IMG/VR virus record: IMGVR_UViG_3300037333_000141
Coordinates: 1-56,130 of that record
Length of the DNA: 56,130 bases
Reading direction: 5' to 3' (one strand)
Origin: a virus
Made by a program: the position numbers and the translations under genes. Shown one piece after another: positions 1-56,130 of this stretch (position 1 is the stretch's first letter; every line of letters starts with the position of its first letter). The notes beneath the pieces are model-generated. The model saw only the letters and a list, made by a program, of their open reading frames with translations. It was not told where the DNA came from and did not search any database.

Positions 1-345
1 ACCTCTCTTGTGGTCTTGTTGTGTTTCTGCTGCGTTTACAGAGTAATCTAAAAGTTCATCACTAGTATCACTAAATGGTGCGTTTGGATAGTGGATAGAT
101 TTATCTCCGACTCTTTCAACTAGTCCTTTTGAAAATCTTATAGAGTCACCTATTGTATCTATTAAAACATTCGGTGTATCAGTCTCCTGAAATCGTTTTG
201 ATTTGAGTACATCTTTCGTGTAACCATATCCGCTAAACTTAGCATCAGCTAGAAGTTTATTATGACTATCACTTTGTGACTTGTCATAGTTGTTTTCTCC
301 TAAAAACTTCTTAGAAACTATACTTATTTTTTCTCCAACTTCCAT
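1..345 (-). CDS. Unknown protein, C-terminus cut by window edge
   Basis: An open frame begins at an ATG (343-345) and runs off the left edge after 115 codons. The visible protein is hydrophilic, begins MEVGEKISIVSKKF, and shows no signal peptide or membrane segment. It follows the 346-969 gene with no gap, so it belongs to the leftward terminase operon. If position 1 is joined to 56130 the frame would stop after two more codons, giving 117 residues. I do not recognise it; its place between terminase and fibre genes suggests a virion or packaging role. Confidence 0.7.
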   Translation of the reverse strand, partial: MEVGEKISIVSKKFLGENNYDKSQSDSHNKLLADAKFSGYGYTKDVLKSKRFQETDTPNVLIDTIGDSIRFSKGLVERVGDKSIHYPNAPFSDTSDELLDYSVNAAETQQDHKRG

Positions 346-969
346 CTATTCAACCTTTTCTAAAATTATTTCGCCATCATCAATATATAATTTAAACTTA
401 TCATCTGTTGATTTGTCTTTGTATTTTACATTTGTGTTGTAGTCTTGCTCTGTACTTACATTCTTCTCGCTCGGCTTTAAAATAGGTACAAATACATTCT
501 TTATTTCGCTAACATCACCACTAGATATACTTACAGTTGACAAAAGTATAGAATTTTCATCTGAACTGCTATTCCCACTTTCTACTAATTCTATATTTAG
601 AAAGTCAAGTATATACTCATTTTCTTCTGAGTTATTCTCATTGAATTTTATATATATATGTAAATCATAATCTCCATCTTCATATTGACTAATATTAATA
701 TTTATAGGAGATGTTATTTCAATAAAGTGAATACCAACATAGCTTCTTAAATATGCTTCCAGTTCTGTTATGGAAACTACTCCACTTGAACTGTTTACTT
801 CTGCTGAATATATTCCATCATAAGTTAAAAAATCGAAAGCTTTAGCAAAGTTGCTTGATGGTGTCCGCATAAGTGTTGATGGTACTACCTTTATTTCATC
901 GGCTGGTTTTTTATCATCTATGAAAGATGAAGGTGCGATGTCATTAATCTTTATTGTATAGATAGGCAT
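346..969 (-). CDS. Unknown 207-aa protein of the terminase operon
   Basis: This is a complete acidic 207-residue frame, rich in Ser, Asn and Asp, without membrane segments or catalytic motifs that I recognise. It lies about 30 bases downstream of the 999-1568 gene and directly abuts the next gene, so it is co-transcribed with the terminase genes. The many beta-prone segments and its place on the way to the tail-fibre block would fit a tail or fibre-associated protein, but that is an inference from position only. Confidence 0.75.
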   Translation of the reverse strand: MPIYTIKINDIAPSSFIDDKKPADEIKVVPSTLMRTPSSNFAKAFDFLTYDGIYSAEVNSSSGVVSITELEAYLRSYVGIHFIEITSPININISQYEDGDYDLHIYIKFNENNSEENEYILDFLNIELVESGNSSSDENSILLSTVSISSGDVSEIKNVFVPILKPSEKNVSTEQDYNTNVKYKDKSTDDKFKLYIDDGEIILEKVE

Positions 970-998
970 ACAGTTAAATCCTTTTTTTTTAGATTATA

Positions 999-1568
999 TC
1001 ATAAGTGATAAATTATATTTCTTACTTGATTTTTTTTTATTGCATTGGCTGAGAACATTATTGCTAATGTATGTGGCTTAATTTCTGAAAAATCTATCTT
1101 TAGTTTTACTCTCTCTGATGTGTCCGCAATTAGCAATCCACTTCCTATATCAAGTTTTTGAGGTTTTAGGCGTGTTTTGTTTGCTGTAATTTTATTTTGA
1201 TAACTTAAGTACTCTTCAATCAATTCATTCTCATTCTGTATATTAAAAGAATTTACTAATATCGGAGTATGCTTGTCAAATATCCCAACTATTGATGTTA
1301 CAATAATATCAATTTTTACAGTTTCTATAGACAAATAAGAAGTAAACAAGTCAAAGACTTCATATCTACTATAATCATCCTTAAATGATTTTCCTAGAGC
1401 TATAAATTTAATAGAATTAGTCTCAAGGCTTTTAGTTATCTTAATAAGACCTCCCACAAATCTATCTAGCTTTCTATGAGAAGCAATAGCTACAAACACA
1501 TAATATTCTGTAGAATTTTTCTTTATTTCCTTTTTTACTTCTGGTCTATATTGCGTAAATGATTTCAT
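999..1568 (-). CDS. Unknown 189-aa protein downstream of TerL
   Basis: This is a complete 189-residue frame with a basic N-terminus (MKSFTQYRPEVKKEIKK) and alternating hydrophobic strands. It has no recognised motif. It starts 12 bases after the terminase large subunit stop and precedes two more leftward genes of unknown function. Operon membership makes it a late protein. Nothing in the sequence decides between a packaging and a tail role. Confidence 0.75.
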   Translation of the reverse strand: MKSFTQYRPEVKKEIKKNSTEYYVFVAIASHRKLDRFVGGLIKITKSLETNSIKFIALGKSFKDDYSRYEVFDLFTSYLSIETVKIDIIVTSIVGIFDKHTPILVNSFNIQNENELIEEYLSYQNKITANKTRLKPQKLDIGSGLLIADTSERVKLKIDFSEIKPHTLAIMFSANAIKKNQVRNIIYHL

Positions 1569-1580
1569 ACATACCTCTTT

Positions 1581-3320
1581 TTAAAATTCATCGTCTAAAG
1601 TTATTAATGTAGGTACATCAGCATCAATAGATATTACTTTGTTCTCATTATATTCTACAATTTCTCCATCTATTATATCTTCATCAAAATAATCTTCAAT
1701 TTCACTATTCACATTATTTATATTTTCTATTTTACTTCTAGTTTCAAAAACTTCAAATTTAACTAGCATAATTTGAGCGCAGCAGTCTGCAATATCTGGA
1801 GAGCTGAGTCCCTTTTTGCTTTTTAAATCTTGCTTGCTTAATATTTTATACTTAAAAGTATTTGTGAATGTAAAGTATATTTGTGAAAGTTCTTTCTTTA
1901 CTCTATTTTCATAATTATTAGTCTCTATTAAAAATCTATCTGATACAATATTTTCTTTAAGATTTACAAATGCTTTAGCACGAGCATTTATGAACCTTTT
2001 TTTATCTTCAAAGTATAGTTTCTCACTACCCCATTGAAGACCTTTTACAATTATATTGTATGTTTGTAATTCTAACAACATATCTTCTAATTTTACATAA
2101 GCTTCGTACCCTCCAGCAGTTGCATCACCAATAACATATACCGCATCATAATAAATTCCATCTTCTGACTTTTCATCAAGATAGGTAAGTATGTGAGTAA
2201 AAACTGTTTCTATAAAATCTATAGGTAGCTTACCATTAAATCCATCATATTTATATATCTCTTTTAATTTTGTGTGTAAAACTTCTTTGTCTGTAGCTTC
2301 ATTTATATATGTATATGCTTCTGCGATAACTAAAACGCTACTATCTCTATATCCCGTGTATCCTAAATCGTAGGAGAAAACTATTTGGTTGTACTTAATA
2401 GCACTATTTTTATTATTGTAACACTTCATAACTTCATCATTTTGTATAAGGACATCAGTATCTAACTTTGGTGGCAATCCATCTATGCGCACTCTTATCT
2501 CTTCCTCCGAATAAGTGTTAAGCATTTGTAAGAGTTGCTTATCGCTTACTCTCGAACTGTGCCTACTACTCAACCTCTTTATACACCAACTTCCGCCTTT
2601 GTCTATTGTTTTTGTAGTTACAAATTCGTGGAATTTTCCTGATAAAACAGTATGCTGAGAAAACAAAATAATAGAGTTAAATGTTTCAGTTAATGCACCA
2701 AGACCAGCTTCAATATGTTCATCTTCTATCCCACTTGCTTCGTCCATTATGAGTAGGTAATTATATTGATGTTGTCCCGATAGATTTGTGCTTGAACCTT
2801 TAGGAGCTGTACGTGCCTCTATATACCAACTTGTTTCGTTTCCTTTTACATATATCTTTGTTTTGTTTACTTGAAAAAACTTAGATAGAAAACCCCATTT
2901 TGGAGTATATCTTTTTCCTTTGATTATACGTGTTTTATTTAATCCATCTAATGCACTATTTATCTCTTTAAAAATTGATGATGTTATTTGAGATAGTGTA
3001 GGAGCTTGAAGCCTTGTAATAGAATATTCGTAGCATAATAGGTGTAGTGTTGATATTTTTCCCGTTAGATTTGACTTGCCCGTACCGTGACCACTAGGAA
3101 CTAACAACCTACCACCCTTGAACCCACCACTTTTTAAATACTCTTGCCATACTTCTATCTGTTGATATGTTAATTCCTCTCCAAATAATTCAAAACTAGC
3201 TAGTGGTAAATTCCAAGCATAGCGTTTTACAAAAAATTCTTGAAAATATTTGTCTTTCCAAACTTGCGCAAATGATGGTATTCTACTTAATCTTTGTGTG
3301 TGATATTCGTGGTTAACCAT
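1581..3320 (-). CDS. terL: Terminase large subunit
   Basis: This 579-residue protein has the features of a phage DNA-packaging ATPase-nuclease. A Walker A loop reads VPSGHGTGKSN near residue 75, and a Walker B with catalytic glutamate reads LLIMDEASG near residue 190. A C-terminal RNase H-like nuclease domain shows SYDLGYTGYRDSS near 315, a second acidic cluster VIGDATAGG near 395, and a late acidic motif SSPDIADC near 505. TerL pumps DNA into the prohead and cuts the concatemer. It overlaps the upstream putative small subunit by 8 bases. The start is an ATG at 3318-3320. Confidence 0.93.
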   Translation of the reverse strand: MVNHEYHTQRLSRIPSFAQVWKDKYFQEFFVKRYAWNLPLASFELFGEELTYQQIEVWQEYLKSGGFKGGRLLVPSGHGTGKSNLTGKISTLHLLCYEYSITRLQAPTLSQITSSIFKEINSALDGLNKTRIIKGKRYTPKWGFLSKFFQVNKTKIYVKGNETSWYIEARTAPKGSSTNLSGQHQYNYLLIMDEASGIEDEHIEAGLGALTETFNSIILFSQHTVLSGKFHEFVTTKTIDKGGSWCIKRLSSRHSSRVSDKQLLQMLNTYSEEEIRVRIDGLPPKLDTDVLIQNDEVMKCYNNKNSAIKYNQIVFSYDLGYTGYRDSSVLVIAEAYTYINEATDKEVLHTKLKEIYKYDGFNGKLPIDFIETVFTHILTYLDEKSEDGIYYDAVYVIGDATAGGYEAYVKLEDMLLELQTYNIIVKGLQWGSEKLYFEDKKRFINARAKAFVNLKENIVSDRFLIETNNYENRVKKELSQIYFTFTNTFKYKILSKQDLKSKKGLSSPDIADCCAQIMLVKFEVFETRSKIENINNVNSEIEDYFDEDIIDGEIVEYNENKVISIDADVPTLITLDDEF

Positions 3321-4152
3321 TTATAACCCTTGACTCTGTTAGTAACTCATATTGCTTTTTACTGTCTTCAAGATAGCTATCATAAAGTTTCTCTAGTTCG
3401 TCTTCTGTCATTTCAATTTCGTTCGAGCTTTCAATTTGAAGTATCATTTCATCAAGTAACTTTATTGCTACAAGTGCTTTTTCATCTGGTAAATATGATT
3501 GAGTTTTGACTGACATCATTGACTTTCCGAGTCTATTTTTATGTAATTTTTTCTCTTTTATATTTCCATTTTCATCTTCAACTATTTCGTAAGTTGCTTC
3601 CGTTTGAGTTGTAGCTATTTCTCCTTTAGCTTTGCCCATAAACAATTCGCGTAATATATATAGCTCTTTTAAATGCTCTTCTTTAGTTATTGTTCCTACA
3701 TCAGATATACTTAACATTCTATCTTTTAACGATTGCTCTTTTATTCCAAAGAATGACATAACACCTGATAATCTATCAACTGTATTATTTAAACGTGTTA
3801 CTTTTTTTTGTTCACTTGTAACATTATCTCTAATATTTGAACGCTCTTCTGTTATTGCATCAAAATCACAAAAACTTAGAATTGTTTGTATCTTAGGATA
3901 GATATACTTTTTAACTGTTGGTGTTTTTCTTCCTGAAATTTTACCTATTTGTTTAAAAGTTTCTTCTATATTCAATTCATTATATGCTATTATTATTGCT
4001 AATTGATATAGCCTAAAGTCTTTTAATGCTTGTCCTTGTAATAAACTTTTTGCTGAATAAGTTTTGATAATCTTATCTGCTTCTGTTTTTTTAACTGTAA
4101 CTCTTTTTAGATTTTTTAATATTTTTTCTTTTTCTTTTTCTGATATTCTCAT
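3313..4152 (-). CDS. Putative terminase small subunit
   Basis: This 279-residue protein is placed directly upstream of TerL and overlaps it by 8 bases, as small subunits usually are. Residues about 60-90 form a plausible helix-turn-helix (LNIEETFKQIGKISGRKTP, then a recognition-type helix), which would fit binding of a packaging site. The rest is helical and charged, with an acidic C-terminal helix that could contact TerL. An SD-like AGGG lies 8 bases before the ATG. The assignment rests on position and HTH character, not on a recognised family signature. Confidence 0.6.
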   Translation of the reverse strand: MRISEKEKEKILKNLKRVTVKKTEADKIIKTYSAKSLLQGQALKDFRLYQLAIIIAYNELNIEETFKQIGKISGRKTPTVKKYIYPKIQTILSFCDFDAITEERSNIRDNVTSEQKKVTRLNNTVDRLSGVMSFFGIKEQSLKDRMLSISDVGTITKEEHLKELYILRELFMGKAKGEIATTQTEATYEIVEDENGNIKEKKLHKNRLGKSMMSVKTQSYLPDEKALVAIKLLDEMILQIESSNEIEMTEDELEKLYDSYLEDSKKQYELLTESRVING

Positions 4153-4619
4153 TTCACAACCCTACTTTTTAATGATGTGTAATTATAGCAAAAAAGTAGT
4201 AGTGATGTTTTATTGTAAGAGTGAGTAAAGAGAGAATATAAGCACCTAAAACACAAAAAAAAGTGTTAAAAATGCTCTATTTTACCGCAGTCGTTTCGTG
4301 TCGGTCAAATCTCATATCTAAGTAGGTTTTTTTCGTGTGGGGTTATTCTGTCACATTCTGTATCATTTCAGATTACTAGTCCTAAGAGTTCGTGAATTAG
4401 TTGATACAATGGCTGAAGATTGGTTTTAGAAGTTTTCACAATAACGGTAACTAAGAACTCAATTAAGAGTGCCAAAATGGCTAAGTATTATCATACCTAT
4501 CTCATATCCGAATTACACATAAAAGTTTTTGTTTCCTTTAGGGTGTCCACTAACTTAAAAAGTCCGTGAGTAAACTTATAACTTTTTAAGAGGGAAATCG
4601 CTATAATTTCACTATATTT

Positions 4620-4658
4620 CAAAACAGTCGCTTGCTTCTAAACTTTTGGGCTGTTTTG
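4620..4658 (-). ncRNA. Stem-loop at 5' end of terminase leader
   Basis: A perfect 8-bp inverted repeat, CAAAACAG at 4620-4627 and CTGTTTTG at 4651-4658, encloses a 23-base loop. It begins about 45 bases after the predicted transcription start. The loop contains CAAAAG, TTT and AAGCA, which recur in the same order in the loop at 46516-46544. The arrangement suggests a functional leader RNA element shared by two operons. Confidence 0.5.
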
Positions 4659-4703
4659 GATATAAACTCTAAAGACGCTCTACTAAACATCTTAATTTTC
4701 AGA

Positions 4704-4720
4704 ATTATACCACAAAAAAA
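4704..4720 (-). promoter_or_regulatory. Leftward promoter, T-tract plus TATAAT
   Basis: On the minus strand a run of seven T (4714-4720) precedes GG and then TATAAT (4704-4709). This is the architecture described for vegetative promoters in Campylobacter and Helicobacter, where a T-rich region replaces a strong -35 box. The same core, TTTTTTTGGTATAATT with small changes, occurs at 46591-46605. It would start the transcript for the terminase operon. Confidence 0.6.
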
Positions 4721-4933
4721 CTATTTCATAACTATATTATCAAATCCTAAAGTAAAACCATCAATATAAGATTTTTTGTCAGCACTTGTTTTTATTTTAG
4801 TATTAAACTCATTACTTTCCAAAAACTTGACAACATATTTAGGGTTAATCCAATTTAATAAATCTTTTTTTATAACACTTGAATTTTTTTTAATATTTAA
4901 GTTATTTGTTATTATGTAATCGCTTCTTTGCAT
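4721..4933 (-). CDS. Small unknown protein ending virion operon
   Basis: This 70-residue frame begins MQRSDYIITNN and is the last gene of the large leftward virion operon, 4 bases after the 4938-5516 gene. The protein is basic in its middle and has no membrane segment. Its position just after the J-like and following baseplate genes suggests a small tail or fibre accessory protein. No family is recognised. Confidence 0.65.
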   Translation of the reverse strand: MQRSDYIITNNLNIKKNSSVIKKDLLNWINPKYVVKFLESNEFNTKIKTSADKKSYIDGFTLGFDNIVMK

Positions 4934-4937
4934 TGTT

Positions 4938-5516
4938 TTACCTCATTCTCAAAGTATCAAATAATATATCAAAACCATCAATAAATCTGTCGTCAATAGA
5001 GTAGCTAATTTCAGATAATGTACTATCCGTATTGGATGTATCTACTCTTCTATTTATATTTAATGACTTGTTTCCACTTATTTTATTTATTAATTTTAAT
5101 TTTAATTCACTGTAATAATATAATTCTAAATATTCATCAAACGAGATTGTTTCTTCCATGTAATCACTATTTATATTAGAACATAGTATTTCTATATCAC
5201 TTTCACTTGTTTCGTGTCCTAACAAACCTAGATACTTTATTATTTGCTTTACATCATACTTTACTTTCTCTTTATAAAAAGGAGCAAGATATGATATTGT
5301 TTTTAATTCGTCACTATTTAATTGCTTATCTGATAGTGTTATATTGTTTGCAATAAAGTAGTCTGCTTCTCTATTAAGTTCTATATTTGATATTATTGGG
5401 AAAATATAGTGAATATAATCCTCTTCAAGATTTTCATCTATTACATCATCTACTATTTTTAAAAAACTATCTGTATATTTGTCTTTATTTAGATATGTTT
5501 TTAAATTATCATCCAT
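4938..5516 (-). CDS. Probable tail protein following baseplate J
   Basis: This acidic 192-residue protein starts one base after the J-like baseplate gene ends. In P2-like and Mu-like gene orders this slot is held by the small tail protein I, which joins baseplate and fibre. The sequence itself (MDDNLKTYLNKDKYTDSF) does not give a clear family signature, so the role is inferred from order. No membrane segments or catalytic motifs are visible. Confidence 0.6.
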   Translation of the reverse strand: MDDNLKTYLNKDKYTDSFLKIVDDVIDENLEEDYIHYIFPIISNIELNREADYFIANNITLSDKQLNSDELKTISYLAPFYKEKVKYDVKQIIKYLGLLGHETSESDIEILCSNINSDYMEETISFDEYLELYYYSELKLKLINKISGNKSLNINRRVDTSNTDSTLSEISYSIDDRFIDGFDILFDTLRMR

Positions 5517-6839
5517 TTATAAACCCTTGAACGATATAAGTATGTTATCGCTAGTAATCCTAAATATAGTAGGATTAAACAGTTCTCCTAATTCGCTCAT
5601 AAGTACTGATAGCTCAAAGTATTCAAGATTATCTATTAACACTTTAAACACTTTTTTATATGCTATTTCTTTGCTTATTTTTGAATAAACATTATCATAA
5701 TAATCAATAAGAGAACTCCTAATCAAATCTTGCAAACTTTTACTATAAGACTCATCCGTAGAGATTGTTATATTTAAAACCAAATCTCTTATTTCTGACG
5801 GCTTAACAATACATTCCTTACCATAAATTCCTTTTTGTATTGTATCGACTATTTTTTTATTTACTTCGCTATCATTTGTGGTTTCATCATTAAGCAAATA
5901 GCTACAGAACACTTTGTTTATGTTAGATACATCGCTACCTACCTCTGCATTTTCTTCTCTCTCTTGCCATACTTTTAATATCTTAATACCAGATACATTC
6001 TTCTTTATAAACTGTCTATAATCTTCATTAACACATAAGTCTCCTATGTTTTTCCTTCCATACTTAACCATACTTAGCATTTCATCTAAGTTTGGCATAG
6101 ACTCATAATTTTCGCTTAGTGATATATTGTCTATTTTTAAGTCATAACCATCTTCTATTATCTGTAGTGATTTTGGAAGCTCACTATTGTCATAAGATAA
6201 GAATGTATTTATATCAAGTTTATCACCTATAGTTAGTTCCAACCCATTCTCATTATTAAGTCTAAATACAATTCTAACTATACCATCTGCAGAAACCTCT
6301 ATACTGTAGTCTGCACTATCATCTATGAAATGCTGAGAGTATTTAACTTCTGTAGAATTTTTAAATATTTCACATCTAACAAACTCTGTAAAATGTATTT
6401 TTGTATCAAAGTATGAATATAAAACACCATTGTCTATTGTTATGTTCTTTTTAAATATTTCGCTACATTCAACATCTACAGTTGTTAATGAATTTTCCTG
6501 CACTATATTATCTTTAGTGGAAATATATACATTCTTTCCATCTGTAAATCTACTATATTTTTTTATATAAGTGTACCTATTAGAGAATATGTCCACATTT
6601 ACATTAAGAGGTTTTTTAAATCTTATATATCCAACTCTATACAATAAATTAACAAGTGCATAAAAAGTGCTCGTAGGATTATATTGTTCTCTTATCTCAT
6701 TTAGTAGTATTCTCTCTGTTTCTTTTATTTTAAAATCAACTTCTTGTGAAACAAGTGCTAAACCTAAGTCTTTTTTGTAATCTTTTAAATTTTCATCTGA
6801 ACTTATTTTGTCATATAATATTTTTTCAATGCTAACCAT
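5517..6839 (-). CDS. Baseplate J-like protein
   Basis: This 440-residue protein lies next to the gp25-like gene, the usual neighbour of gpJ. Its N-terminus is helical (ILYDKISSDENLKDYK), its centre is beta-rich, and its C-terminal part has the region ECIVKPSEIRDLVLNITIST followed by LQDLIRSSLIDYYDN. That layout resembles the C-terminal half of J/gp6-type wedge proteins, which form the baseplate periphery. It starts 10 bases after the gp25-like stop. Family resemblance is moderate and gene order is strong. Confidence 0.75.
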   Translation of the reverse strand: MVSIEKILYDKISSDENLKDYKKDLGLALVSQEVDFKIKETERILLNEIREQYNPTSTFYALVNLLYRVGYIRFKKPLNVNVDIFSNRYTYIKKYSRFTDGKNVYISTKDNIVQENSLTTVDVECSEIFKKNITIDNGVLYSYFDTKIHFTEFVRCEIFKNSTEVKYSQHFIDDSADYSIEVSADGIVRIVFRLNNENGLELTIGDKLDINTFLSYDNSELPKSLQIIEDGYDLKIDNISLSENYESMPNLDEMLSMVKYGRKNIGDLCVNEDYRQFIKKNVSGIKILKVWQEREENAEVGSDVSNINKVFCSYLLNDETTNDSEVNKKIVDTIQKGIYGKECIVKPSEIRDLVLNITISTDESYSKSLQDLIRSSLIDYYDNVYSKISKEIAYKKVFKVLIDNLEYFELSVLMSELGELFNPTIFRITSDNILISFKGL

Positions 6840-6849
6840 ACATTATTCC

Positions 6850-7146
6850 TTATAATTCTATAGGTGAAAAAGCAAATTTGTCACCACTATATCTAATTCC
6901 AATGAATATATTATCTATTTCATTCGTCTCAATAACTGCAACTTCATCTATTGTATTTGCTATGTCATCCCCTAAGTCTTCCCTTATTTTATCTATTATT
7001 AATCCTAAGTTATCTCTTATTGTGTCTATTGATTTATACATAAATATATTTATATTGCAACCATATTTTTCATTGTGTCTATAATATCCTATGGGAGTGA
7101 TTATCCAATCTTGTATATAATCCCTATCATTACTTAATATTGTCAT
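6850..7146 (-). CDS. gp25/gpW-like baseplate wedge protein
   Basis: This 98-residue protein has the length and shape of the GPW/gp25 family, which nucleates the sheath on the baseplate. Visible family features are an N-terminal WIITPIGYYRHNEKYG, a central helix with IRDNLGLIIDKIREDLG, and a closing beta strand FIGIRYSGDKFAFSPIEL. It is set tightly between the tape-measure-like gene (1-base gap) and the J-like gene, as in other myoviruses. Confidence 0.85.
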   Translation of the reverse strand: MTILSNDRDYIQDWIITPIGYYRHNEKYGCNINIFMYKSIDTIRDNLGLIIDKIREDLGDDIANTIDEVAVIETNEIDNIFIGIRYSGDKFAFSPIEL

Positions 7147-7147
7147 A

Positions 7148-9016
7148 TCATAGTCCTCCTATGCTTTGTCTTGTCGGTGTAAACACAACAGTAGTCGGTT
7201 GAATATTTGATACATTAGTAGTTGTAGTTTTTTTGGATATTAGTGTGTTCGCTGTTTCTTTGTCTAGCTTAACTGTATTATCCTTGTTTAACATTTTTAA
7301 TAGTATAGAATTTTGCTCACTCATTAGTTTTGATATTTCTAGGTTATCTTTTGTTTTTTCTTTCGTATTGCTGTTAATAGTATTGTTTTTTTCAAGAGTT
7401 TCCGATTGAACTATTTTATTTTTATCCCTATCACTTTTATTTCTTGATACTACACTACTGCTTTTTGTTATTTTTTCTGTGTTTACATCTTTTGTTTTAT
7501 CGTAATCTCTTTTTGCTAAATATCCGTCTATTCCTATACTTGCCATTGTTCCTACAACTGGAACATTACTAACTAATCCGCTAAGTGCTTCTAATCCAGC
7601 TCCCTTTACATCACCATCCATAAGTCTGCTTACTGCAAATCCAAGACCTGCTAGAGTTCCAAGCAGAGGTATCTTTTTTAGTACACCTTTACCTAAACTT
7701 TTTGCCCCTAATTTACCTAAACTTTTTTCTCCTAACTTAGATACAACACTTGATGTTTTTTTTCTTTTAAATGGGTTGTATTTACTTAGTGAACTTTCTT
7801 TTTTAATTAAACGATTGCTATTGTTTTTAGTAGCTTTTTTTGTATTATTAACTGCTTCTTTTTTATCAGAATAATGTTTTTTTACTATATTTATTTTTTC
7901 TTTTTTTTCACTAAATATATTTAAAGAGCTTAATGCACTAATCGCAATAGGAATTATCTTTGTTAGCGGTTTTATTACTAAGCTTACTGAACTTCTAATT
8001 GCTTTTGGTATAAATCTACTTAGAGATAAAATACTGCTTGATGTGTCTTGTTTGCTTATTTTCTTTAAAAGTTTTGTTTGTTTTTTGTCAGAAACTAAAG
8101 ATTTTTTTTCTACTATTTTTTCGTGTTTTTTATCTTTAATGTTTTGTTTCTGAAATATCTTATCTTGCTTTGTTTTAGATATTCTTCCTATTGTTTTAAC
8201 ACTCTGAATATTTGTACATAATGGAACACAATTTTGATTTTTATGCAATTCTTTTTTTGCATAAGTTAGCGTACTACTAATATGATTTGATTTATTTATT
8301 TTTTTTGTCTGAACTGAATAATTACTATCTGCTTTATGTGTTTGTTTTTTGTCAGAAACTAAAGATACTTTTTTATTTAGTGAAGATACTTTATTATAAC
8401 CTCTGATATATTTTTCATTTGTTTCTTGTTGATGCTGTTTTTTATTTTCATTATTATTTATATCTCTAGACTTTACATCTTTAATTTTCGAACCAATGTT
8501 TGATATTTTTGCTATTCTACCAATAGTACTTTTAGCTAAAGAGAGCGAAAAATTTCCAACTCCTTTCAGCTCTTGATATGATTTGTAATAACTTTCACCG
8601 AAATTTTCAAATACTTTGTCGAGTACACTTATTGAATTTGATAAAGTGTTGCTATCGTTATTGGAAGTGTTGCTATCTGACTTTATAAATCTACCATTTG
8701 CATCTCTATTTGTTTCTATAGGATTTTTTTTAGTATTTACTGAGCTTTGATTATTCTCATTGAATATTTTTGTAGAATTGTCATTATATGTTGTTGAAAC
8801 ATTACTATTGTCATTATTAGTAATGCTAGAAGTATCTTTTACTTGTGAGTTATCCTCATTGTTTATATTAGTTTGTTTACTTCTTACTTCTAGTGCATTA
8901 AGATTTTTTTCTATCTTTGATAATATCTTTTTAGTAGTTGTATGTTGTTTTTCTGAATTGCTTTTTTTTTCAAAACAATCGCTCTCTAAAAGTCCATTAT
9001 CGCTAAATCTAAGCAT
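7148..9016 (-). CDS. Tape-measure-like tail protein
   Basis: A protein of about 622 residues with a long hydrophilic Asn/Ser/Lys-rich first part. A late hydrophobic, Gly/Ala-rich segment contains KIPLLGTLAGLGFAVSRL and VSNVPVVGTMASIGID, patterns common in tape-measure and related internal tail proteins. It sits just before gp25 and J genes. The ATG at 9014-9016 overlaps the protease stop; a TTG at 9031 is an alternative. Two in-frame copies of a 28-bp repeat (8075-8102, 8339-8366) both encode SLVSDKKQT. At roughly 0.15 nm per residue it would set a tail near 90 nm. Confidence 0.65.
   Translation of the reverse strand: MLRFSDNGLLESDCFEKKSNSEKQHTTTKKILSKIEKNLNALEVRSKQTNINNEDNSQVKDTSSITNNDNSNVSTTYNDNSTKIFNENNQSSVNTKKNPIETNRDANGRFIKSDSNTSNNDSNTLSNSISVLDKVFENFGESYYKSYQELKGVGNFSLSLAKSTIGRIAKISNIGSKIKDVKSRDINNNENKKQHQQETNEKYIRGYNKVSSLNKKVSLVSDKKQTHKADSNYSVQTKKINKSNHISSTLTYAKKELHKNQNCVPLCTNIQSVKTIGRISKTKQDKIFQKQNIKDKKHEKIVEKKSLVSDKKQTKLLKKISKQDTSSSILSLSRFIPKAIRSSVSLVIKPLTKIIPIAISALSSLNIFSEKKEKINIVKKHYSDKKEAVNNTKKATKNNSNRLIKKESSLSKYNPFKRKKTSSVVSKLGEKSLGKLGAKSLGKGVLKKIPLLGTLAGLGFAVSRLMDGDVKGAGLEALSGLVSNVPVVGTMASIGIDGYLAKRDYDKTKDVNTEKITKSSSVVSRNKSDRDKNKIVQSETLEKNNTINSNTKEKTKDNLEISKLMSEQNSILLKMLNKDNTVKLDKETANTLISKKTTTTNVSNIQPTTVVFTPTRQSIGGL
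8075..8366 (-). repeat. 28-bp direct repeat inside tape-measure gene
   Basis: The same 28 bases occur at 8075-8102 and 8339-8366, 264 bases apart, which is a multiple of three. Both copies are read in the same frame and encode SLVSDKKQT, so they mark an internal duplication within the low-complexity part of the tail protein. Confidence 0.8.
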
Positions 9017-10004
9017 TTCTAAATATACCAACTTTAGGTTTTACAGTCTTTCTTATAGTTATCTGCTCAATATCTTTTTTTTGCTCTTTTACTGCATCAT
9101 CAAAGCTTAATGGTTTAAATAAATTACCTAATGTCTTACTCGTAGGGTTAATGTTATTATCACTATCAATCTCAAAGCCTAAGCTATCTAACTGCATTAC
9201 TAACTTATTGTAGTCATTCTCAATAAAGCTATTGAGTTTATCTTGAAATTGTTTAATTGTTTCATCTTGATTGTGTTGTAATTCTGCTTCTTTTTGCAAC
9301 ATATCCATTTTAGATTTTTTCATTTCATCTAATAATAAAATATTTCTCTTATAGGCGCCTGTTTTCATTTCAAGATTTTCAAGTGCTTCGACTATTTCAC
9401 CATCTGCTATATATCCATCTCTTAACAGTGTGTTTGTTATAGTTTTTCTTAGCTCATTTTCGCTTGCACGCTCAACACTATCAAAATTTAATCCACACAT
9501 ACCATCTTTACAAGTATTATCAACTATGACTCTATTTGTAGTGAAGTTTGGATAAGCTACATAATCAAAACCATAAAACTTACCACGATTCAAGTCGTGA
9601 GCCGAACTAAAACCACCTATTCCTGACTTAATAAGCTTTTGTATGTCGTTACCCTCATCAGTATTTAAAATGCGTTGAGTATGTCTTACTAGACCATCCT
9701 CTAACCATTCCATAGATATAGTTTTACAACTAGGAACTATTCTGACTCCAAATTCATCAACTGATTTTATAGTTCCTTTGTCAAAATCTCTTATATCATG
9801 AGTGTAACCACCTAATGCATATCCGTTTTTAATGTGCATCTGAGTTTCTTTGTTTGATACCATCTCTATATATTTAGTCTTGTTATAATCTCTTGATTTT
9901 CCAAGTTTGTGTCCGTGAGCAAACGGGTTAAAAGTAATAGTTACTTCCATCGTCCCATCTTCAAATTCTTTTATAGTATTTCCATCAATTAAATTTTTAC
10001 TCAT
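9009..10004 (-). CDS. Prohead protease, probably fused to scaffold
   Basis: A 331-residue protein. The first 165 residues resemble T4 gp21-type prohead proteases: a histidine in GGYTHD (residue 69), then RILNTDEGNDIQKLIKSG and the likely serine nucleophile in GGFSSAHD (about 133). After residue 175 it becomes helical and charged, like a scaffold domain. The two parts meet at NFDSV (173-177), a motif repeated in other capsid-operon proteins and a candidate self-cleavage site. It follows the portal gene after 2 bases, as maturation proteases often do. Confidence 0.72.
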   Translation of the reverse strand: MSKNLIDGNTIKEFEDGTMEVTITFNPFAHGHKLGKSRDYNKTKYIEMVSNKETQMHIKNGYALGGYTHDIRDFDKGTIKSVDEFGVRIVPSCKTISMEWLEDGLVRHTQRILNTDEGNDIQKLIKSGIGGFSSAHDLNRGKFYGFDYVAYPNFTTNRVIVDNTCKDGMCGLNFDSVERASENELRKTITNTLLRDGYIADGEIVEALENLEMKTGAYKRNILLLDEMKKSKMDMLQKEAELQHNQDETIKQFQDKLNSFIENDYNKLVMQLDSLGFEIDSDNNINPTSKTLGNLFKPLSFDDAVKEQKKDIEQITIRKTVKPKVGIFRNA

Positions 10005-10006
10005 TC

Positions 10007-11539
10007 TTAAAATTCCTCTTCTTTAGGTTTTGATAAAATCATATCAATATCTATGTTTATTACGTTTTCTTTGTAATCTTCACTTATTGAAGAAATTCTA
10101 CTAAGCTTTGCATATAGTGATTTTCTTACATCAGGTGTATCAGGATAGCCTTTTTCTTTTAAGTCAGTAAGAATTGCATTATACTGAGAATCATTCATAA
10201 GTGCTTCTGCTGTTTGAGCTTCTTCCGCTTGTTGAGCGTGATTAATTACACTTCTGAAATTTACTTCTATCTGAGATAAGTCTATTTCAATATCAAATTT
10301 TGCGATAAAATGAATTTTTATAATATCAAAAACATATTCACGTATTGCACTTCTTATTTGTGTCCCTTGCGCATCCATTTGAAGCGAGTTTTGAACTACA
10401 CCATCTTTTTCACCACCGCCTATTGACATACCAGCGAAAGGAGTCATCTCAATATTAAAACCTATAGCACCAATAAATCTGCGTATGTGTATCATTATGT
10501 CTTCAATATTTTGAAAACCTTGAAAGTTAGGACTACTTTCTTGGATAGATATACCATTAGTTCCATCATTTGTTGTTGGGATTATATGATTAGCCATTAG
10601 AACACCTGGTGATTTAGTGCTTATCTTGTCTTTTATAGATGATAATGTAGATTTTATTTGGTTCTCTAACCCTTTTTTCAAAGCTTCTTTCTCGTCAGCA
10701 TTTACAGAGTTTAAAGAGTGAATAATAAATCTTTCTAGTACACTACTTGCAATACGAGTATTTGCTAAAGATTTTATAGCCCACTCGTAACCCAAAAACT
10801 CTTTGTAAACACCCTCCATTACTCCACCATAAATACCATCTTCATATATAGTTTCTTCGCTATTAAATAAATCTATGTTATTAATTGTAGCTAATTGCTC
10901 TGTTGTTACAGTTGTTATACCATTTCCAGCAGAGTTTAGTCTCCCTACAAAAATAGGTGCTACATATTGACGAGAGTTGTTATGTGTTACGAAAGAATTT
11001 TTACCCTTTAATATATCTCTTCCGCTTCCAACTTCGTATGCAACAGTTTTTCCTTGGTTAGATACTATCGGAGTTATATTAAATGGAGTTGTAGAGAAAT
11101 TTCTTAGTATTTTCGTAACACCTTTTTTGCTTTCAGAATGAATTCTGGCATAACCATCACCAAAAAATTGACTATCAAGAGTTATATCTATTAGATTTTT
11201 ACTTATTAAATCTACTAAATACTTAAATTCATTATTAATAATTTTCTTCATCTTTTTATCAATATTTGCATCTTGCTTCAATACAATATCAAACGGCTTT
11301 ATATTGTCGTGTGTAGTTCCTATAGCACGTACAATAATAACTTTAACCATCTCTCTAGTAAAAGTATCTTCGTACATTTCCTGACGCTCTAAAAGCTCAC
11401 TATCTCTGCTTATTGTTTTAAGAGATATTGAACCAGTTATAGATAAATTTCTAGGAGATGAGCCAGCGTAATAACTATTCAAAAGTTTAAGGTTTTCAAC
11501 TTCCTCTCTCAACTCTTTAAATTTGTTTTTCTTAGCCAT
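10007..11539 (-). CDS. Portal protein
   Basis: This 510-residue protein has portal-like content: repeated polar helices, the stretch SKSPGVLMANHIIP, a helix-rich core with IEDIMIHIRRFIGAIG, and a C-terminal part with QIEVNFRSVINHAQQAEEAQ. Similar sequences occur in the crown of portals. It is immediately upstream of the protease and downstream of two neck-type genes. The portal forms the dodecameric DNA gate and binds TerL. The call rests on length, composition, motifs and neighbours. Confidence 0.78.
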   Translation of the reverse strand: MAKKNKFKELREEVENLKLLNSYYAGSSPRNLSITGSISLKTISRDSELLERQEMYEDTFTREMVKVIIVRAIGTTHDNIKPFDIVLKQDANIDKKMKKIINNEFKYLVDLISKNLIDITLDSQFFGDGYARIHSESKKGVTKILRNFSTTPFNITPIVSNQGKTVAYEVGSGRDILKGKNSFVTHNNSRQYVAPIFVGRLNSAGNGITTVTTEQLATINNIDLFNSEETIYEDGIYGGVMEGVYKEFLGYEWAIKSLANTRIASSVLERFIIHSLNSVNADEKEALKKGLENQIKSTLSSIKDKISTKSPGVLMANHIIPTTNDGTNGISIQESSPNFQGFQNIEDIMIHIRRFIGAIGFNIEMTPFAGMSIGGGEKDGVVQNSLQMDAQGTQIRSAIREYVFDIIKIHFIAKFDIEIDLSQIEVNFRSVINHAQQAEEAQTAEALMNDSQYNAILTDLKEKGYPDTPDVRKSLYAKLSRISSISEDYKENVINIDIDMILSKPKEEEF

Positions 11540-11543
11540 TAAA

Positions 11544-11978
11544 CTAACCTTTTATTAAGCTGTATGCAACTACTTTAGAAGCACCGTAATTTGTTAATAT
11601 TTTACCTATTTTATACTTTACTTTGTCATAAACAAATATTTCACTTCCAACAGATAGAGTAAAATCATTTATGTATGCTTTTATAATAGGCTCATTGTTC
11701 TCATCATCTTGTTTCCAAAACATATCTTCACTTTGAGAATTAAGAAAATATATCTTTCTTTCTACACTATTTCCAAACGTATTTTTTGCATTACTATTTT
11801 GAATTGGATTTAGTTTTGTTATTGAACTGAACTCATCTGAAAAAACATCAATATCATTTATATCTATCTCATTCTCTATTATAGGGGTTACTATACAATC
11901 AATTCCTTTTTTATCAATAAGAGATAACATTTTTTCTGCTTCTTTTTGAGTGTATCTTTCTATTAAGTCATAATTCAT
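11544..11978 (-). CDS. Probable head-tail connector or neck protein
   Basis: A 144-residue protein that overlaps the upstream gene by 11 bases and ends 4 bases before the portal gene. Its N-terminal half is helical (RYTQKEAEKMLSLIDKKG) and its C-terminal half is beta-rich (SEIFVYDKVKYKIGKIL). This shape is common in head completion and tail terminator proteins. No family signature is decisive; position next to a second small gene and the portal supports a neck role. Confidence 0.6.
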   Translation of the reverse strand: MNYDLIERYTQKEAEKMLSLIDKKGIDCIVTPIIENEIDINDIDVFSDEFSSITKLNPIQNSNAKNTFGNSVERKIYFLNSQSEDMFWKQDDENNEPIIKAYINDFTLSVGSEIFVYDKVKYKIGKILTNYGASKVVAYSLIKG

Positions 11979-12324
11979 TATTATGCACCTTGATTACTAT
12001 TTTGTTTTCTTCTGAAACTTCTTTTCTTATACTTATACTTTTTATATTATTTGTATTCTCACTTATAACTATTCCTTTCATTACATCAATTAATATGTCA
12101 GATAACTTATTAATTATAATCTTTTTTTTGTCTGTATATACTATTATTTTTATATAATACATTCCATTGTGCATGTAAGAAGCTTGACACTTAAGTTCAC
12201 GTCTAGCTCTACGTATAAAGTCTGATATTAAAGTATCCTTTACAATTCTAAGCTTACCATTATTTATAGTTGGATATATATGGTTATCAACTATTTCAAA
12301 ATTTTCTCTAAGTGTATAAAAAAT
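11968..12324 (-). CDS. Neck-type protein starting at AUU
   Basis: The frame encodes 118 residues but contains no ATG, GTG or TTG until codon 51. It opens directly after the previous stop. An ideal Shine-Dalgarno AAGGGG (12331-12336) lies 6 bases before an ATT at 12322-12324, so AUU is the probable start. The first 50 codons read as normal protein (FYTLRENFEIVDNHIYPTI). Starting at the internal ATG (12172-12174) would leave about 150 unexplained coding bases and 68 residues. The product is probably a tail-completion or neck protein by position. Confidence 0.65.
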   Translation of the reverse strand: MFYTLRENFEIVDNHIYPTINNGKLRIVKDTLISDFIRRARRELKCQASYMHNGMYYIKIIVYTDKKKIIINKLSDILIDVMKGIVISENTNNIKSISIRKEVSEENKIVIKVHNNEL

Positions 12325-12327
12325 GTT

Positions 12328-13056
12328 TTACCCCTTAAATTTTATAGATTTACTTGCTTTTAGTGTTTTAGAGCTATCTTCTTTTTTGACTCTAACACCT
12401 TTTTTACCTGTTCTAATATTATTAATATATCTTTTAAATATATTATCTTTGAAACTCGGTTTTTTAACACCATTTAAAACTAAAACACAGTGCTTACAAA
12501 GTAATTTATTCTCTCCGTTAGCATTAGTTATTTTAGGAAAGCGATATTCTCTTTGACCTCCATCTGGTATTGTATTCATTTTAGTATGCCAGTATCTAAA
12601 TCTATATTTAAAATCATCACAACTACATTGAATAGAAATTTTATTCTCCATTAATAAAACACTATTGTTTTGTATTGTTATCGCTGTATGCTCTAAGTCT
12701 TGAAACTGCAAATCTACAAAGTAACTGCTAGGTTCATTTAATCCGCTTGACTTTACTACAAATTTAAATACACCTTTTTTAAAACTTGCAAGGAAGTATA
12801 TTTTTAGCTGTTCTTTAGTTCTTTTAACCCTATTTTTTTCTGTATGCTCTAAAAAGTTCTTAACTGTTAGATTATTACTTAAGACTTTAACTAAATTTTT
12901 AAGCTCTGCTACCATCTCACCAATAGTCTTAGGTGTTTCTCTCCTCATCTGTTGAGAGTATTGGTTTTTGTGAGCTGTTTGTTTTAGCTGTTGCATAGCT
13001 TTATGAGAATTAGTTTGTTTTAATTTTGCTACTTGTTTAATTTTCTTTATTTGCAT
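12328..13056 (-). CDS. SWIM-type zinc-binding protein
   Basis: A 242-residue basic protein. A SWIM-like zinc motif is visible: CSCDDFKYRFRYW near residue 145, followed by LCKHCVLVL near 187. The metal ligands form CxC...CxHC. The N-terminal 45 residues are Gln/Lys-rich and the C-terminal 40 are strongly basic, which fits nucleic-acid binding. SWIM-like proteins occur among structural genes of several phages, with unknown function. It begins inside the possible frameshift extension of the preceding gene. Confidence 0.72.
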   Translation of the reverse strand: MQIKKIKQVAKLKQTNSHKAMQQLKQTAHKNQYSQQMRRETPKTIGEMVAELKNLVKVLSNNLTVKNFLEHTEKNRVKRTKEQLKIYFLASFKKGVFKFVVKSSGLNEPSSYFVDLQFQDLEHTAITIQNNSVLLMENKISIQCSCDDFKYRFRYWHTKMNTIPDGGQREYRFPKITNANGENKLLCKHCVLVLNGVKKPSFKDNIFKRYINNIRTGKKGVRVKKEDSSKTLKASKSIKFKG

Positions 13057-13161
13057 TTTTATTTTCTCTCAAAATTCTCATATTATAAAGGTCACTACAC
13101 ACCTTTATATTGTAGTCTATATTGTTAATATTATCTAATATCTTTATATGCTCATTATATG

Positions 13162-13785
13162 TTAAGTGTAAAAAAAAAACTCATTCTCTAATGAAGCATA
13201 TCTGTTCTTTTTGTCTAATAATGACGGAGATTTTAAGTCGACCAAAAAATCAACATCAACAAAACCTATTTTAAGTATGCTATTTAGTGCTTTTATGTCT
13301 TCTCTAGTATTCTTACAGTCATCTTGCATTAAAAGTGTATCAACACCACTTTTGAGACCCTTTAAGCAACTACTAGCCATTATATAAATAGACAATAAAT
13401 CTGCATCACCACTTAAGTAACAATATTTCTCAGCGTCAATCGCTTTTTTTAGTGTTATGTTTGTATTTGAAAATCTAAATTTATTAATCGTGATTATTTT
13501 CTCTTCGTAGCTATTATTAGTAAGAAAATCTTTTGCGTAAATTTGTGGTATTTCTGAAATTTGTGGATTATCAAATGTTTGGAATAAATATTCTAATAAA
13601 ATAGCAAAAATATCTTGAACTAGAAGATTATTGACTTGCTTCATATCTAGTGTAGTAACTTTTTCAACAAAAAAAGCATAAAATTCAAAGCTATTCATCT
13701 TTCCAGCAACTAAAGACAATTCTAAACTTTCTTTAAATGAAATTGATTTTATATCATAATCTAAGTCATTGATGGTTTTAAACAT
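13162..13785 (-). CDS. Virion-operon protein ending at T10 slippery run
   Basis: A 207-residue, mostly helical protein of unknown family. Near its end the coding strand has ten consecutive T (NEFFFYT then TAA). In the -1 frame, translation would pass the stop and add about 42 residues ending at 13037, just inside the next gene. The extension reads as protein (TYNEHIKILDNINNIDYN) and fills the otherwise empty 13057-13161. Programmed -1 frameshifting, known for P2 and lambda tail chaperones, or a missing base in the homopolymer could explain it. Confidence 0.6.
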   Translation of the reverse strand: MFKTINDLDYDIKSISFKESLELSLVAGKMNSFEFYAFFVEKVTTLDMKQVNNLLVQDIFAILLEYLFQTFDNPQISEIPQIYAKDFLTNNSYEEKIITINKFRFSNTNITLKKAIDAEKYCYLSGDADLLSIYIMASSCLKGLKSGVDTLLMQDDCKNTREDIKALNSILKIGFVDVDFLVDLKSPSLLDKKNRYASLENEFFFYT

Positions 13786-13805
13786 TGATAACCTTTTTTA
13801 AATTA

Positions 13806-14351
13806 TTATATCACAATCTTTTTAAATGTTGTTTGTAGTACTTGGATGCTACTATCTCTTGTGCTAAAACCTAGTGATACTTCACCATCAAGTATAAAAT
13901 ATCCTCTATCTAATAATTTTTTATTCCATTTTGCATCAAGTGCATAGCACTCTAAATAAAAATAAAAATCAGTCACTAATAAGAAAGTACCATCACTAGG
14001 TATTATTTTCTTTCCCTTATTGTAAAATAAATAATCGTATGTTGTGTCTTCTTTTATTATGCTTTGACTAGAAATATCTATGTTATTTTGTATCTCAACA
14101 TCTATTGTTTCTATTGATGAGTCACTGAAATAGTTTATGTCTTTAGTTCCAACTTTACTACTTTCTATTGTTAAGTTTTTACCATTTAATGTAAATCCTT
14201 CTATCATTTCAAATGGAATTTTTTCTTTCTTAGATGGCTTAATCATCTTAATGTTTAATTCGTATTGGTCGCTCCATTGTGCTACATTTTTAACTCTTCG
14301 AGAGTTTGATATATGCTCTAAATAATCATTTCTACTAACCTTATTTATCAC
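13806..14351 (-). CDS. Unknown 181-aa virion-operon protein
   Basis: A 181-residue protein that is beta-rich over its whole length (EGFTLNGKNLTIESSKVG, GYFILDGEVSLGF) and has a basic N-terminus. It overlaps the preceding gene by 4 bases and lies between tail tube and portal genes. A baseplate or tail-completion role would fit the location. I see no family signature. Confidence 0.6.
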   Translation of the reverse strand: MINKVSRNDYLEHISNSRRVKNVAQWSDQYELNIKMIKPSKKEKIPFEMIEGFTLNGKNLTIESSKVGTKDINYFSDSSIETIDVEIQNNIDISSQSIIKEDTTYDYLFYNKGKKIIPSDGTFLLVTDFYFYLECYALDAKWNKKLLDRGYFILDGEVSLGFSTRDSSIQVLQTTFKKIVI

Positions 14352-14812
14352 GTTAGTGTACTCCCAATTCCAATATTAAACTTATTTTTTAGGTTTTGCT
14401 TTATTGTTGATATATCTATTGTTTGTTGCTGAGAAAGTTCGTCTATCCCCAACCCTTTTAAAGTGTTTGTGTTTTTAAGTGAAGTGTTTAAAATCATAAA
14501 TTCGCATAAAGATAAATATTCACCTTGGTAGTTCAATGGTAAATCAAATTTAATTAAATCCAATGGTCGAACAAACACAACAGTATCTAAATCACTAACT
14601 ATATTTTCAATAACTTCTAAGTCTCCGTGAATATCCTGTAAATTACTTAGTGCTTCTTCGTAAGATAGTATTGAAGTATCTAATTTAAATTTAATAACAA
14701 CTTCACTAAAAAATACAATATCTACAGCACTTTTAACACTTGTTTCCTGCTCAGTAGATAATACTTCACTTGTTATAATCATAGCCGTGTTAAAAATGTC
14801 TTGTAGCTTCAT
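14348..14812 (-). CDS. Unknown 154-aa tail-region protein
   Basis: A 154-residue acidic, helical protein directly downstream of the tube-like gene and overlapping the next gene. In contractile phages this slot is often occupied by a tail assembly chaperone. The sequence (KLQDIFNTAMIITSEVL; IENIVSDLDTVVFVRP) does not prove that. It has no membrane segments or motifs. Confidence 0.55.
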   Translation of the reverse strand: MKLQDIFNTAMIITSEVLSTEQETSVKSAVDIVFFSEVVIKFKLDTSILSYEEALSNLQDIHGDLEVIENIVSDLDTVVFVRPLDLIKFDLPLNYQGEYLSLCEFMILNTSLKNTNTLKGLGIDELSQQQTIDISTIKQNLKNKFNIGIGSTLT

Positions 14813-14817
14813 ATTTA

Positions 14818-15345
14818 TTAGTTACCTAAATTAGCAATACTATCTGCTAGAGATACAACTTCATCAATAACAGATGGCATATATTGTCCACTAATAGTAG
14901 CACTAATAGTTAAAGGTGTTGTAGTCGCTTCACTATCTGCTTCTGGAGCATCAGCTAAGAAAACACTAGCATACTTAAGTGTTCCCCAGTGGCGTGTTTT
15001 TTCAATAGTACGACCAGCAAAGAAATCTACCTCTAAGTCTCCGTTTTTGTCTTCAAGTAAGATCTTCTCAAGTGTATTTTTTGCTAAAAGTGCATCATTT
15101 TCCATAAAAGTAACTTGAATATCATTCAGTAGTTGTAAATAACCATCTTGAGAGTTTTTAGCACCATGCACTGTAGAATACTCTACTTTTTCATCATTTT
15201 TTAGAGTTGGTAACCCATTCGTTTTAACGAAAAAAGTTAAGTGTTCATAACCTTTTATAACCATTGTTACATCAGCACCCAAAAGCTTTTTACCTAACTT
15301 TCTATCTGCTATAATAAAAGATTTTTGTGTTTCAAATCTTGACAT
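14818..15345 (-). CDS. Probable tail tube protein
   Basis: A 175-residue protein four genes downstream of the sheath. It is beta-rich, of tube-protein length, and shows DLEVDFFAGRTIEKTRHW and TISATISGQYMPSVIDE, which fit the beta-sandwich and closing strand of gp19/Hcp-like tubes. A GG-rich SD precedes the ATG. Two intervening beta-rich proteins make the tube-versus-cap assignment less than certain. Confidence 0.55.
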   Translation of the reverse strand: MSRFETQKSFIIADRKLGKKLLGADVTMVIKGYEHLTFFVKTNGLPTLKNDEKVEYSTVHGAKNSQDGYLQLLNDIQVTFMENDALLAKNTLEKILLEDKNGDLEVDFFAGRTIEKTRHWGTLKYASVFLADAPEADSEATTTPLTISATISGQYMPSVIDEVVSLADSIANLGN

Positions 15346-15354
15346 TTTTTTTCC

Positions 15355-16095
15355 TTATAGAGTTTTTATATTTATATCGTTTCGTGATAGAGATTTTTTT
15401 GATTTAAGTGTTAAAGAAATTTGCCTAATAATAGAATTTCCATCCTTATCAAGCTTTAAATCATCTCTACTACTATTTACATTAGCAATTACATAAGTAT
15501 TGCTATTATATCTTTTTTTACCAAGCTTGACTATTACATCGAACGGAACATATCCGAATGCTTTATCTATAGAAATAGAGTCATTGTTTTTTATTGCACC
15601 TATTACCTGGGTTATTGCACTATTAACTATTCCATTAGTTAGCTGAGGTGAAGCCATCTTTAGTAATGCACTCAGTGGAGCTTCAACTTCCTCGAAGGCA
15701 TTTTTGTATGCTACAAATTCTAAAGTTAAATTTATTGTTTGTGGCTCAATACCTTTGAAAACTTGAACTGTTTCCATTGCACTAACAGAAGTTCTACCTA
15801 GCAAAACAGATGAACCTATAGCACTCTCCATAATTCCACTTTGTGCTAGTGCACTTGTGAATGAAAAGTTGCTTTCTGCATTACTACCCTCTAGTGGACT
15901 CTCCCAATTAATATCGAGAGAATTATCATCGCTAATTATCTTGCCTCTAACTTGAATGTTTTTCAAGTCGTCTGGTAATTCAAAATCTGCAACTTTTCCA
16001 CTTAAAGGATTTGTAGGAACAGATGGGTAGATAGTAGCAAAGTAGTTTTCATTAATACCTTGTAAATCTTGCCACCCATAAGTTTTTTTAACCAT
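15355..16095 (-). CDS. Tube or tube-baseplate junction protein
   Basis: A 246-residue protein with a central segment VFKGIEPQTINLTLEFVAY, then EVEAPLSALLKMASP, and a late strand pair FDVIVKLGKKRYNSNTYVI. This order resembles gp48/gp54-type baseplate-tube junction proteins of T4-like and marine phages. It is adjacent to the tube-like gene. The resemblance is from memory of family patterns and has not been scored. Confidence 0.5.
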   Translation of the reverse strand: MVKKTYGWQDLQGINENYFATIYPSVPTNPLSGKVADFELPDDLKNIQVRGKIISDDNSLDINWESPLEGSNAESNFSFTSALAQSGIMESAIGSSVLLGRTSVSAMETVQVFKGIEPQTINLTLEFVAYKNAFEEVEAPLSALLKMASPQLTNGIVNSAITQVIGAIKNNDSISIDKAFGYVPFDVIVKLGKKRYNSNTYVIANVNSSRDDLKLDKDGNSIIRQISLTLKSKKSLSRNDINIKTL

Positions 16096-16099
16096 TTAT

Positions 16100-16669
16100 C
16101 TATCTTAAACGTGATAGCTTTCTAAGCTTGTTAGATTTTGCACGATGAGCATTTGCAGATGATGAATGAGCTTTTAATCTCGCTTTCGCAAGTGCCATTT
16201 TTTGCTTAATACTTAATCTTACTTTTTTGTTTGGATTACGTTTGTTTATCCAAACTTTTTTACCACCACGTACTACCATTTTTCTACGATAGCCTTGAGG
16301 AGTGCTATCAAACGAAATTTCTGAAACATCATCTAAGTTTAGAGTATTTGAGATATTTTTACTTAAGTCTGAAATATCATCATAATCCAGTTGCTCATCT
16401 ACACTCTTGCTGATTGATTTAAAAGCATCAGTACTGTTTTTATCCCTGTCACTCATAAACTGATTTAACAATGGCTCTGATACACCTATGTTATCTAGTG
16501 CTAAAACGATATTTGCTTCATCAATAGTAATACCATCTGTTTCTAAATCATCAAGACCATTAACACAACGCACCAATCCATCAAATGTCAATACTTCATC
16601 AACACTACCCATCTCTTTTAAGATAGATAGTGTGTCAAAAGAAATTCTTTCTAAGTGTCTAGTCGCCAT
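16100..16669 (-). CDS. Virion protein: acidic half, basic tail
   Basis: A protein of about 189 residues. Residues 1-119 are acidic and helical; after SFDST (119-123) the sequence turns strongly basic (YRRKMVVRGGKKVWINKR) and stays so to the end. This split suggests a removable acidic propeptide and a DNA-binding mature part. An upstream ATG at 16705 would add 12 residues, but the later ATG (16667-16669) gives an N-terminus (MATRHLERISFDTL) more like its neighbour. It overlaps the preceding gene by 11 bases. Confidence 0.65.
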   Translation of the reverse strand: MATRHLERISFDTLSILKEMGSVDEVLTFDGLVRCVNGLDDLETDGITIDEANIVLALDNIGVSEPLLNQFMSDRDKNSTDAFKSISKSVDEQLDYDDISDLSKNISNTLNLDDVSEISFDSTPQGYRRKMVVRGGKKVWINKRNPNKKVRLSIKQKMALAKARLKAHSSSANAHRAKSNKLRKLSRLR

Positions 16670-17420
16670 AAGCCGACGCTTTAGCTTGTGCTTTGCTAGA
16701 ACCATATCTTTTTAAAATATTTTTTCTACGCTTAGTGTCTGCTTCTCCAGTATGTGCTTTCACTTGTGCTTGAAGAGTTTGCGCATTTTGTTCCGCAGTT
16801 CTTTTTTTATCTTTATTTTTAGAATGATTGTAATTACCATTTGGAAAGTCACCGCTAGGATACCTCCAAAAACCTTTTACACCATCGCTATATCCTATTT
16901 TGCATTGCTGAGTACTTTCATTGTACTCATTACCAGCACGACCTTTTTTGCATTTTGGTTTACTTTTATAAAAAACCCAATCATATTGAATACTATCTAA
17001 ATCAATAGTGTCTAGCATTTCATTATGTAGAGCTGTTGCTATAAACTCATTTATATCACCATCACCTATGCGGTCGATAAGTGTTTCTACAAGGCTTTCA
17101 AACTCATCTTGTGCAATATCGCTATCATCGCTCAATAAATCATCTATAGCACTCTCAGGCACTTTGATGTATGTCAATAATTGTTCTCCAATAAAAGCGA
17201 TTTTTTCTCTCTCATCTTCATCTAAACCATCTAAAATAATATCAAGTAGTTTTTCAAAAGTTTCAACTTCCATCTCTTTAGCATTTAAAAGTATAGAGAT
17301 GATATTACTTAATATTGAAAATGTTTTGTAAGCTTCTATAGTGTCATCAAATGTATGTTCTTCTCCAACATTATCAGTTTGCACTATAGCTCTTTTTAAC
17401 TGTTTTGTATCTAAAGCCAT
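16659..17420 (-). CDS. Virion protein, paralogue-like of next gene
   Basis: A 253-residue protein built like its downstream neighbour. It has an acidic helical first half, then LDSIQYDW (141-148), then a Lys/Gln-rich basic half with two cysteines (KCKKGRAGNE, QCKIG) and an end AKASAYGD. The KASAYGD string also occurs in the 31090-31578 protein. A likely internal capsid protein processed by the prohead protease; this is inferred from architecture. Confidence 0.65.
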   Translation of the reverse strand: MALDTKQLKRAIVQTDNVGEEHTFDDTIEAYKTFSILSNIISILLNAKEMEVETFEKLLDIILDGLDEDEREKIAFIGEQLLTYIKVPESAIDDLLSDDSDIAQDEFESLVETLIDRIGDGDINEFIATALHNEMLDTIDLDSIQYDWVFYKSKPKCKKGRAGNEYNESTQQCKIGYSDGVKGFWRYPSGDFPNGNYNHSKNKDKKRTAEQNAQTLQAQVKAHTGEADTKRRKNILKRYGSSKAQAKASAYGD

Positions 17421-17429
17421 ATTTTACCT

Positions 17430-18965
17430 TTAACCAATTTGTTTAGTAAGTGTACCTTGTACTACACCTCTTCTCATAACTCCCTCAGGAACATAAGAAT
17501 ATTGGACTACAATAGTATCACTATCTTTGTCTGAAACATCAAACTCGTACTTTTCATCAGCACTTGAACTAAAATATCCATTGCGTTCACACTTATCAAA
17601 TAGTTGACGCAAATATTCATTCGTATCCGACTTAGCACTTCCAAGGTTTTTAAATAGTTGTGAAGCAAGATAAAAAGCAATTTTTCTATCAATAAACCAT
17701 TTTCCCTCGGCAATATTAAATAATCTTGTGGACTGATTTTTAGGATTTGCACTTAATACATCAGCTATAACGAGTTTACCATTCATAATAGAAACAGTAT
17801 TTAGTCTGAACTTAACTAAATCTTCTTTTTCATCACTCGTAAGTGTTGGTAAATCTGATGATTTCATGCGTGGAAGTGCATAATCAACACCAGCTACACC
17901 CTCTACACGATATTCAACGTCATCAACAAGCTTTGATAAATTTCTTTTTACTGAATTGCCAACGATAAATCCACTAAGACCTATATCTAAACTACCAAAA
18001 TTAGTAAAAGTGTCTTTTCCTCTGTTCCATATAAACATAACACCCTCATTGTCGAAACCTAATGAGATAGCTTTACTTTTTGCAATTTCTAAAGTAGTTC
18101 CTTTTATGTCACAAACAAAAAGTACTTTAGCTTCGTAACAATCACTTCTAAAAGTTTTTAGTGTCGGTTCATCTTCAAGACCAGCAGTAAAAGCATAATC
18201 GCAAGACTCTAAATTATCTCTAACGCTAGATAGTGCATTTGCATAGTTATTGTCACCAGCATCAGCAACTAAACCATTATCGAAAGTTTCAGCTAGAGAA
18301 AAATCGCTTGTATAGTCATCATTGTTTGTGTCAACTTTTATAGTGATAATTTTATTGTCACAAATATTACCTATATAATTAGGAGTACCATTGTCATCAA
18401 CACTATCAAATTTAGCACCACCAGTAATAGAATAGACTTCATTTCCATTCTTATCTGAAACTTTAACAGTTACTAAATCGCTAACGTTAGTAATTGAAAT
18501 TGAATGCTTTTGAGATATACAACTATTTATTACTATTTCAAGCATTTCAGTTGCTGACGTTTCTTCCCAATCAACTATATTGTTATCACCAAATATATTT
18601 ACATCTGTAGAGCTATCTAATAATATCTCTCCGCTATCAGCATCTTTTTTCACTTCGATTATTTTAGTAGTACTATCAGCACCAAGTACACGACCAACTA
18701 CTACTTTACCTTTGTAGGCATTGAAATAGTCTGAGATATGATAAGCTATTTCATTATCAGCACTTCCACCAGCATTTAACAGTGTTGATTTAAGCTCTTC
18801 TGTTGCACTACCTAATATTACAGAATAATGAGGATGACCAAAAGATAGTTTACCAATAGTACAAGCTACACCAACCTCAGCAGTTGCAAGAGTTGTAGTT
18901 AAGTCTATTGTTGGGGCAATAAATATAGAAACATAATTCTTAGGCTGTGTTACATATAAACCCAT
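17430..18965 (-). CDS. Tail sheath protein
   Basis: A 511-residue contractile sheath protein. The C-terminal half carries the typical sheath core: GVAGVDYALPRMKSSDLPTL near 365, VSIMNGKLVIADVLS near 400, and KWFIDRKIAFYLASQLFKN near 430. The sheath surrounds the tube and contracts on infection. The central part has Ser/Asp/Asn-rich insertions. The start ATG overlaps the stop of the small gene upstream (TAATG). This gene fixes the phage as a myovirus. Confidence 0.9.
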   Translation of the reverse strand: MGLYVTQPKNYVSIFIAPTIDLTTTLATAEVGVACTIGKLSFGHPHYSVILGSATEELKSTLLNAGGSADNEIAYHISDYFNAYKGKVVVGRVLGADSTTKIIEVKKDADSGEILLDSSTDVNIFGDNNIVDWEETSATEMLEIVINSCISQKHSISITNVSDLVTVKVSDKNGNEVYSITGGAKFDSVDDNGTPNYIGNICDNKIITIKVDTNNDDYTSDFSLAETFDNGLVADAGDNNYANALSSVRDNLESCDYAFTAGLEDEPTLKTFRSDCYEAKVLFVCDIKGTTLEIAKSKAISLGFDNEGVMFIWNRGKDTFTNFGSLDIGLSGFIVGNSVKRNLSKLVDDVEYRVEGVAGVDYALPRMKSSDLPTLTSDEKEDLVKFRLNTVSIMNGKLVIADVLSANPKNQSTRLFNIAEGKWFIDRKIAFYLASQLFKNLGSAKSDTNEYLRQLFDKCERNGYFSSSADEKYEFDVSDKDSDTIVVQYSYVPEGVMRRGVVQGTLTKQIG

Positions 18966-19189
18966 TATTTACTCTCTTTAGTACTTGTTTTTTGCTTTGG
19001 TTTAGGTGTTTGCTTTGGTTTTTCAGCTTCTTTTTCAAGAATAAGAACACCATTTTTATTTTTCTTACATTTAGATATAAAATCTGCATCTACAAAAGAT
19101 GCATGAACAGTAACAGAAACACCATCAGACACTTTTTGAGTGCCGATAGTTATATCTTTACCGCTTTGATTAGCGATTTGATATTTCAT
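18965..19189 (-). CDS. Small protein between capsid and sheath
   Basis: A 74-residue protein starting MKYQIANQSG. The ATG at 19187-19189 has AAGG eight bases upstream, so an earlier TTG is unlikely to be the start. It ends in a Lys/Pro/Thr-rich tail. The first 50 residues resemble small phage proteins with a beta strand, a turn GVSVTVHASF and a short helix that are found after capsid genes. The role is unknown. Confidence 0.65.
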   Translation of the reverse strand: MKYQIANQSGKDITIGTQKVSDGVSVTVHASFVDADFISKCKKNKNGVLILEKEAEKPKQTPKPKQKTSTKESK

Positions 19190-19200
19190 TTTTTTCAACC

Positions 19201-20814
19201 TTAGAATTTAACTTGAATTTTACGAGCAAGTTTTAAAGAACGAGCATCACGATTTGCATCAACTACGATTTTACCGAGTAAACGTGTAACTTTATCACTA
19301 TCTTGATTTGTACCTAAGTCATCAGGGATAATAGGAAGACCTACACCACTAACTACAATACGCTTAGTATGTTCAGCTGGAACACCAATAACAAACATAG
19401 AGTGAGTTGTGTCGTCTGCTGGATAATCAATATCGTGTGTTGGATTATAGTAACAAGGTATAGTTCCATTAATATATCCAAGAAAACGAATTGAAGTTTC
19501 ATTTGTAATTACAACATTTGTTTTACTTGCATCAGTTGACAAAGCAGTAAATAATTTTAAAATACCAGCACCACCAAAAAGAACGATATTTGAAGTAAGA
19601 CCAGATTTTATAGCAATATCATTACGTGCTTCTTCTATGCGAATTAAAGCGTGTTTATTTTTTTCTGAGATTGTGTCTTCATCAGCGGAAGCAACATCAA
19701 CAACTTCACCAAAATCAGTAGCCCACATAAGACCCTTAGCAATTTTTTTAGCTTTTATCTCTTCTGATATTTTTGTAAGAGCTACATTTAAGTCGTTACT
19801 CATAAGTGAAATACCTGTAGATTGTAATACTTGACGAAGTTTTAAAGAGTTAATTTTAACATCTTGTGAGAATGTAATTGCAGTATAAATATTAGATACG
19901 ATGTCCGACTCTACACTTCCGCTAACTTCTGAAAGTTTATCAGCATTTAGTGAAGCCATAGCTACCATCTTTGTACCATCTGCAATATTATCTGAAACAG
20001 TAAGAACAATTTGACCATCATCATATTTGAACTCTACTTTGTAATCAATTCCATCAGCAGTAAGAGAACGAGTAGCAGTAGTTTCACGTGAAGTAACATT
20101 GAAGTCGTCAAAGAATATATTACCAGCAACAATAAGCTGATTTACACCACGCTCCATTGCATAGTTTTCTGTATCACTATCTACTTTTTTAACATCATAA
20201 GTATAAGTAAGTGTATCTGTAACAAACAGTTTTTCCATAACTCTTTCTAAACTTGAAAAAACACCACCAGCGTTTAGAGGAGTTATGAAATCTCCCTTAG
20301 ATAAATCACCCATAGCTCCACTTACAATAGGTTCAACTGATAAGATTTGGAATTTAGTGTTGTTCTTCCCGCTATTTGCTGGCGTTGCATCTGAAATGTT
20401 ACCAGCAAAAGGAACATCAGCACCTAAAATAGTAAGTATGTTTGCTTTTATATATGTAGCTACAACTTCTGCACCAGCAACATCACCTATACTATCTGCT
20501 TGAAATCTTCTTGCTACTTTTTCAGCAGCAACAATAGCAGTATCTATTTTATCTACTGTAAGTTTTACACCATTTTGTTGAGCAAATACTATCGAGTTTG
20601 CAATAACATCATCCATACTTAATGTTACATTTGCATCTAAAGCATCGTCAAAAGTATTTATAGAGTCAAACTGAGTTAAAGCACTTCCACTCGTAGCTTG
20701 TCTTAGACCAGCAACGGCAGTTGAAACAGCATCAGGTGTGATACTATCGAAGTTTACGCATTGAGAGATAAAAGAATGTCTCGCTTCTCTTTCGTCAATA
20801 ATTGTGTTTTGCAT
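19201..20814 (-). CDS. Major capsid protein
   Basis: A 537-residue protein, chosen as capsid by length, abundance-type SD (GAAGGAAAC), position upstream of sheath, and an HK97-like layout. It has a long helical N-terminal propeptide, a glycine-rich core (GLTSNIVLFGGAGILKLF) and a C-terminal strand region with VIGVPAEHTKRIVVSG. Start chosen at the ATG 20812-20814; an upstream ATG at 20862 lacks an SD. DSI motifs at residues 21-25, 48-52 and 105-109 fall in or near the N-terminal region likely to be trimmed. It lies 8 kb from portal and protease, an unusual separation. Confidence 0.8.
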   Translation of the reverse strand: MQNTIIDEREARHSFISQCVNFDSITPDAVSTAVAGLRQATSGSALTQFDSINTFDDALDANVTLSMDDVIANSIVFAQQNGVKLTVDKIDTAIVAAEKVARRFQADSIGDVAGAEVVATYIKANILTILGADVPFAGNISDATPANSGKNNTKFQILSVEPIVSGAMGDLSKGDFITPLNAGGVFSSLERVMEKLFVTDTLTYTYDVKKVDSDTENYAMERGVNQLIVAGNIFFDDFNVTSRETTATRSLTADGIDYKVEFKYDDGQIVLTVSDNIADGTKMVAMASLNADKLSEVSGSVESDIVSNIYTAITFSQDVKINSLKLRQVLQSTGISLMSNDLNVALTKISEEIKAKKIAKGLMWATDFGEVVDVASADEDTISEKNKHALIRIEEARNDIAIKSGLTSNIVLFGGAGILKLFTALSTDASKTNVVITNETSIRFLGYINGTIPCYYNPTHDIDYPADDTTHSMFVIGVPAEHTKRIVVSGVGLPIIPDDLGTNQDSDKVTRLLGKIVVDANRDARSLKLARKIQVKF

Positions 20815-20848
20815 TTTTTTTGTTTCCTTCTTTTTTTGTTTTTTATAA

Positions 20849-20897
20849 AGATACTTAAACAATACTAAAATATGTTTTAATAGTTGCTTAAGTATCT
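20849..20897 (-). promoter_or_regulatory. Stem-loop upstream of capsid gene
   Basis: Arms at 20849-20863 and 20883-20897 pair over 15 bp with two mismatches that become wobble or weak pairs in RNA, around a 19-base AT-rich loop. It lies between the helicase stop and the capsid SD, with no U-tract after it on the coding strand. It could mark an mRNA processing site or stabilise the capsid transcript. A related element is at 31612-31644. Confidence 0.55.
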
Positions 20898-20908
20898 GAG
20901 TCTATATA

Positions 20909-23900
20909 CTAACTATGCAGCAACTCTGTTTGAAGATTGTAATTTTTTTCTAAATTTTCTGTTTCCAATATTAATTCTTTTAATTTAGTATCTGAAACCA
21001 TTTTACAAATATTGTTACTTGTGTAGTTAGGAATTTGAGCTAGGTCATTTTTGTAATTAATATTATACACTCTATCAATTCCAACTATACTTAAATACTC
21101 TAATTCCGTATCAATTAGATTTATTTTAGAAACATCGTAAATTAAATTATCTTTTTCACTTCTATAACTGAATAACTTTTCATTTTCTGAAACAGCTTTG
21201 TATGTTTCTATTTTAGGCTCTGCATAGATACCATCAGGTATTGACATAATAACATCATCTTGTAATGTAGAAACTTTGAAATCTATGTTTTCAGCTTCAT
21301 CTAATTTGTATAATAATTCCTCTTCAATAACTGAATATAAAGATTTTAAATAATCTTCAATAGTCATTTTTTTAGTAGCTTTTTTTAACTCTTTTTTGAT
21401 GTGTGCTTTAACATTTTTATCTTCTATCTCATCTATATGTTTAAACAATACATTAGATTTTTTTATTTCATCATCTAGCGTTTCTTTAACGGATGTTTTT
21501 ATAGCTATCTTTATGTCTTCAAAATTTTTATATCCATCTGATAGTTTGTTACTAATAGTTGCAGGAAATGATTTTAAAGATTTGATTTTACTCTCTATGA
21601 ATTTAATAACATCTAAAGTTATTGAAGTAGAATTTTTAATATAGTTCGGAACATATTCATCTATCTTGTAATTTAAACTTGCATAAGGTATATTTAAAAT
21701 ATTAGATACATATATTCGTTCATTTTCAACCATTCTGTTTATTGTTGATTTTAGTTTCAATGCTTCTTTTAAATCATCTTTTTTATTTCCCCAAACAATT
21801 TTCTCAATTTCTCTTAGCTTTGTCTGTTCCTTTTCTTTACGTATTTTTTTATACTCATTTATCTTTCTAGCGTCATCCCAATCTGTAGCAAATTCTTTAT
21901 CTTCAAAATATCCTATAGCTTTAGTATATAGCATAGACATTTCATCAGTTTCAATTTTGACACTATCTTTGTCCCTTTTAGAAATTGTGTCAATCCAATC
22001 CGATTTACTATCTATTAAATCAATCATAAAATCATCAAAGCTACCATTCTGAATATATTTATATACATTAACTTTGTCTATATCGTTTCCTTGTCTAACA
22101 CTTCTACCCATTGCTTGTTCCCATTGGTCTGGAGTGTTTGGAATATCAAGTAAGTGTACAGCACTAACGAATTTATTGAAGTCAACACCTACTTGTGCCT
22201 TTTTATTAAAAATCATAATACCAGGGTTTTGACTATCATTAAAATCTGTTTGCTCTTTAAACCCTTTTTCATCTGATTTTATAGTTACACCATTATAAAC
22301 TGTAACTTTGCTTTTTGGAAATTCAGCATTTAATGCACTCTCTAAAATTGAGTGGTAAGCTAAGTTGTCAACATATATAACTTGTTTCGCTTTAGGGTGT
22401 CGAGTAAACTCATTTTTCATTTTTTCAATAAGTGGTTTCACTTTAGTAAAAGCATCTAAGTCGTAAATGCTATCGCTATCTATCATTTTTGCAGTTTTAA
22501 GTAGCTTAATAACCTTTGTAATAGTTTCATAGTCTTTACTTGGTAATTGAAATATATCACCATCACCGCTAGTTTGCACAAAAGTATTTAATCCATTACC
22601 TCTTGCTATTTTACTTTGTACTATTTTTGTACCATAGTTTAAAATCGGTTGCATTGCAAAAATTGGTGTTTCTTTTGTAGGAATAATATTTATTTCCTCA
22701 TCAAAAGTAATAGAGTTTAAATAGTTTAAATCATAAGACTGTTTAAGTCTGTTAAACTTCTCTATCTTTATATCTATATTCACTTTCCCTACAACTTTTA
22801 AAAGTTCATCAATAGAGTATTTTTTATTTAACATAATAGGAGTAAAACCATAAGCAAAATTTGAAGCCATTGTACTTGCATTTGCTTTAGTGAAAAAACC
22901 GAACACTTCTCCAACTTGCTTTGACATTCTATACTCTGCGGTAGTAAGGTCTATACCATCTTCACCATTCTCGCGCATTTCTTTAGCTTTGTCTTTAAAG
23001 TCTTCAAACTGTTTTCTAATATGAGAGATAGTTTGAACTAATTTAGGATTAACTGATATATCTACTCTATTTTCTGTATAGTCAGGTTTCACTTTAACAA
23101 CTTTTCCTCTCTCTAATGCTTTTAATTGTTCGTCCTCTGCATTTCTGAAAACTGTTTTATCCCACCCCAACATATCTAACTGCTTTATGTTTCTGATTCC
23201 AACCAAACGTTCTTCTGATGATAAATCACCCGTAGATGGTTTAACACTTTCTTTAGTACCAACCTCGCAAAATCTATCTATGAAATCTTGTGCAGTCATT
23301 TGTCTATTATTTGCACCGCTTAATGTCATATTTGCAAATATCTCCTGTGGACTTGAAGTTGTAGGAGTTGCTGAAACCATTACTGCACCGCTTCTACTTT
23401 TACCACCATCCCGCTTCATTCTGATATATTCTGTTACATATGCCAGTTTAACGGCTTTAGCTGACGATTTTCCTTTAACACCTTTTATATCTCCTTTCAT
23501 AGAAAATACATTTTTGTAGTTTTGTGCTTCATCAACCAATAGAAAATCAACACCTAAGTTTTCAAAGTAAAGTTTTCCATTTTTTTCATAATCTTTATGA
23601 TTATAAGCTTCTATTCCTATATCAGCAAGAGGGAACTCATATATAGTTGCAGTTTCATCACGTGTTGTTTTTTTATTATTGTAAAGATATGATGTTGTCT
23701 CAGGCTTCATTTTTAAAGCACTATCTATGAACGGATGGGCAACTATGATTATTTTAGTACTTTTATTATTCATAACATATCTGGATAGCTCTGTATAGTC
23801 TTTAAAATTAGGGAACTCTTTTTTTGTATTTGCTTTCATATCAATATTAGATACAACTACATTGTTATTAAAAAACTCTTCTTTGTAAACTGATTTAGCT

Positions 23901-26443
23901 TCATTGATAAACTTAGTAAAAACAGTCTTTGGAGTTGCTATCATTACACGTTTTGCATTTCCACTTTGAATGGCTTTTATTGCTGATAAAAGTGCTGAAC
24001 GAGTTTTTCCAAGTCCAGTGCCCTGTGCAATAGTACCTTTTAATGTCTTAGCAAATTCTCTAGCATCACTATTTTGATAATGGTGTGACGTCTTTAAAAC
24101 CTCAGGTCTAACAGTATCTTTTAATTCTGTTAGTTCCTCTTCATAATAGCTAGGAGTTTCAAGAGATACTATCGCTTCACTATCTAATTTTGCTTGTATA
24201 TCTTCTTGTATGTCTTTTCTACGTGCAACTAATAATCTTGCCGTTTCATCTGCAATCACCATGTTTTCTGATAATGCAACTTTTACGATACTTATAGCTT
24301 TATCAATAGCTACTTTTTTATCTTTGTCGCTTCCTTTAACGTCTTTACCACTAAAGTAATTTGTAGCAAAACCTCTTTTGTATTGCATATTTCCGATACT
24401 ACATTTTGCACTTAAAAAAGAATTTATAATATCTCTATCACTATCGCTTAAATTTTTCATTAGTGCATCATATTTAACTTCAGGAAAATCCTCACTAATT
24501 GTTTTTTTAAATAATGCCAAATAGTTTTCAGTTATTTTTCCCATTTCTTTTGAAAAATCCCAACCATATTTTGCAATTCCATAACCTTTTATATCTGCAA
24601 GTCTAAAAGTTATATCATCATATTTTATAACTTCACGTCTATTTGACAGCTCTTTAAATAGTTTATTTTTTTCACTTTGTGTTATGTTCTTATTTTCTGA
24701 AACATTTTCTAAAGCTTCATCATATCTACTAGGTAAACTGAACAAATACTCTTTAAGTATATAGACTTTTTTACCAACTTGAAGTATCTCATCGTTATTT
24801 TCAATATCTTCAATAGTAAGCTCACTTGTGTTAACTACAAGACCGCCATCTTCGTACGATACTTTATCTTCTAAACCTAATTTAAAAAATACATTTTGCT
24901 TCTCTAATTTTACAGATCTTTCTAACTCTTCATAAGTGTCTTTAAATACACCATTATCTAAATCAAAGTTTTTCAATGTTTCAAGTGTTGCAATAACTTC
25001 GTTCTTAACCTTTCCTTTGAGTTTTAAAGATTTTACAATTTTCTCATAGTTAGCTAAAAGATATTCAATTCCATCTTTGTTTTCTATAATAAAATCTTTA
25101 GAATACTCTGTTCCATCTAAAAATAAAAAATAGTTTGCTAAATTTTCTTTAGTTCCAAAAGCGTGAGAAAATCTTCTAATACTGAAATATCTAAGTGAGC
25201 GTTTAAGTAATTTATCCAACTTGTTATCTCTTATTTGCTTCTCATATTTTACAATATCTTCAAAAGTTAATTCAGGCTCACCGCTTACGCTAACTTGACT
25301 TATCTCATCACGCATAATAGTTGCAAGTTTGCTCTCTAACTCTTCCTCATCAACTGTATCACTCTTAACTACTTTTTCTTGAATTAAAGTGCTGTAATCA
25401 ATAGTGTTATCAAACTTTGATTTTGTTAATAAATCGTGCTTAACTGTTTCTATTGTTTGCCCATCTTTTAACTCTACTACATCAGATACAAACTTGCCAC
25501 TTTCACCATTTTCTAAACGCTCTTCTTTGGTTGTTAGTTCTCCGAAAACATTATTTTTATGAGTGCTAAAATAAGTTCCATTTAAAAACTCTTTTTGCAA
25601 CTCATTATCTAAAATACCATCAATATAAGCATCAGGTTTTAAAATGATTTTTTCAGGGTGTTTCTCAAAGACTATAATGTCCACTACTACATCAGTACCA
25701 GTTTGTTTAAACATACCGCTAGGTAATCTATAAGCACCTAAAAAAGCACCTTTTTTAAGCATTTCTAATCTATCACTACGATAGTTTTTACCTTGAATTG
25801 TACGTGATGTAGTCATAAAGACTGCTTTTTTTTCATACTTAAGTAAATCAAGTGATTTTAATATGAAATAAATCTCATTTCGTTTTATGTTTTTATATTG
25901 CTCGTCAGAACTCATATTGACACTTTCTCTAGCACCAAATGGAACATTAGTAACAATACTATCTATTGAATTGAGTTTTATTGTTTTTGAGTACTCCTCA
26001 AATGTTGTACCTGCTTTAATGTCTGCATTATCATTTAAAATATTTGCAATGCTACCACTTATTTTATTGTAATCACAACCTAAAAAGCTTACACCTTGTG
26101 GGGCTTGTGCTATGATATTACCCGTTCCGCAAGATGGTTCTAAGAATGTAGCACCATCTTCAATATCAACTAAATTAAATAGTGCCTTAGATACCTCTTT
26201 AGGTGTATAATATTCATCAACACTACCAGCAGTACCATCTGCACCAAGACCACCACTACCCGTATATTTTGCCAACTCTCTTTTTTCATCTTCTGTATAG
26301 CTAGACTTATTAAGTCCAACTAATTCTACAGCTCTCTTATTTGCTTTTAGACGTGAGCTTTTGCTTTTTAAAACCTTATTTGAATAGTAAGGGTTTCCAA
26401 CATACAGTAAGTTTCTAAGTGTTGCTATTTTCTTTTTAATCAT
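20909..26443 (-). CDS. DarB-like adenine methylase-helicase fusion
   Basis: An 1844-residue protein with two enzyme parts. The N-terminal methylase shows the SAM motif FLEPSCGTGNI (about 100-110) and the catalytic-loop variant TNVPFGA (about 165). The SF2 helicase shows Walker A GTGLGKTRSALL (about 808), VDEAQNYKN (about 968), VSATPTTS (about 1023) and QAMGRSVRQGN (about 1448). This pairing is known from P1 DarB, a virion-packaged antirestriction protein, and from large plasmid methylase-helicases. Its place directly upstream of the capsid gene favours packaging in the head and injection with DNA. The variant NVPFG leaves methylation activity to be tested. Confidence 0.85.
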   Translation of the reverse strand: MIKKKIATLRNLLYVGNPYYSNKVLKSKSSRLKANKRAVELVGLNKSSYTEDEKRELAKYTGSGGLGADGTAGSVDEYYTPKEVSKALFNLVDIEDGATFLEPSCGTGNIIAQAPQGVSFLGCDYNKISGSIANILNDNADIKAGTTFEEYSKTIKLNSIDSIVTNVPFGARESVNMSSDEQYKNIKRNEIYFILKSLDLLKYEKKAVFMTTSRTIQGKNYRSDRLEMLKKGAFLGAYRLPSGMFKQTGTDVVVDIIVFEKHPEKIILKPDAYIDGILDNELQKEFLNGTYFSTHKNNVFGELTTKEERLENGESGKFVSDVVELKDGQTIETVKHDLLTKSKFDNTIDYSTLIQEKVVKSDTVDEEELESKLATIMRDEISQVSVSGEPELTFEDIVKYEKQIRDNKLDKLLKRSLRYFSIRRFSHAFGTKENLANYFLFLDGTEYSKDFIIENKDGIEYLLANYEKIVKSLKLKGKVKNEVIATLETLKNFDLDNGVFKDTYEELERSVKLEKQNVFFKLGLEDKVSYEDGGLVVNTSELTIEDIENNDEILQVGKKVYILKEYLFSLPSRYDEALENVSENKNITQSEKNKLFKELSNRREVIKYDDITFRLADIKGYGIAKYGWDFSKEMGKITENYLALFKKTISEDFPEVKYDALMKNLSDSDRDIINSFLSAKCSIGNMQYKRGFATNYFSGKDVKGSDKDKKVAIDKAISIVKVALSENMVIADETARLLVARRKDIQEDIQAKLDSEAIVSLETPSYYEEELTELKDTVRPEVLKTSHHYQNSDAREFAKTLKGTIAQGTGLGKTRSALLSAIKAIQSGNAKRVMIATPKTVFTKFINEAKSVYKEEFFNNNVVVSNIDMKANTKKEFPNFKDYTELSRYVMNNKSTKIIIVAHPFIDSALKMKPETTSYLYNNKKTTRDETATIYEFPLADIGIEAYNHKDYEKNGKLYFENLGVDFLLVDEAQNYKNVFSMKGDIKGVKGKSSAKAVKLAYVTEYIRMKRDGGKSRSGAVMVSATPTTSSPQEIFANMTLSGANNRQMTAQDFIDRFCEVGTKESVKPSTGDLSSEERLVGIRNIKQLDMLGWDKTVFRNAEDEQLKALERGKVVKVKPDYTENRVDISVNPKLVQTISHIRKQFEDFKDKAKEMRENGEDGIDLTTAEYRMSKQVGEVFGFFTKANASTMASNFAYGFTPIMLNKKYSIDELLKVVGKVNIDIKIEKFNRLKQSYDLNYLNSITFDEEINIIPTKETPIFAMQPILNYGTKIVQSKIARGNGLNTFVQTSGDGDIFQLPSKDYETITKVIKLLKTAKMIDSDSIYDLDAFTKVKPLIEKMKNEFTRHPKAKQVIYVDNLAYHSILESALNAEFPKSKVTVYNGVTIKSDEKGFKEQTDFNDSQNPGIMIFNKKAQVGVDFNKFVSAVHLLDIPNTPDQWEQAMGRSVRQGNDIDKVNVYKYIQNGSFDDFMIDLIDSKSDWIDTISKRDKDSVKIETDEMSMLYTKAIGYFEDKEFATDWDDARKINEYKKIRKEKEQTKLREIEKIVWGNKKDDLKEALKLKSTINRMVENERIYVSNILNIPYASLNYKIDEYVPNYIKNSTSITLDVIKFIESKIKSLKSFPATISNKLSDGYKNFEDIKIAIKTSVKETLDDEIKKSNVLFKHIDEIEDKNVKAHIKKELKKATKKMTIEDYLKSLYSVIEEELLYKLDEAENIDFKVSTLQDDVIMSIPDGIYAEPKIETYKAVSENEKLFSYRSEKDNLIYDVSKINLIDTELEYLSIVGIDRVYNINYKNDLAQIPNYTSNNICKMVSDTKLKELILETENLEKNYNLQTELLHS

Positions 26444-26457
26444 AAAGTTTTACTTCC

Positions 26458-26874
26458 TTAAATTTGTGTTTCATAATACAGATAATCTACATCATCTACA
26501 TTTATCTCATTATTTGATAAGTTTACTTGCACATCACCAGTAGGATTAAAGTCTAACTCTTCAAACTCACTTAGATATAAAGCATAAGTTACAACCTCTT
26601 TCCAATCTTCTAAATCTTCCACAAGGTCCACATAATTTTCATTATATTTTATAAGGTTTTGAGGTTTTTTAATTGCTAAATCTTCAAGAATATCACTATG
26701 ACCTTTACTCTTAAGATACTCTAGCCAAGCATAGTAACCAACACCAAAAGATTTTAAAAATATCGGCTCATTGTAGTATGTATCAGATACAAACCTTTTT
26801 TCCATATTGTCTAAAACCTCATCTACTGTAAGCTCTAGTTTTTCCTCTAAATCTTGTATTAGTTCTTGTTTCAT
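26458..26874 (-). CDS. Unknown acidic 138-aa protein of dar-like module
   Basis: A 138-residue, very acidic protein (LEEKLELTVDEVLDNMEKRF; NNEINVDDVDYLYYE) between the clamp-like gene and the methylase-helicase, with gaps of about 10-15 bases on each side. No catalytic or membrane features are visible. Acidic small proteins beside DNA-acting enzymes can be inhibitors, DNA mimics or assembly factors; here that is only suggested by charge and neighbours. Confidence 0.6.
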   Translation of the reverse strand: MKQELIQDLEEKLELTVDEVLDNMEKRFVSDTYYNEPIFLKSFGVGYYAWLEYLKSKGHSDILEDLAIKKPQNLIKYNENYVDLVEDLEDWKEVVTYALYLSEFEELDFNPTGDVQVNLSNNEINVDDVDYLYYETQI

Positions 26875-26884
26875 TATTTCATTC

Positions 26885-28657
26885 CTATTTATTTTGCAGT
26901 GATTGAAACTTTTTCAATTCTATATTAAGTCTAATCTTTTCTTTTAAATTCGTACTTCTTTTTATGCTAGAAATAATTGTATCTATTTTTAGCTGTAGTT
27001 CATCACTGTTCTCACGTTTATAATATTGCACTGAACTACTTTTTAAGAATCTTGCGAACTCATACTCTGTATTTGTAATTTCTAAAAAGCTACCATCTTC
27101 ATATTCTAAAGCTATAGGAAAATTTTCATACTTATCTTTCACTACTTTAGCACCATTATCTATCGCTAGTTTAGTGTGTTCTTTACGTGTCATTGTACCG
27201 TTACTATATCTATAAACCTTATTAAGTACTTTTCTAGCTTTACCTCTTTGAAGTGGCTTTAAAGTCATTAGAAAATCATAGGCAACACCATCTTCTTTTT
27301 TTTGTTTCTCTAACTCTGCTTCTTTTGCTATTTTTTCATCTTCAATTTTTTTGAGTTGCTCTTGCTGTCTTAAATTGTCTTTTTGATGTTTCTCTTCTTT
27401 TGTTTGGATTATAAAATTCATAACTACAGATTTCAGGTTATCATCTTTAATTAAAATAGGTCTATCATTAGATATAAATAATTCTATGTTTGTGCTAAAT
27501 GCACTAAGTGTACTTAGAAACATTTTTCTATCAACTAAAACACTTCCTAATACAATGTCATGAGCATTCTCAATAGAACCTATGAAGTTTTCATCTTCTA
27601 TCCAATTATCGTAACCGCTGTCATCTCCGCTAACAATATCATATATCGACACTACACCATCTTTTACCAATATTCTAACAATTCTTCTAGTTGCATTTTT
27701 AAGTAAAGATATTATTTCTTTATTTTTAATTTCTACTGATATGCTACTTGTTTCGCTAGGGACAATTCTATCAATATTTGGATATTCTTCTTTGATATTA
27801 CTTACTATCAAATCAAATTTTTTAGTTTTATACATAGATTTTTCTTCTCCAACTAGAAGTTTTTCAATCTTTGCCTTATTAGTAAAAAGTTTGTATGTCG
27901 GTACTACTATTTGCTTATCTGAATTGAGTTTTTTGTTTTCTATAAACAGCGACTTAGTATCAGTTGAAGCTAGCCTATCATTAACACCATCTACAAATAG
28001 ACCTTGTAGTGATACTTTATAACTTCTTTTATCTACTAATTCAATTAAGTCATCTACATTACTTAGTTCATCAATAACACTAATTGTAAAATCAATATCG
28101 ACTTCGTTTGAAGAGTGTACTGGACTATTACTTATAGTAAAAAAGTTATTGTTTTCTTTGTAAAGGCTTATTTCTCCATCAGTATTTAACTCAACATCAT
28201 CTACATCAAATTTATTTACAATATCTTTTATTATCGCACCATCTGACCCAATACCATAGGCAATTTTATCTTTTATAATTACAACATTAAACTTTTTAAA
28301 AAATGTTGGTAGGCTTATAAAAACTTTATTGTTTGCAATTTCCAATCTGTTTAAAATATTTGCATTATGTATGCTTGCATTTCTATCTATTTTTTCAAGT
28401 TCTGAAATATCTTTATCGTTGTAATCTTCTGAATTTTTATAGAAATTAGCTACGCTACTACTGTGAAAAACAACATAGAGTTTCTTACCTTTTTGAAATA
28501 GAGATATATTTCCAAACTCCTTTACTTTTTTCGTGAGCTTAATACCTTGCATATCAGGGAATAAGAGAAAATCTCTATCACCTAAATTATTTTTTTGCTT
28601 TACTTCATTAGATAGTGTTAAAAGTTTTAAACTCTCTACTTTTTCTTTTACGCTCAT
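26885..28657 (-). CDS. Protein with DnaN-like sliding-clamp region
   Basis: A 590-residue protein. Residues about 215-415 look like the last two domains of a bacterial beta clamp. GVNDRLASTDTKSLFI (224-239) matches the ATDGHRLA region, EEYPNIDRIVP (290-300) matches FPDYRRVIP, and LVDRKMFLSTLSAFS with NDRPILIKDDN (374-406) matches the terminal domain. Residues about 420-460 are coiled coil, and a basic C-terminal region follows. It sits in the virion operon between the Nudix gene and the methylase-helicase. It may help load or retain injected proteins on DNA, or recruit host polymerase; this is inference. Confidence 0.6.
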   Translation of the reverse strand: MSVKEKVESLKLLTLSNEVKQKNNLGDRDFLLFPDMQGIKLTKKVKEFGNISLFQKGKKLYVVFHSSSVANFYKNSEDYNDKDISELEKIDRNASIHNANILNRLEIANNKVFISLPTFFKKFNVVIIKDKIAYGIGSDGAIIKDIVNKFDVDDVELNTDGEISLYKENNNFFTISNSPVHSSNEVDIDFTISVIDELSNVDDLIELVDKRSYKVSLQGLFVDGVNDRLASTDTKSLFIENKKLNSDKQIVVPTYKLFTNKAKIEKLLVGEEKSMYKTKKFDLIVSNIKEEYPNIDRIVPSETSSISVEIKNKEIISLLKNATRRIVRILVKDGVVSIYDIVSGDDSGYDNWIEDENFIGSIENAHDIVLGSVLVDRKMFLSTLSAFSTNIELFISNDRPILIKDDNLKSVVMNFIIQTKEEKHQKDNLRQQEQLKKIEDEKIAKEAELEKQKKEDGVAYDFLMTLKPLQRGKARKVLNKVYRYSNGTMTRKEHTKLAIDNGAKVVKDKYENFPIALEYEDGSFLEITNTEYEFARFLKSSSVQYYKRENSDELQLKIDTIISSIKRSTNLKEKIRLNIELKKFQSLQNK

Positions 28658-28661
28658 ATTT

Positions 28662-28883
28662 CTATACCTCTACAATATCATCAAATAAACTGTTTTTACT
28701 TAAGTCTGTATCATCTTTTAATTTACTGATTATATCTTCAAACATATCTTTAATGCTTGAATTTGTGTAAATAAGACGTTGTATCTCTTTAAGTGCTTTT
28801 GCTTTGTTTGCTTCACTTATTGTAGTGTCTGTAAAAAGATTTTCTAACTTATTACCTAAATTTTCCTCTTTTACAACATCAAA
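28662..28883 (-). other. Open frame after in-frame UAG of Nudix gene
   Basis: The frame continues for 73 sense codons directly after the TAG that ends the Nudix gene, in the same phase, to a second TAG (28662-28664). It has no ATG, GTG or TTG before a late ATG. The sequence is protein-like (NKLENLFTDTTISEANKAKA, then a helix with DMFEDIISKL). It could be a readthrough extension, a gene broken by a point mutation, or a separate gene with a rare start. The next gene uses GAGG within its end as SD. Confidence 0.55.
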
Positions 28884-29723
28884 CTAAACACCTTTTTTCA
28901 AGTATGCTATTACTAGATTTTTTTCAATAGGAATATGAAAATCTATTGTTTCACCATCTAATAAAGTTTCTTTATCTACAAATAAAAAGCTCTCAAACTC
29001 TTCATCATTATCTGAAGCATTGCTAGGATTACCTTTGCTCTCCATCTCAAAAAGTGCGATAGTTACTGCTTCGTTTGATAAATTTCCAAGTGATGTAATT
29101 TCGTCTTCTGAATAGATATAACCCGACTCCTCTTGTGCTTCTCTTATCATAGCTTCAAGTGGTGTTTCACCATCTTCTATACCACCACCGATGAAAGAGT
29201 ATTTACCACTATCTCTACGCTTTCCTATAAGATAGTTTCCTTTTTCATCAGTAATTAGTGAAACACTAGCAACTACATCACTTTTATTGTCTATGCTATC
29301 AGTTTGTATCTTGCCACCAAGAGAAAACATAGTTATTACACCATCAAACAGAGCTTCTACTTCGATAGCTTCTGAGTTTTGCTCATCTACTAATTTGTCA
29401 AGCTCTGAAACTATATCACTTGTAAAGAATTTTAAATCATCAAAAGTTAATTCAAGACCTTTATTTAAAATCTCTTTTGATTTTTTAAGTGTTTTATTAT
29501 CTTCTTTTTTTGTTTCAGCACCACTATTTAACTTTTTATATAAAGCTTCAATTTCATCACGTATTAAACTTTTTTCTTTACGTGATTTAGTTGATTTTAT
29601 TTTTCCATATCTAAGTTCAATTTCATCACGAATAGTACTTTTTTCTTTACGACTTAATGAGGTAGTAGTAACCTCATCAGTCTGTATCATCTTTCTAACT
29701 TTATGTTTTAGCATAGCAAACAT
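28884..29723 (-). CDS. Nudix hydrolase-domain protein of virion operon
   Basis: A 279-residue protein. A full Nudix box GX5EX7REUXEEXGU is present as GGIEDGE...REAQEESGY at about residues 187-209, preceded by a core strand ending NYLIGKRRDSGKYSF. Such enzymes cleave nucleoside diphosphates linked to other groups; the substrate cannot be read here. The N-terminal 150 residues hold two repeats, SRKEKSTIRDEIE and SRKEKSLIRDEIE, then helices. TDSID separates this part from the Nudix domain and may be a protease site. It overlaps the upstream gene at TAATG. Translation could continue past its TAG. Confidence 0.85.
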   Translation of the reverse strand: MFAMLKHKVRKMIQTDEVTTTSLSRKEKSTIRDEIELRYGKIKSTKSRKEKSLIRDEIEALYKKLNSGAETKKEDNKTLKKSKEILNKGLELTFDDLKFFTSDIVSELDKLVDEQNSEAIEVEALFDGVITMFSLGGKIQTDSIDNKSDVVASVSLITDEKGNYLIGKRRDSGKYSFIGGGIEDGETPLEAMIREAQEESGYIYSEDEITSLGNLSNEAVTIALFEMESKGNPSNASDNDEEFESFLFVDKETLLDGETIDFHIPIEKNLVIAYLKKGV

Positions 29724-31090
29724 TATTCATTCTCACTTTTTAACTTTTCAGTTAATCTCTCATCAATTTTGTCTAATATTTCTCCGAACTCATCTTCTCT
29801 ATCGCCTAACTCATCAAGTACTGAGTTGTAAGCATTTTTCATATCTTCATAAGTTTCCAAATTGTAAATATCTTCTAATTTTGAAGAGAAATCGTCATTA
29901 TCATCATTTCCAGTTTCAATCTCTTTTACTTTGTCTTCAACCCATCCAAGTATGCTTTTTACTGTACCATCTGCGACATCTTTAAATTCTACACGTGTCC
30001 AAATAGCTAATAGTTCTTCCATTCCATCATACTCTTTAGAATTATCAAACGTTACTCCACCATGACTATCTTTGAGTATCTGCTTGTATGTTTCATTACC
30101 TTTAAGCTTTTCTAATAGTTGAGTGCTTTTTTCAACAATGTCCTCATCAGTATCTTGCTCTTTATTTTCATTTATATTTTTAGCTTCTGCAATAAACTCT
30201 CTAATCTCTTGCTCATCACCACTTTTAACAAGTTTAGTATCATCGTTAGTTTCTACAATATCAAATGCTGTAAAATCTTCGTTTACTACTACTTGTAAAC
30301 TCTCATTTTCTTTTTGCAATTCTAATGTTAATTCTTTAGATAGTTTTTGCATTTCATCTTTTTTGAGTTGTTTTTCATCAGCTATTTTTTTATCATTTTC
30401 TGCTTTTACTTCTTTAGCTTTAACAACAGTAGATAACTCAGCTTCAAGGGCTTTTATCTCATCTTTAACACTTTGAATGTTTGCTTCTAGCTCTTTAGTA
30501 TCAACTGTTTTTATCTCAGGATTAGCTTTAACAAATTTAACGTGATTTGCTTTGATGATACCAGCGATTTTTTTAGCTTGAAGTGCATTATCCGTAAGTA
30601 CTTTTTTATCTGTAAAAATAGCTTTGTTTATATCTACATCATTAAGCACCCATCTAGTTACTTTTATAGGCTCATCTCTGTTCAATGAAGCACTATCTTT
30701 GTTTTCACCATACTGGCGTGCAAGACCTACGAGAGTTTGACCATCTTTAAATTGAATAATAAGTGGATAGTAAGTAGTAAGTTTATTTTCGCCTTTTACT
30801 TTACTTTTAAACGAAGCACTAAAACGGGCTTTATCTACAACTACTTTTGTATCATCACTAAGTAAGTTGTTTAATTTACGAATAAACTTTGTTAAGTTTT
30901 TTTGGAAACCTCTGTAAGTATCTCCCTCTATATTATCAAAGCTAATATCGCTATCTAAACTCTCTACATACTGCTCTACTGGTGCAACGTGTGGGTAAAT
31001 CTCATCTACTGTTAAAAGTGTTTGTTGTAAAGAAACAAATTGTTTACCAGCTCTTAAATCTTGTCTTATGATATTATAATCATCTCTCAT
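29723..31090 (-). CDS. DarA_N-like protein, likely internal head protein
   Basis: A 455-residue acidic protein. Residues about 104-190 (IIQFKDGQTLVGLAR, then IKVTRWVLNDVDINKAI, then AGIIKANHVKFVKAN) resemble the N-terminal domain of P1 DarA and Mu-like relatives. That domain is found in capsid-associated antirestriction proteins. A coiled coil (about 190-270) and acidic helical C-terminus follow. It overlaps both neighbours by one base. With the DarB-like methylase-helicase downstream it suggests a packaged defence-against-restriction set. Confidence 0.65.
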   Translation of the reverse strand: MRDDYNIIRQDLRAGKQFVSLQQTLLTVDEIYPHVAPVEQYVESLDSDISFDNIEGDTYRGFQKNLTKFIRKLNNLLSDDTKVVVDKARFSASFKSKVKGENKLTTYYPLIIQFKDGQTLVGLARQYGENKDSASLNRDEPIKVTRWVLNDVDINKAIFTDKKVLTDNALQAKKIAGIIKANHVKFVKANPEIKTVDTKELEANIQSVKDEIKALEAELSTVVKAKEVKAENDKKIADEKQLKKDEMQKLSKELTLELQKENESLQVVVNEDFTAFDIVETNDDTKLVKSGDEQEIREFIAEAKNINENKEQDTDEDIVEKSTQLLEKLKGNETYKQILKDSHGGVTFDNSKEYDGMEELLAIWTRVEFKDVADGTVKSILGWVEDKVKEIETGNDDNDDFSSKLEDIYNLETYEDMKNAYNSVLDELGDREDEFGEILDKIDERLTEKLKSENE

Positions 31091-31578
31091 TATGCTACCT
31101 CTTTTTTTAAATCTTCTATTTGCTTTTTAAGCTCATCACGCTTTGTTTCTAACTCTTCAAGCTCTTTATTTAACACTTCGACTTTGTCGTTTTGCTCATC
31201 TCCATAAGCACTTGCTTTTTTTACTAACTTATCATTTCCTGTTTGTGCTTTTTTTAAGTTTTCAAAATTTACAGTTTTAACAATATCATCAGCAACTTTT
31301 TTCCAATTTGCACGTGCTACTTCGTGAGGTGCAACAGTTTCAAGATTGTTTATTTCAACTAACTGTATTTTTCCATCATTACGAATGTGAATAGATAGTG
31401 GAATCCCATCAACATTACCATCGAATATTGTTATTAAAGAACCTTGCTTTGTGTATGTACTAGCTTTAAAAAAAGTCCCTACTGTAAGACCTTTATCCTC
31501 TATCTCTTTTACTAAAGTGATAATTTTGTCTTTGTGTTTTTCTGCTAATGTTAATATCGCCGCGTTTGAACGTACCAT
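31090..31578 (-). CDS. Coiled-coil protein of dar-like module
   Basis: A 162-residue protein starting MVRSNAAIL at an ATG (31576-31578) with SD AAGGAAAA. An earlier ATG at 31683 lies inside the preceding gene and is unlikely. The first 100 residues are a small alpha/beta domain. Then comes KKASAYGDEQ, a string shared with the 16659-17420 protein, and a C-terminal coiled coil (VEVLNKELEELETKRDELKK). Likely an internal capsid protein; the family is unknown. Confidence 0.65.
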   Translation of the reverse strand: MVRSNAAILTLAEKHKDKIITLVKEIEDKGLTVGTFFKASTYTKQGSLITIFDGNVDGIPLSIHIRNDGKIQLVEINNLETVAPHEVARANWKKVADDIVKTVNFENLKKAQTGNDKLVKKASAYGDEQNDKVEVLNKELEELETKRDELKKQIEDLKKEVA

Positions 31579-31611
31579 CTGTTTTCCTTGTGTAAGATTA
31601 AGTTTACATAT

Positions 31612-31644
31612 TATCTTAAAATCTTTTAATATGTGTTTAAGATA
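31612..31644 (-). promoter_or_regulatory. Stem-loop between first two virion genes
   Basis: A perfect 9-bp inverted repeat, TATCTTAAA at 31612-31620 and TTTAAGATA at 31636-31644, with a 15-base loop. It covers the end of the 31637-31852 gene and lies 33 bases before the next start. The core TATTAAAA followed by ATTTTA is shared with the stem-loop before the capsid gene. Confidence 0.5.
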
Positions 31645-31852
31645 TTGTACCAACCCCTGCATAAGTACCAGCACTATCTCCACTTGTTACGACTACTGTT
31701 GTATCTATTTGACCTTTTAAAACTTCTTCTAGTATTGCGGAAACCATCGCACGAATTTGTTTCTCTCCAGCTTCTTTTTGCTCTGCACTTCCTTGTAGTC
31801 CACCTAAGTTGCTTATTGTTTTTGCTACTGCCGTATCTATACTTATTGACAT
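31637..31852 (-). CDS. Small first protein of virion operon
   Basis: A 71-residue protein, MSISIDTAVAKTI to GTYAGVGTIS, with an SD (AAAAGGAA) well placed. It has a helical middle (KQIRAMVSAILEEVLKG) and a Thr/Val/Gly-rich end. It is the first gene after the control region, so probably highly expressed. Similar small Gly-ended proteins occur beside head genes of some Mu-like phages; the function is not known to me. Confidence 0.65.
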   Translation of the reverse strand: MSISIDTAVAKTISNLGGLQGSAEQKEAGEKQIRAMVSAILEEVLKGQIDTTVVVTSGDSAGTYAGVGTIS

Positions 31853-32112
31853 TAATATTCCTTTTATATTTTTATTATTATATTTTATTATGTTTGAGTA
31901 TTACTTATAAATATTATTTTAATGATTTTTTATTGTTAGAAAGGTTGCTACCGCCATAAAAGACGGTAGAATAAAAGTAAAATGCTAGATGAACAACATT
32001 GTACATATATTCAACTTAAAATAATAAGCTGAAAAGTTATATCAAATTAGGGTAGTGTATGTTCAACATTCACAAAGTGTTGCAATACTCTGTGAAGTCA
32101 TCGGAATTATAT
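31853..32112 (-). promoter_or_regulatory. Control region of the virion operon
   Basis: These 260 bases hold no gene. A TATAAT faces left at 32106-32111. Just downstream is an inverted repeat, TTCACAAAGT/ACTCTGTGAA (32069-32078/32087-32096, one mismatch), which would form a hairpin at the very start of the transcript or an operator. A second hairpin CTACCG/CGGTAG (31948-31953/31964-31969) lies nearer the gene. The 32041-32070 stretch repeats GTTCAACAT-like words. Confidence 0.5.
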
Positions 32113-32511
32113 TCAATATGTGCTTTTTTTAACTTTAACTTCACATATATCTAATACTTCATACAACTTTCCACCATCTTTAAAACAATAACAACCATCT
32201 TTGAAAATCACTTCACTATCTTCGTTTATTTCAAACTCATCATCTTCTATATGTAAAATATCTCCTAAAAATATTTTATTGCCTTTTTTATCTTTTAAGC
32301 CACTATCACCATAGTTTAAAGCTTGCTCTAGCTGTTTTTCACTTATGTTATTTGCGACACATAATGAGCCTAAATGAAATATGCTTAAGAGTTTCTCACT
32401 CTTTTTTCTAGTAGCTCTTAATGCTCCCTCAGATTTACCGATGAAGTTTGCTAACTTTGTGAGCTGTAGCTTGCCTTTGTTTTTTCCTGTTGTGTTGTTG
32501 AAGTGAATCAT
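32113..32511 (-). CDS. HTH protein with YopX-like C-terminus
   Basis: A 132-residue protein. The N-terminal half has a helix-turn-helix-like region (LTKLANFIGKSEGALRATRK). The C-terminal half contains GLKDKKGNKIFLGDIL, the signature seen in YopX-type small phage proteins. It is the second of two leftward genes behind the consensus promoter at 32916-32944 and could be a regulator of the adjacent virion operon. That role is inferred from location and the HTH. Confidence 0.6.
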   Translation of the reverse strand: MIHFNNTTGKNKGKLQLTKLANFIGKSEGALRATRKKSEKLLSIFHLGSLCVANNISEKQLEQALNYGDSGLKDKKGNKIFLGDILHIEDDEFEINEDSEVIFKDGCYCFKDGGKLYEVLDICEVKVKKSTY

Positions 32512-32512
32512 C

Positions 32513-32884
32513 TTACATTACCTCTATTATTATTTTAGTGTATGCACCATCAAGCGTTATGCTTTGTATCTCAGGACTTTTATTCACTATATCGCTTAAT
32601 GAGTACTTATTAAACATATTCCAATATACGAATACTTCACCTAAATTTATTTCAAATAACACTCTATCTTGTTTTAATGTTTTATACACTTTTGCACTAA
32701 CTATTGCTTTTACAACTTTTTTGATGTCCAGCTCTGTAGTTACAACTCTATGTGATACTTTATCGTGAATCGCAAGATTTTTATTTCTATTTATAAAAAT
32801 TTTATGTTTCTTTACATCCAATTTTTTAACATCTTTACCGAAATAAAAACTATTTTTAAACTCTTTAATCTCTCTTTTATTCAT
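32513..32884 (-). CDS. Unknown basic 123-aa control-region protein
   Basis: A 123-residue basic protein (NSFYFGKDVKKLDVKKHKIF) with alternating strands and helices and no recognised motif. It is the first gene behind the strongest promoter in the window, with an AAAAGG SD, and is followed after one base by the HTH/YopX-like gene. A regulatory or host-takeover role is plausible from its position only. Confidence 0.6.
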   Translation of the reverse strand: MNKREIKEFKNSFYFGKDVKKLDVKKHKIFINRNKNLAIHDKVSHRVVTTELDIKKVVKAIVSAKVYKTLKQDRVLFEINLGEVFVYWNMFNKYSLSDIVNKSPEIQSITLDGAYTKIIIEVM

Positions 32885-32915
32885 CTTTTCAACCTTTTTA
32901 CTTTTGATATATCGA

Positions 32916-32944
32916 ATTATAATACGGTTTTTTTATAATGTCAA
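32916..32944 (-). promoter_or_regulatory. Perfect sigma-70 consensus promoter
   Basis: On the minus strand TTGACA (32939-32944) and TATAAT (32916-32921) are separated by 17 bases, exactly the consensus. The -10 box sits inside a near-palindrome CGTATTATAATTCG, a possible operator. It drives the two genes at 32884 and 32511 and could read on toward the virion operon. Confidence 0.8.
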
Positions 32945-33038
32945 GTGTTTTGCTATATTTTACGAAATATTACATTTATTGTATTTTTAAGATATTTTTA
33001 AGAGGATTATAGTTATCATTTTTGTGTTGGAAGATTTA

Positions 33039-33164
33039 CACAAACCAACTTTATAATATTTTTTTTCAGGAAATTTTAGGAAGTTTGTGTCTATTTTGTA
33101 AAAAGTATGTTGTCACCCAGGTGGTCAAAGTAACTGTATTTCATAAACTTTAAGTTGGTTTGTG
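33039..33164. repeat. Inverted repeat flanking divergent promoters
   Basis: CACAAACCAACTT at 33039-33051 and its exact complement AAGTTGGTTTGTG at 33152-33164 face each other across 100 bases. Further TTTGTGT words lie at about 33021 and 33083. The right arm overlaps the rightward promoter (TGCTATTAT at 33168-33176). The pattern fits paired operators for one repressor, with possible looping. Confidence 0.6.
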
Positions 33165-33194
33165 GAGTGCTATTATATCAGAAGGATATTAAAA

Positions 33195-33278
33195 ATGGCA
33201 AAATTTAAAAAAGAATGTATTTGTTTTCTATGTGAATTGGAAGAAAAATTCGGAGATTTAGCAGAAAAGATATTTTAA
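33195..33278 (+). CDS. 27-residue CxCxxC peptide
   Basis: A short frame with SD AGAAGGA 8 bases before the ATG encodes 27 residues: MAKFKKE, then CICFLC, then an amphipathic acidic helix ending KIF. It is the first gene of the rightward control unit and lies just after the inverted-repeat operator. The cysteine cluster could bind a metal. The good SD and promoter support translation; the function is unknown. Confidence 0.5.
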   Translation: MAKFKKECICFLCELEEKFGDLAEKIF

Positions 33279-33300
33279 AGTAAAAAACAACACCATATAT

Positions 33301-33329
33301 TATGGGGTTTAGTTAGCTTTTACCCCATA
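33301..33329 (+). promoter_or_regulatory. Hairpin between rightward control genes
   Basis: TATGGGGT (33301-33308) and ACCCCATA (33322-33329) form a perfect 8-bp stem with a 13-base loop. No U-run follows, so a full terminator is unlikely; attenuation or mRNA stabilisation before the 33360 gene is possible. The gene's SD (AAGGAG) lies about 18 bases downstream of the stem. Confidence 0.55.
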
Positions 33330-33359
33330 GTAAAACACAATAAAAAAAGGAGTTTATAA

Positions 33360-33749
33360 ATGAGTGCTTTTATAGATATATCAAATAAAGTTTTTGGAGA
33401 TTATTCTGTAGTAGAAATTTCAGATAAATATTATGACAAACGTATGATATGGGAAATAAAGTGTAATACTTGCGGATATAGCAAATTAAATCGTGTTAGT
33501 GACATTATATCGGGTCGTTGTACTAAATGCTTTATATGTGCTAAAAACAAAGCTGTAGGTCTAAATATGAAACAGATAAAAGAGATTGAAGTATTATATA
33601 TTATTGATTGCTTAAGTGCTAAAGAAATTGCTGAACGATATAATATTAATAGATGTATTGTTTATAGATTAAAAAAACGCTTTGAATGGGGAGATTACAA
33701 AAAGCCAAATGTTAAAAGAAGCAATTACAACAGACCTTTTATCAAGTAG
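33360..33749 (+). CDS. Zinc-ribbon plus HTH DNA-binding protein
   Basis: A 129-residue protein with SD AAGGAG. The N-terminal part (VFGDYSVVEI...WEIKCNTCG...RCTKCFIC) resembles the zinc-ribbon DNA-binding domain found before HNH homing endonucleases. The C-terminal part has a homeodomain-like HTH (LSAKEIAERYNINRCIVYRL). No HNH catalytic motif is present. It may be a regulator derived from a homing-endonuclease accessory domain, acting on the nearby operators. It is convergent with the early operon. Confidence 0.65.
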   Translation: MSAFIDISNKVFGDYSVVEISDKYYDKRMIWEIKCNTCGYSKLNRVSDIISGRCTKCFICAKNKAVGLNMKQIKEIEVLYIIDCLSAKEIAERYNINRCIVYRLKKRFEWGDYKKPNVKRSNYNRPFIK

Positions 33750-33769
33750 GCTATTTATTCCGCCTACTT
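33744..33769. terminator. Bidirectional terminator at convergent genes
   Basis: AAGTAGGC (33744-33751) and GCCTACTT (33762-33769) form a perfect 8-bp stem with a 10-base loop. It overlaps the stop codons of both convergent genes. On the plus strand CTTTTA follows; on the minus strand the stem is followed by GATAAAAGG. It should end both the rightward control unit and the leftward early operon. Confidence 0.75.
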
Positions 33770-33921
33770 CTTTTACTATCAATTATATCTTGCAATATTT
33801 CATCCCTATTTATACACTTTGTTATCATATTATATAAATCTTGCTGTGTGTATAAACGACCCTCTATTAGTATAGATTTTGCTTGTTTTATTGGGTGCCC
33901 GTTATTGTCAAATGCTATCAT
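33751..33921 (-). CDS. Small last gene of early operon
   Basis: A 56-residue frame with an excellent SD (AAGGAG, 7 bases before the ATG at 33919-33921). It begins MIAFDNNGHPIKQAKSIL and ends in a basic tail SKRSRRNK. The middle is helical. It follows the 33937-34143 gene closely and ends within the shared terminator. No family is recognised. Confidence 0.65.
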   Translation of the reverse strand: MIAFDNNGHPIKQAKSILIEGRLYTQQDLYNMITKCINRDEILQDIIDSKRSRRNK

Positions 33922-33936
33922 AATATACTCCTTTTT

Positions 33937-34143
33937 TTAGTCAATATCTATTTTTGAACTAACTGCAATAGAATTTATCTTATTTCTAAATTGCTTGTTT
34001 CTTTTAAATATTTCATCTAATAACTCTTTTTTATCATTATCACATAAAAAAGAGTTATAGATATTTATTTCTAATTTTTCTAAATCCGCTTCATCCATAA
34101 TTGATATTTCTAATTTTTTGTTTTCTATCTCAAATCTAGTCAT
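33937..34143 (-). CDS. Small acidic/basic helical protein after SSB
   Basis: A 68-residue, mostly helical protein (MTRFEIENKKLEISIMDEAD) with SD AAGGAAAA. Its start lies 9 bases after the stop of the shifted SSB tail frame, not after the shorter in-frame SSB stop, which supports the longer SSB. It is part of the single-strand binding and recombination block. Function unknown. Confidence 0.6.
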   Translation of the reverse strand: MTRFEIENKKLEISIMDEADLEKLEINIYNSFLCDNDKKELLDEIFKRNKQFRNKINSIAVSSKIDID

Positions 34144-34152
34144 ATATTTTCC

Positions 34153-34648
34153 TTAAAATGGAATTTCTTCCATATCTATATCTATCTCAGGTGGGTTTAA
34201 AGGCATTTCACCGATGTTGTGGCTGTTGGTAGCCACTTTGTTGTTGCGGTTGCTGTTGATGATAAACTGGTACATTGTTTCTTTGCTGTGTTTGGTGATT
34301 TTGCTGTTGCTGTTGATTATCGCTTTTTCTATCTACAAAAGTAAAATCATTTAGCTTTATACTAACCATTGATTTTTTTTCTCCATTTTGGTCTTGCCAT
34401 CTATCTTGAACTAACGAACCATTGATTAGAATGCGTGAGCCTTTATGAAAATATTGGCTTATAGTTTCAGCACGCTTACCAAATACTGAAACTTTAAAAA
34501 AGTGAGCCTTTTCTATTTTGTTACCATTTTGGTCTTGATAACTTTCATTTACTGCTATGCTAAAATTTCCTATAGCTGTGCTACTTTGTGAGTATTTTAA
34601 CTCAACTTCATCTGTTAATGTTCCCATTATTTGTATATTATTAAACAT
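34153..34648 (-). CDS. ssb: Single-strand DNA-binding protein, tail in +1 frame
   Basis: The N-terminal 110 residues are a typical OB-fold SSB: FNNIQIMGTLTDEVELKY, FFKVSVFGKRAETISQYF, GSRILINGSLVQDRW. A Gln-rich linker follows, and the zero frame stops at 34208-34210 after 146 residues. In the +1 frame the DNA continues to a stop at 34153 and encodes PPEIDIDMEEIPF, the classic acidic SSB tip that binds partner proteins. The next gene is spaced from this later stop. A +1 shift, natural or a sequence error, is needed to join them. SSB coats single strands for replication and RecT recombination. Confidence 0.85.
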
Positions 34649-34669
34649 TGTAAACTCCTTTTTTAGTGT

Positions 34670-34879
34670 TTAAAGATTTGCAATCTCATTCTTTATTGTA
34701 TCAGTATCTAGCTTTGTTACTAAACCAATTTGCTGGACAAGCATGTCTTTAAGAGCTATATCGCAACACCATTCATAATCTATAAACACTTTGTAAAAAG
34801 TAGTTTCTCCATCTTTTCTCTTCTTTTTATGTTTTTCAACTAAAACGTTTTCAAAATCAATTTGATTTATTTTACTCAT
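34670..34879 (-). CDS. Small protein between SSB and exonuclease
   Basis: A 69-residue protein beginning MSKINQIDFENVLVEKH with a basic patch KHKKKRKDG and a helical end. SD AAGGAT precedes it by 7 bases. Position between SSB and RecE/RecT homologues suggests a recombination accessory role. No family recognised. Confidence 0.6.
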   Translation of the reverse strand: MSKINQIDFENVLVEKHKKKRKDGETTFYKVFIDYEWCCDIALKDMLVQQIGLVTKLDTDTIKNEIANL

Positions 34880-34887
34880 TCATATCC

Positions 34888-35733
34888 TTATATTATTTCA
34901 TCTTGTGCTATCTGTTCCATTCCACTATGAAAAAAAGCTTGAATTTCAGGTAACACTTGATTTAATTTATTTTCTCCGTTTTGCATCATCTCTGACCCAA
35001 AAGTTACCATCTTAACATCAAAAGTTTTTTTACTTGCTAGAAGTAGTTTAAATCTAACGTCTTTACTTATTCCGTTGTGTTCCAGCCACGACTTAACCGC
35101 TTTTACATAAAGTACACCTTGTAGGTCGTAGTTATTTTCTTGAAGTGCCTTAACTAATCCCCATCTTATGCCACTTTCTGCATCTCTTTTGTATTTAGTT
35201 GCATAGAAGTCATAAAATACACTCTTTAAATCTATAATCTCAATAAGACTATCTGAAACCTCTACTACTTTATCAAGTTTTGCACGATAAGGAACTCCGT
35301 TGATATTAGTTAATATTGTTACTTCATTCCATTCGCTAGGCTCTACCATATAAGGATATTTAATCTTTATATTTTCATAAGCACCTTTAATAAATGCAAA
35401 ATCTTCTGTATGAATAAAAGTTCTTTTTACATCGTTAAAATCGTTCTTCATTTCTCCAATATAATAGCGCTTTTCAAACTCATCATTTTCTAAAATATAG
35501 CAATGGAATGCACTTCCTACATCAAATATATACTGTAATTCCTTAGATATTTCAGCTTTATTCTCTTTTATTAACACTTCATAGGCATCTCTTTTATAAA
35601 TTTCTTTTAGAGTTGAAGCACTAAGCACTAACTTTTCATTATCAAAATAACTTACTTTACCTATACTAAAATACTCATCATCTGATATTTTCAGTATTTT
35701 TGGTACTGAAAAATCATTTCTACTTAAAGGCAT
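34888..35733 (-). CDS. RecE-like PD-(D/E)XK exonuclease
   Basis: A 281-residue protein paired with RecT. Family features are GSAFHCYILEN (about 73), an acidic-beta segment NINGVPYRAKLDKVVEV (about 148) followed by EIIDLKSV, which supplies the D...DxK metal site, and YDLQGVLYVKA (about 200), the conserved Y..Q...Y. RecE-type nucleases resect dsDNA ends so that RecT can anneal strands. The start is the ATG at 35731-35733, overlapping RecT by 10 bases; an upstream TTG would lengthen it by 18 residues. Confidence 0.8.
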   Translation of the reverse strand: MPLSRNDFSVPKILKISDDEYFSIGKVSYFDNEKLVLSASTLKEIYKRDAYEVLIKENKAEISKELQYIFDVGSAFHCYILENDEFEKRYYIGEMKNDFNDVKRTFIHTEDFAFIKGAYENIKIKYPYMVEPSEWNEVTILTNINGVPYRAKLDKVVEVSDSLIEIIDLKSVFYDFYATKYKRDAESGIRWGLVKALQENNYDLQGVLYVKAVKSWLEHNGISKDVRFKLLLASKKTFDVKMVTFGSEMMQNGENKLNQVLPEIQAFFHSGMEQIAQDEII

Positions 35734-36656
35734 TTTTCTAAATCTGCTTTCATATCTGATAATACTTGTGGAGCATAACCTCTCCAATCAGGATTAAGTT
35801 GCATTATGTCTGCCATCTTTGCTTTAGCATCAGGTGTTGCTTGTTTATATAAATTTGTAATATCATTAACTGTTACTGTTTCTACTTGGTCTATAACCTC
35901 TTTTTTGTCTGCAAATGATAAAGAGTTGCTTCCATTGCTGTTTGTCGCTTTTTTAGTTGTTTCTACTTCAATTACATCGTAATTCAATCTATCTGCTACA
36001 CCTAATTGTTTTTCTAAGTTTGATTTTTTACCATTCGCTAGATTTACCTCGCTAAACATTTTTCTGAACGCTTTGTGTTTATAGTTAGCGATTTGATGAG
36101 TTTTACTCTGTAATTGTTTCGTTACTTCTTTTAGATACCCCAACCCAACTATACACGTTTGTCTTGGCATATCTATATTGTCAAGTGATGTTATTTTAAA
36201 ATAAAAACCTAAAAAACTTTTTTCTACAAACTCAGGTTTTGTTTTTTCAAGTCTTGCTTGTTGCCCTATTGTTAAATCGCTTTCTAAAACTTCCGAACTA
36301 TCAATATCCCAAATATTGATACACTCTACAAAAAAGCCTTTTTCAGCGATTATTTTTTGTATCGCTTCTGCTCTCATAACAATTTCTAGTTTCACGCCAC
36401 CTTTACCACTAAATGGTAGTATGTAAAGCTCTTTAGCGCTTGGAGATATATCTAGTCCAGCTCTTGTAGCTCTGTATGCAACATTTAGCAACTCTTGTGG
36501 ATTAGCTTTACCTGTAAGATATTTATCACTACAAATTGATATAAAGTTATCTTTAAATTTTTCTCTATCATCTTCACTTAAATTCTTTAGCTTTTGATTA
36601 TTTATATTAATTAAACCTAGTGCGTCTTGTTCGTTGTTTATTTTTTGAATTTGCAT
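35724..36656 (-). CDS. recT: RecT-family single-strand annealing protein
   Basis: A 310-residue RecT homologue. The diagnostic region is NPQELLNVAYRATRAGLDIS, then KELYILPFSGKGG and EIVMRAEAIQKIIAEKGF. The later GLGYLKEVTKQLQSKTHQIA is also typical. RecT anneals complementary strands, and with the downstream exonuclease forms a phage recombination pair that helps concatemer formation and repair. SD AGGGAAATGCAAATTC precedes the start. SSB lies close downstream in the same operon. Confidence 0.88.
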   Translation of the reverse strand: MQIQKINNEQDALGLININNQKLKNLSEDDREKFKDNFISICSDKYLTGKANPQELLNVAYRATRAGLDISPSAKELYILPFSGKGGVKLEIVMRAEAIQKIIAEKGFFVECINIWDIDSSEVLESDLTIGQQARLEKTKPEFVEKSFLGFYFKITSLDNIDMPRQTCIVGLGYLKEVTKQLQSKTHQIANYKHKAFRKMFSEVNLANGKKSNLEKQLGVADRLNYDVIEVETTKKATNSNGSNSLSFADKKEVIDQVETVTVNDITNLYKQATPDAKAKMADIMQLNPDWRGYAPQVLSDMKADLEKCL

Positions 36657-36660
36657 TTCC

Positions 36661-37905
36661 CTAACCTCTTTTTAATTCAATCATATCAAAATGAATTTTT
36701 ATCATTTCTAGCATTTTATTTTTAGCTTCATCTTCACTATTTGCTTCTACTGCAAAACTACTCATAAACTCAACATCATCAGCACTAAGTCTATATTTTC
36801 CATCTAATACAGTTTCTCTTTGTGTCGGTTCAGTTTCTTCTTGCTGTTTCTGTTGCTGTAAAACAATATTTTCTTTTATTTCAGATAGTTTGTCGTTCAT
36901 AGCTTGAAGTTTGTAATTTGCTTCAATTTTAAGAGTATCACTTTTAAGTCTATCAATATCAGCTTTAACTAAAGGGATAGTATCTTCTAAAAATTCAAGT
37001 GTTGAAATCTCTATATTTATGTTTCTAATACCATTGATTATAGGCTCATCTAAATCTGCTTCTAAAGATTGCTTTGCTTCATTTTCACTTACTTTAATCT
37101 TTGTGTTGATGACTGCGATTTTTGAAGTTATAGACGCTTTTGCACTATCAGCTATATGAGTATATGAAGTATCAACCATAAGTAATAATTCATTAAGTTT
37201 TTTAAGTTGATTAGTATAGTCTAACTCATCAATCGAACTCATTTGAGTAGCAAAAAGATTATGCTCTCTTTCTGTATCTTCTTTCACTTTTTTAGCTTCG
37301 ATTAGTGGTTTGGATATTTTCTCAAACTCTTCTATAATAGCTTTCTTAGCGGAGCTTGACAACTCTTCTTTAGTGTTTAAATCAAAAGTTTTTATCTTCT
37401 TTTTTAATTCAATAAAAGACTCAAACATATCAACAGTTATGTGCAAATCAGTTTCAGCTATGAGAGCTTCAAATGCTCTTATCATAGAGTATCTACGTGT
37501 TTTATATATTTCTTCGTTTAACTCATCTATCTTCGTTTTAAAATCAATAGAATTTAAAGCTTTTTCTCTTTTTGTAAACTCTGATTTTAGCTCATCGAAT
37601 GGTGCTGTTGCTTGAATTCGTGTACCATTTAACCATTTATGGATTATTGATGTTTGTTTTCTCATTGCTTCTAAATCTTCGACACTATCAGCACTTTCAA
37701 TCTTTTCTTCTATAAAAGAAATTAAACCATCTACTGCTATGCTTATCTCATCAGCATTGTGAATTACTTTACCATTCGCAAAACCTATTTTTATAGGATT
37801 TAACTCCCAATTTTTAGACTTGTTTTGCTCGTTTAATTGATTGAAAAAATCGCTATCATCTAGCTTTGTCCCAACTATACTTTTTATTTTTTGCAACTTA
37901 CCCAT
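36661..37905 (-). CDS. Coiled-coil protein of the recombination block
   Basis: A 414-residue, strongly helical protein just upstream of RecT. It contains long coiled-coil segments (about 55-140, 160-230, 270-340). Similar DUF1351-type proteins occur beside recT/recE in other phages; that match is from pattern memory. It may act as a recombination or nuclease regulator. No catalytic motif. SD GTAAGTG is weak but spacing to the ATG is normal. Confidence 0.65.
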   Translation of the reverse strand: MGKLQKIKSIVGTKLDDSDFFNQLNEQNKSKNWELNPIKIGFANGKVIHNADEISIAVDGLISFIEEKIESADSVEDLEAMRKQTSIIHKWLNGTRIQATAPFDELKSEFTKREKALNSIDFKTKIDELNEEIYKTRRYSMIRAFEALIAETDLHITVDMFESFIELKKKIKTFDLNTKEELSSSAKKAIIEEFEKISKPLIEAKKVKEDTEREHNLFATQMSSIDELDYTNQLKKLNELLLMVDTSYTHIADSAKASITSKIAVINTKIKVSENEAKQSLEADLDEPIINGIRNINIEISTLEFLEDTIPLVKADIDRLKSDTLKIEANYKLQAMNDKLSEIKENIVLQQQKQQEETEPTQRETVLDGKYRLSADDVEFMSSFAVEANSEDEAKNKMLEMIKIHFDMIELKRG

Positions 37906-37922
37906 AACACTTACCTTTATAT

Positions 37923-38090
37923 TTATTTAACTTTTTTTCTTTCTCTTTTCATTTTTTCTCTTACTGCTATTACGACAAATTCTGATAATCCCTTATAAAC
38001 TGTACTATCATCAATAAACTTTTTAAATTCTTCCTTTTCACTTGGAAGCATTGAAATAGTTAGTCTCGCATCTTTTACTTCACGTGCCAT
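37923..38090 (-). CDS. Ribbon-helix-helix DNA-binding protein
   Basis: A 55-residue frame with SD AAGGAG. The sequence MAREVKDARLTISMLPSEK gives the N-terminal beta ribbon; EEFKKFIDDSTVYKG and LSEFVVIAVREKMKRERKK give the two helices of an Arc/CopG-type RHH domain. Such proteins are short repressors. It could regulate the recombination block in which it sits. It was short enough to be missed in simple gene calls. Confidence 0.75.
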   Translation of the reverse strand: MAREVKDARLTISMLPSEKEEFKKFIDDSTVYKGLSEFVVIAVREKMKRERKKVK

Positions 38091-38167
38091 GTGTTTTTCT
38101 CCTTATTATTAATTTTGTTGTTTTGAAATTATACACAATTTCATCTTAATTACTTCTTGTAAAAATA

Positions 38168-38437
38168 TTATTTATTATTTTTCTCTTTTAGCGCCATCTT
38201 TAGCAAAACTAAATATCCTAATAAGTCCTCGATTATGTCCTCATCTTCGCTAATATGCTGTGTTTGTAATCGACTTATCTTGTCATCTAGCCTAACAAGT
38301 ATCTGCTCAACGGCTGATGCCTTAGAAAAAACTCTTTTTGGCTCTAATGCGGAGTTTCCGTACTTCTTATTTTTTTCAATAAGTAAATCTTTTAAATCAT
38401 TTGTTATTTTCGTAACTTTATCTTCAAATATCGTTAT
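38168..38437 (-). CDS. Nucleotide-modification-type protein without standard start
   Basis: The frame encodes about 89 residues with a clear family pattern: EKNKKYGNSALEPKRVF, then SAVEQILVRLDDKISRL, then DEDIIEDLLGYLVLLKMAL. This resembles the small phage family called nucleotide modification associated domain 1 (DUF1599), related to MazG-like nucleotide enzymes. No ATG, GTG or TTG exists between the upstream in-frame TAG and the conserved region. An SD AAAGG lies 6 bases before an ATA (38435-38437), with ATT and ACG nearby. A rare start is likely. Confidence 0.65.
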   Translation of the reverse strand: MTIFEDKVTKITNDLKDLLIEKNKKYGNSALEPKRVFSKASAVEQILVRLDDKISRLQTQHISEDEDIIEDLLGYLVLLKMALKEKNNK

Positions 38438-38663
38438 AATAATCCTTTGTAGGTTTTGCTATCCATAAGTGACCGCTACCCTCGCTAATTTCAACTCTAT
38501 ATTTAACACAATCATTCACATACTCACTCCAATCTATAACATCGAGTGAGCTTATGTAAATTCCTTTAGTGGTGTAAACTACTTGCATTTTATTTTTCCA
38601 ACCAAACTTTAAATCAGAACCATCTACTATATCTACTCTTAGTATATGTACTTTTTTAATCAT
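38424..38663 (-). CDS. Unknown 79-aa early protein
   Basis: A 79-residue protein (MIKKVHILRVDIVDGSDLKF; EISEGSGHLWIAKPTKDYYN) with alternating beta strands. It overlaps the start of the next gene, whose SD lies inside its 3' end, so the two are translationally linked. No motif recognised. Confidence 0.6.
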   Translation of the reverse strand: MIKKVHILRVDIVDGSDLKFGWKNKMQVVYTTKGIYISSLDVIDWSEYVNDCVKYRVEISEGSGHLWIAKPTKDYYNDI

Positions 38664-38724
38664 TTCAACCCTTTACAATTTGTGTATATCATAAGCGATA
38701 ATAACCCACTCACATATCAAAGTG

Positions 38725-39360
38725 TTAGCTATTAGAAGCTTTTGCAACATTGTCATTGTAATACTCTTGTAAACTTTTATATAAAATATCCTCGAAAGCT
38801 TCGTTCGGTAGCAATTTTTTAGCTATTTCACCAGCTACTACATTATCTTCAACATCACCCCAAATCTTTATATAACTACCATCTTTATAGCCGTTATTTT
38901 GTCTAAAACTATTTAGTACATTTTTAGTCATATAAGCCTTGAAAACTTCTTCATAACTCATCTCTAAAGTGTTAAATAATAATGCTAGTGAATGTGCAAA
39001 TCTACTCTCTTCAAAATAAAAAGTTGATGTTTGAGTAGCTAAATTTCTTAATGAACTTTGTGTTGTACTGATAGTGCTATCGTCTTTGATATATGTTTCA
39101 AAACTATCTTTAAACTCATCAATTTCATTTCTACTTAAAGAAGCACTAATCGCAAAGTGAAGTATATCAATAGCTTCAACTTTTAAGTTATCTAAATCTT
39201 CACCGCCTTGCTTCCACCATTTATAACCTGCACTCTCCATCGCTTCACCAATCTCAGCAACTAAAGCATTTAACCAATCTTCAAGTTTTAATTCAGTTCT
39301 CCAAGTTGGAAACGTCATATCGTTAAGTTTTATTTGTTTTTCTACCATTAAATTTATCAT
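38725..39360 (-). CDS. Dimeric dUTPase (MazG-fold)
   Basis: A 211-residue protein of the all-alpha dUTPase/dCTPase type common in campylobacterotes and phages. It shows EIGEAMESAGYKWWKQGGED with a following EAIDILHFAIS that completes the metal site, and the C-terminal signature KNVLNSFRQNNGYKDG followed by IWGDVEDN. It hydrolyses dUTP to dUMP, feeding thymidylate synthesis and keeping uracil out of phage DNA. Start ATG overlaps the upstream stop; SD AAAGGAT fits. Confidence 0.88.
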   Translation of the reverse strand: MINLMVEKQIKLNDMTFPTWRTELKLEDWLNALVAEIGEAMESAGYKWWKQGGEDLDNLKVEAIDILHFAISASLSRNEIDEFKDSFETYIKDDSTISTTQSSLRNLATQTSTFYFEESRFAHSLALLFNTLEMSYEEVFKAYMTKNVLNSFRQNNGYKDGSYIKIWGDVEDNVVAGEIAKKLLPNEAFEDILYKSLQEYYNDNVAKASNS

Positions 39361-39620
39361 TATTTTAATCCTTTTATTTGTTCTATTATTATCTTTAAAA
39401 GTATAGCTACAACCATAGCTATACTAAATACCACAAGGAAACTGTTAAGTATCGGAGTAAAACAAGGAATTAAACCAAGAATTTTTCTTTTTACACTTAT
39501 GTTTCTTTTTTCTTCAAGTCCATAAATAATAATTACTATTTTGTTAATAATCTGAACTAATATCAATATGATGATAGAGTAAATATATATTTCCAAATAC
39601 GATAATTGCATCTTATTCAA
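39360..39620 (-). CDS. Small two-helix membrane protein
   Basis: An 86-residue protein with two transmembrane segments, about 11-35 (IYSIIILILVQIINKIVIII) and about 54-80 (LNSFLVVFSIAMVVAILLK), joined by a basic loop EEKRNISVKRK. It lies between dUTPase and cytosine methylase and overlaps both. Function unknown; superinfection control or membrane takeover would be possibilities. Confidence 0.7.
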   Translation of the reverse strand: MNKMQLSYLEIYIYSIIILILVQIINKIVIIIYGLEEKRNISVKRKILGLIPCFTPILNSFLVVFSIAMVVAILLKIIIEQIKGLK

Positions 39621-40614
39621 TTCCTTTTAATATATGCTCTATAACATCACTTGTAAAGCTGTTACCAGTAATCTTAACCGCTTGTGTATCAGATACATTA
39701 CTACAATAGCCAACTTCTAATCCTTGTAGTTTTTCACGCTCACTTATTGTTAGCCTTCTAAAAGTGTTACTAGACCTATGAAGTATATAAGTTGCGTTGT
39801 TTTGTGCTCTTAAAGTAGTTGTCTTGATTAAACCTATTTTATTATCAGCATATCCACCTACAACACCTATCTTCATAGTGTGAAAATCTTTTGTACAAGT
39901 TAGTATCTCTTTTATATTTCGTGCTATATTCACTCTAATTTGTGGTTTTATAGTATGACAAATCTTATAATCTTCGTTGAGAAATTTTACAGTATCATAT
40001 TTTTCAGTAACTACATTTTCAAGTATATCTTGTAAGTTTACTTTTTTATCTTCAATCGCTGGAATATCTACATTTGTAAAATAGTATCTCTCTCTGTTTT
40101 GAGCTGTAAAGTTGCTTGAATTGATAAGTACACCTTTGACACCTAAAGCACTCTCAAAAATACCTACCCACTTCTTAGCCATCTTTACATTTTCAAGAAT
40201 GAAGTAACGCGGCTTAACTATATTCAAAATACGAACATACTCCCAAAATAAATAACTCTCTCCGCTAAATGCAATGCCATCTTTTTTCATTTTAAGATAT
40301 TGTTTTAAAGAAGTAATCTCTATTTTATCACTATTAGTCATACCTCTTTTCTTACCTATAAAGCTAAAATCTTGACAACTTGAACCACCTATCAGTAAGT
40401 TGATTTTACCAAGCTTCAATAAAGCACGTTTATCAAGCTTAGTCATATCACCTAAACGATATTTAGATATTTCTTTGTTGTTTTTGTCTGAAACTTTTAG
40501 TGCATACTTATCTATTTCACTACTGAAATATTTTAGTTTTTTACACTTCGATTTATTTATAGCTACTTTTGCAACACTACACCCGTCAAATAGACTTAAA
40601 TTACTTTTTTTCAT
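39613..40614 (-). CDS. DNA cytosine-5 methyltransferase, variant motif IV
   Basis: A 333-residue C5 methylase. Motif I appears as LSLFDGCSVAKVAINK; motif IV as LLIGGSSCQDFS, where the usual Pro-Cys is Ser-Cys; motif VI as FILENVKMAKKW; motif VIII as NFTAQNRERYYF; motif X as GNSFTSDVIEHIL. The catalytic Cys, ENV and QNRxR are present. It would methylate phage DNA against host restriction. The Ser before the catalytic Cys is unusual, so activity is likely but not certain. It overlaps the membrane protein gene by 8 bases. Confidence 0.85.
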   Translation of the reverse strand: MKKSNLSLFDGCSVAKVAINKSKCKKLKYFSSEIDKYALKVSDKNNKEISKYRLGDMTKLDKRALLKLGKINLLIGGSSCQDFSFIGKKRGMTNSDKIEITSLKQYLKMKKDGIAFSGESYLFWEYVRILNIVKPRYFILENVKMAKKWVGIFESALGVKGVLINSSNFTAQNRERYYFTNVDIPAIEDKKVNLQDILENVVTEKYDTVKFLNEDYKICHTIKPQIRVNIARNIKEILTCTKDFHTMKIGVVGGYADNKIGLIKTTTLRAQNNATYILHRSSNTFRRLTISEREKLQGLEVGYCSNVSDTQAVKITGNSFTSDVIEHILKGIE

Positions 40615-40618
40615 ACTA

Positions 40619-41140
40619 CTAACCTTTAATCATTGCTATTACATTTATAGCATCTTTATAGACTATGTCTTCAACTAAACCAGCATTTGTTTCTATCAAT
40701 AAATCATAAGATGAGTAAACTTCATAGTCTGTAAATACTTCAAACTCTGAAATTAAAACATCTCTATTCTCCATAAAATTTTGAAACAAAATCATATTAG
40801 CCAAGAGCTCCATATTTGTTTGTTCACTGATTGTATTTATTGTCTTAAAGAAGCGTGCATTCAATTTAGATTTTACCCATCTTTGCAATTCTCTATCACC
40901 ATAAACTTCAAAAATAGTGTTTAACGACTCCTTACAAGTAACCAACAAGCTTTCAAGATTTTTATCTATCTTCCTGTTTAATTTATGTGTCTTATTATCC
41001 CTTTTTGTTAAATCTTTATCGTTCTTTACTTCATCTGGATTTTTTAATGCAACTTCTAAAATACCAATAACCAAATTTAATACTAGCAAATCTTTTTTAG
41101 CCCCTTGCGATAACTGCTTTTTCATTTTCTTTACATCCAC
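40619..41140 (-). CDS. Unknown 173-aa helical protein
   Basis: A 173-residue helical protein with a basic N-terminus (KKMKKQLSQGAKKD). The GTG at 41138-41140 overlaps the stop of the small upstream gene (TAGTG), which supports coupled translation; an ATG 15 bases later is an alternative. No motif or membrane segment is visible. It lies directly upstream of the cytosine methylase. Confidence 0.6.
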   Translation of the reverse strand: MDVKKMKKQLSQGAKKDLLVLNLVIGILEVALKNPDEVKNDKDLTKRDNKTHKLNRKIDKNLESLLVTCKESLNTIFEVYGDRELQRWVKSKLNARFFKTINTISEQTNMELLANMILFQNFMENRDVLISEFEVFTDYEVYSSYDLLIETNAGLVEDIVYKDAINVIAMIKG

Positions 41141-41250
41141 TATATTAGATAAACGATTTTAACATCTCTATCAGTAATTTCATAGCTAATCATTCCGCTA
41201 ACTACAACTTGTTTACTTTTTTTAACTATTTTTAGTCTGCTTTTTTGCAT
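41140..41250 (-). CDS. 36-residue early peptide
   Basis: A short frame with SD AAAGGAT 6 bases before the ATG (41248-41250). It encodes MQKSRLKIVKKSKQVVVSG and a beta-rich end EITDRDVKIVYLI. It is coupled to the downstream gene by TAGTG. The good SD and tight packing support translation; the function is unknown. Confidence 0.5.
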   Translation of the reverse strand: MQKSRLKIVKKSKQVVVSGMISYEITDRDVKIVYLI

Positions 41251-41253
41251 TAT

Positions 41254-41442
41254 TTATCCTTTGTGGTCATTTACAATTTTTTCTATTGAGTTTTTCATAA
41301 AATCATTCCATTCCTCGAATACACTTTTAGCTCTAATTTCAAACTCTTTTATATTTGAAATGTCTAAGCAACCAAAAAATTCGTCCATCTCTTTCATTTT
41401 TTGGTCTAAATCGTTTTTATCTCTTTCTAATTCATCTAGCAT
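41254..41442 (-). CDS. 62-aa coiled-coil early protein
   Basis: A 62-residue highly charged helical protein (MLDELERDKNDLDQKMKEMD) with SD AAAAGGAAAAG. Its start overlaps the stop of the 41442-41573 gene (TAATG). Probably a small coiled-coil protein; family unknown. Confidence 0.6.
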   Translation of the reverse strand: MLDELERDKNDLDQKMKEMDEFFGCLDISNIKEFEIRAKSVFEEWNDFMKNSIEKIVNDHKG

Positions 41443-41573
41443 TACTTTTCCTTTTTAACTGAAACCGAATACAGGATATTTATTATCTCATGTATCGGTG
41501 TTTTATATTTAGCCTCTAGCATCTCTAGTGGTATGTTGTTGCGATAATCTGAAACAAGATTTAAGACATTCAT
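41442..41573 (-). CDS. 43-aa HTH-like early protein
   Basis: A 43-residue frame that starts at an ATG overlapping the stop of the YopX-like gene (ATGA) and ends at TAATG with the next gene. The string YRNNIPLEMLEAKYKTPIHE looks like a helix-turn-helix. It could be a mini-regulator. Both overlaps support its reality. Confidence 0.55.
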   Translation of the reverse strand: MNVLNLVSDYRNNIPLEMLEAKYKTPIHEIINILYSVSVKKEK

Positions 41574-42001
41574 TTTAAGAGGTCTTTGTTTTCTTGTATA
41601 GTCCCTATTACTTTTATATTTTTTATATTGTCTATGAACATTAGATATATTCTGTTAAACTCTTCACTATCTGTCTGTATGAGTTCATAACACAATCTTT
41701 CGCTATTGTATGAAAAATATCCAATGTGTTTTGAGTATTTACAATCACATTCAACTTCAAGTATGTTGCACACACAACCATTTATTACTTCAAACTCTAC
41801 TATACTACTATCTGCATATATTTTGTTTCCGTTGATGTCTGTTTTTCCTATATACTCAAACAAATCTAATTCGTCTGATTCCACATGGATTCCATTTTGT
41901 TTAAATATTTTAATTCTATTATCTAAATCAATCATATATCCGTCAGAAAGCTCATTTGCAAATATCTTAAATCTCTTATCCCAAACTACAAACTCATTCA
42001 T
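41570..42001 (-). CDS. YopX-family protein
   Basis: A 143-residue protein with the YopX pattern: EYIGKTDINGNKIYADSSIV in the middle and IKNIKVIGTIQENKDLL at the end. YopX-type proteins are widespread small phage proteins of unknown function. The ATG at 41999-42001 overlaps the upstream TGA; a GTG one codon earlier is possible. A broken copy of its first 12 codons lies at 43003-43041. Confidence 0.75.
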   Translation of the reverse strand: MNEFVVWDKRFKIFANELSDGYMIDLDNRIKIFKQNGIHVESDELDLFEYIGKTDINGNKIYADSSIVEFEVINGCVCNILEVECDCKYSKHIGYFSYNSERLCYELIQTDSEEFNRIYLMFIDNIKNIKVIGTIQENKDLLK

Positions 42002-42150
42002 CACACACCTCTCTTTAAACTATATGACGTCTTATATATATCGAACACCACCCAGCACTTAGGCAACTTACTTTCTACAAAAGACTGTAACATCTCTGCA
42101 TAATCAGTTCTATTTTGTCTGAACTGTATCATTCCGTTTACTGAAACCAT
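42001..42150 (-). CDS. 49-aa early protein
   Basis: A 49-residue frame with SD AAAGG 8 bases upstream of the ATG (42148-42150), ending in a TGATG overlap with the YopX-family gene. It reads MVSVNGMIQFRQNRTDYAEM and later KCWVVFDIYKTSYSLKRGV. No family is recognised; coupling and SD support translation. Confidence 0.55.
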   Translation of the reverse strand: MVSVNGMIQFRQNRTDYAEMLQSFVESKLPKCWVVFDIYKTSYSLKRGV

Positions 42151-42177
42151 TTTTAAGCCTTTCAAAGTATTTTCACT

Positions 42178-42300
42178 TTAATGTTTTTTTTTGCCTAGTG
42201 ATTTTTTTATCACTCTCTCACTTATTTTCTCATCGCTTACTACTGTAAACATTGTTTCATCATCGTTAATACTAATGATTTCTCTACACTCTATGTAAAT
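42178..42300 (-). CDS. Short frame with no ATG near its start
   Basis: The frame encodes about 40 residues, YIECREIISINDDETMFTVV and a basic end, preceded by TAA and two ATT codons. The earliest standard start is an ATG at 42250-42252 giving 24 residues. The sequence before that ATG looks like ordinary protein, so an ATT start is possible. There is no clear SD. It overlaps the end of the 42291-42632 gene. Confidence 0.35.
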   Translation of the reverse strand: MYIECREIISINDDETMFTVVSDEKISERVIKKSLGKKKH

Positions 42301-42632
42301 AATTTTTTAGCTTTTTTGCATCTATTTACTTCTCCATTAACAATATCTATAATATTTTTTATATGTACTGCAAACTCTTTTCTGCTTCTTATGTGCATAG
42401 GTAAAGTTCCAAAAGGGTTCTTGTTTTTTTCATCTATAACCCTTATAATCTCTGTTGAATTAAAATAAGAAGTCGCCATTCTACACTCTTTTCTTTTTTT
42501 TGTGCTTCTTATGTCATAAGATATTCTTGCTGGATAATATCTATTACATCTTCTTGAAAACATTAAAGAGTTAACTTTCCCGTATTTATCAATGTCTTCT
42601 ATAGTAAATTCTGTTTTCATTTCAGCAACCAT
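42291..42632 (-). CDS. Unknown basic 113-aa early protein
   Basis: A 113-residue basic protein with two Cys-containing basic stretches (FSRRCNRYYPARISYD; KKRKECRMATSYF) and a late helix. The first ATG at 42630-42632 lacks a strong SD; MKTEF at 42620 is another choice. DNA or RNA binding is suggested by charge only. Confidence 0.55.
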   Translation of the reverse strand: MVAEMKTEFTIEDIDKYGKVNSLMFSRRCNRYYPARISYDIRSTKKRKECRMATSYFNSTEIIRVIDEKNKNPFGTLPMHIRSRKEFAVHIKNIIDIVNGEVNRCKKAKKLFT

Positions 42633-42660
42633 TTGTTATATTGTAGTATTCATAGTATTT

Positions 42661-42987
42661 TCAAATAAATATACCATTTAATTTAAACTTCGCAACTTCT
42701 ACACATGAAATTTGTTCATATTCTATATTTTTAAATTTGTTAATATTTTCTTCATTTATGTAGCTTCCAAAATAATCACAAACTGCATCTCTCTTAATAC
42801 TTGCACTTCTATTCTCAATAGTCAAAGACACAAGAATGCATCTATTCATACTAGGAGATAAGGAATTAAAATAACAACAAATCTCGCATCTCTCTTTTCT
42901 CTTTGAATTTTTTATATAATTAAGTTCACTTTTCCTATGATTTATTCTCTTTTTGAATAAATCATTTTTATCTTTAACGTAATTCAT
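42661..42987 (-). CDS. Cysteine-containing 108-aa early protein
   Basis: A 108-residue protein starting MNYVKDKNDLF at an ATG with SD AAAGGAT. It contains ERCEICCYFNSL, NRCILVSL and DAVCDYFGSY, giving about five cysteines that may bind zinc in a small metal-stabilised domain. No family is recognised. It follows a 12-codon remnant of the YopX-family gene. Confidence 0.6.
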   Translation of the reverse strand: MNYVKDKNDLFKKRINHRKSELNYIKNSKRKERCEICCYFNSLSPSMNRCILVSLTIENRSASIKRDAVCDYFGSYINEENINKFKNIEYEQISCVEVAKFKLNGIFI

Positions 42988-43002
42988 TTTTAATCCTTTC
43001 AA

Positions 43003-43041
43003 TTACTTAAATCTCTTACCACAAACTATAAATTCTTTCAT
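43003..43041 (-). pseudogene. 12-codon remnant of a YopX-family gene
   Basis: ATG (43039-43041) to TAA (43003-43005) encodes MKEFIVCGKRFK. The YopX-family gene at 42001 begins MNEFVVWDKRFK; the two 36-base stretches agree at about 29 positions. The copy has its own SD AAGGAA and overlaps the upstream stop (ATGA). It looks like a decayed duplicate, or a leader peptide made from one. Confidence 0.6.
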
Positions 43042-43274
43042 CTAAGTTCCTTATAAATCATAACCCCAACTGAGATAGGTCTTTCAAAGTGTTTCTCTAT
43101 GAAGTCTTGCACCTCATCGCTATCTAGGTTTGTATCGTAAGTAAACATTAGCTTACCGCCTGATATTTTCACATCCTCACACTCTTCGTGTACTCCGTCT
43201 TGTGGGTTTCTGATTGTTACATCTATTCCGTCATCCCAGCTGTAAAGCGAGTCTTCGTCTAGTAGAAATTTCAT
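43038..43274 (-). CDS. 78-aa acidic early protein
   Basis: A 78-residue protein beginning MKFLLDEDSLYSWDDG, with SD AAGGAT before the ATG at 43272-43274. An earlier frame start at 43322 would add a hydrophobic stretch and is less likely. The rest (DGVHEECEDVKISGGKLMF) is acidic and beta-rich. Function unknown. Confidence 0.6.
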   Translation of the reverse strand: MKFLLDEDSLYSWDDGIDVTIRNPQDGVHEECEDVKISGGKLMFTYDTNLDSDEVQDFIEKHFERPISVGVMIYKELR

Positions 43275-43372
43275 TTTCAAATCCTTATCACTTATCGTTA
43301 AGAGAAGTATAAACAAAAACATCTTAACAACTTCTTAAAAATGTAATAAAAACATCTTAATTATAAAAGTGC

Positions 43373-43825
43373 TCATTTATAAAATTCATCTATCTCTTTT
43401 TTTATGTTCAGTTTAAAACCGAGATTTTTATTTATTTCTATGTGTTTTCTTCTACAATACTTCAAAAATTCAACTTCTTTTTTTGTTAATTTTATATCAA
43501 ATACTTTTACATTTGCACTCATTAAATCCGATACCATAAACTGAGTCCATCCACCAACTGAACGACCAAATTGTTTATGTAACTCTTTTGCTAAATGGTA
43601 AGGACGATGTGTTAGTGTATAGTAGTGATAAAAATCCTGCATATACCGCTTCTGTTTAATTTTAAACTCTTCTAGTCTTTGTATGTAATGTTCATCAACA
43701 AGCACAACACTTTGAGACTTTTCTTGTATAAATATATGAGATGGTAAAGTTCCACGCTTTTTCATTATAGAAATACTTGAACGTGATATTCCTCTTTTCT
43801 CGCATAGTTCTGCTATTGTTATCAT
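43373..43825 (-). CDS. HTH DNA-binding protein
   Basis: A 150-residue protein whose first 25 residues, MITIAELCEKRGISRSSISI, then MKKRGTLPSHIF, look like an AlpA/MerR-type winged HTH start. The middle is rich in Tyr and His, and the end is basic and helical (KYCRRKHIEINKNLG). It probably regulates early genes, judged from the HTH and its place near the start of the operon. Confidence 0.65.
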   Translation of the reverse strand: MITIAELCEKRGISRSSISIMKKRGTLPSHIFIQEKSQSVVLVDEHYIQRLEEFKIKQKRYMQDFYHYYTLTHRPYHLAKELHKQFGRSVGGWTQFMVSDLMSANVKVFDIKLTKKEVEFLKYCRRKHIEINKNLGFKLNIKKEIDEFYK

Positions 43826-43906
43826 GTTATTCTGCTAATTCCTTTAATAATTTAAGTCTAAATTTTTTCATTATTTATGATATGTGTTTTTTTTGTTCTA
43901 TGATGT

Positions 43907-44143
43907 TCACTTTCCTGTATCTTTATAGTTGTAGTTACTTGCTCTCATGATTTCTGATTTAACTATTGAGTATTTACCAAACTCGTCAAATATCTTGTTT
44001 ATAAAGTTTTTAAGAGCTATTTTTGTATATGCGACATTTTCAAAAGTTTTTAAAATTTCATTTTCTCTTGTTACTTCAATTCTACAAAAGTCGAAATCTA
44101 TTCCGTTTTCCGTTTTATATATTTTTATTTTTACATGACTCAT
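43907..44143 (-). CDS. Unknown 78-aa early protein
   Basis: A 78-residue protein, MSHVKIKIYKTENGIDFDF, with a beta hairpin then helices (VAYTKIALKNFINKIFDEFG). SD AAAGG lies 7 bases before the ATG. It shares no recognised family. The bases downstream to 43826 hold only a possible 14-codon frame. Confidence 0.6.
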   Translation of the reverse strand: MSHVKIKIYKTENGIDFDFCRIEVTRENEILKTFENVAYTKIALKNFINKIFDEFGKYSIVKSEIMRASNYNYKDTGK

Positions 44144-44152
44144 ATTGAACCT

Positions 44153-44242
44153 TTAAAATCTTTTATTTTCGTTGTTCGTATCTTTTGTGAAAGTGTTGTT
44201 GTACTTGTTGTATTCGCAAGTGTATTCCTTTGTTTTTGTCAT
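44153..44242 (-). CDS. 29-residue early peptide
   Basis: A short frame with SD AGGAG 7 bases before the ATG (44240-44242). The peptide is MTKTKEYTCEYNKYNNTFTK, then a polar end NNENKRF. It fits between two genes with normal operon spacing. Function unknown. Confidence 0.5.
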   Translation of the reverse strand: MTKTKEYTCEYNKYNNTFTKDTNNENKRF

Positions 44243-44244
44243 AT

Positions 44245-44790
44245 CTATCTCCTATTTATTCTAAGTTTATCAGTAACACCACCGAGTGCATTTTGTCCAC
44301 CAAACTTTAAAGCACTCATAAACGCATCTAATTGCACTTTTGAGTCTTGGTAATGGTTTATCTCACTAATGAGTCTCTTTGCATCTCTGTATGGTGCTAC
44401 TGCGTTAAATACTGATATATCCTCTTGGCTTATAGATTGGCTGAGTATTATTTTGTTTATTAACTCACTAAACTGTATTTTCATTCGTTGTGAGTCTTCA
44501 AAGATTTTGCTATTTAGTGCTTCGGCTAAAGCTATTAATCTTTTGGCTTCTACTTCAATGTGATTTACTTCTACTGCAGATGGTTTAAATTGCTCTGCTA
44601 CTTTCGCTATTCTGTCCATTCCATTTAGGTATTGGTGTTGTGTTCCAAATAGTGATGTCATAAAGTTTTTATAGTCTAGCGGTTTAATTTCTTTCGTGAA
44701 CTCTTGAACAGTGGCTACGATAAAAGGAGACTGTTCTATTTTTAGTGAAATCATTATGCTACGTATAAATTCTTCTCTCATTTTATCCAT
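44245..44790 (-). CDS. Helical protein after initiator, possible helicase loader
   Basis: A 181-residue helical protein that overlaps the replication-initiator gene by 8 bases. In lambdoid phages this slot is held by P-type helicase loaders. The sequence (FTKEIKPLDYKNFMTSLFG; NHIEVEAKRLIALAEALNSK) lacks a Walker A, so a DnaC-like ATPase is excluded. A loader of another type or a structural partner of the initiator is possible. Confidence 0.5.
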   Translation of the reverse strand: MDKMREEFIRSIMISLKIEQSPFIVATVQEFTKEIKPLDYKNFMTSLFGTQHQYLNGMDRIAKVAEQFKPSAVEVNHIEVEAKRLIALAEALNSKIFEDSQRMKIQFSELINKIILSQSISQEDISVFNAVAPYRDAKRLISEINHYQDSKVQLDAFMSALKFGGQNALGGVTDKLRINRR

Positions 44791-45613
44791 TTAGTAATCC
44801 TACTTGCTCTTGGTTTTCGCGTTCTTCCATTGCATCAATTACATCAAACACATTCATTCCAAAATTAGAAGTTTGTGAAATTACATCAACTTGTTGTGGT
44901 GTTATCTCGTCTTCCCATCTTCTACCATTCAACCAAGTGCTAGGGTGTGGTATATACTTACCTCTCTCTTTCATCCAATCCTCTGTCTGCTTAAATGTTT
45001 CAAGTGTTCCGATAAGCTCATTCGTCTGAGGAAGTTCTTTATAAATCTTAATAAAAATCTTCTTTGCATTTTGTTTAGCTTTTTTTATAGGGTAGTGACT
45101 CCAAAACAATTCAAAGTCTTGTTCTGCATTTGAGACTATCTCTACATTTTGTTTTGTTTGTTTATTTTCTTTAAAAGTATCATTAGTACTAGTATTAGAA
45201 TTAGTATTATTATATGTCGGATTTATTTCCGAGTTTTTTTCGGATTTATTTCCGAGTTTGCTCGGATTTATTTCCGAGTTATCATCACTTTCGGATTTAT
45301 TTCCGACATAGTAACTTCTACCTTTTTTTGTTAGTTTCACTAGGTCTTTTTTGCCTTGTTTTATATAGTCAATCAAGCCTAGCTCTACTAAGCTTTTAAG
45401 GTGTCTGTATGCAGTATCAGGCTTAATATTTAGTAATGGTATCTCTTCTATAATCTTTGTTCGTGAGACCCAATAAAACACTTCTGAATTATCTATAATA
45501 GGTTCTGCCCAGCTAGAAGCTTCTCCAATAAGATGTAAAATTAATACTTGATTAACATTTTTAATCCCTAATTCTATTGCTTGTTTTTGATTTATTTGTA
45601 GTGTGTATCTCAC
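44783..45613 (-). CDS. O-like replication initiator with embedded origin
   Basis: A 276-residue protein. Residues about 50-110 form a winged helix (NIKPDTAYRHLKSLVELGLI). A polar linker holding GNKSE and SEINP repeats follows. The C-terminal part, ELFWSHYPIKKAKQNAK to HPSTWLNGRRWEDE, resembles the tail of many phage replication proteins. Four iterons lie within the linker-coding DNA, as in lambda O. The GTG start overlaps the upstream stop (TGTGA). The protein should bind the iterons and recruit the host replisome. Confidence 0.78.
   Translation of the reverse strand: MRYTLQINQKQAIELGIKNVNQVLILHLIGEASSWAEPIIDNSEVFYWVSRTKIIEEIPLLNIKPDTAYRHLKSLVELGLIDYIKQGKKDLVKLTKKGRSYYVGNKSESDDNSEINPSKLGNKSEKNSEINPTYNNTNSNTSTNDTFKENKQTKQNVEIVSNAEQDFELFWSHYPIKKAKQNAKKIFIKIYKELPQTNELIGTLETFKQTEDWMKERGKYIPHPSTWLNGRRWEDEITPQQVDVISQTSNFGMNVFDVIDAMEERENQEQVGLLNG
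45217..45306. repeat. Four origin iterons in the initiator gene
   Basis: TCGGATTTATTTCCGA occurs exactly at 45217-45232, 45240-45255, 45262-45277 and 45291-45306. The starts are 23, 22 and 29 bases apart, near two helical turns. Each copy is a near-palindrome (TCGGA...TCCGA). The 35 bases before the first copy (45182-45216) are almost pure AT and could be the unwinding element. In the gene the same 16-mer is read in two frames, so the DNA, not the peptide, is conserved. Confidence 0.85.
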
Positions 45614-45969
45614 ATCATAACCTTTAGATTGTATGCAGGGTATATAGGCTCTATCGTTTCAGATGCCCATTCTGACTCTAAACCTACAACGATTTCAGTA
45701 GGTAGCTTTTCTTTATGTTTTAGTAACTCATTAACAATACAATATTCTATATATTCTACATCGCCGTGTTGTTGAGCAATATCAGTAAGAATCGATAGTT
45801 TTAGCTTATCTATATCAATAATCTTTATAAGTACATCATTAGTTACCATAAGTTCTTTTGCATAAGTTTCTAACTCTTGTTTTTTCCATTGAGAAAAAGA
45901 TACATCGTTCAGCAAAGAGCTTAATATTTCACTTGTTTTTTTTAGGGTGATTACCGCATTTATTTGCAT
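45610..45969 (-). CDS. First gene of leftward early operon
   Basis: A 119-residue protein starting MQINAVITLKKTSEIL at the ATG 45967-45969, with SD AAAAGGAAC. It is helical with no recognised motif. It overlaps the initiator gene at the GTGA junction. Being first behind the long leader it may be an early regulator; that is inference. Confidence 0.65.
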   Translation of the reverse strand: MQINAVITLKKTSEILSSLLNDVSFSQWKKQELETYAKELMVTNDVLIKIIDIDKLKLSILTDIAQQHGDVEYIEYCIVNELLKHKEKLPTEIVVGLESEWASETIEPIYPAYNLKVMM

Positions 45970-46019
45970 ATTTGTTCCTTTTGCATTTAACAATAATAAA
46001 TTTTAAGAGTGGGGAGAAT

Positions 46020-46101
46020 GCGCAACCAACTGCCCGTTTATCTCTTATATCAATTCAATCGGTAAAGAGTGCCAAGTGACACCCTAAACAGTCAGTTGCG
46101 C
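46020..46101. ncRNA. Multi-stem structure before early operon
   Basis: GCGCAAC (46020-46026) pairs with GTTGCGC (46095-46101). Inside are CTCTT/AAGAG (46042-46046/46065-46069) and TGAC/GTCA around 46077-46094. This gives a three-way layout of 82 bases. It lacks tRNA T-loop and anticodon features. It ends about 50 bases before the first start codon and may control translation or transcription. Confidence 0.4.
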
Positions 46102-46161
46102 TGATATAAAAGATTTGCTCTTTTTACGTGAGTATTATACCCACATAAAACTTAATAACTT

Positions 46162-46323
46162 CTACACCATATCAGCAATAGTTAAATTGCGAATAAACTC
46201 TAATCCGTCTTCAAACTTAGATAAAGGAAGAGCAGAATATCTAGTAAGGTAAAACTTTTTGTAGAAGACTGACCATACTTTTCTATGAAGATTTAAAATA
46301 AGGGCTTTATCATCATTCCCCAC
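46162..46323 (-). CDS. Possible fragment of antirepressor C-terminus
   Basis: A 53-codon frame from a GTG (46321-46323) to TAG (46162-46164). The peptide DDKALILNLHRKVWSVFYKK, then LPLSKFEDGLEFIRN, resembles the C-terminal domain of P22-type antirepressors. There is no clear SD. Just upstream, in another frame, is an ATG-started MDCNMKICTKCGE that stops at once; loss of one G in GGGG would join the two. It is either a tiny gene or a damaged one. Confidence 0.35.
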   Translation of the reverse strand: MGNDDKALILNLHRKVWSVFYKKFYLTRYSALPLSKFEDGLEFIRNLTIADMV

Positions 46324-46383
46324 ACTTTGTGCATATCTTCATATTGCAATCCATTGACCGAAAATTAAGTAAATCTGATTATT

Positions 46384-46485
46384 GAGGGTCGAAGTCCATA
46401 ATCAGCTTATGTTAATAAGTTTATTCACTCTAGCCAAAGCCCTTACAAAGGTGTAACGGCTAAAGCTCCTAGAACTTCGACCCTC
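46384..46485. ncRNA. 11-bp stem with competing inner pairings
   Basis: GAGGGTCGAAG (46384-46394) and CTTCGACCCTC (46475-46485) form a perfect GC-rich stem, rare in this AT-rich DNA. Within and beside it CTAGCC (46430-46435) can pair with GGCTA (46458-46462) or with GGCTAG (46487-46492), but not both. Such mutually exclusive pairing is typical of attenuators and riboswitch-like RNAs. Confidence 0.5.
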
Positions 46486-46506
46486 TGGCTAGAATAAACA
46501 TTCAAG

Positions 46507-46553
46507 AAAGAACAGTAGACGAGGTGCTTGAGAAACCTTTTGTTCTGTTCTTT
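46507..46553 (-). ncRNA. Stem-loop at 5' end of early leader
   Basis: AAAGAACAG (46507-46515) pairs with CTGTTCTTT (46545-46553), 9 bp perfect with a 29-base loop, beginning about 30 bases after the predicted start. Its loop and flanks share the ordered words CAAAAG, TTT, AAGCA and ATGTTTAGTA with the stem-loop at 4620-4658 in the other leader. Confidence 0.5.
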
Positions 46554-46590
46554 ACTAAACATTTAACTCTTTAAATAAAGATATACCGAA

Positions 46591-46605
46591 ATTATACCAA
46601 AAAAA
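46591..46605 (-). promoter_or_regulatory. Leftward early promoter
   Basis: Seven T (46599-46605 on the minus strand) run into GG and TATAAT (46591-46596). The core matches the promoter at 4704-4720. It would transcribe the long leader and the initiator operon. A divergent promoter lies about 60 bases away. Confidence 0.6.
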
Positions 46606-46657
46606 CATTAAACAAAACTTTGTGATGTTTACAAGAACTTTTTAAGATTACTAAAGC

Positions 46658-46663
46658 TATAAT
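46658..46663 (+). promoter_or_regulatory. -10 box of rightward operon
   Basis: TATAAT on the plus strand lies 27 bases before the ATG at 46690, preceded by TTTTTAAGATTACTAAAGC. There is no good -35, as is common for this promoter type. It would start the rightward operon ending at RusA. Confidence 0.55.
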
Positions 46664-46689
46664 TATACATATCAAAAAAAGGTTTAAGA

Positions 46690-46878
46690 ATGAGCGATTG
46701 TATAAAAGATTTGTTGCACGATGGGAAGATGAGAGATGATATTGAGTATTGTATAGAGTTTTTAGAGTTAAGTAGTAATTCTACTTTAAAATATTTTCTA
46801 TATTGTATTGATGTTATAAATGGATATGGTCACGATATGGATTTAAAAGATTTAATTGAATATATCGAAATTGATTAG
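46690..46878 (+). CDS. 62-aa first gene of rightward operon
   Basis: A 62-residue acidic helical protein (MSDCIKDLLHDGKMRDDIEY) with SD AAAGG. It is followed after 2 bases by an HNH gene. Being first after the promoter it is probably early. No family recognised. Confidence 0.65.
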   Translation: MSDCIKDLLHDGKMRDDIEYCIEFLELSSNSTLKYFLYCIDVINGYGHDMDLKDLIEYIEID

Positions 46879-46880
46879 TT

Positions 46881-47315
46881 ATGTATAATGTGAAAGATGG
46901 AAGATTGAAGCCAAAGAAAATTTCAATGTTTGGGAAAAAAAGAACTAAATTAAAAAGCAAATCTGATGAAAATAAAAACAGATTAAGAGATAAACCAACT
47001 TCAAAAAATAAAAAGTCTATATCTAATGAAGACAAGGAATATTTGGAGTGGTTGCAAACTCAAAGTTATTGCTGTTTTGTTTGTGGCGAAAGAAATGGAA
47101 TTGAATGGCATCATGTAAAATTAAATTCAAGCGATAAAAAAAATCATAAACGTTTAATACCTCTTTGTGGTGTTGAGCATCATAGATTAGGAAACATAAG
47201 CCCTCACGGAAATCCTAAACGATGGAGAGAGCATTTCTCTATGAGGCTACAAGAGAATTACGCAGATAATATTTACGAAACATATCTTAATATAAAAAAA
47301 GGTATAACAATATGA
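46881..47315 (+). CDS. HNH protein, Ref/DUF968-like
   Basis: A 144-residue protein with a very basic N-terminal 50 residues. The HNH/zinc core is CCFVCGERNGIEWHHVK, then KRLIPLCGVEHHRLGNIS and PHGNPKRWREHF. This resembles P1 Ref, a RecA-dependent nuclease, and DUF968 proteins of phage recombination regions. It would cut DNA at recombination intermediates. The gene overlaps the next by 4 bases. Confidence 0.72.
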   Translation: MYNVKDGRLKPKKISMFGKKRTKLKSKSDENKNRLRDKPTSKNKKSISNEDKEYLEWLQTQSYCCFVCGERNGIEWHHVKLNSSDKKNHKRLIPLCGVEHHRLGNISPHGNPKRWREHFSMRLQENYADNIYETYLNIKKGITI

Positions 47316-47536
47316 ATAAGGCTTATATTGTTATTTTAGCTATTTCTATAAATGTTTTTGCATATAGCGAATATAGCACAAAAGGAAGTAACGTATTCAG
47401 AACATATAAAAAGAATTGTATTGATAATGTTTTTTATATTTCAGGAAAGAGAGTTTTATCTGTTTGGATTAATCCAAAAACTTTGAAGCCTAGCAACTGT
47501 AAACAAGTAATTAGAAAAAATGGAGAAAAAAAATGA
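47312..47536 (+). CDS. Small exported protein
   Basis: A 74-residue protein with a signal peptide, MNKAYIVILAISINVFA, and a likely cleavage after VFA. The mature part is short, basic and has two cysteines (KNCIDNVF; SNCKQVI) that could form a disulfide in the periplasm. A periplasmic role such as superinfection exclusion is possible. It overlaps both neighbours by 4 bases. Confidence 0.7.
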   Translation: MNKAYIVILAISINVFAYSEYSTKGSNVFRTYKKNCIDNVFYISGKRVLSVWINPKTLKPSNCKQVIRKNGEKK

Positions 47537-48276
47537 ATTATGATATAAAACAAATTGAGCCAATGAAAGAGAACACACGTGAGGAACTAGATAGATACCT
47601 TGCTGATGTTAGTGGTGTTGTACGTGATACAACTATTAAGAATCCAAACAAGTTGACTAATAGATTACTTAAAGAGAGTTATGGTGACAAAGCCTCATCT
47701 GTTTTTCATTTCGTACCTGTTACTATGGACGCTCAAAGTGTACTAAAGATATTAGAAACTCGTGATATGTTTCAATACTTTGGATTCTTTAAAGAGGGTA
47801 AGTATTATACAAATATGAGAGAGTTGTTAATGTGGGGTGCTTCAGTAGATGAAGCTATTGTGAATGTTGATTTTACCCATTATAAAGCTTTTACTGCACT
47901 TGTTCCAAATTTTGTATATGCTCAAATTAGAACTCATACACAGGTAAACTTTCTACAACAAAGTAACAGATATGTTAGTGTAGATTATGGGTACTTTATG
48001 CCTGATGAAGTTGATATGAGTCAGGTGGAATGGGTAGGTGTTGTTGATTATAGTAATCCATTAGGTTTAGTTAACTTTATGAAAAAATCAGGTGTAAAGC
48101 GTACTGAAATCTTTAACAGAGGTAAAGACTCTTTACAAATACGTCCATTCAGCATAGGTTTAAACACTTTAAATCCACACTCTGCTGAACACTTTTTCAA
48201 CCAACGTGCAAAAGACTTACACACTCAAGAAGAGACTCGTGAGTTTGCTACAGCTCTAATGCAGGAGGTTTATTAA
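47533..48276 (+). CDS. ThyX-like protein with altered RHR motif
   Basis: A 247-residue protein of the FAD-dependent thymidylate synthase type. YAQIRTHTQVNFLQQSNRYV corresponds to the ThyX signature RHRx7S...RY, but both arginines of RHR are Thr here (THT-x7-S). The closing HSAEHFFNQRAKDLHTQEET matches the ThyX segment FF..R....AQ.E.R. ThyX makes dTMP using folate, flavin and NADPH. The altered motif could change substrate or cofactor use. dUTPase in the early operon would supply dUMP. Confidence 0.65.
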   Translation: MNYDIKQIEPMKENTREELDRYLADVSGVVRDTTIKNPNKLTNRLLKESYGDKASSVFHFVPVTMDAQSVLKILETRDMFQYFGFFKEGKYYTNMRELLMWGASVDEAIVNVDFTHYKAFTALVPNFVYAQIRTHTQVNFLQQSNRYVSVDYGYFMPDEVDMSQVEWVGVVDYSNPLGLVNFMKKSGVKRTEIFNRGKDSLQIRPFSIGLNTLNPHSAEHFFNQRAKDLHTQEETREFATALMQEVY

Positions 48277-48277
48277 G

Positions 48278-48478
48278 ATGGTAGGTAAAGCGTTTGAGCA
48301 TAAAGATGGTGGCTTATATACAGTGCTTCAGGAAATACTTGTAGATGCCGTGAATGGCGAATTTGGAAAAGTTAAATGTGTTTGGTACTGCGAAAAAGGT
48401 CGTGAGTTAGATGGTGAAGTGTGGATAAGAACTGTATCACATTTCAATAATAGTTTCAAGGAGATAATAGATGGATAG
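48278..48478 (+). CDS. DUF1653-like small protein
   Basis: A 66-residue protein. FEHKDGGLYTVLQEILVDA, then KCVWYCEKGRELDGEVWIR and a final F, follows the layout of DUF1653 proteins (short beta-barrel-like, common in bacteria and phages, function unknown). SD AGGAGG precedes the start. It overlaps the next gene by 8 bases. Confidence 0.6.
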   Translation: MVGKAFEHKDGGLYTVLQEILVDAVNGEFGKVKCVWYCEKGRELDGEVWIRTVSHFNNSFKEIIDG

Positions 48479-48668
48479 TTGTAATCAGTTAGGGTATATA
48501 CTGTTAATAATCACCTTGATCGCTACATCATATCTAAGCTATAAAGATGGTGGTAAGAGTTTCTTTTTTGGTGATTTAACAGAGATTGAAAAAGACAGAA
48601 GAGAGTTACAAGGATTAGAACTTAAATTAAAGTTGAAAGAAGTTAAGGAGAAATTAGATGTCAAATAA
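48471..48668 (+). CDS. Small single-helix membrane protein
   Basis: A 65-residue protein with one membrane segment near residues 7-24 (GYILLIITLIATSYLS) and a charged coiled-coil tail (KDRRELQGLELKLKLKEVKE). This layout recalls spanin-like or membrane-anchored phage proteins. Its end carries the first copy of a 17-bp direct repeat. Confidence 0.6.
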   Translation: MDSCNQLGYILLIITLIATSYLSYKDGGKSFFFGDLTEIEKDRRELQGLELKLKLKEVKEKLDVK

Positions 48669-48852
48669 TATTATGTGTTTTTTCATTAAGCTTATATTAT
48701 TTTCGTACCTAACATATCTTATTGTAATGATAACTGTTTCTGCACCTATAGGATTTTTATTTTATGGATTATATGGTTTAAAAGAAGCTTTTATAGATGA
48801 AAAATCTTTATCATACTCAACTTACAAACAGCAAAAAGGAGAAATTAGATGT
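48645..48852 (+). repeat. 17-bp direct repeat flanking a membrane gene
   Basis: AAGGAGAAATTAGATGT occurs at 48645-48661 and 48836-48852, 191 bases apart. Each copy contains an SD and an ATG. The first copy ends one gene (EKLDVK) and starts another; the second does the same for a frame that stops after 11 codons. Confidence 0.75.
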
Positions 48853-48855
48853 TAA
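48658..48855 (+). CDS. Small membrane protein between direct repeats
   Basis: A 65-residue protein with one long or two short membrane segments (FFIKLILFSYLTYLIVMITV; IGFLFYGLYGL). Its start and end lie in two copies of AAGGAGAAATTAGATGT (48645-48661, 48836-48852), suggesting that it arrived by insertion or duplication. Function unknown. Confidence 0.6.
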   Translation: MSNNIMCFFIKLILFSYLTYLIVMITVSAPIGFLFYGLYGLKEAFIDEKSLSYSTYKQQKGEIRC

Positions 48856-48981
48856 ACAGAAAAAAGATATATAACACTCAGTAATTGGAGTAGTTTAAAA
48901 ATGAGAGAAAAGATAAACACACTCATGCGAATACAGTTAACTTCATAAAAGAACTGATTGAAATAGTGGAGGAATAAGAGT
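48856..48981 (+). pseudogene. Degenerate stretch with broken short frames
   Basis: After the second 17-bp repeat only short frames occur: an 11-codon frame from the repeat's ATG (48850), then a 15-codon one from 48901. In another frame a stretch reads ERKDKHTHANTVNFIKELIE to a stop near 48975 with no start. The area looks like the remains of one or two small genes. It ends in the GGAGG SD of the next gene. Confidence 0.4.
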
Positions 48982-49284
48982 TTGCATTTTATAGCATTAG
49001 CGATATTATTTTTTTATATTGCCTGTGCTTTTATTGATACTTTTAAACTTTTAAAGAGCTATAAAAAAAGCAATTTAAGAGTTTATTATCTATCTAAGCA
49101 TTGGAGAAAAATACGTAAAGAAGTTTTAGTAAGAGATGATTATAGATGTCAAATTTGCAACAGTAATAAAGAGTTGCAAGTACACCATCTTCACTATGAG
49201 AACAACTTAGAGAACACTAAGCATTACCAGTTAATAACAGTATGTTCAAAGTGTCATAAACAGTTACACAAAAAGAGGAAGTAG
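48982..49284 (+). CDS. Membrane-anchored HNH endonuclease
   Basis: A 100-residue protein starting at TTG with SD GGAGG 8 bases upstream. Residues about 2-22 form a membrane segment (FIALAILFFYIACAFID). The HNH core follows: VRDDYRCQICNSNKELQVHH, then LITVCSKCHKQLH. An HNH nuclease with an N-terminal membrane anchor is unusual and could act on incoming DNA at the membrane. An internal start would remove the anchor, but no SD favours one. Confidence 0.7.
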   Translation: MHFIALAILFFYIACAFIDTFKLLKSYKKSNLRVYYLSKHWRKIRKEVLVRDDYRCQICNSNKELQVHHLHYENNLENTKHYQLITVCSKCHKQLHKKRK

Positions 49285-49659
49285 ATGAGTAAAATACAAT
49301 TCATATTAACCAATATAAAACCTACCCCACTGAATAAATTACATATTCCAATCATAAGGAATGGAAAGCCGACAAAAATACTATCTAGTGAGGCAAGACA
49401 ACAAAAAAAACTTATTCAAATGGAAGCTATAAGACAAAATAAAACTGATGTCTTACAAGGACATATCACTTTCTATATGGATATATTAGTTAAAAAAATA
49501 AAGTCGCCTGACATAGACGCTCTTTTAAAACAGTTGTTAGATGCTTTTGAGGGAATTTATTACAAAAACGACAAGCAAATAGTTGATTTAAGAGTGCGCA
49601 AGCACTTTAACAGTGGTAAAGATGAGATAGTAATAGAGATTAAAGAAATTTCTATTTAA
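49285..49659 (+). CDS. rusA: RusA-type Holliday junction resolvase
   Basis: A 124-residue RusA homologue. The catalytic region is KSPDIDALLKQLLDAFEG, then YYKNDKQIVDLRVRKHF, with the conserved acidic residues and lysine. RusA resolves four-way junctions made by phage recombination, matching the RecT/exonuclease/SSB set and preparing DNA for packaging. It directly follows the HNH gene and converges with the baseplate spike gene, overlapping it by 8 bases. Confidence 0.88.
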   Translation: MSKIQFILTNIKPTPLNKLHIPIIRNGKPTKILSSEARQQKKLIQMEAIRQNKTDVLQGHITFYMDILVKKIKSPDIDALLKQLLDAFEGIYYKNDKQIVDLRVRKHFNSGKDEIVIEIKEISI

Positions 49660-50218
49660 AGCTATCTATCTTTGCTTTTAGTGCTTGAAGTGCTGAAATT
49701 GTAGATGGGTCAAGTGTTGCTGGTACTCCTAAGTTTCCTATAACTATTAAATCTGTAACTGCTTGTATAGTGTCGCTTAGTGTTGATGTATATTCAGCCG
49801 TACTATTTTTTACATTGAATTGAGTAGTATTTAAAATAGTTTTGTCTGCATTATTTAAAGTTAATGATTTTGTGTTTATTACACTCTCTTCTATATCACC
49901 ATCTATTCCACTAATCAAAAGTTTTTTATCTGTTAATATTTGCACTTCATCACTGTTCTCTAATTTATAGATTTTCTTTGTTTCTTTATCTGTCCCTTGC
50001 TGAGTGCTACCCAAAATAAAGCACTCGCTATCGTTTTGAATAGCTACTAAAACTTCTGTTCCAACTTTTACGTTTGGTTTTTGCTCTCTACTATCTAATA
50101 TAATAGGATTTATAAAAACTGCTTTGACTATTTGATTGCTTGGAATTAATTTTACAGTTATATATCTACTACTTGTTTCGTTTGGATTATCCTGTGTTAT
50201 TCCGCTTATTATTATCAT
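49652..50218 (-). CDS. Baseplate spike/assembly protein V-like
   Basis: A 188-residue protein with an N-terminal OB-like region (SSRYITVKLIPSNQIVKAVF; VKVGTEVLVAIQNDSECFIL). A repetitive beta-rich part (TDKKLLISGIDGDIEESVIN; SLTLNNADKTILNTTQFNV), typical of the trimeric spike stem, follows. The spike pierces the outer membrane on contraction. It is the last gene of its operon and follows the hub candidate after a 4-base overlap. Confidence 0.72.
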   Translation of the reverse strand: MIIISGITQDNPNETSSRYITVKLIPSNQIVKAVFINPIILDSREQKPNVKVGTEVLVAIQNDSECFILGSTQQGTDKETKKIYKLENSDEVQILTDKKLLISGIDGDIEESVINTKSLTLNNADKTILNTTQFNVKNSTAEYTSTLSDTIQAVTDLIVIGNLGVPATLDPSTISALQALKAKIDSFK

Positions 50219-51003
50219 ACTTCAACACCAGAAGTTACAACAACAGTTTGCTGTCCTTTGTAGAAAAAAATTTCAGTCTCCATCACTATAGTTTTTTCAT
50301 CTAATATAACAATTTTATCGCCCAAAGATAAGTTGCTACTAATTCCTTTCAATTCAAATTTAGGCACAAGAAAGCTATCTAAAGAAGTTATATCATCACT
50401 GTTTGAAAATGGTAAAAATCTACTAACTCCAATACCTTTTTTAGTACTGACGACATCTCCATTATCTAGTATAGTGTAAAAGTTTTTCATTATATTATTA
50501 TACTCTATGTCAGAATATATTAAATTTTCTATTTTCTTTTCATCCTTAAGCATTAGTGTTTTTAGATGTGATTTTGTAGTTATTCCATCTTCATTTATTG
50601 ATAATAGTAGATTTTTTTTTCTAAGATTAAATATAAAGTATTCAAGCTGATTGTTTGCATTTTCCAAATAGTCTTCAAACGATATAGATAAAAAGTTTTC
50701 AGTTGTATCTACTTTATTGTTAATCATCATGCTGAATTTTTCTTCGAGAAAAGTATATCTTGAAAATACATCACCATCTATGTTTTCATAATCTTTATTA
50801 TGTAATACTAACTTAATAATATTTCCATTTTCAAGTAAAATAGATACTACATCATCTTTTTTTATTTGTACTTGCTTTCTAGTTCCAACTTGTATATTTA
50901 TTGCTACACCATACACATAAGATTTATTGTGCTGAAAAATAATGTCTTTTTCACTTAATATTATTTCTGTAACATCTTTATTAAAAATAGAATTTACAAG
51001 CAA
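50215..51003 (-). CDS. Probable baseplate hub protein
   Basis: A 262-residue beta-rich protein just before the spike gene, where gpD/gp27-type hubs are found. It starts at a TTG with GGAG 7 bases upstream. Segments such as VYGVAINIQVGTRKQVQIKK and a late barrel-like end (LSLGDKIVILDEKTIVMETE) suit a hub. No signature is decisive. Confidence 0.55.
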   Translation of the reverse strand: MLVNSIFNKDVTEIILSEKDIIFQHNKSYVYGVAINIQVGTRKQVQIKKDDVVSILLENGNIIKLVLHNKDYENIDGDVFSRYTFLEEKFSMMINNKVDTTENFLSISFEDYLENANNQLEYFIFNLRKKNLLLSINEDGITTKSHLKTLMLKDEKKIENLIYSDIEYNNIMKNFYTILDNGDVVSTKKGIGVSRFLPFSNSDDITSLDSFLVPKFELKGISSNLSLGDKIVILDEKTIVMETEIFFYKGQQTVVVTSGVEV

Positions 51004-51018
51004 ATCATATCTCCATTA

Positions 51019-51681
51019 TTAGTATTTTGGAATACCAAAAATTTCGTGTTTCTTATGAATATCTGATGAGTGTAGTTTGAAATATTGCTCAGTCATAACT
51101 CCACTTATATACATAGCTTTAGCTATTGAGTTTTCATCTGACTGTTGCTCAAATTGAGCATTTTCAAATCCTTTCAGTTGTATTTCTCCGAAGTTATCAC
51201 AACGATAAAACTCATTTGGATTTTCGTCATCATTAACTCGTAATGAATAGTTTATAGATTTTAATTTTGTAGATATAATTCTCTTTATTTCAAGTTGTAA
51301 GTTTAGAGAAGACAATGAGTTTGAAGATAATATTATTATTTGAAAGTCAACATCATATTCAAACCACACACCATCAAGTAAATATGAATTATCGTTGTTA
51401 GTCATTTCTATATTTTGATTGTTTTCATACTTTAGCAATGTTGTTTCGTCTGTTCGTATCGAATTTCCTCTTGCTAATATTATGTTCGGAACTTTTAAGT
51501 TATCTACAGATGAAATAATTGTGTTTAAGTTTCCTTTTAAATCATTTTCTATTATGCTAACTTTAAAACCATTTCTCAAATCATCAATATTATAAATTGT
51601 CGATATTTTGTCTAGTTCATCTTTCATCACTTGTGCTAAAGTAAGTAAACTTGTATTTGTGTTATGTTCTAAATATATCAT
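51019..51681 (-). CDS. Unknown 220-aa baseplate-region protein
   Basis: A 220-residue protein with a mixed alpha/beta pattern (LAQVMKDELDKISTIYNIDD; VDFQIIILSSNSLSSLNLQL). Its place two genes before the spike suggests a baseplate or tail-completion role. It starts at a TAATG-like junction with the preceding gene. No family recognised. Confidence 0.6.
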   Translation of the reverse strand: MIYLEHNTNTSLLTLAQVMKDELDKISTIYNIDDLRNGFKVSIIENDLKGNLNTIISSVDNLKVPNIILARGNSIRTDETTLLKYENNQNIEMTNNDNSYLLDGVWFEYDVDFQIIILSSNSLSSLNLQLEIKRIISTKLKSINYSLRVNDDENPNEFYRCDNFGEIQLKGFENAQFEQQSDENSIAKAMYISGVMTEQYFKLHSSDIHKKHEIFGIPKY

Positions 51682-52049
51682 TATACTACTACGCTACTCT
51701 CTTCATCTAAATTTATTATAAATTCATCATTTACTACAAGTGCTGTTTTTTCTGATATATCTAACACTTCGAGTATATTGTCGTTGCTATTACAAAAGTA
51801 TATTCTGTCGAATGTTGTTTCTAGTTGTAAAGTCTCTTGTATTACTACTGCTAACTTTTTATCTCCTATTACCTGAGTATTTGGAAGTGTTTGAACTTTG
51901 TTTGATAATTGAGAAATATCATCTTTTATTATCTCTCCACCGCTGTTATTCAAGTAAGCATATTTAACGTATGCTCCTCCATCTTTTGATAATGTCTCTC
52001 TAACTATTTGCTCTACGAAGTAAGATTTAGAAGTTAATACATTAGCCAT
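51681..52049 (-). CDS. Unknown 122-aa tail-region protein
   Basis: A 122-residue beta-rich protein (KDGGAYVKYAYLNNSGGEII; DRIYFCNSNDNILEVLDIS). It begins a cluster of four leftward baseplate genes just after the lysozyme. SD AAAGGAA precedes it. Function unknown, probably virion. Confidence 0.6.
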   Translation of the reverse strand: MANVLTSKSYFVEQIVRETLSKDGGAYVKYAYLNNSGGEIIKDDISQLSNKVQTLPNTQVIGDKKLAVVIQETLQLETTFDRIYFCNSNDNILEVLDISEKTALVVNDEFIINLDEESSVVV

Positions 52050-52097
52050 TGTTAATTCCTTTTATTATATTATACTAAGTTTTAATAACTTTTAAAA

Positions 52098-52499
52098 TTA
52101 TTTTCTTTCATTGAAAACAATATCCGCAAGTCTTTTCGCTCTATTTGGAGTTTGTTTTGCCCATCTACTATCTAACATCTCTGCACTAGCTTTTTTGTAA
52201 TCAGCACTTTTTAATGCACTCCACATCTTTTTAAACTTTAACAATCCAGACACGCCAAGTTGATAAGCCATTTCATATAAAACTTCTTGTATCTTCACTG
52301 GAAGATATTCAACAAATGGATAATGTGTAATTAAATCTTTAATCTTCTTATCTAATCTATGCTCTAATATTAGTTGTGCTTCATCTTTGCTCAAAGGTAA
52401 TTTAGTACCAAATCCTATGGTAGGATAGCCTAAAGAGTCGTCATAAACATCACTTGAAAACCCCTCACTCTCTTTTATTCTTTCGACTAAATTTTTCAC
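52098..52499 (-). CDS. Phage lysozyme (GH24, T4-type)
   Basis: A 133-residue endolysin. The catalytic triad of T4-type lysozyme is visible with exact spacing: E12 in ESEGF, D21 in VYDDSLG and T27 in YPTIGFGTKL. It ends with a basic helix NRAKRLADIVFNER. It cuts peptidoglycan and has no signal peptide, so it needs the holin encoded directly upstream (1-base overlap). Confidence 0.92.
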   Translation of the reverse strand: MKNLVERIKESEGFSSDVYDDSLGYPTIGFGTKLPLSKDEAQLILEHRLDKKIKDLITHYPFVEYLPVKIQEVLYEMAYQLGVSGLLKFKKMWSALKSADYKKASAEMLDSRWAKQTPNRAKRLADIVFNERK

Positions 52500-52870
52500 T
52501 ACTTTTCCTTTACTGTATTTGCTACATTTATTCCAAACGAAACACTTACTATTCCTGAATACATTGCCGTTATTGGAACAAATAAATTAGTTATACTATT
52601 TACTGCAAGTTTTATTCCATTAACATCACCAAATTTGAATGATTGTGCTAGTATTAAAAATAACACAACAAATATATAAACCATGTATAAAAAAGACACT
52701 TTACGAGATATGTCTCTGCGCATCAGACCATTTGGGTCTAGCGTCTTAACCATCAATGCTTTAGCTTCTGCACTCTCTATATCTGTCTGTATATATTCTT
52801 TAGCAATATTCTCAACAGATTTTAAAACACCGCCATTAACAATATTGCTAACTATTGATAAAAATCCCAT
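52499..52870 (-). CDS. Holin
   Basis: A 123-residue membrane protein. The N-terminal part is amphipathic (FLSIVSNIVNGGVLKSVENI); at least two membrane segments follow, about 57-76 (KVSFLYMVYIFVVLFLILA) and 88-112 (VNSITNLFVPITAMYSGIVS). Its composition fits three-TM holins. It overlaps the lysozyme start, and a spanin-like gene lies upstream, giving a standard lysis cassette. Confidence 0.8.
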   Translation of the reverse strand: MGFLSIVSNIVNGGVLKSVENIAKEYIQTDIESAEAKALMVKTLDPNGLMRRDISRKVSFLYMVYIFVVLFLILAQSFKFGDVNGIKLAVNSITNLFVPITAMYSGIVSVSFGINVANTVKEK

Positions 52871-52887
52871 ATTTAAAAACCTTTATT

Positions 52888-53295
52888 TTAATTTATTTTG
52901 TGCAATAAAGAAACAAGCTCTTCTAACTTTCCCTCTGTTTTTTCAACAGAGCGCTGTATAGTTTCCATAGTTTCTTTTGTAAATTGCATTTTTAGTTCTA
53001 ATGTTTTTAGGTGTAAGTCCAACTCTTTATTTTGAACAAACTGCTCTTCTGCATTTTTAATGTTTAAAAAAGTTTTCCTTTCTTGCTCAAGAACAGTGAT
53101 TTTATCACTTAAAGCATCTATACGTCTAAATTGTGCATCAAGTTTTTTATCTGCATCTTTAGATATTATTTTATCGTTTTCTATATGTTTATCAACAACT
53201 GTTTCATTAGCAGAAACTCTATATCTTAGCACTGCATATGTACTAACAGAACCAGCTAATGCAATAGCGAAACTTACCATCCAAGACTCAACCAT
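52888..53295 (-). CDS. Spanin-like membrane-anchored coiled coil
   Basis: A 135-residue protein with one N-terminal membrane segment (about 5-22, WMVSFAIALAGSVSTYAV) and a long coiled coil to the end (LDAQFRRIDALSDKITVLEQ). This is the layout of inner-membrane spanins (Rz) and of DUF2730-type phage proteins. It lies directly before the holin. No outer-membrane partner gene was found. Confidence 0.65.
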   Translation of the reverse strand: MVESWMVSFAIALAGSVSTYAVLRYRVSANETVVDKHIENDKIISKDADKKLDAQFRRIDALSDKITVLEQERKTFLNIKNAEEQFVQNKELDLHLKTLELKMQFTKETMETIQRSVEKTEGKLEELVSLLHKIN

Positions 53296-53702
53296 TAGTA
53301 CTCATCTCCTTGCTTTAACTTAGGAACTTGCTTTATGCTAAATGCATCAAAGATACCAAACTCATTGCCATTAAGTTCATAAAACTTAATCTCGCTAACA
53401 TCTGATACACCATCAAACATATCAACTATATCACTTGCTTTCATGAACTCTTTGAGAGCATTTTCAGCATCCTTGTTAGCAACCAATAACCATCTGAATT
53501 TCATAAATCTTTCATCTATAGCTGGTACTGGTGTGAAAGCCTTACCTAACTCTTTGCCTAGTTGATTAAGTGTTCCATAGCTTCCATCGTCTAACTTGAA
53601 TCTCTCGTCTTCTACCGCTACATCAAGCATACCTTTTGGTACGATGATGTATGTGTAAGCATTTCTCAGCTCACTTAGTAATCTATCTTTATTTATAAAC
53701 AT
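53295..53702 (-). CDS. Unknown 135-aa protein after the fibre gene
   Basis: A 135-residue protein (MFINKDRLLSELRNAYTYII; FKLDDGSYGTLNQLGKELG) between the LamG fibre and the lysis genes. This slot often holds a fibre chaperone. The sequence does not show a known chaperone family. It overlaps the spanin-like gene start by one base. Confidence 0.6.
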   Translation of the reverse strand: MFINKDRLLSELRNAYTYIIVPKGMLDVAVEDERFKLDDGSYGTLNQLGKELGKAFTPVPAIDERFMKFRWLLVANKDAENALKEFMKASDIVDMFDGVSDVSEIKFYELNGNEFGIFDAFSIKQVPKLKQGDEY

Positions 53703-53705
53703 TTG

Positions 53706-55634
53706 TTACTCTCCTTTAAGTAGTTTTACTGCGTTTGCACCTAGTGTATCTGATTTTTCTTCATTGTAATTTAGGTAGTTATCTCCATACCATAATTTAA
53801 AGTAGTTTAATTCACCCACAACATTACTCGTAACTTTGTCCCCAAACACTAGACCAGATGGTGCGAAACTATGGTCAAATGTTTGGTCTACTTCACCATC
53901 AATCTTTAAAAAACCATCCGTTTCTTTTATGTGAAAACTGTAGTGATGTGGCAACTCATCTTCTATGTAAAAATGTACAGGTGTGTTATCTCCATCACCA
54001 TCGTATAGATACAGAGATGCTTGTGTTTTGTTCCACGACTTCTCTAACATCATGTATAGCCCATAGTCACCATCTTTTGACCACATAAAATACCTACTAT
54101 CATAAGTAAACTCCCTAGCTAAAACAAACTCAATAACAAACCCATCACCACTATTTAACTCAGTATCAGTCAATCGTAAGTCCATAACTCTACCGCCATC
54201 AAATTTATAGCTTTTAAAATCTGAAACAAGTGATACATTAACACCATCGAATGTATCTAGTATGTTTTGTCTACCATAGCTTATATTTTGTGCATCATCT
54301 CTACACGAGTCTGTGAAGTTTTCGACTTGTGAAATATTAGGAATCTTACGAATAGTTTCGTAAGTTACAGTGGCATCGAATGTATTTTCTACTGTCCCAT
54401 CGAATTGCACTTCTATAGCTTCCTTGGACTCATAGTAATTATCTATAAATTCATAAGTATACACACCAACATCAAGTGTTGTATCGGAACCCAAGAGCTG
54501 ATATTCGCCAATTACTTTATTTAAATGGGCAGTCCCTGAAGTTATTTCAATCGTTATCTTAATGACAAACAACTCACCATCGACACGATTGCTGTTAGTT
54601 ATTCTACAATATGGGTGGTATGTCTCATCTGTATCAGACTCATTATGGATAGTAAACACATTAGTATCTACTTCACAAGTATTATCATCTCCACTTGTTG
54701 CTGGTGTGGCACCATCAGATGAAGCACCGTTTGCTTCTTCAACATACCCAACCATATTTCTAACTGAGTGTATTTTCTCATTCATTGGGTAGTAGGCTAC
54801 AATATCATCTATAACACTTTGAGGTAACACTTTAGATTTTAGTACACCGTGATACTCATCACCAACTAGCTCTTTGTCTACATAGAGGAATGCTTCTGGA
54901 TACTCGAAGTGTGCTTTGATTTGTGATTGTGTTAATGCTTTGTTTATTACAATAACTTCATTAACAATACCTTCAAAATATACAGAACTTTCACCTATTA
55001 TAATGTTTGTGTCTGCTGGTGCTGTACTGTCTAACTGTAGCATAACACTATCTTTAAGTATTCCATTTACATACAGAGATAACATTTTATCTAAACATAC
55101 TATTCCATATGTGTTATGCAATTCTGTGTTACATTCTCCATATAGGTAGTAGGAACCAAACTGCAACTGGACTTTATCACTGTATAGCTTATATCTAAGT
55201 CTTGTAGTGTCTCCACCTACATACTGAGATACTGAACCTTCCTCACCATAAGCACCACTAAATGAAGATATTAGTGTAAAATTATCAGATGTTATTTTTA
55301 CACCAGTATCAATACTTTGGTCTTCACCGTTAAACTTAATTCCTTGACCATTATGTAGAGGTGTGTTTATACCAGTACCACCATTATCGTTTAGGTATCT
55401 AGTACCATCTTCACCTGTAACTATATCACCAAACGCATGCTGTACATCAGCTTCATAGTGTTCAGTTAATGGTATAACATCACCACCCATTAAACAAGAC
55501 TTACCAAACCAGTAGCTATTAGCTCCAAGCCCAGCACAAGATGAATCATAACCATCCATTAGTACTTGCTTTTTAGCTACAATTATATCCGATGAAAAAT
55601 TAATATTTTCATTATTTAGTCCTGTAATTATCAT
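53706..55634 (-). CDS. LamG-domain tail fibre or adhesin
   Basis: A 642-residue protein with two concanavalin-like LamG domains. The first is about residues 95-235 (GQGIKFNGEDQSIDTGVKIT; NEVIVINKALTQSQIKAHFE). The second is about 460-625 (KSYKFDGGRVMDLRLTDTEL; LNYFKLWYGDNYLNYNEE). LamG domains bind carbohydrate, so it probably recognises the host surface. It is the longest gene in the right-hand late block. Cysteines at about 33, 47, 166 and 320 could form disulfides. Confidence 0.78.
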   Translation of the reverse strand: MIITGLNNENINFSSDIIVAKKQVLMDGYDSSCAGLGANSYWFGKSCLMGGDVIPLTEHYEADVQHAFGDIVTGEDGTRYLNDNGGTGINTPLHNGQGIKFNGEDQSIDTGVKITSDNFTLISSFSGAYGEEGSVSQYVGGDTTRLRYKLYSDKVQLQFGSYYLYGECNTELHNTYGIVCLDKMLSLYVNGILKDSVMLQLDSTAPADTNIIIGESSVYFEGIVNEVIVINKALTQSQIKAHFEYPEAFLYVDKELVGDEYHGVLKSKVLPQSVIDDIVAYYPMNEKIHSVRNMVGYVEEANGASSDGATPATSGDDNTCEVDTNVFTIHNESDTDETYHPYCRITNSNRVDGELFVIKITIEITSGTAHLNKVIGEYQLLGSDTTLDVGVYTYEFIDNYYESKEAIEVQFDGTVENTFDATVTYETIRKIPNISQVENFTDSCRDDAQNISYGRQNILDTFDGVNVSLVSDFKSYKFDGGRVMDLRLTDTELNSGDGFVIEFVLAREFTYDSRYFMWSKDGDYGLYMMLEKSWNKTQASLYLYDGDGDNTPVHFYIEDELPHHYSFHIKETDGFLKIDGEVDQTFDHSFAPSGLVFGDKVTSNVVGELNYFKLWYGDNYLNYNEEKSDTLGANAVKLLKGE

Positions 55635-55876
55635 TACATAATACTCACTACAACAGAACTTCCGTTTGCACCCTTTCTAAACAATATATCTGTTGCAGTA
55701 TCAAAAACTATGTTTTTATTATGTTCTACAATCAACCGTTTGCCATTAACACTTATTAAAATATTGAATGCACTCTGATTCTGTAATACAGTAACGTTTT
55801 TTAATGTAACATCATCAACTGTATTTTCAAGTACATAGTACTCTCTAACATCATCTTCTATATCTATTGTAATCAT
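55634..55876 (-). CDS. 80-aa protein preceding the fibre
   Basis: An 80-residue protein (MITIDIEDDVREYYVLENTV; FDTATDILFRKGANGSSVV) that overlaps the fibre gene by one base (TAATG-type). It is beta-rich and may be a small fibre or adhesin partner. SD AAGGATAG precedes it. No family recognised. Confidence 0.65.
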   Translation of the reverse strand: MITIDIEDDVREYYVLENTVDDVTLKNVTVLQNQSAFNILISVNGKRLIVEHNKNIVFDTATDILFRKGANGSSVVVSIM

Positions 55877-55885
55877 CTTCTATCC

Positions 55886-56130
55886 TTATTTATTATTAAA
55901 TACACAAAATTTTAAAGATATTGCCATATCATTTGGTGAGGTATGTCCAGCAATTAATGTGGATAGCTCTACGACGTAATCTTGAAGTTCATTAGTACAT
56001 ACTTCACTACAAAAACTCTTATCTTTATCTTCATCTACTGCAATAAAAACAAAACCAGCAATTCCAAGATAATCATACTTTTCTCCACGATAAACTCTTT
56101 TTAAACAACTATTTCTAATCTTTAGTTCAT
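55886..56130 (-). CDS. Unknown protein, N-terminus cut by window edge
   Basis: The frame enters from the right edge and runs 80 codons to TAA (55886-55888). The visible end contains VYRGEKYDYLGIAGFVFIAV and LSTLIAGHTSPNDMAISLKF. No start is visible. If 56130 is joined to 1, the frame has no ATG, GTG or TTG before an upstream stop, so either a rare start is used or the molecule is not joined there. Likely a late protein. Confidence 0.6.
   Translation of the reverse strand, partial: ELKIRNSCLKRVYRGEKYDYLGIAGFVFIAVDEDKDKSFCSEVCTNELQDYVVELSTLIAGHTSPNDMAISLKFCVFNNK

Follow-up and report, generated by a model that had tools for sequence, protein, structure and literature searches.

The leftward gene run directly before the capsid gene of the virus record IMGVR_UViG_3300037333_000141 appears to encode a P1-type Dar system that also includes a Nudix hydrolase and a DnaN-like clamp protein. 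The material is a single virus record of 56,130 bases, known from sequence alone, and we call this entire stretch the window. The best explanation of the whole, to which we assign a probability of roughly 0.72, is that the run encodes anti-restriction Dar cargo, packaged in the head and co-injected with the DNA, with the Nudix enzyme and the clamp-like protein as further cargo. Virions of Escherichia phage P1 hold Hdf, DarA, DarB, DdrA, DdrB, and Ulx, and deletion of DarA or Hdf leads to the loss of the others (PMC12810830; PMC9024508). Hdf and DarA of P1 line the capsid and recruit the remaining proteins, all of which are injected with the DNA and act against type I restriction (PMC12810830).

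The record has a GC content of 29.8% and is without an end repeat. The run spans positions 31852 to 20909 on the minus strand, and the capsid gene comes next. From upstream, the genes encode a 71-residue protein, the Hdf-like, DarA-like, Nudix, and clamp-like proteins, a 138-residue protein, the DarB-like protein, and the capsid protein. The features discussed here are as follows.

31637–31852, minus strand: 71-residue protein of unknown function, opening the run (ORF; its only PHROG match, E 0.0065, is weak and of unknown function)
31090–31578, minus strand: Hdf-like protein, 162 residues from the ATG, with a DarA_N-type domain and a C-terminal coiled coil (profiles, hhalign, adjoins darA)
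29723–31090, minus strand: DarA-like internal head protein, 455 residues (profiles, hhalign, AF2 and Foldseek)
28884–29723, minus strand: Nudix hydrolase, 279 residues (PF00293, Nudix box, match to L166, the DarB-fused Nudix protein of another record)
28661–28883, minus strand: 73 open codons in the Nudix frame past the TAG, without a start codon (frame and codon score)
26885–28657, minus strand: DnaN-like clamp protein, 590 residues (phrog_947, hhalign to DnaN)
26458–26874, minus strand: 138-residue protein with an Ulx-like FG-YYxW pattern seen by eye (no profile match; hhalign to Ulx, see below)
20909–26443, minus strand: DarB-like N6-adenine methylase and SWI2/SNF2-type helicase, 1844 residues (Pfam, PHROG, motifs, blastp)
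19201–20862, minus strand: major capsid protein, P1 gp23 type (phrog_1014, weak blastp match to gp23)
10007–11539, minus strand: P1 Prt-like portal protein (phrog_1497, blastp to D6 Prt)
9009–10004, minus strand: P1 Pro-like prohead protease (blastp and profile, P1 Pro)

The hdf and darA genes overlap by one base, as do the darA and Nudix genes, and the other genes from hdf to the capsid gene are spaced by 10–46 bases, with the exception of the 226 bases between the Nudix and clamp genes. The sequence-only reading had described a leftward run directly before the capsid gene, and the ORFs confirm its genes, coordinates, and minus strand. Its DarA_N-like protein, DarB-like methylase-helicase of 1844 residues, Nudix enzyme, and clamp-like protein are all borne out by the searches presented below, and the 162-residue gene that it had left unnamed can be assigned to Hdf. 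As for its proposal of a P1 dar-like module, Hdf, DarA, and DarB do stand beside a P1-type capsid protein, Pro, and portal, and the packaging and anti-restriction role would follow from homology to P1.

The predicted head and tail proteins identify the contig as a divergent P1 capsid-plus-Dar system with P1-type Pro, portal, capsid, sheath, and baseplate. The Pro homologue matches P1 Pro by blastp (1.4e-17) and by a profile of P1 Pro (initially 3.8e-11, finally 1.4e-46), and the portal protein matches phrog_1497 (2.5e-47) and, by blastp, D6 Prt (2e-18). The capsid protein matches phrog_1014 (7.2e-20), which we read as the gp23 family from the profile length and the weak blastp match of the capsid protein to P1 gp23 (E 0.004). 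The contig also encodes a PmgG homologue (3e-10), and the sheath and baseplate matches are weaker. No terminase could be identified in the ORFs that were scanned, and the record is possibly incomplete. Single-sequence searches of viral contigs with DarB, capsid, clamp, and sheath found no close relatives of the phage, and tblastn with the clamp and DarA against phage records gave no match; the gene set therefore rests on one contig. Genes for a single-stranded DNA-binding protein (SSB), an exonuclease, a RecT-like protein, a replication initiator, and a lysozyme-like protein lie at 34208–37905, 44783–45613, and 52098–52499 of the window. The best matches of the SSB include several Campylobacterota plasmid SSBs, beside other groups, which together with the 30% GC points to a Campylobacterota host without proving it.

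Plain Pfam and blastp searches gave no clear match for the 455-residue and 162-residue proteins, and the Pfam DarA_N model (PF18788) is silent in the contig and equally silent in every control genome, and is thus uninformative. Profiles seeded with the DarA proteins of P1 and Rb1 take in the 455-residue protein with E-values of 9.1e-4 and 6.5e-4, respectively, at first inclusion; the later, far smaller E-values are not independent of this first inclusion. Aligned by hhalign with the DarA family from which the window members had been removed, the protein reached a probability of 95.6%. An AF2 model built with 27 relatives (pLDDT 69.8) found by Foldseek only two significant matches in the PDB, both in the P1 head (9ukm_I, E 2.8e-6; 9vz0_I, 4.6e-6), where we take chain I to be DarA from the chain length and the published DarA model (PMC12810830). 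Profiles and predicted fold together support the assignment of the 455-residue protein as a DarA homologue. The 162-residue protein is taken in by the Hdf profiles of D6 (E 7.7e-5 at first inclusion) and Rb1 (4.1e-5), and its hhalign probability against the Hdf family without window members is 83.5%. Its gene lies immediately upstream of darA, in the same order as in P1 and D6.

Pro of P1 removes about the first 69 residues of DarA (PMC12810830) and the P1 capsid protein is cleaved at E120/S121 (PMC9024508). At the P1 cleavage region of DarA, the column [FLIM][DE]-[SANG][ILVM], which has the same sequence context as the capsid cut, is found in the window protein and in almost all 27 aligned relatives, and the candidate Pro site in the 455-residue protein is FD52/N53I. 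Such a four-residue pattern is expected about once per protein by chance, and its weight lies in its aligned position. Trimming of the window DarA by Pro is predicted.

The 1844-residue protein matches N6_Mtase (1.1e-14), Helicase_C (6.2e-5), phrog_11801 (2e-131), and phrog_10089, annotated as "DarB-like antirestriction" (1.5e-42). The methylase motifs LEPSCGTG and NVPF and the helicase motifs GTGLGKT, DEAQ, SATP, and QAMGRSVR are all intact. The methylase region of D6 DarB aligns with 34% identity (E 2e-38), and among named proteins it is most closely related to DarB of D6, JK004, Rb1, and PHB04, with roughly 24–39% identity over the aligned pieces. These intact motifs bear on the question of whether the main role of the DarA-Hdf pair in this phage is head assembly, as size control, with little anti-restriction effect. 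In P1 lacking DarA or Hdf, normal heads fall from ~80% to ~15% (PMC12810830), and the module here lies directly upstream of the capsid gene, both of which would suit a function in assembly. However, an intact DarB methylase-helicase and a Nudix enzyme are not assembly proteins, and P1 keeps head assembly and anti-restriction in the same proteins (PMC12810830), which makes a role mainly in assembly improbable.

The 279-residue protein is a Nudix enzyme by its match to PF00293 (5.8e-13) and its intact Nudix box GX5EX7REUXEEXGU at residues 180–201 (GGIEDGETPLEAMIREAQEESG); its relatives in the PDB are generic MutT-like proteins. Past the TAG of its gene (28661–28883, minus strand), a further 73 codons of the same frame are open, with no start codon among them and a coding-like codon score of 0.204 (on-frame mean 0.135; off-frame 95% point −0.133). 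This stretch could reflect readthrough or a nonsense change that arose recently, or it could be a small gene whose start is unusual.

We surveyed 45 P1-like records, the window and 44 others, for genes of this kind. A Nudix domain occurs in this contig and in one other record (G003); a match in a third (G006) is weak and away from dar. In G003 the domain forms the N-terminal part of a fusion with the DarB methylase (L166, 639 residues; NUDIX 7e-23, N6_Mtase 3e-15), and the 279-residue protein shares 33% identity with this Nudix domain over 111 residues (E 6e-8). This fusion is repeated in two near-identical records (L166/L172–L174; IMGVR_UViG_2837411671_000010 and two more). In IMGVR_UViG_2837411671_000010 (L165/L166), darB is split, with the Nudix-methylase and helicase halves as separate genes about 11–12 kb apart. 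A prophage of Psychrobacter sp. I-STPA10 (L006) carries LPD3, Nudix, methylase, and helicase in a single protein of 2585 residues. We found no description of the Nudix-DarB link in the literature searched.

A second phosphohydrolase domain, InPase (PF18823), is found in 25 of the 45 records, and it moves among the Dar proteins of P1-like phages. It lies within the DarA ORF in ten records identified by script (L086, L087, L105, L112, L114, L120, L133, L136, L140, L148) and in two more by coordinates (L131, Rb1), within DarB in L108, L122, and L082, and within the Hdf ORF in L155. In L091, L111, L125, and PHB04 it forms an ORF of its own that lies just upstream of darB. The occurrence of InPase in packaged polyvalent proteins was proposed earlier (PMC5512222), as was the packaging of Nudix proteins fused to head proteins (PMC9503650). 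Both survey records with a dar-linked Nudix lack InPase, yet mutual exclusion of the two domains is not significant (hand estimate about 0.19, with 25 of 45 records positive).

Because of the Nudix-DarB fusions in two other lineages and InPase at similar places, we count the Nudix enzyme as part of the Dar-type cargo theme, a variation on what is already known and not a stray gene. The sequence-only reading had seen in the added Nudix and clamp-like genes a larger, possibly undescribed version of the P1 system. This proposal is supported in part. Nudix is fused to the DarB N-terminus in two other lineages, and InPase is similarly placed in most relatives. Co-occurrence with dar in other phages is thus seen for Nudix, in the form of the DarB fusion. 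For the clamp no such neighbourhood was found among the 44 other records, of which only three have clamp matches, away from dar.

The clamp-like protein itself is real. The 590-residue sequence matches phrog_947 (3.9e-7), a profile with matches in 13 of the 14 control genomes too, which is expected of a DnaN/PCNA-type family. With an alignment of 18 bacterial DnaN proteins and one phage clamp, hhalign pairs its residues 128–417 with positions 53–366 (probability 89%, E 2e-6), covering domains 2–3 and part of domain 1. The clamp-like part comprises about residues 1–417 and is followed by a 173-residue C-terminal extension. None of the Pfam clamp models matches at E up to 1, a single-sequence AF2 model (pLDDT 41) was too poor for use, and tblastn with a piece of the C-terminal region gave no match in phage records. 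No clamp-binding peptide was found in the module proteins. The DnaN-family match over most of the second and third domains would be compatible with a replication processivity factor, which would work with the host polymerase in late replication. We consider this role somewhat unlikely, given the place in the late operon between dar genes, where a replication clamp is unexpected because the scan of phage proteins recognised neither a polymerase nor a clamp loader, and given the long C-terminal extension. We infer membership of the clamp in the Dar system solely from its operon position.

The survey and the gene spacing also bear on whether the Dar system comprises Hdf, DarA, and DarB only, perhaps with the 138-residue protein, while Nudix and clamp are unpackaged passengers of the late operon that act in the producing cell, in nucleotide clean-up, packaging, or late replication. 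Such passengers could explain why the clamp has no dar-linked relative in the 44 other records, why a 226-base gap precedes its gene, and why the PDB relatives of the Nudix enzyme are generic. The two unrelated DarB-Nudix fusions, the one-base overlap of the darA and Nudix genes, and the InPase domains inside DarA, Hdf, and DarB ORFs speak against it, and we regard passenger status for both genes as unlikely.

The 138-residue gene beside darB (26458–26874) contains an Ulx-like FG-YYxW stretch, which is statistically unproven. As a candidate Ulx it was not matched by any of four Ulx-seeded profiles, and its hhalign probability against Ulx is only 3.6% (P 0.012).

If the run encodes packaged cargo, Hdf and DarA would, by analogy with P1, line the capsid interior and recruit the other cargo. 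DarB, as a methylase and DNA translocase, would ride in and shield the entering DNA against restriction. The Nudix enzyme would be an additional cargo enzyme, with a gene of its own for the domain that other phages fuse to DarB, and would most likely cleave a pyrophosphate-type nucleotide, such as an ADP-ribose- or NAD-derived alarm signal or a similar molecule, immediately upon entry; in most relatives the InPase domain may play that part. The clamp-like protein would most likely be cargo too, and would bind the injected DNA, encircle it, or keep other Dar proteins attached to it. One might speculate further that Dar cargo is a two-part arrival kit, consisting of DNA shielding by Hdf, DarA, and DarB and destruction of a pyrophosphate-containing alarm nucleotide, by Nudix here and InPase in most relatives, with an injected clamp here holding the kit on the entering genome, but we hold this full scheme to be rather doubtful.

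With this contig, the known range of the P1 Dar-plus-capsid system comes to include a phage of 30% GC that has no close relative in the collections searched. The recurring tie of Dar proteins to pyrophosphate-bond hydrolases, with Nudix-DarB in two lineages and many cases of InPase within DarA, Hdf, or DarB, leads to the prediction that Dar cargo may counter nucleotide-based immunity besides restriction. A clamp that is injected would be a new finding, should it prove real.

Compared with the Dar systems of P1 and its relative D6, the window shares the Hdf-DarA pair in the same order, the DarB methylase-helicase, and P1-type Pro, portal, capsid, and sheath. It differs in that darB shares a run with hdf and darA directly before the capsid gene, in the presence of the Nudix and clamp-like genes, and in the length of DarB (1844 against about 2250 residues). 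Searches by blastp with the window module proteins found no match to DdrA or DdrB of P1, D6, or JK004; this does not exclude a P1-type Dar system, because this part varies within the family, with DdrB comprising 454 residues in D6 and 995 in P1. As in L166/L172–L174 and L006, a Nudix domain is tied to the DarB methylase of a P1-type Dar phage, but it is a separate gene here and fused there, and no clamp was seen in their dar regions. The InPase-bearing Dar or polyvalent proteins (PF18823; Xanthomonas phage Rb1 DarA, Bordetella phage PHB04) likewise have a phosphohydrolase attached or next to DarA, Hdf, or DarB, which in their case is an OB-fold InPase instead of Nudix. Finally, the late, head-associated setting resembles that of the packaged phage Nudix proteins proposed earlier (T4 NudE-type; fused to MuF, portal, or head protease) (PMC9503650), whereas the Nudix enzyme of the window is tied to a Dar module.
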